Assembly: GCA_020062265.1 (NCBI GenBank)
Contig: JAGUWR010000038.1
Location: 1 to 17,655 of the forward strand
DNA from: Minisyncoccota bacterium
GTDB taxonomy: Bacteria; Patescibacteriota; Minisyncoccia; UBA6257; GWB1-50-10
DNA length: 17,655 bases
Direction of reading: 5' to 3'
Shown piece by piece: positions 1 to 17,655 of this stretch (its first letter is position 1; each line of letters opens with the position of its first letter). A model generated the notes under the pieces. The model was not told the origin of the DNA. It did no database searches and worked only from the letters and a program-made list of their open reading frames with translations. Made by a program: the position numbers and the translations under genes.

Positions 1-2
1 AC

Positions 3-1307
3 TCTTTCTTTCGTCTCCGGGCTAATCTTAAAGTTAATTGGTTTGAAAAACTAAAAGCGGATTTTGGCGACGATTGGGAAAAAATTCACCACCTTATCAT
101 TTTGCCGATGTACCACGAGCCCTATGAGGTCGTGAGAGCGAGTTTTCAAAGTCTTATTGAAGTAAATTATCCAAAAGAAAAGGTTATTGTCGTTCTGGCG
201 ACCGAGGAGCGCGGCGGTTTAGAAGATCAAAAAGTTGCTGGTCAAATCGAGAAGGAGTTTAATAATCATTTTTTTAAGTTTTTTATTACTGTTCATCCGG
301 CCGGGATATCGGGGGAACTGCCGGGTAAGGGCTCAAACGAGACTTGGGCCGCGAGAGAAGCTAAACAGCGTCTCATTGATGCTCTTAAAATTCCTTACGA
401 AGACGTTCTCGTTTCCGTGTTTGATATTGATAGCCGTTCCGGCCGCGATTACTTTGCGATTTTAACGTATCGGTTCCTCGGAACACCCGATCGTCAACAA
501 GCCAGTTACCAGCCGATTCCTCTTTTTACCAACAATCTTCACAAAACTTTTGCTTTTGCCCGGCTGATCGGATTCACTTCAAGTTTCTGGCAGTTTATGC
601 AACAGGCCCGGCCTCACCGGATGGTCAGTTTTTCTTCCCACAGCATGCCGTTCAAAGCGCTGGCAGAAGCCGATTTCTGGCCGACCGATATTGTGTCCGA
701 GGATTCGCAGATTTTTTTTAAACTTTTCAACCATTACGGTGGGGATTGGCGGGTGGTGCCGCTTTTTTACCCCATCTATATGGACGCCGTCACCGGCGCT
801 ACTTTTTGGGAATCAATCAAGAATATTTATAAACAGCAAAGACGTTGGGCTTGGGGCGTGGAAAATTTTGTTTATTTAGCTACTATTTTTTTAAAAAATC
901 AGAACATTAGTTTTTCTAAAAAATTGTTTTGGTTTTATAATACCTTTACCGGTTTTTACTCCTGGTCTACCAGTTCTTTTGTTATTTTTCTGTTTGGCTG
1001 GCTGCCTAATGTTATTGGTGTGTCCGAATTCCAAGCTACAGTCGCCTCCTATAATCTTCCTCGAATCACCGGCTGGCTGATGAATGGCAGTGTTTTTGGC
1101 ATTGTTACGATCGCGTTTTTAAGCATTCTTCTTTTGCCGCCGCGGCTCCCCTGGCTCAAGAAGCGTCATTATATTCTCTATCTCTTTCAGTGGATACTTC
1201 TCCCGCCTACTTTTATATTTATCGGCGCTCTGCCAGCTCTTGATGCTCAGACCAGAATGATGCTGGGCGGCCGATTTCGTTTAGGGTTCTGGAAAACCCC
1301 AAAGTAG
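3..1307 (+). CDS. Processive family-2 glycosyltransferase, membrane-bound (5' end outside window)
   Basis: The frame is open from base 3 with no start upstream of the ATG at 102, and the residues before that ATG (ending HHLIILPM) read as glycosyltransferase sequence, so the gene is cut by the window edge. Visible GT-A features are a DID metal-binding motif at 423-431, an acceptor-site SED near 697-705, and a QQRRW motif at 834-848 of the kind that marks processive GT2 enzymes (cellulose/hyaluronan synthase type). The C-terminal third is hydrophobic with about three or four membrane segments (roughly 890-1270). It probably transfers sugars from a nucleotide-sugar donor to a growing surface polysaccharide or lipid carrier at the cytoplasmic membrane; the sugar cannot be read from sequence. 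recO starts 2 nt after its stop, so the two are probably cotranscribed. Confidence 0.85.
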   Translation, partial: SFFRLRANLKVNWFEKLKADFGDDWEKIHHLIILPMYHEPYEVVRASFQSLIEVNYPKEKVIVVLATEERGGLEDQKVAGQIEKEFNNHFFKFFITVHPAGISGELPGKGSNETWAAREAKQRLIDALKIPYEDVLVSVFDIDSRSGRDYFAILTYRFLGTPDRQQASYQPIPLFTNNLHKTFAFARLIGFTSSFWQFMQQARPHRMVSFSSHSMPFKALAEADFWPTDIVSEDSQIFFKLFNHYGGDWRVVPLFYPIYMDAVTGATFWESIKNIYKQQRRWAWGVENFVYLATIFLKNQNISFSKKLFWFYNTFTGFYSWSTSSFVIFLFGWLPNVIGVSEFQATVASYNLPRITGWLMNGSVFGIVTIAFLSILLLPPRLPWLKKRHYILYLFQWILLPPTFIFIGALPALDAQTRMMLGGRFRLGFWKTPK

Positions 1308-1309
1308 CC

Positions 1310-1846
1310 ATGAGAGAATGTTTAACCGAAGCTATTGTTCTTAGCGTGAAGTCCGGCAGTGGGCAAGATAGCGTAGCAGATTTTTACACCCGAGAGCTGG
1401 GCCGAATTAGAGCAAGAGTCACGAGCGGCCGAAAAATTTTGTCAAAACTTACACCCCACCTTGACGTGCTAAACCTAGTAAACCTCCGCTTAGTTGAGAA
1501 GAGACAGTTTATTGTTGCCGACGTCGTAACTAAAGACCGTTTCTCAGAGCTAAGAAGTTCTTCAACAAAACTTGCTTTAGCTCTTAATTTTCTTCGTGTT
1601 CTTCGCGCGATTTCTTATCCAGCCGAGCCGGACCCTCGTCTCTGGCATTGGCTGATTCGTTCTTTCCGTTCAAAGCGTTTTAACTATCGCGAATTTTTAA
1701 AAATTTTAGGTTATGATCCAGCCGCGGCGTGCTGTGAGGTTTGCGGCGCGCGGCAACTCACCCATTTTTTTCTCAAAGATCAGTCGTTTTTGTGTTACCG
1801 TTGCCATACCAAGTTTCCTAAAAATAAGCTATTATATTTACAATAA
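1310..1846 (+). CDS. recO: DNA repair protein RecO (short form)
   Basis: 178 residues. The N terminus (EAIVLSVKSGSGQDSVADFYTRELGRI) has the RecO OB-fold pattern, a strand followed by a 'D' loop and the 'elGri' strand. The C-terminal half holds the zinc-binding cluster CEVCG...CYRCH (about residues 140-168) found in many RecO proteins. RecO works with RecR to load RecA on SSB-coated single strands and anneals complementary strands in RecF-pathway repair. At 178 residues it is shorter than the roughly 240 typical of the family; the helical part between the OB fold and the zinc site looks reduced. It starts 2 nt after the glycosyltransferase stop and ends 8 nt before the next gene. No Shine-Dalgarno is visible before the ATG. 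Confidence 0.85.
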   Translation: MRECLTEAIVLSVKSGSGQDSVADFYTRELGRIRARVTSGRKILSKLTPHLDVLNLVNLRLVEKRQFIVADVVTKDRFSELRSSSTKLALALNFLRVLRAISYPAEPDPRLWHWLIRSFRSKRFNYREFLKILGYDPAAACCEVCGARQLTHFFLKDQSFLCYRCHTKFPKNKLLYLQ

Positions 1847-1854
1847 CGGAAATT

Positions 1855-3726
1855 ATGTCTTTAGAAGATTTAGAAAAAGAAATTTACGGTTTCAAAAAAG
1901 CCGGTCCGCCTCGCGAGCCCCAAAAAATTCCTCGCCAACCAGCGCGAAAAATTGATGAAGTAGCTGAAAGTTGGGGAGAGTTAGAAAAAAAAGACCAAAA
2001 AAAGGGAGGATATTTTCTCAAGGCGGTAATCGGCATTAGTCTAGCAGTGATTGCCTTTGGCGTTTTTTTAATTTTTCAGTACTTGGGTGATTCTTCCGGA
2101 CCTCAGATTAAAATTGAAGCAGTCACTCCGCCTGCGGTTCGGGCCGGCGTTCCTTTTGAGGCGATTATTAATGTAAGCAATCAATCGAGCATTGTTCTTC
2201 AGAACGCTTCTTTGGGCTTGACATTGCCGCCGGGTCTCGTTTCTTCGGGCAGGGGAGAGACCGGCGGTGAAATTCGCGAACTTCTTGGTGATATCGGCGT
2301 CGGCGGCATAACCAGACGAAGTTTTACTCTTATTGCGATAGAGGATGACGATAGAGGAGTTAAAAGAATCAACGTGAATTTTCTTTATAGTACCGGCTCA
2401 CGGGAGCGTTTTGAACAGAAAACGGTTAAAGAAGTTATTGTTGAAGGGCCAGCGATTGAAGCCGAAGCGAAAGTGCCGGAGCGAGTCCTAAGCGGGTCGG
2501 CTTTTGAGATCGAAATACGTTATCGTAATGTCTCGGATTTCGATTTTGAATCGCTGGCTCTTGAAGTTATCTATCCCCAAGGTTTCGAGTTCATATCGGC
2601 CAGCTTGCCGCCCAGTTCTCTTAACAATTATTGGAATTTAGGGGGATTGAGAGCCGGTTCAAGCGGCGTTCTTAAGATTAAAGGTTCGGCCGCGGCGCCG
2701 GGACAGGCATACTTTAGCGTCCCCGCGGCCATTAGCGCCGAGATTAACGGCCAAAAGTTTGTGGTGAGTAAAACAAACCTTAGTTTTTCCATCGCCCCTT
2801 CACCAATTGAACTCTCCGTCGTTGTTAATAATAATCCGGACTACGTTGCCCGCATTAGTGATCGACTAAGTTACGCTATAGGTTATCAAAACCAGAGCGG
2901 TATTGCTCTTGCCGATGCGGTTATCCGCGCCAAACTAACCGGCGAATTATTTGATATCGCTACTCTCCAAACGCGTGCCCAGATTGATTCTTTAACCAAT
3001 ACTTTAACCTGGAATGCTTCCAATATTTCCGAATTGCGGCTCCTCCAGCCGGCTGCTAGCGGCGTAGTCAGTTTTGATATCCGTTTGCTTCCTAATTTCC
3101 CGATTAAACGTCTTAATGACAAAAATTACCTGCTTAAATTAGAAGTAACAATGGATTCGCCAACCGTGCCTTACTACCTTGAAGCGGCTAAAACTTCAGC
3201 CGCGGCAGCGAGCGAGATAAAGGTATCGGGGTATATTTCGGTTGACGCTCAAGCTTTTTACCGCGATGCGGCTTCAGGGGTACTTAATCTCGGCGCAATG
3301 CCACCCAAAGTTAACGAGTTGACTCAATACACCATCCACTGGGTGATTAAAAATTATGCCACCGACGTCAAAGATGTAGAGTTACGGGCGTTTCTCCAGT
3401 CCGGCGTGAGCTTGACAGGCATCGTCAAGAGCAACATCGATTCTGTGCCGCTTTATAACGAACGGACCCAAGAAGTTGTTTGGCGGATTGAACGGATACT
3501 GGCTGCGAAAGGAGTCATTAATGAACCAATTGAAGCGATTTTTCAAATTCAAGCCGTTCCCAATGCAACTCAAGTTGGTCAATACCAGCCGCTCTTGAGC
3601 GAAACAAGAATTAAAGCCGTTGATGAATTTACTGGTTTACAGCTTGAAAATTTTGATACTGTTCTCACCACTTCATTGCCCGATGATGTTACGGTCGGCC
3701 AGGGCGGCGGGAGGGTGGTGCAGTAA
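1855..3726 (+). CDS. Membrane-anchored extracellular protein with DUF11/Ig-like beta repeats
   Basis: 623 residues. A charged, proline-containing cytoplasmic tail (1-50) is followed by one transmembrane segment (about 54-76) and a long extracellular part. That part has repeating beta-sandwich-like blocks, each with a 'V..G..F...I.Y.N.S' start and an 'L..P.GF.F.SA..' middle, as in DUF11-like and CARDB-like surface domains (for example near residues 85-200, 200-310, 320-450 and 465-610). There is no catalytic motif and no cysteine pattern, so a structural or adhesive surface role is inferred. A weak -10-like TATATT lies at 1833-1838, inside the end of recO, and could give an independent transcript; no good ribosome binding site precedes the ATG. 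The specific function is unknown. Confidence 0.75.
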   Translation: MSLEDLEKEIYGFKKAGPPREPQKIPRQPARKIDEVAESWGELEKKDQKKGGYFLKAVIGISLAVIAFGVFLIFQYLGDSSGPQIKIEAVTPPAVRAGVPFEAIINVSNQSSIVLQNASLGLTLPPGLVSSGRGETGGEIRELLGDIGVGGITRRSFTLIAIEDDDRGVKRINVNFLYSTGSRERFEQKTVKEVIVEGPAIEAEAKVPERVLSGSAFEIEIRYRNVSDFDFESLALEVIYPQGFEFISASLPPSSLNNYWNLGGLRAGSSGVLKIKGSAAAPGQAYFSVPAAISAEINGQKFVVSKTNLSFSIAPSPIELSVVVNNNPDYVARISDRLSYAIGYQNQSGIALADAVIRAKLTGELFDIATLQTRAQIDSLTNTLTWNASNISELRLLQPAASGVVSFDIRLLPNFPIKRLNDKNYLLKLEVTMDSPTVPYYLEAAKTSAAAASEIKVSGYISVDAQAFYRDAASGVLNLGAMPPKVNELTQYTIHWVIKNYATDVKDVELRAFLQSGVSLTGIVKSNIDSVPLYNERTQEVVWRIERILAAKGVINEPIEAIFQIQAVPNATQVGQYQPLLSETRIKAVDEFTGLQLENFDTVLTTSLPDDVTVGQGGGRVVQ

Positions 3727-3765
3727 TTAGACCTATTAGACTAATAGGACTTATTGGACTTATGA
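3727..3765 (+). repeat. Degenerate tandem repeat (TATTAGACC/TATTGGACT family) with small palindrome, before glyS
   Basis: The spacer between the surface protein and glyS is built from near-copies of a roughly 9-10 nt unit (TATTAGACC, TATTAGACT, AATAGGACT, TATTGGACT). It includes an 8-bp perfect inverted repeat, CCTATTAG and CTAATAGG, around one A at 3732-3748. Read on the opposite strand the units become ATAAGTCC, the same word that builds the repeat inside leuS at 11923-11967. No ribosome binding site is visible, so the glyS ATG directly abuts the repeat. Confidence 0.7.
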
Positions 3766-5135
3766 ATTTGTTGGAAAAAATATCATCATTGGCCAAGCGC
3801 CGAGGTTTTATTTATCCCGGTTCGGAAATATACGGCGGTCTGGCCGGTTTCTACGACTGGGGGCATTTGGGCAATGAGCTTAAATTTAACATCAAGCAGA
3901 CCTGGTGGCGGGATACGGTTCAGCTTCGTGATGATGTCGTCGGTCTTTCCGCGGCCATCGTTATGAATCCGAAGGCCTGGGAGGCCTCGGGGCATCTTAC
4001 CGGTTTTTCGGACGTTCTGGTGGAATGCCCGAAGTGCCACAAGCGTTTCAAAGCCGATGAGCTTGGAAAGAAAAATGAGTCATTGGTCTGCGTTGAATGC
4101 AGTGAAATTTTTAAAGGTAAGGCTCGTCAGTTTAATTTGATGTTTAAGACATTCGTGGGGGCGGCCGAGGAGGCGGCAGCGGTTGCCTATCTCCGTCCCG
4201 AAACTGCCGGCGGCATTTTCGTAAATTTTAAGAATGTTCTCCAAACAAACCGGTTGAAAATCCCTTTTGGTATTGCCCAGATCGGGAAGGCCTTTCGGAA
4301 CGAGATAAACCCGCGCGATTTCGTGTTTCGCATCCGCGAGTTTGAACAAATGGAACTGGAGTATTTTATTCACCCCGTTAGAAATAATCCCGTTAAGCAG
4401 GATGCCGCCGTGCCACCTCAGGCGGCAGGGCGGATTTCTAACGGGGTAAAACCTCAAACACCCACAGAATGGCTAAGTTATTGGGTGGGCAGAAGACTTA
4501 AATGGTACGAATCAATCGGATTAAAAAACATCCGTCTCCGAGAACAGAGTCAAGAAGAGCGCGCCCACTATTCGCGGGCAACCGTAGATATTGAATATAA
4601 ATTTCCGTTTGGCTGGCAAGAAATTGAAGGCGTGGCCAATCGCGGCGATTTTGACCTTACTGCCCAGATGAAAGTTTCTGGTAAAGATTTAAACTATTTT
4701 GACGAGGAAACAAAAGAACAATACACGCCTTATGTGATTGAACCTTCGGCTGGTGTGGAAAGGATTGCCTTGGCAGTTCTTTGTGAGGCCTATCTTGAGG
4801 AAAAAGAACGGATTGTGCTAAAACTTAATTCCAAGCTCGCGCCTTACAAAGCGGCAGTATTTCCGCTTTTAGCGAACAAAGAAAAATTAGTAGAGCTGGC
4901 TCGTTCAATTTACGATGATTTGAAAACTGAATTTATGACGGCTTGGGACGATCGCGGCAATATCGGTAAGCGTTACTACAGCCAGGACGAAATCGGCACG
5001 CCCTTCTGTATTACCGTTGATTTTGAAAGTTTGGAGAAAAATGATGTAACCGTTCGGGGCAGGGACACGATGAAACAAGTGAGGGTGGGAATTAGGGAAT
5101 TAAAAGAATATCTCAAAAAGAAGTTAGTGAAATAA
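3762..5135 (+). CDS. glyS: Glycyl-tRNA synthetase, homodimeric class II type
   Basis: 457 residues. It charges tRNA-Gly in translation. All class II landmarks are visible: the N-terminal RRGFIYPGSEIYGG block, a four-cysteine zinc site (CPKC...CVEC, about residues 89-113), the RPETAGGIF glycine-pocket segment, motif 2 (FRNEINPRDFVFRIREFEQMELE), and motif 3 (EPSAGVERIALAVL). A C-terminal anticodon-binding domain follows (from about residue 360, ending with the RGRDTMKQ segment). The layout is the single-chain alpha2 type (archaeal/eukaryotic and some bacterial), not the alpha2beta2 GlyQ/GlyS type. About 26 residues after motif 2 (204-229) are encoded by a nested palindromic element (4373-4446) and match nothing in the enzyme core. 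Its stop codon directly abuts the ATG of the M16 protease gene. Confidence 0.93.
   Translation: MNLLEKISSLAKRRGFIYPGSEIYGGLAGFYDWGHLGNELKFNIKQTWWRDTVQLRDDVVGLSAAIVMNPKAWEASGHLTGFSDVLVECPKCHKRFKADELGKKNESLVCVECSEIFKGKARQFNLMFKTFVGAAEEAAAVAYLRPETAGGIFVNFKNVLQTNRLKIPFGIAQIGKAFRNEINPRDFVFRIREFEQMELEYFIHPVRNNPVKQDAAVPPQAAGRISNGVKPQTPTEWLSYWVGRRLKWYESIGLKNIRLREQSQEERAHYSRATVDIEYKFPFGWQEIEGVANRGDFDLTAQMKVSGKDLNYFDEETKEQYTPYVIEPSAGVERIALAVLCEAYLEEKERIVLKLNSKLAPYKAAVFPLLANKEKLVELARSIYDDLKTEFMTAWDDRGNIGKRYYSQDEIGTPFCITVDFESLEKNDVTVRGRDTMKQVRVGIRELKEYLKKKLVK
4373..4446 (+). repeat. In-frame palindromic element inside glyS
   Basis: A 74-bp element with perfect 13-bp terminal inverted repeats, CCCCGTTAGAAAT at 4373-4385 and its reverse complement at 4434-4446. 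It also contains a nested 7-bp stem, TGCCGCC at 4403-4409 with GGCGGCA at 4421-4427. The whole element is read through in frame as a linker (PVRNNPVKQ... ISNGVK) after motif 2 of GlyRS. The structure resembles small non-autonomous palindromic elements that enter coding sequence in frame, as Rickettsia palindromic elements do. No flanking target duplication is obvious. Confidence 0.85.
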
Positions 5136-6401
5136 ATGAATTTCCAAAAAATAAAATTTGACAATGGGCTGAGGTTAATTTTAGCGCCCCAGCCGGTGAG
5201 TTCGGCAACCACGGTGATGGTTTTGGTTGAGGCCGGTTCTAAATATGAAACTAAGGAAATCAACGGTCTTTCTCATTTTTTAGAGCATATGTGTTTTAAA
5301 GGCACGACCAAACGACCGACTCAACTCGCCATCAGCACCGAGCTGGATAATTTAGGCGCCGAATACAATGCTTTTACCAGCCGGGAATATACCGGCTATT
5401 ACGCTAAAGCCCGCAATGAAAATTTTGACAAGATTTTAGACGTCGTTACTGATATGTATCTTAATCCTCTTTTTGACCCTGAAGAAATTAATAAAGAACG
5501 CGGCCCGATTATTGAAGAAATTAATATGTATGAAGATCTGCCGATGCAGAAAGTTTCGGAATTGTTTTTTAATTTAGTTTATGGCGACCAGCCGGCCGGC
5601 TGGAGCGTAGCCGGGACCAAAGAAAATATTCTTCGGCTCCAACGCGAAGATTTTATAAATTATCGAAAGGCCCACTATGTAGCGCAATCAACAATCGTTA
5701 TTGTTGCCGGCGGGTTTTCCGCCGAAAGCGTTGAAGAAAAAATCAGAAATGTTTTTACGGCGCTAAAAGTAAACAAGAAATCGCCTAAAGCGCCAGTCGT
5801 TGAAGAGCAGGGAAAAGCGCGTTTTTCCCCTGCTTATAAAACAACTGATCAGACTCATTTGGTTTTGGGTTTTCGAGCTTTTGACGTTCACGATGAAAGA
5901 CGTTTTGCACTCGGTATTTTAGCTGATATTCTGGGCGGCGGCATCAGTTCCCGACTTTTCCAGAAAATCAGAAGCGAGCTCGGCGCCGCTTATTACATTA
6001 GCGCTTCGCCCGACTTTTATACTGACCACGGCCTTTTTTTGATTTCGGCCGGAGTGAGCAATGATAAAGTTGAAGAGGCGGTAAGGATTGCGTTAAGCGA
6101 GTGTTTCAAACTTAAAGAAAATCTAATCGACGAGCGTGAGTTAAGAAAAGTTAAAGAACATCTAATTGGTCATTTATTTTTATCGCTGGAAAGCTCTGAC
6201 GAGTTTGCTGTTTTTTACGGCAGTCAGGAAATTTCAGGCAATCCTCTTATGGTGCCTCAAGTTCTTGCTCAGCGAATCCAAGCAGTCACCGCCGAAGAGA
6301 TTCGTAAGGTTGCTCGTTTTATTTTTGAAAACAACCGCCTCAATCTCGCTTTCATCGGTCCCTTGAAAGATAAGGATTTTGGTAACATACTTAAGATATA
6401 A
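5136..6401 (+). CDS. M16-family zinc metallopeptidase (processing peptidase/PqqL-like)
   Basis: 421 residues, a single two-lobed half unit of the M16B (mitochondrial processing peptidase-like) type. The inverted zinc motif HxxEH is at His47-Glu50-His51 (HFLEHM), with the third ligand Glu127 exactly 76 residues after His51, the classical spacing. The C-terminal lobe keeps the conserved SSRLFQKIRSELGAAYYISA segment (about residues 270-290), which carries the Arg/Tyr substrate-binding pair. It is therefore predicted to be an active peptidase rather than a non-catalytic subunit. No signal peptide is visible, so it probably acts in the cytoplasm on small or unfolded peptides; substrates are unknown. 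The ATG follows the glyS stop with no gap and no Shine-Dalgarno, which suggests translational coupling. Confidence 0.9.
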   Translation: MNFQKIKFDNGLRLILAPQPVSSATTVMVLVEAGSKYETKEINGLSHFLEHMCFKGTTKRPTQLAISTELDNLGAEYNAFTSREYTGYYAKARNENFDKILDVVTDMYLNPLFDPEEINKERGPIIEEINMYEDLPMQKVSELFFNLVYGDQPAGWSVAGTKENILRLQREDFINYRKAHYVAQSTIVIVAGGFSAESVEEKIRNVFTALKVNKKSPKAPVVEEQGKARFSPAYKTTDQTHLVLGFRAFDVHDERRFALGILADILGGGISSRLFQKIRSELGAAYYISASPDFYTDHGLFLISAGVSNDKVEEAVRIALSECFKLKENLIDERELRKVKEHLIGHLFLSLESSDEFAVFYGSQEISGNPLMVPQVLAQRIQAVTAEEIRKVARFIFENNRLNLAFIGPLKDKDFGNILKI

Positions 6402-6402
6402 G

Positions 6403-6480
6403 CTGATGCGAATATACGAATAATGCGAATCTCCGAATGACGTATTCGTATGCGCCTATTCGCTAAGGCTATTCGCATAC
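6403..6480 (+). repeat. Imperfect inverted-repeat spacer built on (A/T)GCGAAT/ATTCGC words
   Basis: The whole 79-nt spacer between the M16 protease and the PerM-like gene consists of repeated words: ATGCGAATA, TACGAATA, ATGCGAAT and CCGAATGACG on the left, then TATTCGTATGCG, CTATTCGC and CTATTCGCAT on the right. The left and right halves are reverse-complementary, with ATGCGAATA near 6406 pairing with TATTCGCAT at 6470-6478, so the transcript could fold into an interrupted hairpin. There is no following T-run, so it does not look like a classical terminator. It abuts the next ATG at 6481. Confidence 0.65.
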
Positions 6481-7503
6481 ATGGAGAAAGAAACCCCCAT
6501 CAATATTTCTTGGAATACGCTCTGGCGAGTGCTTTTCTTTGTTTTTCTTGCGGTTCTGCTCTATCTTGCCCGAGAAGCAGTCGTGGTTCTACTTGCTTCA
6601 GCTGTCATTTCACTTGGTCTTGAGCCATTGGTTGGTTTTCTTGAAAAGCGGCGGATTCCGAGAATTTTGGGCGCCCTTATTGTTTTTTTTCTCGTCCTTT
6701 TGATTTTCGCCGCCGCGATTTACCTCGTGGTGCCGGTGATTGCAAGCGAGATAGGAAGTTTTTTTGAACAACTTAACCAGGCATTTTCGTCAATTTTTGG
6801 TTTCAGCATATCAAAGGCATCACTTGAAGTTTTTAAAGGAGGGTTGGATAAGGCGCTTGAATTCGTCCGTACCAGCAACATTTCGATCGGCGGCGCGGTT
6901 TCCTCAATGTTTAATAATCTCATCCTTGTTGCGGCAACCATCCTTGTCACTTTCTATCTTATGGTGGAGAAAGATGGTGTTGAAAGATTTTTAAGAGCAA
7001 TTTTGCCGGACGCTTACGAGCGTACCATCCTTACCATTTTTACCAAATTCAAGATTAAGATTAGGCGGTGGATGCTCGCTCAATTGGTATTGAGCGCGGC
7101 GGTCGGGGTCCTTACTGGTCTCGGCGCCTGGCTTCTCGGGATACGTTACCCGGCTGTTATCGGAATACTCGCCGCCGTTTTTGAGATTGTGCCGGTAATC
7201 GGTCCGGTTCTTGTCGGTATTATTGCTTTTCTCATTGCTATTTCTGATTCACTCCTTCTTGGTCTTTACGCTCTTATTTTCTTTACCATCGTTCAGCAAT
7301 TCGAAAGTCACGTTCTTACCCCGATCATTATTGGTCGGACAATGAGGATCCATCCGGTTCTGGTTATTGTTTCTCTTATCGCCGGCGCTCAAGTAGCCGG
7401 TTTCGTCGGCGTTCTTCTGGCTGTGCCGATTGCGGTGGCGGTCCAAGAAGTGGTGGGATATCTTTCTGAAAGCAAATCCCATCGTCCTCGCCTTGATATA
7501 TGA
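6481..7503 (+). CDS. AI-2E/PerM-family integral membrane transporter
   Basis: 340 residues with about seven or eight membrane segments: two near residues 12-50, one near 60-84, one near 143-163, then a cluster from about 198 to 325. The soluble loop between the third and fourth segments (about 85-140, with amphipathic helices) and the family-typical tail (GPVLVGIIAFLIAI, QQFESHVLTPIIIGRTMRIHPVLVIVSLIAG, GFVGVLLAVPIAVAVQEV) identify the AI-2E transporter-like (PF01594) family. Characterised members are thought to export autoinducer-2 or to act in ion or other solute antiport; the substrate cannot be assigned here. It overlaps metG by 4 nt (ATGA), so the two are probably translationally coupled. 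No ribosome binding site is visible upstream, only the inverted-repeat spacer. Confidence 0.88.
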   Translation: MEKETPINISWNTLWRVLFFVFLAVLLYLAREAVVVLLASAVISLGLEPLVGFLEKRRIPRILGALIVFFLVLLIFAAAIYLVVPVIASEIGSFFEQLNQAFSSIFGFSISKASLEVFKGGLDKALEFVRTSNISIGGAVSSMFNNLILVAATILVTFYLMVEKDGVERFLRAILPDAYERTILTIFTKFKIKIRRWMLAQLVLSAAVGVLTGLGAWLLGIRYPAVIGILAAVFEIVPVIGPVLVGIIAFLIAISDSLLLGLYALIFFTIVQQFESHVLTPIIIGRTMRIHPVLVIVSLIAGAQVAGFVGVLLAVPIAVAVQEVVGYLSESKSHRPRLDI

Positions 7504-8942
7504 CCCAGAAAAAAATCTGTATTACTACCGCGATTGATTATATCAACGATGTAATTCATATTGGCCATGCCTACCAAAAGGTAGCGGCTGACGTTTTGGC
7601 TCGTTATTATCGTATTCTTAACGGTAAAGATAATGTTTTCTTTTTGACCGGTACTGATGAGCATGGTCTTAAAGCTGAAGAATCAGCCAGAGAATCAAAA
7701 AAAAACGTTAAAGAATTTGCTGATGAGATCGCCGCCGCTGATAAAAAAGAGCAAGATTTGCTTAATGTTTCGTATGATCGTTTCATTAGGACCACCGATT
7801 CCGACCATATTGTCGCCGCAGTTGATTTTTGGAAAAGAATTAAAGAAAGTGGCGATATTTATTTAGACGACTTTACCGGTAAATATTGCAGCGGTTGCGA
7901 ATCATTCAAAACCGAATCCGAGCTGGAAAACAATCATTGTCCTCTTCATCTAAAAGAAGAAATTAAGCTCGCCACTGAAAAGAACTATTTTTTTCGCTGG
8001 AAACGCTACGTCCCTTTTTTAAAAGAACATATTACCAGCCACCCTGAATTTGTTTTGCCGTCAAGCCGCCGAAATGAAGTTTTGGCTTTTGTGGATAAAA
8101 TTGAAGATATAACGATTTCCAGAAGAAAAGAAGCGGTGTCCTGGGGGATTGAAGTGCCGGGGGATCCGGACCAGCTAATATATGTTTGGTTTGAGGCTTT
8201 GATAAATTATCTAACCGGGGCTTTACCAATCGGTTTTTGGGGTGAGGATACAAAAATCATTCATATTCTTGGCAAGGATAATCTCCGTTGGCACGCCCTT
8301 CTTTGGCCAGCGATGTTAAAAAGCGCTGGTTATCCTTTACCGGCTACTATCTTTGCTCATGGTTTCCTCATTTTTAACGGTCAAAAAATTAGTAAATCAC
8401 TTGGGAATATAACCCGACCCAGCGAACTCGTTTCAAAATACGGAGCTGATCCGGTCCGATATTACCTTTTGGGGCGGACAAATTTTGCCGAGGACAATGA
8501 TGTTACTATTTCTAAATTAGAAGATGCTTATAATGGCGATTTGGCTAATGGTTTAGGCAACTTTGCCGCTCGGGTGTTAACCTTAGCCGAGAAAATTGAA
8601 TTGAAAATTAATCAAATTTTTGATGATGAGATTAAAAAAGAGATTGAAAAAACGAAAGCGGCGGTTGCCGAGAAATTAAACGAATTTAAATTTCATGAAG
8701 CCCTTGCCGTCATTTGGAATTTAATTTCTTTTAGCGATCGCTATATCAATGAAAACAAACCCTGGGAGACCAGGAATGAAAAAGTGATGTTTGGGTTAGT
8801 GGTGGTTTTGGATAATGTTGCCGCCCTGCTTGCTCCGTTTATGCCCCAAACTGCCGAGAAAATTACCAAAAGCATTATTTGGCAGGACGGCAACTTAGAA
8901 ATCAAAAAACCAGAGATTCTTTTTCCGAGGTTAAATAAATGA
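7500..8942 (+). CDS. metG: Methionyl-tRNA synthetase (without C-terminal dimerisation domain)
   Basis: 480 residues. This class I synthetase charges initiator and elongator tRNA-Met. The HIGH signature is exact (residues 20-23) and the KMSKS loop is KISKS (296-300). The connective peptide has a single zinc knuckle of the CxxC...CxxH type (CSGC, CPLH, about residues 128-146), as in Thermus-type MetRS. The alpha-helical anticodon-binding domain runs from about 340 to the end, with the WNLISFSDRYINENKPWE helix. The protein stops without the tRNA-binding-like C-terminal domain (about 110 residues) that dimerises many bacterial MetRS, so it is probably monomeric. It overlaps both neighbours by 4 nt (ATGA at each end) in a PerM-metG-tatD block; metG beside tatD is a common bacterial pairing. 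Confidence 0.95.
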   Translation: MTQKKICITTAIDYINDVIHIGHAYQKVAADVLARYYRILNGKDNVFFLTGTDEHGLKAEESARESKKNVKEFADEIAAADKKEQDLLNVSYDRFIRTTDSDHIVAAVDFWKRIKESGDIYLDDFTGKYCSGCESFKTESELENNHCPLHLKEEIKLATEKNYFFRWKRYVPFLKEHITSHPEFVLPSSRRNEVLAFVDKIEDITISRRKEAVSWGIEVPGDPDQLIYVWFEALINYLTGALPIGFWGEDTKIIHILGKDNLRWHALLWPAMLKSAGYPLPATIFAHGFLIFNGQKISKSLGNITRPSELVSKYGADPVRYYLLGRTNFAEDNDVTISKLEDAYNGDLANGLGNFAARVLTLAEKIELKINQIFDDEIKKEIEKTKAAVAEKLNEFKFHEALAVIWNLISFSDRYINENKPWETRNEKVMFGLVVVLDNVAALLAPFMPQTAEKITKSIIWQDGNLEIKKPEILFPRLNK

Positions 8943-9832
8943 CGCTAAGGTTTTTTGACGCTCACACGCACGTAAATTTCGCGGCTTTCGAGAAAGATTA
9001 TAAAGAGGTTATTGACCAGGCTCTTGCGGTCGGTGTGGGGGCGGTTAACGTAGGAACCCAGAAGGACACTTCTCGCCGGGCGATTGAGATCGCCCATGAG
9101 TTCGAGAATGAACCGGTTTACGCCACGATCGGTCTCCATCCGATTCACACCTCGAAGTCCTACCACGACCCGCATGAATTGGGAGGGAGTGAGGAAGCAA
9201 AAAGTTTCACTTCCCGCGGCGAAGAATTCGACTACGATTATTACAAAAATTTAGCTTTGGATTCTAAGGTCATAGCGATCGGTGAGTGCGGCCTCGATTA
9301 TTACCGGGCAGCAAGCGGCAAGAGACAAGAGACAAATAAGAAGCAACGCGATGCGTTCATAAAACAAATTGAGCTCGCTCACGAAGTTAAAAAACCTTTA
9401 ATGATTCACTGCCGTTCCGCCTTTCCTGAACTTATTCAATTACTAGTTACTAATTACCAGTTACTAGTTACTCCTCACCCGGGCATCATCCATTTTTTCT
9501 CCGGTACTAAAGAAGACACTCAAAAACTCCTTGAGCTGGGCTTTTTTTTCACTTTTGGCGGCTTGATTACTTTTGCCCGCGATTACGACGAAGTTATAAA
9601 ATCAATCCCTCTAGGAAGAATTCTTTCCGAGACTGACGCGCCTTACGTCGCTCCCGAGCCCTACCGGGAGAAACGCAACGAACCGGCCTATGTCATTGAG
9701 GTCGTCAAAAAACTTGCGGAAATTAAAGACATTCCGTTAGAAAAAACGCGAAGTCAAATCTTTGAAAACACGAAGCGAGTATTCAACATTGATTTTGTAA
9801 ATCAACAGTCCCTATCTAGCGGAATTTTTTAA
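8939..9832 (+). CDS. tatD: TatD-family metal-dependent deoxyribonuclease
   Basis: 297 residues with a TIM-barrel amidohydrolase fold. All metal ligands are visible: HTH (residues 9-11, DAHTHV), the glutamate of IGECGLDYYR, histidines in MIHCRSAF and IIHFFSG, and the aspartate of SETDAPYV. E. coli TatD is a 3'-5' exonuclease active on single-stranded DNA and RNA and is linked to repair of oxidative damage; a similar role is inferred. The protein is longer than the usual 255-265 residues because of extra loops: an acidic stretch around residues 75-102, a RQETNKKQR insert (about 127-136), and a repeat-encoded TNYQLLVT segment (about 167-178). The last two come from low-complexity DNA repeats. 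The ATG overlaps the metG stop (ATGA). Confidence 0.93.
   Translation: MTLRFFDAHTHVNFAAFEKDYKEVIDQALAVGVGAVNVGTQKDTSRRAIEIAHEFENEPVYATIGLHPIHTSKSYHDPHELGGSEEAKSFTSRGEEFDYDYYKNLALDSKVIAIGECGLDYYRAASGKRQETNKKQRDAFIKQIELAHEVKKPLMIHCRSAFPELIQLLVTNYQLLVTPHPGIIHFFSGTKEDTQKLLELGFFFTFGGLITFARDYDEVIKSIPLGRILSETDAPYVAPEPYREKRNEPAYVIEVVKKLAEIKDIPLEKTRSQIFENTKRVFNIDFVNQQSLSSGIF
9320..9347 (+). repeat. AGAGACA-type purine repeat inside tatD
   Basis: Short degenerate repeat (AGAGACA, AGAGACAAATA, AGAAGCAA) read in frame as KRQETNKKQ directly after the GLDYYR block. It is the same family as the repeat at 10531-10567 in leuS. It lies in a variable loop and adds roughly ten residues. Confidence 0.6.
9437..9471 (+). 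repeat. Five tandem YARTTAC heptamers inside tatD
   Basis: Five uninterrupted 7-nt units, CAATTAC, TAGTTAC, TAATTAC, CAGTTAC and TAGTTAC, all fit the consensus YARTTAC. They are translated as a TNYQLLVT-like segment between the MIHCRSAF and IIHFFSG metal-ligand blocks. The same heptamer builds the 4x CAATTAC array in leuS (12784-12811). Confidence 0.85.
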
Positions 9833-10014
9833 AAGTTATTTTCAGAGTTTTTTCCATGCCGCGGAGTTTACCTGACAATTTATATGTAAATACGGGATAA
9901 ACGGATTTTCGGCACTACTCGATTGAATAGTACCGGAGGGCGAGGCCGGTAAAAAAGCTGTCATCAGTAGAATGTTTGAGAAAAAAACAAAAACCCGTTA
10001 GAGTGGTAGTATTC
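9833..10014 (+). promoter_or_regulatory. leuS leader region with weak promoter and small hairpin
   Basis: This 182-nt gap separates tatD from leuS. A possible sigma-70 promoter is TGACAA (9873-9878), an 18-nt spacer and GATAAA (9897-9902); both boxes are weak. A 6-bp stem, TACCGG at 9931-9936 with CCGGTA at 9946-9951, encloses a 9-nt purine-rich loop and is followed by A residues rather than T, so it is not an intrinsic terminator. A 9-codon open frame (9972-10001, ATG to TAG) precedes the leuS start and has no leucine codons. No T-box sequence (the AGGGTGG/ACCGCG type) could be found. The octamer ATAGTACC at 9927-9934 recurs in a palindrome inside leuS at 12233-12240. Confidence 0.35.
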
Positions 10015-13000
10015 ATGCCTAAATACGATTTTTCTAAAATAGAGCGGAAATGGCAGAGAATTTGGCGGCAGAAGAAGATTTATGAGCCAAATCTAAAGAA
10101 AGCTAAAAAGCCATTCTACAACTTGATGATGTTTCCTTACCCTTCAGCCGAAGGTCTCCATGTCGGGAATATGTACGCTTTTACCGGCGCTGATATTTTC
10201 GGCCGTTATATGCGGATGAAGGGATACAATGTTTTTGAGCCGATTGGGTTGGATGGATTTGGGATTCATTCTGAAAATTACGCCTTACAGATCGGCGTTC
10301 ACCCGATGAAACAGGCAAAGATTTCTAAAAAAAGATTTTATAAACAACTTGAGATGATTGGGAATGGATTTGCTTGGGATAAGCGATTAGAGACGTATGA
10401 CCCGGAATACTACAAATGGACCCAGTGGATTTTTGTGCAGATGTTCAAACACGGGTTAGCTTATAGGAAAAAGCAGGCGGTCAATTGGTGCCCTTCGTGC
10501 AAGACCGTGCTTGCCGATGAGCAAGTTTTACAGAAGAGACAAGAGACAAGAGATAAGAGGCAAGAGGTTTTAGTTGGGGCTTGTGAGCGCTGTGAGACGC
10601 CAGTGGTGAAAAAAGAATTAGAGCAGTGGTTTTTCAAAATTACTAAATATGCCGAAAAACTCCTTAAAAATCTGGATAAAATTGATTGGTCAGAGAAAGT
10701 AAAAATCGCCCAGCGGAATTGGATAGGGGAAAGCGAAGGCGCGCTAATTAATTTCGAGATCGCGGGCGGCGTTGCGCCTTCTTATGTTTTACTGCACGGA
10801 TTTACCGGATCACCCAATGCCAATTTTTTTCCTTGGCTCAAGAAGGAATTGGAGAAGAGGGGGGCTAAAGTTTTCGTTCCGGCTCTGCCTAACACGGATA
10901 ACCCCAGTATTCCGGAACAGGTGGAATTTGTATTGAAAAATGCGGAATTCAACGAGAACACCGTTTTGTTGGGTCACAGTTTAGGGAGCGTTGTCGGGCT
11001 GAAGGTTATAGAAAAACTCGACCACCCGATAAAGAGATTTGTTTCGGCTGCCGGGTTTCTCGAGCCGAAATTCAAGGATCACTCGCGGCCATTCGAAAAA
11101 TCATTCGATTGGAAATTCGATTTCGAAAGAATAAAAAAGAACGTTCGCACAATAATGATTTTAAGGGATAGCTCCGACGATGTCGTTCCCGAAATCCAAG
11201 CGGATAAAATTCAGCAAGCGATCGGCGGCGAAATCATCGATTTCAAGGCCGAAGATAACCATATTTGCGGCGAGGTGGAGCCAGTCGTTTTGAAGAATTG
11301 CATTGGCCTGATAAAAGTTTTCACTACCCGCCCCGATACGCTTTTCGGCGCTACTTATATGGTTTTGGGGTCGGAACATTCGCTCGTAGAAAATCTCAAA
11401 TCTCAGATCACAAATTACAAACAGGTTGCCGATTATGTCAAAAAAACAAAAAACAAATCCGAGGCGGAGAGAATTGAAGAAGGAAAAGAAAAAACAGGTG
11501 TTGAGTTAAAAGGAATTAAAGCCATAAATCCGGCGAACAATGAAGAAATTCCGGTGTGGGTGGCTGATTATGTGTTATCCGATGTTGGCGCCGGCGCGAT
11601 TATGGCGGTGCCGGCGCACGACCAAAGAGATTACGAATTCGCCAAGAAGTTCAACTTACCCTTAATCCCAGTTATCAAACCCAATATAACGACATCGCAA
11701 GTCGTTAGAGTGGGAAATGCGTATGAAGGCAGGGGAGTTTTAATAAATTCGGGAAAATTTAACGGAATGGATTCAGAAAAAGCCAAATGGGGGATTGTTG
11801 AATTTGTGGGTGGCGAGAAAAAGACGCAATACCGTTTGCGTGATTGGCTTATATCCCGCCAGCGTTATTGGGGACCACCCATGCCAGTAATTTTTTGCGA
11901 GAATTGCAAAAAATTAGCGGAATCCTATAAGTCTTATAAGTCCAAGAGATCCTATAGGTCTTATAATCAAGGCGAGTTAGAAAATCCGGGCTGGATTGCG
12001 GTGCCGGGAAAAGATTTGCCGGTAAAACTTCCTTATGTTAAGGATTTTCGGCCTAAAAGCAAAGGCGAATCGCCTCTATCGTCAGTTAAAGAATTTTATG
12101 AAACAAAATGCCCAAAATGCGGCGGTAAAGCCCGACGGGAAACTGACGTATCAGATACCTTTCTTGATTCTGCTTGGTACTATCTCCGTTATCCTTCAAT
12201 CCGTTCTGCCCGCGCCGGTACTATCCCATGGGATAGTACCATTACAAAAAAATGGCTGCCGGCTGGGATGTATATTGGCGGGGCCGAACACGCAGTTCTT
12301 CATCTTCTTTATGTAAGGTTTTTAGCAATGGCTTTGAAAGACATGGGTTATCTCCATTTTGAAGAACCCTTCCCGAAGTTCCGGGCTCACGGCCTTTTAA
12401 TCAGTGAAGGGGCAAAAATGTCCAAGTCCAAGGGGAACGTGGTCAATCCCGACGAATACATTAAGAAATTCGGCGCTGATGCCCTCCGGATGTATTTGAT
12501 GTTTCTGGCGCCGTTTGAGCAGGGCGGGGATTTCCGGGATGCGGGTATTTTAGGAATTACGCGGTTTTTGGAAAGAGTTTGGAAGCTTTTTCATTCACGA
12601 ATAAACACGAATATAGGCACAAATAACACGAACAATATTCGTGCGATTAGTGGGCAAATTAGTGAACATTCGCGGATAGTGCATCGCACCATTAAAAAAG
12701 TTACCGAAGACATCGAGAATTTCCGTTATAACACCGCCATCAGCGCTTTGATGATTCTCTTAAATGAGATGGAAAAACACCCTCAATTACCAATTACCAA
12801 TTACCAATTACTTTTAAAGCTTCTCGCTCCGTTCGCGCCGCATTTAGCCGAAGAAATTTGGCAGCAACTTATATCAGCATCAATCAGTCAAAATCAGCGT
12901 AAATCAGCGTTTGAATCAATACATAGAGAACCTTGGCCGAAATATGACCTCAAGCTTATCAAAGAAGAAACTTTCATGCTTATTATTCAGATAAATGGTA

Positions 13001-13155
13001 AAGTACGCGACCAAATTGAGGTAAATAAAATTATCACCCAAAAAGAAGCCGAGGCGTTGGTTTTTGAACGAGAGCGAGTTAAAATGTATTTGAACGGCAA
13101 GAAACCGAAGAAAATTATTTTCGTGCCTAGCCGTTTAGTTAATATCGTGATGTAA
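10015..13155 (+). CDS. leuS: Leucyl-tRNA synthetase with an alpha/beta serine hydrolase inserted in the editing domain
   Basis: 1046 residues from the ATG at 10015, chosen because MPKYDFSKIERKWQRIW is the family N terminus; an in-frame TTG at 9976 adds only unrelated residues. Synthetase landmarks are HVGN (HIGH) at 49-52, a zinc site (CPSC...CERC), the CP1 editing segments FTTRPDTLFGATYMVL and GAGAIMAVPAHDQRDYEFA, a second cysteine cluster (CENC...CPKC), DTFLDSAWYYLRYPS, and KMSKS at 801-805, then the anticodon domain. Removing the insert leaves about 863 residues, a normal LeuRS size. Between INFEI and IKVFTTRPDT lies a whole RBBP9/YdeN-like hydrolase (residues about 250-432) with HGFTG, GHSLG and DDVVP motifs. 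At least six shorter repeat islands also lie in loops. Both synthetic and editing sites look intact, so the protein should charge tRNA-Leu. Confidence 0.95.
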   Translation: MPKYDFSKIERKWQRIWRQKKIYEPNLKKAKKPFYNLMMFPYPSAEGLHVGNMYAFTGADIFGRYMRMKGYNVFEPIGLDGFGIHSENYALQIGVHPMKQAKISKKRFYKQLEMIGNGFAWDKRLETYDPEYYKWTQWIFVQMFKHGLAYRKKQAVNWCPSCKTVLADEQVLQKRQETRDKRQEVLVGACERCETPVVKKELEQWFFKITKYAEKLLKNLDKIDWSEKVKIAQRNWIGESEGALINFEIAGGVAPSYVLLHGFTGSPNANFFPWLKKELEKRGAKVFVPALPNTDNPSIPEQVEFVLKNAEFNENTVLLGHSLGSVVGLKVIEKLDHPIKRFVSAAGFLEPKFKDHSRPFEKSFDWKFDFERIKKNVRTIMILRDSSDDVVPEIQADKIQQAIGGEIIDFKAEDNHICGEVEPVVLKNCIGLIKVFTTRPDTLFGATYMVLGSEHSLVENLKSQITNYKQVADYVKKTKNKSEAERIEEGKEKTGVELKGIKAINPANNEEIPVWVADYVLSDVGAGAIMAVPAHDQRDYEFAKKFNLPLIPVIKPNITTSQVVRVGNAYEGRGVLINSGKFNGMDSEKAKWGIVEFVGGEKKTQYRLRDWLISRQRYWGPPMPVIFCENCKKLAESYKSYKSKRSYRSYNQGELENPGWIAVPGKDLPVKLPYVKDFRPKSKGESPLSSVKEFYETKCPKCGGKARRETDVSDTFLDSAWYYLRYPSIRSARAGTIPWDSTITKKWLPAGMYIGGAEHAVLHLLYVRFLAMALKDMGYLHFEEPFPKFRAHGLLISEGAKMSKSKGNVVNPDEYIKKFGADALRMYLMFLAPFEQGGDFRDAGILGITRFLERVWKLFHSRINTNIGTNNTNNIRAISGQISEHSRIVHRTIKKVTEDIENFRYNTAISALMILLNEMEKHPQLPITNYQLLLKLLAPFAPHLAEEIWQQLISASISQNQRKSAFESIHREPWPKYDLKLIKEETFMLIIQINGKVRDQIEVNKIITQKEAEALVFERERVKMYLNGKKPKKIIFVPSRLVNIVM
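10531..10567 (+). repeat. AGAGACA/AGATAAG purine repeat inside leuS
   Basis: Near-tandem copies (AAGAGAC, AAGAGAC, AAGAGAT, AAGAGGC, AAGAGG) are read as KRQETRDKRQE between the two CxxC halves of the LeuRS zinc site (residues about 173-185). It is the same family as the repeat at 9320-9347 in tatD. Confidence 0.75.
10762..11310 (+). other. RBBP9/YdeN-like serine hydrolase domain inserted in LeuRS
   Basis: About 183 codons (LeuRS residues 250-432). The domain begins YVLLHGFTGSP...FFPWLKKELEKRG, the first strand, oxyanion-hole loop and helix of the RBBP9/YdeN (PF06821) alpha/beta hydrolases. It continues with VPALPNTDNP, the nucleophile elbow GHSLGS (Ser322), the acid in DSSDDVVP (Asp388), and the DNH motif (His416), all in family order and spacing. 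Its length matches a free-standing family member (about 175-190 residues), so it appears complete and catalytically competent. It replaces the short hairpin turn that normally joins the first strand of CP1 to IKVFTTRPDT. Base usage does not stand out from the host gene. The substrate is unknown; RBBP9-type enzymes cleave small esters or amides. Confidence 0.88.
11923..11967 (+). repeat. CCTATAAGTC-type tandem repeat inside leuS
   Basis: Units CCTATAAGT, CTTATAAGT, CCAAGAGAT, CCTATAGGT and CTTATAAT are read in frame as SYKSYKSKRSYRSYN (residues about 637-651), just after the CENC zinc half-site. In reverse complement the word ATAAGTCC matches the spacer repeat before glyS (3727-3765). Confidence 0.75.
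12217..12240 (+). repeat. 24-bp perfect palindrome inside leuS
   Basis: GGTACTATCCCA followed immediately by its exact reverse complement, with no spacer. It encodes GTIPWDST (residues about 735-742) in the variable loop after the WYYLRYPS block. The outer octamer, ATAGTACC on the right arm, also occurs in the leuS leader (9927-9934). Confidence 0.85.
12592..12676 (+). repeat. CACGAAT-type repeat cluster with inverted repeat inside leuS
   Basis: Several near-copies of CACGAATA (CACGAATAAA, CACGAATATA, CACAAATAA, CACGAACAA) are followed by a reverse copy, forming a 9-bp inverted repeat, CACGAATAT at 12606-12614 and ATATTCGTG at 12635-12643. Degenerate ATTAGTG/AACATTCGCG words follow. It is read in frame as a polar NTNIGTNNTNN linker (residues about 860-888) in the anticodon-binding part. 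Confidence 0.7.
12784..12811 (+). repeat. Four perfect tandem CAATTAC heptamers inside leuS
   Basis: Four exact copies of CAATTAC without interruption, translated as LPITNYQLL in the C-terminal helical domain (residues about 924-933). A 7-nt unit rotates through all three frames, so three copies add exactly seven residues; four copies keep frame only together with the flanking bases. It is the same heptamer family as 9437-9471 in tatD. Confidence 0.9.
12873..12910 (+). repeat. AAATCAGCGT-type repeat inside leuS
   Basis: Two perfect copies of AAATCAGCGT (12891-12900 and 12901-12910) are preceded by degenerate ATCAGCATC and AATCAGTCA words. It is read in frame as SASISQNQRKSAF in the loop before the conserved PWPKYD segment near the LeuRS C terminus. 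Confidence 0.7.
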
Positions 13156-13168
13156 GTAATAAATAGAT

Positions 13169-14092
13169 ATGCGGTCCTATTTTGGTTTTGTAATTTTCAT
13201 TTTAGTCATCGGATTTATTGTTTACGTTGCGGTGGCATCCGATAACTTCTTTGATTTCTTTTCATTTAAATTTAGGATTCCGATATCTCCCGTCGCTCCC
13301 ATATCTACTCCTATTAATGATGAAGGGAGCAGGAGAGAGCCGCCAGAAAAGATAGAAACCGAGGAACCGCCGCCACGAGTTGATACTCAACCAAAAGTTA
13401 CGCCGCCTAAAGGTTTTACAATAGAACAACTTTCGCCCTATTACCAGCAAATCAGGATATCATCTGTCAGTCGTGGTTCTTATTTCTTTGATAATTTTAC
13501 ATCACTTGCTCTTTCTGTTTACGGCGCCGGTGAAGCAATTAAGGTCTCCGACTGGCGCGTTCAATCTAATCGCGGTATCATCTTAAGCGTTCCTCGAGCG
13601 GTCAGTGATTACAACCCCAGGATACTTGCTTCAAATGAAGACATTATTTTAGAACCCGGCGGTTCTGTTATTTTCTACAATACTGAGAGTCCTATCCGTT
13701 TCAATTTGCGTCTTAACAAATGCACCGGCTATCTGAATAATATTTATGATTTTAAACCAGATCTTCCTAAAAATTGTCCTTACATTGACCGGAACGAAAT
13801 AATAACTTTCTCCGGCCGGTGCCAATCGTTTATTATGTCCCTTTCAAGCTGCCGCCAACCGACGGCAAATGAAGTGAATGTTTTTAGCACCGAACCGGCT
13901 TGCCGACAACTCTTTGATACTTTGAACTATGGCGGTTGCTATTCCCGCTACCGGCCCGCCGCCGATTTCTTTTCAAAAGAATGGCGAGTATGGCTTGGCA
14001 GCAGTTTTAACGTTGTTAATCTCGACAGAGAACACGACCGGCTCCTTCTTTTTGATAAAAATGGTTTATTAGTTGATGAATATGTTTATTAA
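13169..14092 (+). CDS. Membrane-anchored extracellular protein, cysteine-rich, lamin-tail-like C terminus
   Basis: 307 residues. An N-terminal hydrophobic segment (about 4-26) acts as a signal anchor and is followed by a proline/glutamate-rich linker (about 40-80) and a folded extracellular domain. The linker leads into GFTIEQLSPYYQQIRISSVSRG; then a beta-rich domain contains YGAGEAIKVSDWRVQSN...LEPGGSVIFYN and ends in DRLLLFDKNGLLVDEYVY, which resembles the closing strands of lamin-tail domains (LTD, PF00932). Six cysteines lie between about residues 183 and 256 (KC, NC, RC, SC, AC, GC), which suggests three disulfides outside the membrane. No catalytic motif is visible. A surface or envelope structural role is inferred. 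It starts 13 nt after the leuS stop, so it is probably cotranscribed with it. Confidence 0.7.
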   Translation: MRSYFGFVIFILVIGFIVYVAVASDNFFDFFSFKFRIPISPVAPISTPINDEGSRREPPEKIETEEPPPRVDTQPKVTPPKGFTIEQLSPYYQQIRISSVSRGSYFFDNFTSLALSVYGAGEAIKVSDWRVQSNRGIILSVPRAVSDYNPRILASNEDIILEPGGSVIFYNTESPIRFNLRLNKCTGYLNNIYDFKPDLPKNCPYIDRNEIITFSGRCQSFIMSLSSCRQPTANEVNVFSTEPACRQLFDTLNYGGCYSRYRPAADFFSKEWRVWLGSSFNVVNLDREHDRLLLFDKNGLLVDEYVY

Positions 14093-14110
14093 AGATAGAC
14101 GTTCGTTCGC

Positions 14111-14156
14111 TTTGTTTTCTTTGTCCTCATTTTTTTGTTTTCTTTGTCCTCATTTT
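14111..14156 (+). repeat. Two-copy 23-bp tandem repeat
   Basis: Two identical 23-nt units beginning TTTGTTTTCTTTGTCC, at 14111-14133 and 14134-14156. The second unit runs into the 34-bp palindrome at 14148-14181, so the palindrome's left arm repeats the end of the unit. Confidence 0.9.
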
Positions 14157-14181
14157 TTCGCCATATGGCGAAAAAATGAGG
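14148..14181 (+). repeat. 34-bp perfect palindrome
   Basis: The left arm CCTCATTTTTTCGCCAT (14148-14164) is followed with no spacer by its exact reverse complement (14165-14181). It could extrude as a cruciform or fold as a hairpin in RNA. T residues lie inside the arms but none follow the 3' arm, so it is not a normal intrinsic terminator. A binding site for a dimeric protein or a mobile palindromic unit are the alternatives. Confidence 0.9.
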
Positions 14182-14223
14182 TAGGGGTATATTCTTATCA
14201 ATATTTAAACACTGGCCGTTGCT

Positions 14224-14262
14224 GTTATGACGCGTCATAACGCTATCCTAGAGCATAGCGTT
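14224..14262 (+). repeat. 18-bp palindrome overlapping an 8-bp stem-loop
   Basis: GTTATGACG and its exact reverse complement (14224-14241, no spacer) overlap a second inverted repeat, AACGCTAT (14239-14246) with ATAGCGTT (14255-14262) around an 8-nt loop. The two structures share AAC at 14239-14241, so they could be mutually exclusive folds. Confidence 0.85.
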
Positions 14263-14322
14263 CTTCTGTCAATCATCGTTCAAATCCGGGATGATGGTCA
14301 TCACCAGTTCATAATTTTTCCT

Positions 14323-14346
14323 CGGGGTCTGACCCCGTGATATAAT
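14323..14346 (+). promoter_or_regulatory. Extended -10 promoter with palindromic possible operator, before endoQ
   Basis: TGATATAAT (14338-14346) is a perfect extended -10 element. Immediately upstream is the 15-bp palindrome CGGGGTC-T-GACCCCG (14323-14337), in the space usually lying between -35 and -10. No TTGACA-like -35 is visible. Initiation about 7 nt after TATAAT would fall on or next to the ATG at 14354, implying a leaderless mRNA. The palindrome could be an operator, or simply a repeated palindromic word. Confidence 0.6.
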
Positions 14347-14353
14347 AGAGTTA

Positions 14354-15637
14354 ATGCCGAAATTTATTGCCGATATCGAAATTCATTCCAAGTATGCCCG
14401 GGCAGTCAGTCCACAAATGGTAATTGAAAATATCGCTCTTTGGGGGGTGAAAAAGGGCATTAAAGTTTTGGGCACTGGCGATTTCACTCATCCCCTCTGG
14501 CTGAAAGATCTTAAAGAGAAATTAGAGCCGGCCGAACCGGGCCTTTTCAAACTGAAAGGGCGGTATCGGCCGAAAAATAATCATTCTTTTGACGCGACGG
14601 CGACCCGGTTTTTATTGAGCGGCGAAGTCAGCTGTATTTATCCCAAAAAAAACAAAGTCCGGCGGGTGCATCATTTAATTTACGCTCCTAGTTTTGAAGT
14701 TGTTGATAAGGTTAATACTCAACTCGGCTGGATAGGAAATTTAAAATCTGACGGCCGGCCCATCATCGGCTTTGATTCCAAAGAACTTTTGGGAATACTT
14801 CTCAGCGCCTCATCAGAATGCGTTTTAATCCCCGCTCACGTTTTTACACCATGGTTCGGATTATTCGGTTCAAAATCCGGCTTTGATTCTTTGGAAGAAT
14901 GTTTTGATGATTTGAGTAAAGAAATTTTTGCCATTGAAACCGGGCTTTCGGCAGACCCAGCTATGTGTTGGCGGATACCTTTTTTGGATAACAAGGCAAT
15001 CATTTCTGGCTCTGATTCTCATTCGCTTCATCGGTTGGGTCGGGAGACCACTATTTTTGGCACCGAATTGTCTTATTCAGCGATTATGAAATCTCTTAAA
15101 AAACGCGACGAAAGTTTTGCCGGGACAATTGAGTTTTTCCCCGAGGAAGGCAAGTACCATTATGATGGTCATGCCGCCTGCGGCGTGAGTTTTTCACCGA
15201 CGGAAACAAAAAAACAAAAAGGCATTTGTCCCAAGTGCGGTAAGCCGGTCACGGTCGGGGTGATGGCCCGAGTTGAAGAGTTGGCAACGGCGGACAGACC
15301 TGGAGGATTCAAACCGGATTGGGCCAAGCCATACTACAGTTTCGTGCCTTTTGACGAAGTTGTTGCCGAGGCCTTGGGAGTAGGCGTCGCTTCCAAAGCG
15401 GTTTGGAAAGAATATAACGAAGCCATTAAAAATTTTGGCTCAGAATTTGGGATTTTAATTGATGTTAGTGAATCTGATTTACGTGTCGGTCTGCCGTCAG
15501 CGATTGCTGAAGGGGTTATCAGAATGCGCCAAGGCAAAGTTCATATTGAGCCGGGCTATGACGGTCAGTATGGCAAGATAAAAATTTTTGAAGATGACGA
15601 GCGGGACGAACTCAATGCCCAAAAGAGTTTATTTTAG
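14354..15637 (+). CDS. Endonuclease Q family protein (PHP-type deaminated-base endonuclease)
   Basis: 427 residues, matching the size of the EndoQ/TIGR00375 family (about 420). PHP metal-site motifs appear in order: DIEIHSKYARAVSP (His11), LGTGDFTHPLW, LSGEVSCIY, IPAHVFTPWFGLFGSKSGF, ETGLSADPAMCWR and SGSDSHSLHRLG. A zinc-finger-like segment follows (HAACG...CPKCG, about residues 274-299), then the conserved C-terminal part (PFDEVVAEALG, GLPSAIAEGVIRMRQGKVHIEPGYDG). Characterised EndoQ (Pyrococcus furiosus, Bacillus pumilus) nicks DNA 5' of uracil, hypoxanthine, xanthine and AP sites, starting a repair route separate from uracil glycosylases. The same is inferred here, with all ligands kept. 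A strong extended -10 box sits 7 nt before the ATG, so it probably has its own promoter and a leaderless transcript. Confidence 0.85.
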   Translation: MPKFIADIEIHSKYARAVSPQMVIENIALWGVKKGIKVLGTGDFTHPLWLKDLKEKLEPAEPGLFKLKGRYRPKNNHSFDATATRFLLSGEVSCIYPKKNKVRRVHHLIYAPSFEVVDKVNTQLGWIGNLKSDGRPIIGFDSKELLGILLSASSECVLIPAHVFTPWFGLFGSKSGFDSLEECFDDLSKEIFAIETGLSADPAMCWRIPFLDNKAIISGSDSHSLHRLGRETTIFGTELSYSAIMKSLKKRDESFAGTIEFFPEEGKYHYDGHAACGVSFSPTETKKQKGICPKCGKPVTVGVMARVEELATADRPGGFKPDWAKPYYSFVPFDEVVAEALGVGVASKAVWKEYNEAIKNFGSEFGILIDVSESDLRVGLPSAIAEGVIRMRQGKVHIEPGYDGQYGKIKIFEDDERDELNAQKSLF

Positions 15638-15639
15638 GG

Positions 15640-15645
15640 TATAAT
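15640..15645 (+). promoter_or_regulatory. -10 box (TATAAT) directly after endoQ, before the small membrane gene
   Basis: A perfect TATAAT begins 2 nt after the endoQ TAG and lies 8 nt before the ATG at 15654. No convincing -35 is present. Transcription starting about 7 nt downstream would leave essentially no 5' leader, the same layout as the endoQ promoter. Confidence 0.5.
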
Positions 15646-15653
15646 TGAGAGTA

Positions 15654-15995
15654 ATGAATTCAACAATAGTTTATTTATTCCAGCGTTTTTTCTACCGGGT
15701 TTTTGAATTTCTGCGGCATTGGTATGTCAAAAGTTTGTTTATTTATTCTCACAACGTCATTAATTTTTTAGAACGCCTTGATAAGAATTTCGCTTTTAAA
15801 ATTACCCTTCGTCATCTCTTTCAGCCGCTTTACAAGGATTATTCAATCATCGGTTACGTTCTTGGTTTCATTTTCCGAACCGGCAGAATTATCGGCGCTT
15901 CTTTTATTTATGTTGTTCTTATCGCCGCCGCGATTTTGATTTACGTCATTTGGCTAGCCGTCCCGATTTTCATTGTTTATAAAATTTTGGCATGA
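15654..15995 (+). CDS. Small integral membrane protein of unknown function, coupled to Clp-like gene
   Basis: 113 residues from the ATG at 15654; an in-frame TTG at 15645 overlaps the TATAAT and is unlikely to be used. The N-terminal half is basic and aromatic (FFYRVFEFLRHWY) and contains an amphipathic stretch, LRHLFQPLYKDYS. One hydrophobic segment lies near residues 63-75 and a longer one near 80-108, so one or two membrane helices are predicted with the charged N terminus probably cytoplasmic. No catalytic motif is seen and I do not recognise a characterised family. Its stop overlaps the start of the membrane-tethered AAA+ gene (ATGA), so the two are probably translationally coupled; a partner or membrane-adaptor role for that ATPase is an inference from this arrangement. 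Confidence 0.75.
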   Translation: MNSTIVYLFQRFFYRVFEFLRHWYVKSLFIYSHNVINFLERLDKNFAFKITLRHLFQPLYKDYSIIGYVLGFIFRTGRIIGASFIYVVLIAAAILIYVIWLAVPIFIVYKILA

Positions 15996-17655
15996 ATCTC
16001 TATTTTAATGAACCAAGACTAAAGTTAAGTGCTTTCGGCGACTTTTGGGTTAGAATTACGACTTATTCAGCTTATCTTATCACTGCCGCCGGCATACCAA
16101 TTTTGGTTACTTCGGATATGGTTCGTCTTCGTTGGCTTGGTTTGCTAATCGCTCTTTTTCTCGGCGATCGTCTTCTTCATCTTGGTCAAGCCGAAAAATC
16201 ATTGACCGAACTTGCCCGCTCTAAACGCAAAGAAGAAAATGTCGTTCTTTATATGACGCCGGCAGCGAAGAAAATTTTGGATTATTCTTACCGTAAAGCT
16301 CGCGTCCTCGGCCAAAACTTTCATCTCGTTCTTTTAAAAGAACTTCTTGGCCATGCCGACGTAAAAGAAATTCTTCGCCGTTTGGAAATTAACCGCAATG
16401 AGTTTGAGCAAAAAATTGATGAATATCTTAATCTCGCCGCCGGCACCAAAGACAAATCAGAACTGCTGGCTAAAATTGAAGAGCTTGGGAGGCAGAGCTG
16501 TCTTGAAGCGATTACTATCCAGGAACGTTTCATCGAAATTCGGAGTATTCTTTCTTCTTTGGTAATTGCGTCTGACCCAACGTTATCAAAACTTTTTGAA
16601 CTTTTTGATATTACCCCGGAAGATTTTGGTGAAGCGGCAATCTTCGGCCGCCATCGGCGCGTTTTTACTTGGGTCAAAGGGCTACCGAAAGTGCTTGGCG
16701 GTTTTGCTCGGCGGCCCCACCGTCTTCGGCAACGAGTTATGAATCGGGCTTGGACGGCCAGGCCGACGCCGCTGTTTGATCAATTCTCAACCGACCTCAC
16801 TAATTTTGCTCGGCACGGCCAAGTTGGTTTGCTTATCGGTCATGAAAAAGAATTTCAGCGGCTCATGGGCATTCTCGCCCGTCCAACCAAGCCAAATGCG
16901 CTTTTAGTTGGCGAACCAGGAGTAGGGAAAACTGCCCTCGTTGCTCATCTTGCCTTCCGTCTGGTCAAAGATTTGGTGCCACCCCCAATTTTCGATCGTC
17001 GTCTCATTTCGCTTAATATCGGCAGTTTGATGGCTAATGCCACCCTTGACATTATGGCCGGCCGTTTAAAGGCAATATCAGATGAGATTGTTTCAGCCGG
17101 TAATATCATTCTTCACATTCCGGATCTTGAAGATCTTTTTAAAAGCGGCGAACGAGGCGGCTTGAGTGCGATTGATATTCTTTTGCCGATTTTTCATTCG
17201 GATTTGTTTCCGGTAGTGGCTGAAGTTTACTCACGTGATTTTAAAAAAAGCTTGGAACCGCGGAGTGACGTTCTTGACCTTTTTGAAGTCGTTCGGGTTG
17301 ATGAAATTAACAAAGAGGAGGCGGTCCGTTTTCTCGTGTACGATACTCTTATTCTGGAACGCCAGTTTAAGATTTTTGTTACTTTCCGGGCTATCAAAAA
17401 AGCGGTTGAATTAGCTCACCGTTATTTCCGGCCTAAACTTCTTCCGGCCAGCGCCGATAATCTTCTCAAACAGTCATTAATTGAAACCGGACGGCGAGGC
17501 GAAAAAATTCTGGGTGAAGAAACTGTGATTGCCGTGGCCGAGGAACGAAGTCGGATTCCTATCCAGCGGGCTGGCGAAGCCGAAACTCAGATTCTCCTTA
17601 ATCTCGAAAAAATCATTCACCAGCGGCTTATTAACCAGGATCAGGCCGTCAAAGC
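15992..17655 (+). CDS. Membrane-tethered Clp-like AAA+ ATPase (3' end outside window)
   Basis: The frame is open from the ATG at 15992 to the window end (554 codons), with no stop. Two hydrophobic segments near residues 22-40 and 48-58 form an N-terminal membrane hairpin. They are followed by a Clp-N-like helical domain (MTPAAKKILDYSYRKARVLGQNFHLVLLKELLG, about 89-121, with a second half near 165-205). AAA+ domain D1 has a clear Walker A, GEPGVGKT (307-314). The Walker B position reads IILHIPDLEDLF (372-383) where ClpC-type proteins have a LFIDELH-like sequence. The arginine-finger position reads LDLF (428-431) instead of ERRF. The end (RIPIQRAGEAETQILLNLEKIIHQRLINQDQAVK) matches the linker into a second AAA+ domain as in ClpC. 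It is probably a double-ring unfoldase acting at the membrane. Confidence 0.87.
   Translation, partial: MNLYFNEPRLKLSAFGDFWVRITTYSAYLITAAGIPILVTSDMVRLRWLGLLIALFLGDRLLHLGQAEKSLTELARSKRKEENVVLYMTPAAKKILDYSYRKARVLGQNFHLVLLKELLGHADVKEILRRLEINRNEFEQKIDEYLNLAAGTKDKSELLAKIEELGRQSCLEAITIQERFIEIRSILSSLVIASDPTLSKLFELFDITPEDFGEAAIFGRHRRVFTWVKGLPKVLGGFARRPHRLRQRVMNRAWTARPTPLFDQFSTDLTNFARHGQVGLLIGHEKEFQRLMGILARPTKPNALLVGEPGVGKTALVAHLAFRLVKDLVPPPIFDRRLISLNIGSLMANATLDIMAGRLKAISDEIVSAGNIILHIPDLEDLFKSGERGGLSAIDILLPIFHSDLFPVVAEVYSRDFKKSLEPRSDVLDLFEVVRVDEINKEEAVRFLVYDTLILERQFKIFVTFRAIKKAVELAHRYFRPKLLPASADNLLKQSLIETGRRGEKILGEETVIAVAEERSRIPIQRAGEAETQILLNLEKIIHQRLINQDQAVK

Follow-up and report, generated by a model that had tools for sequence, protein, structure and literature searches.

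A YdeN/RBBP9-type serine hydrolase nested in the editing domain of leucyl-tRNA synthetase recurs in CPR bacteria and DPANN archaea

Bacterial leucyl-tRNA synthetases (LeuRS), as represented by the TIGR00396 family and by the enzymes of Thermus thermophilus (1h3n/2bte) and Escherichia coli (3zgz), possess the HIGH and KMSKS signatures, a CP1 editing domain with its motifs, and anticodon-binding and C-terminal domains. YdeN of Bacillus subtilis (1uxo) and human RBBP9 (2qs9, 7oex) are minimal alpha/beta hydrolases of about 180 residues that share a motif order and a catalytic triad. In the accessible part of a survey of domain insertions, the LeuRS editing domain is treated as an insert in the synthetase, and no instance of it acting as a host is given (PMC13114784). 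NF040702, known here by its model name, is likewise a fusion of a class I synthetase with a small enzyme, in this case an isoleucyl-tRNA synthetase (IleRS) with an N-acetyltransferase domain; both the synthetase and the enzyme differ from those described below. Within the accessible open-access literature, no description was found of a hydrolase or Nudix domain nested in LeuRS, or of a histidine phosphatase nested in IleRS. In contrast to the surveyed cases, the LeuRS described here has an editing domain that itself hosts another enzyme.

The analysed stretch of DNA, referred to as the window, comprises 17,655 nt of a Minisyncoccota bacterium (GCA_020062265.1, contig JAGUWR010000038.1, positions 1-17,655 of the forward strand). 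Its leuS gene is a single open frame at 9976-13155 that begins with a TTG at 9976; the ATG at 10015 is probably the start codon, as relatives begin at a similar place, giving a protein of 1046 amino acids. The features are as follows:

10015..13155, + strand: leuS with nested hydrolase, bacterial-type LeuRS of 1046 aa (TIGR00396; start from relatives)
10015..10767, + strand: N-terminal part of LeuRS up to the first CP1 strand, residues 1-251 (alignment with T. thermophilus LeuRS 1-238)
10159..10170, + strand: HVGN (HIGH-type) signature, residues 49-52 (motif)
10768..11310, + strand: nested YdeN/RBBP9-type serine hydrolase, residues 252-432, with a PF06821 match at 257-412 (profiles, alignment, models)
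10795..10809, + strand: HGFTG oxyanion-loop motif, His261-Gly265 (motif)
10978..10980, + strand: Ser322, predicted nucleophile in GHSLG (conservation)
11176..11178, + strand: Asp388, predicted catalytic acid (conservation)
11260..11262, + strand: His416, predicted catalytic base (conservation)
11308..11802, + strand: PF13603 LeuRS editing domain, profile positions 22-182 of 185, with TTRPDT and GAGAIMAVPAHDQRD kept (profile match)
11311..13152, + strand: remainder of LeuRS, with the rest of CP1, the second part of the catalytic core, and the anticodon-binding and C-terminal domains (profiles, alignment)
12415..12429, + strand: KMSKS signature, residues 801-805 (motif)

The protein is matched over its full length by bacterial LeuRS and passes the curated cut-off of TIGR00396 (leuS_bact) with 866.6 bits against 548.4. 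The motifs HVGN, KMSKS, TTRPDT and AHDQRD are all present, where the preliminary description of this DNA had placed the synthetase and editing motifs, and subtraction of the insert leaves 865 aa, in agreement with the normal LeuRS length it had asserted. Residues 1-251 correspond to residues 1-238 of T. thermophilus LeuRS (1h3n), and the match picks up again at residue 433, equivalent to Thermus residue 243. Thus, where Thermus has a four-residue turn (239-242), the window has an insert of 181 residues (252-432, nt 10768-11310), which is located before the TTRPDT motif at the beginning of CP1. Of the bounds proposed earlier, 10762..11310, the end was exact and the start lay two codons early, a trivial difference. 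The GC content of the insert is 46.0%, compared to 42.5% for the remainder of leuS. Three short, low-complexity and repeat-like in-frame loop stretches occur elsewhere in the protein (residues 174-184, 638-650 and 864-874) and have look-alikes in relatives. In all nine related genomes checked, the nested leuS is the sole match to PF13603 at E <= 1e-14.

The insert was assigned to the serine hydrolases by two profiles. PF06821 (Ser_hydrolase, cut-off 22), the family anticipated for it, scored 24.2 bits when the whole protein was searched and 29.1 bits with the insert alone, and PF00561 (cut-off 25.8) scored 28.3 and 35.1 bits, respectively. These scores and the Thermus alignment bear out the proposal that a complete RBBP9/YdeN-type hydrolase sits at the start of CP1. 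Among proteins of solved structure, the closest in sequence are YdeN (1uxo, E 2e-10) and RBBP9 (4.3e-5 and 4.8e-5); in structural alignments the identity to them is only about 20%, and, unlike them, the window hydrolase is nested in a synthetase. The Ser-Asp-His order of PF06821 is represented by Ser322, Asp388 and His416, so numbered already in the preliminary description. Asp388 corresponds in the alignment to the second Asp of the RBBP9 motif TDDPFLP, which we take to be the catalytic Asp138, and RBBP9 Ser76, which adjoins the nucleophile, aligns with Leu323. Structure models predict a YdeN/RBBP9 fold for the insert, which is also its best fold match, and the whole-protein model reached a mean pLDDT of 85. 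A Foldseek search with the full model was uninformative on the insert, as solely LeuRS entries appeared among the 50 matches listed. No Hint or intein family of Pfam or NCBIfam was found in the insert at E <= 0.001, and an intein was rejected. At the level of sequence, residues 252-432 are confirmed as a complete YdeN/RBBP9-type alpha/beta hydrolase within an otherwise normal bacterial LeuRS.

The same insertion is recurrent in related genomes, where the preliminary description had suggested that it be sought. Three sites are distinguished in the following: site A, that of the window, at the start of CP1; site B, late in the editing domain; and site C, later than A, between IPLIHCDNC and PVPEKNLP. 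The insert query was run against 244 genomes of the order and gave matches in 102. All 12 matches in frames of more than 400 aa were LeuRS, 11 with the hydrolase at site A (in G019 and G119 the insert is cut by the contig end) and one at site C (G024). Most LeuRS of the order do not carry the hydrolase, and because it was nested in only 12 of 244 genomes, it is dispensable for charging in general. A named genome collection returned 50 loci, of which 41 were read and nine left unread. The loci read comprised 28 LeuRS with site-A inserts (four on incomplete frames), two LeuRS with site-C inserts from Magasanikbacteria, one IleRS from Nomurabacteria and ten free-standing hydrolases; seven of the 31 nested loci, whose contigs equal contigs of the order set in length, were taken as identical to loci of that set. 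Site-A carriers within the Patescibacteria/CPR include Liptonbacteria, Uhrbacteria, Kerfeldbacteria, Taylorbacteria and Doudnabacteria. Site-A inserts also occur in archaea, in five Pacearchaeota records and one Woesearchaeota record, whose LeuRS align with the bacterial ones.

An evenly drawn sample of 379 genomes of the phylum, which included the window, gave matches at E <= 1e-15 in 132. The top 29 matches, one of them the window itself, were all LeuRS, 25 with site-A and four with site-C inserts, and no free-standing match outranked them; three of the sequences from this sample duplicate ones of the named collection. Six weaker matches lay in frames of more than 860 aa, and five of these frames are LeuRS: L193, L194 and L198 have the hydrolase at site C, L195 has it at site B, and L196 at a place upstream of CP1. 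The sixth, L197 (G413:C16), is a distant YdeN-like hydrolase in a 992-aa frame amid glycosyltransferase-like segments and repeat-like linkers, and is not a synthetase.

The genome of the window is fragmented (50 contigs) and 67.8% complete, as might be expected if the fusion were an assembly or annotation artefact, and an assembly join was a possibility that the preliminary description had itself raised. However, the same junction was found in many independent assemblies, and in G039, a genome listed as a single contig, it lies inside a contig of 840,672 bases. Because this junction recurs in independent genomes, chance and assembly error are excluded, and an artefact, already refuted by this recurrence, has a practically negligible probability.

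Several peculiarities were observed among the loci. In L169 and L173, translated palindromic-repeat-like sequence adjoins the nested hydrolase, indicating that the junction tolerates additional in-frame DNA. The LeuRS of L088 (G059:C18) is divided between two open frames of 786 and 310 aa. The frame around the nested LeuRS of G567:C14 was given as 24,995 aa, a length explained at least partly by long runs of N. LeuRS editing-domain matches in G183:C10, G185:C10 and G186:C35 contain an in-frame TGA, perhaps a recoded stop.

Conservation was determined in 56 distinct nested hydrolases (59 minus three duplicates; excluded were three copies that do not belong to the main clade and one partial row), whose mean pairwise identity is 39%. 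Ser322 was kept in 55, His416 and Gly324 in all 56, and few positions of the insert are as well conserved as the Ser and His. An acidic residue occupies position 388 in 51 copies (42 Asp, 9 Glu); the five copies lacking it are all at site C and all have an Asp at 385. The single copy without the Ser, L117, has Ile in place of the nucleophile. Within the HGFTG motif, His261 was kept in 54/56 and Gly262 in 48/56. In contrast to YdeN/RBBP9, the column of RBBP9 Ser76 is mostly Leu or Phe (36 Leu, 16 Phe, 1 Ser among the 56), and the amine-holding residues of RBBP9 are not clearly kept. When 25 nested LeuRS were aligned, the nucleophile was present in 24 and the acid (20 Asp, 5 Glu) and His in 25. 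As the CP1 editing motif HDxRD was also intact in 25/25, normal editing is not being replaced.

The lost nucleophile of L117 and the missing acid at 388 in five site-C copies would be in accordance with a folded yet catalytically idle insert that shapes CP1 or tRNA binding. However, such a structural role would hardly account for a Ser kept in 55 and a His kept in 56 of 56 copies among the most conserved insert positions, and we consider it very unlikely; by the same counts, the domain is unlikely to be dead.

To trace the origin of the insert, a hydrolase tree of 62 rows was used, including 27 free-standing relatives taken from the best matches of the order and named-collection scans (L027, identical to L028, was dropped). 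One clade (100/99) holds 32 nested domains, 29 from site A, two from site C and one from IleRS, and none of the 27 sampled free-standing YdeN/RBBP9 hydrolases joins it. The nested hydrolases L032, L033 and L034 are located on other branches, which indicates that recruitment occurred more than once. On a LeuRS core tree (a quick LG+G4 tree with SH-aLRT support only, whose 92 rows were mostly picked for a large frame or for the insert rather than at random), the site-A hydrolase requires at least 15 changes, 10 of them forced by starred branches. A single insertion inherited along with LeuRS is therefore unsupported.

A pair of sisters from the same genus differs in the insert: G135 has it and G134 does not (SH-aLRT 99, LeuRS core tree). 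The G135 hydrolase clusters with its counterparts from L043, L105, L108 and the window (99/97, hydrolase tree), although G135 itself has an HVGH-type LeuRS and the LeuRS of L105, L108 and the window carry HVGN; L043 is without that part. Compared in 60-base windows, the two sister genes are 77-93% identical before the insert (most windows 87-93%). The first four windows after it are 78, 52, 67 and 78% identical; in the next eleven the identity is 80-93% with a single exception at 58%, and over the last third it is mostly 70-87%. At the protein level, the region after the insert was compared with other LeuRS in three segments, giving for G135 and G134, respectively, 78 and 62, 62 and 54, and 80 and 75% with L115, and 70 and 62, 62 and 51, and 85 and 78% with L105. 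With the window, the values were 65 and 65, 59 and 51, and 82 and 72%, and with L053, which has no hydrolase, 66 and 71, 59 and 59, and 78 and 68%; G135 is thus not consistently nearer. These comparisons hint weakly at an imported flank beside the G135 insert. The simplest reading of the discordant trees and of the sister pair is that a cassette moves between LeuRS genes. The cassette seems to be mobile, to have conserved its catalytic residues and to be associated with editing synthetases; recurrence and apparent mobility go beyond what the preliminary description could see from one sequence.

The hydrolase is not the only enzyme nested in these synthetases. Site A also accommodates HAM1 (HAM1/ITPase) in L083 (Pfam E 9.4e-16) and, by eye, in L074, and ASCH in L075 (Pfam E 4.9e-9) and, by eye, in L069 and L079. 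The site-C insert of L068 is ASCH-like by eye and gave no Pfam match. At site B, both Nudix-like segments tested, those of L048 and L040, had a Pfam Nudix match, while four further segments (L055, L064, L080 and L082) matched no Pfam family above its cut-off. Of the 33 LeuRS whose site-B segment exceeds 110 aa, 23 have a strict Nudix box, and hydrolase and Nudix occur together in L036, L039, L040, L042 and L043. The site-B inserts of L055, L064, L080, L082 and L104 measure about 100-150 aa, and that of L082 resembles that of L104 by eye. Outside the synthetases, a Nudix match was noted at the end of a 736-aa protein, P-loop ATPase-like by eye (L160, G035:C3).

Similar observations were made for IleRS. 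In the genome of the window, an IleRS frame of 1199 aa (L154:248-3844:-, G000:C47) holds a histidine phosphatase (PF00300, E 1e-33) at residues 515-681. A 1573-aa IleRS frame of the Nomurabacteria genome Gx485_bin132 (L130:386-5104:+; TIGR00392, 741.5 bits, cut-off 621.4) holds three nested enzymes, namely a low-molecular-weight (LMW) phosphatase, a YdeN-type hydrolase and a histidine phosphatase. In 46 of a chosen set of 53 genomes, the IleRS profile match is interrupted between positions 464 and 520 and resumes in the same frame. Both interrupted genes read, L154 and L157, have an RHG-type phosphatase. Unbroken IleRS occur in G078, G107 and G138, and G107 has both kinds.

This variety is the strongest argument for regarding the hydrolase as a passenger, i.e., as an active enzyme with a job unrelated to tRNA charging that sits in a permissive loop, LeuRS and IleRS being general carriers for small enzymes. 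HAM1 and ASCH share its site, Nudix and ASCH-like inserts occupy sites B and C, and phosphatases sit in the IleRS of the window's genome and of L130. L169 and L173 accommodate repeat-like sequence next to the insert, and gain or loss is patchy on the LeuRS tree. However, hydrolases of this clade were found in LeuRS or IleRS only, and among the 379 phylum genomes 34 of 35 YdeN-type matches in frames of more than 860 aa were in LeuRS rather than in other large proteins, both of which speak against a mere passenger. We consider a passenger almost as likely as a role in aminoacyl clean-up. A broader reading, which we find possible but rather doubtful, is that LeuRS and IleRS of CPR and DPANN accept a mobile repertoire of small enzymes (serine hydrolase, Nudix, HAM1, ASCH, histidine and LMW phosphatases), among which the serine hydrolase would be a synthetase-specific lineage, spread as an in-frame cassette by recombination and providing a second hydrolytic clean-up site.

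The explanation that we favour, tentatively and at somewhat under an even chance, is that an active nested hydrolase in a working LeuRS spreads as a cassette and clears aminoacyl substrates as a second site beside CP1 editing. According to the available part of the respective report, RBBP9 depends on the alpha-amine being free and traps Leu/Ile, Phe, Tyr and Trp (PMC8866121). Homocysteine thiolactone is made by LeuRS and IleRS (PMC5370406), and BPHL, another alpha/beta hydrolase, has been reported to hydrolyse it (PMC4198189), both as stated in the accessible portions of these papers. RBBP9 specificity, thiolactone formation and BPHL activity together make mischarged tRNA or by-products reasonable substrates, and by analogy to RBBP9 chemistry the clearing of aminoacyl esters or by-products is plausible. 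Counting against this explanation are the rarity of the hydrolase in the order, the intact HDxRD motif, the active-site losses in L117 and five site-C copies, the RBBP9 amine-holding residues that are not clearly kept, the unrelated enzymes in these loops and the non-synthetase frame L197. In such a mechanism, the YdeN/RBBP9-type serine hydrolase seated in the first beta-hairpin of CP1 would be active. Kept at the synthetase, its Ser-Asp-His site might cut the ester, thioester or amide linkages of aminoacyl groups that are hydrophobic and carry a free amine, most likely in misacylated tRNA or in released by-products of the synthetase, e.g., homocysteine thiolactone, and would so add a further place of clean-up to the normal editing by CP1. 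The cassette would pass from one LeuRS gene to another among CPR bacteria and DPANN archaea while the rest of the gene stays behind, possibly through recombination in conserved flanks. Given the kept active site and the seeming movement between lineages, the nested hydrolase is probably useful in LeuRS. The interpretation given in the preliminary description is, overall, partly supported: the architecture is confirmed, and a second hydrolytic site acting on aminoacyl esters is a plausible proposal.

The patchy and apparently moving distribution would also be explained if the nested hydrolase destroyed an aminoacyl-nucleotide-like LeuRS inhibitor produced by neighbours. We are aware of no inhibitor of this kind in the setting of these organisms, however, and consider resistance or detoxification unlikely. 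A natural antibiotic directed at LeuRS does exist, as the accessible part of the literature describes for agrocin 84/TM84 (PMC5059758), and its structure was among the Foldseek matches listed for the full model.

Within the accessible literature, we found no published description of an essential translation enzyme whose proofreading domain houses a second enzyme that is conserved and seems to move horizontally. Should aminoacyl groups prove to be its substrates, the hydrolase would represent a new type of proofreading or of by-product removal; if otherwise, LeuRS and IleRS would be enzyme carriers in reduced genomes. Either way, the nested synthetases provide a ready family of natural fusions.
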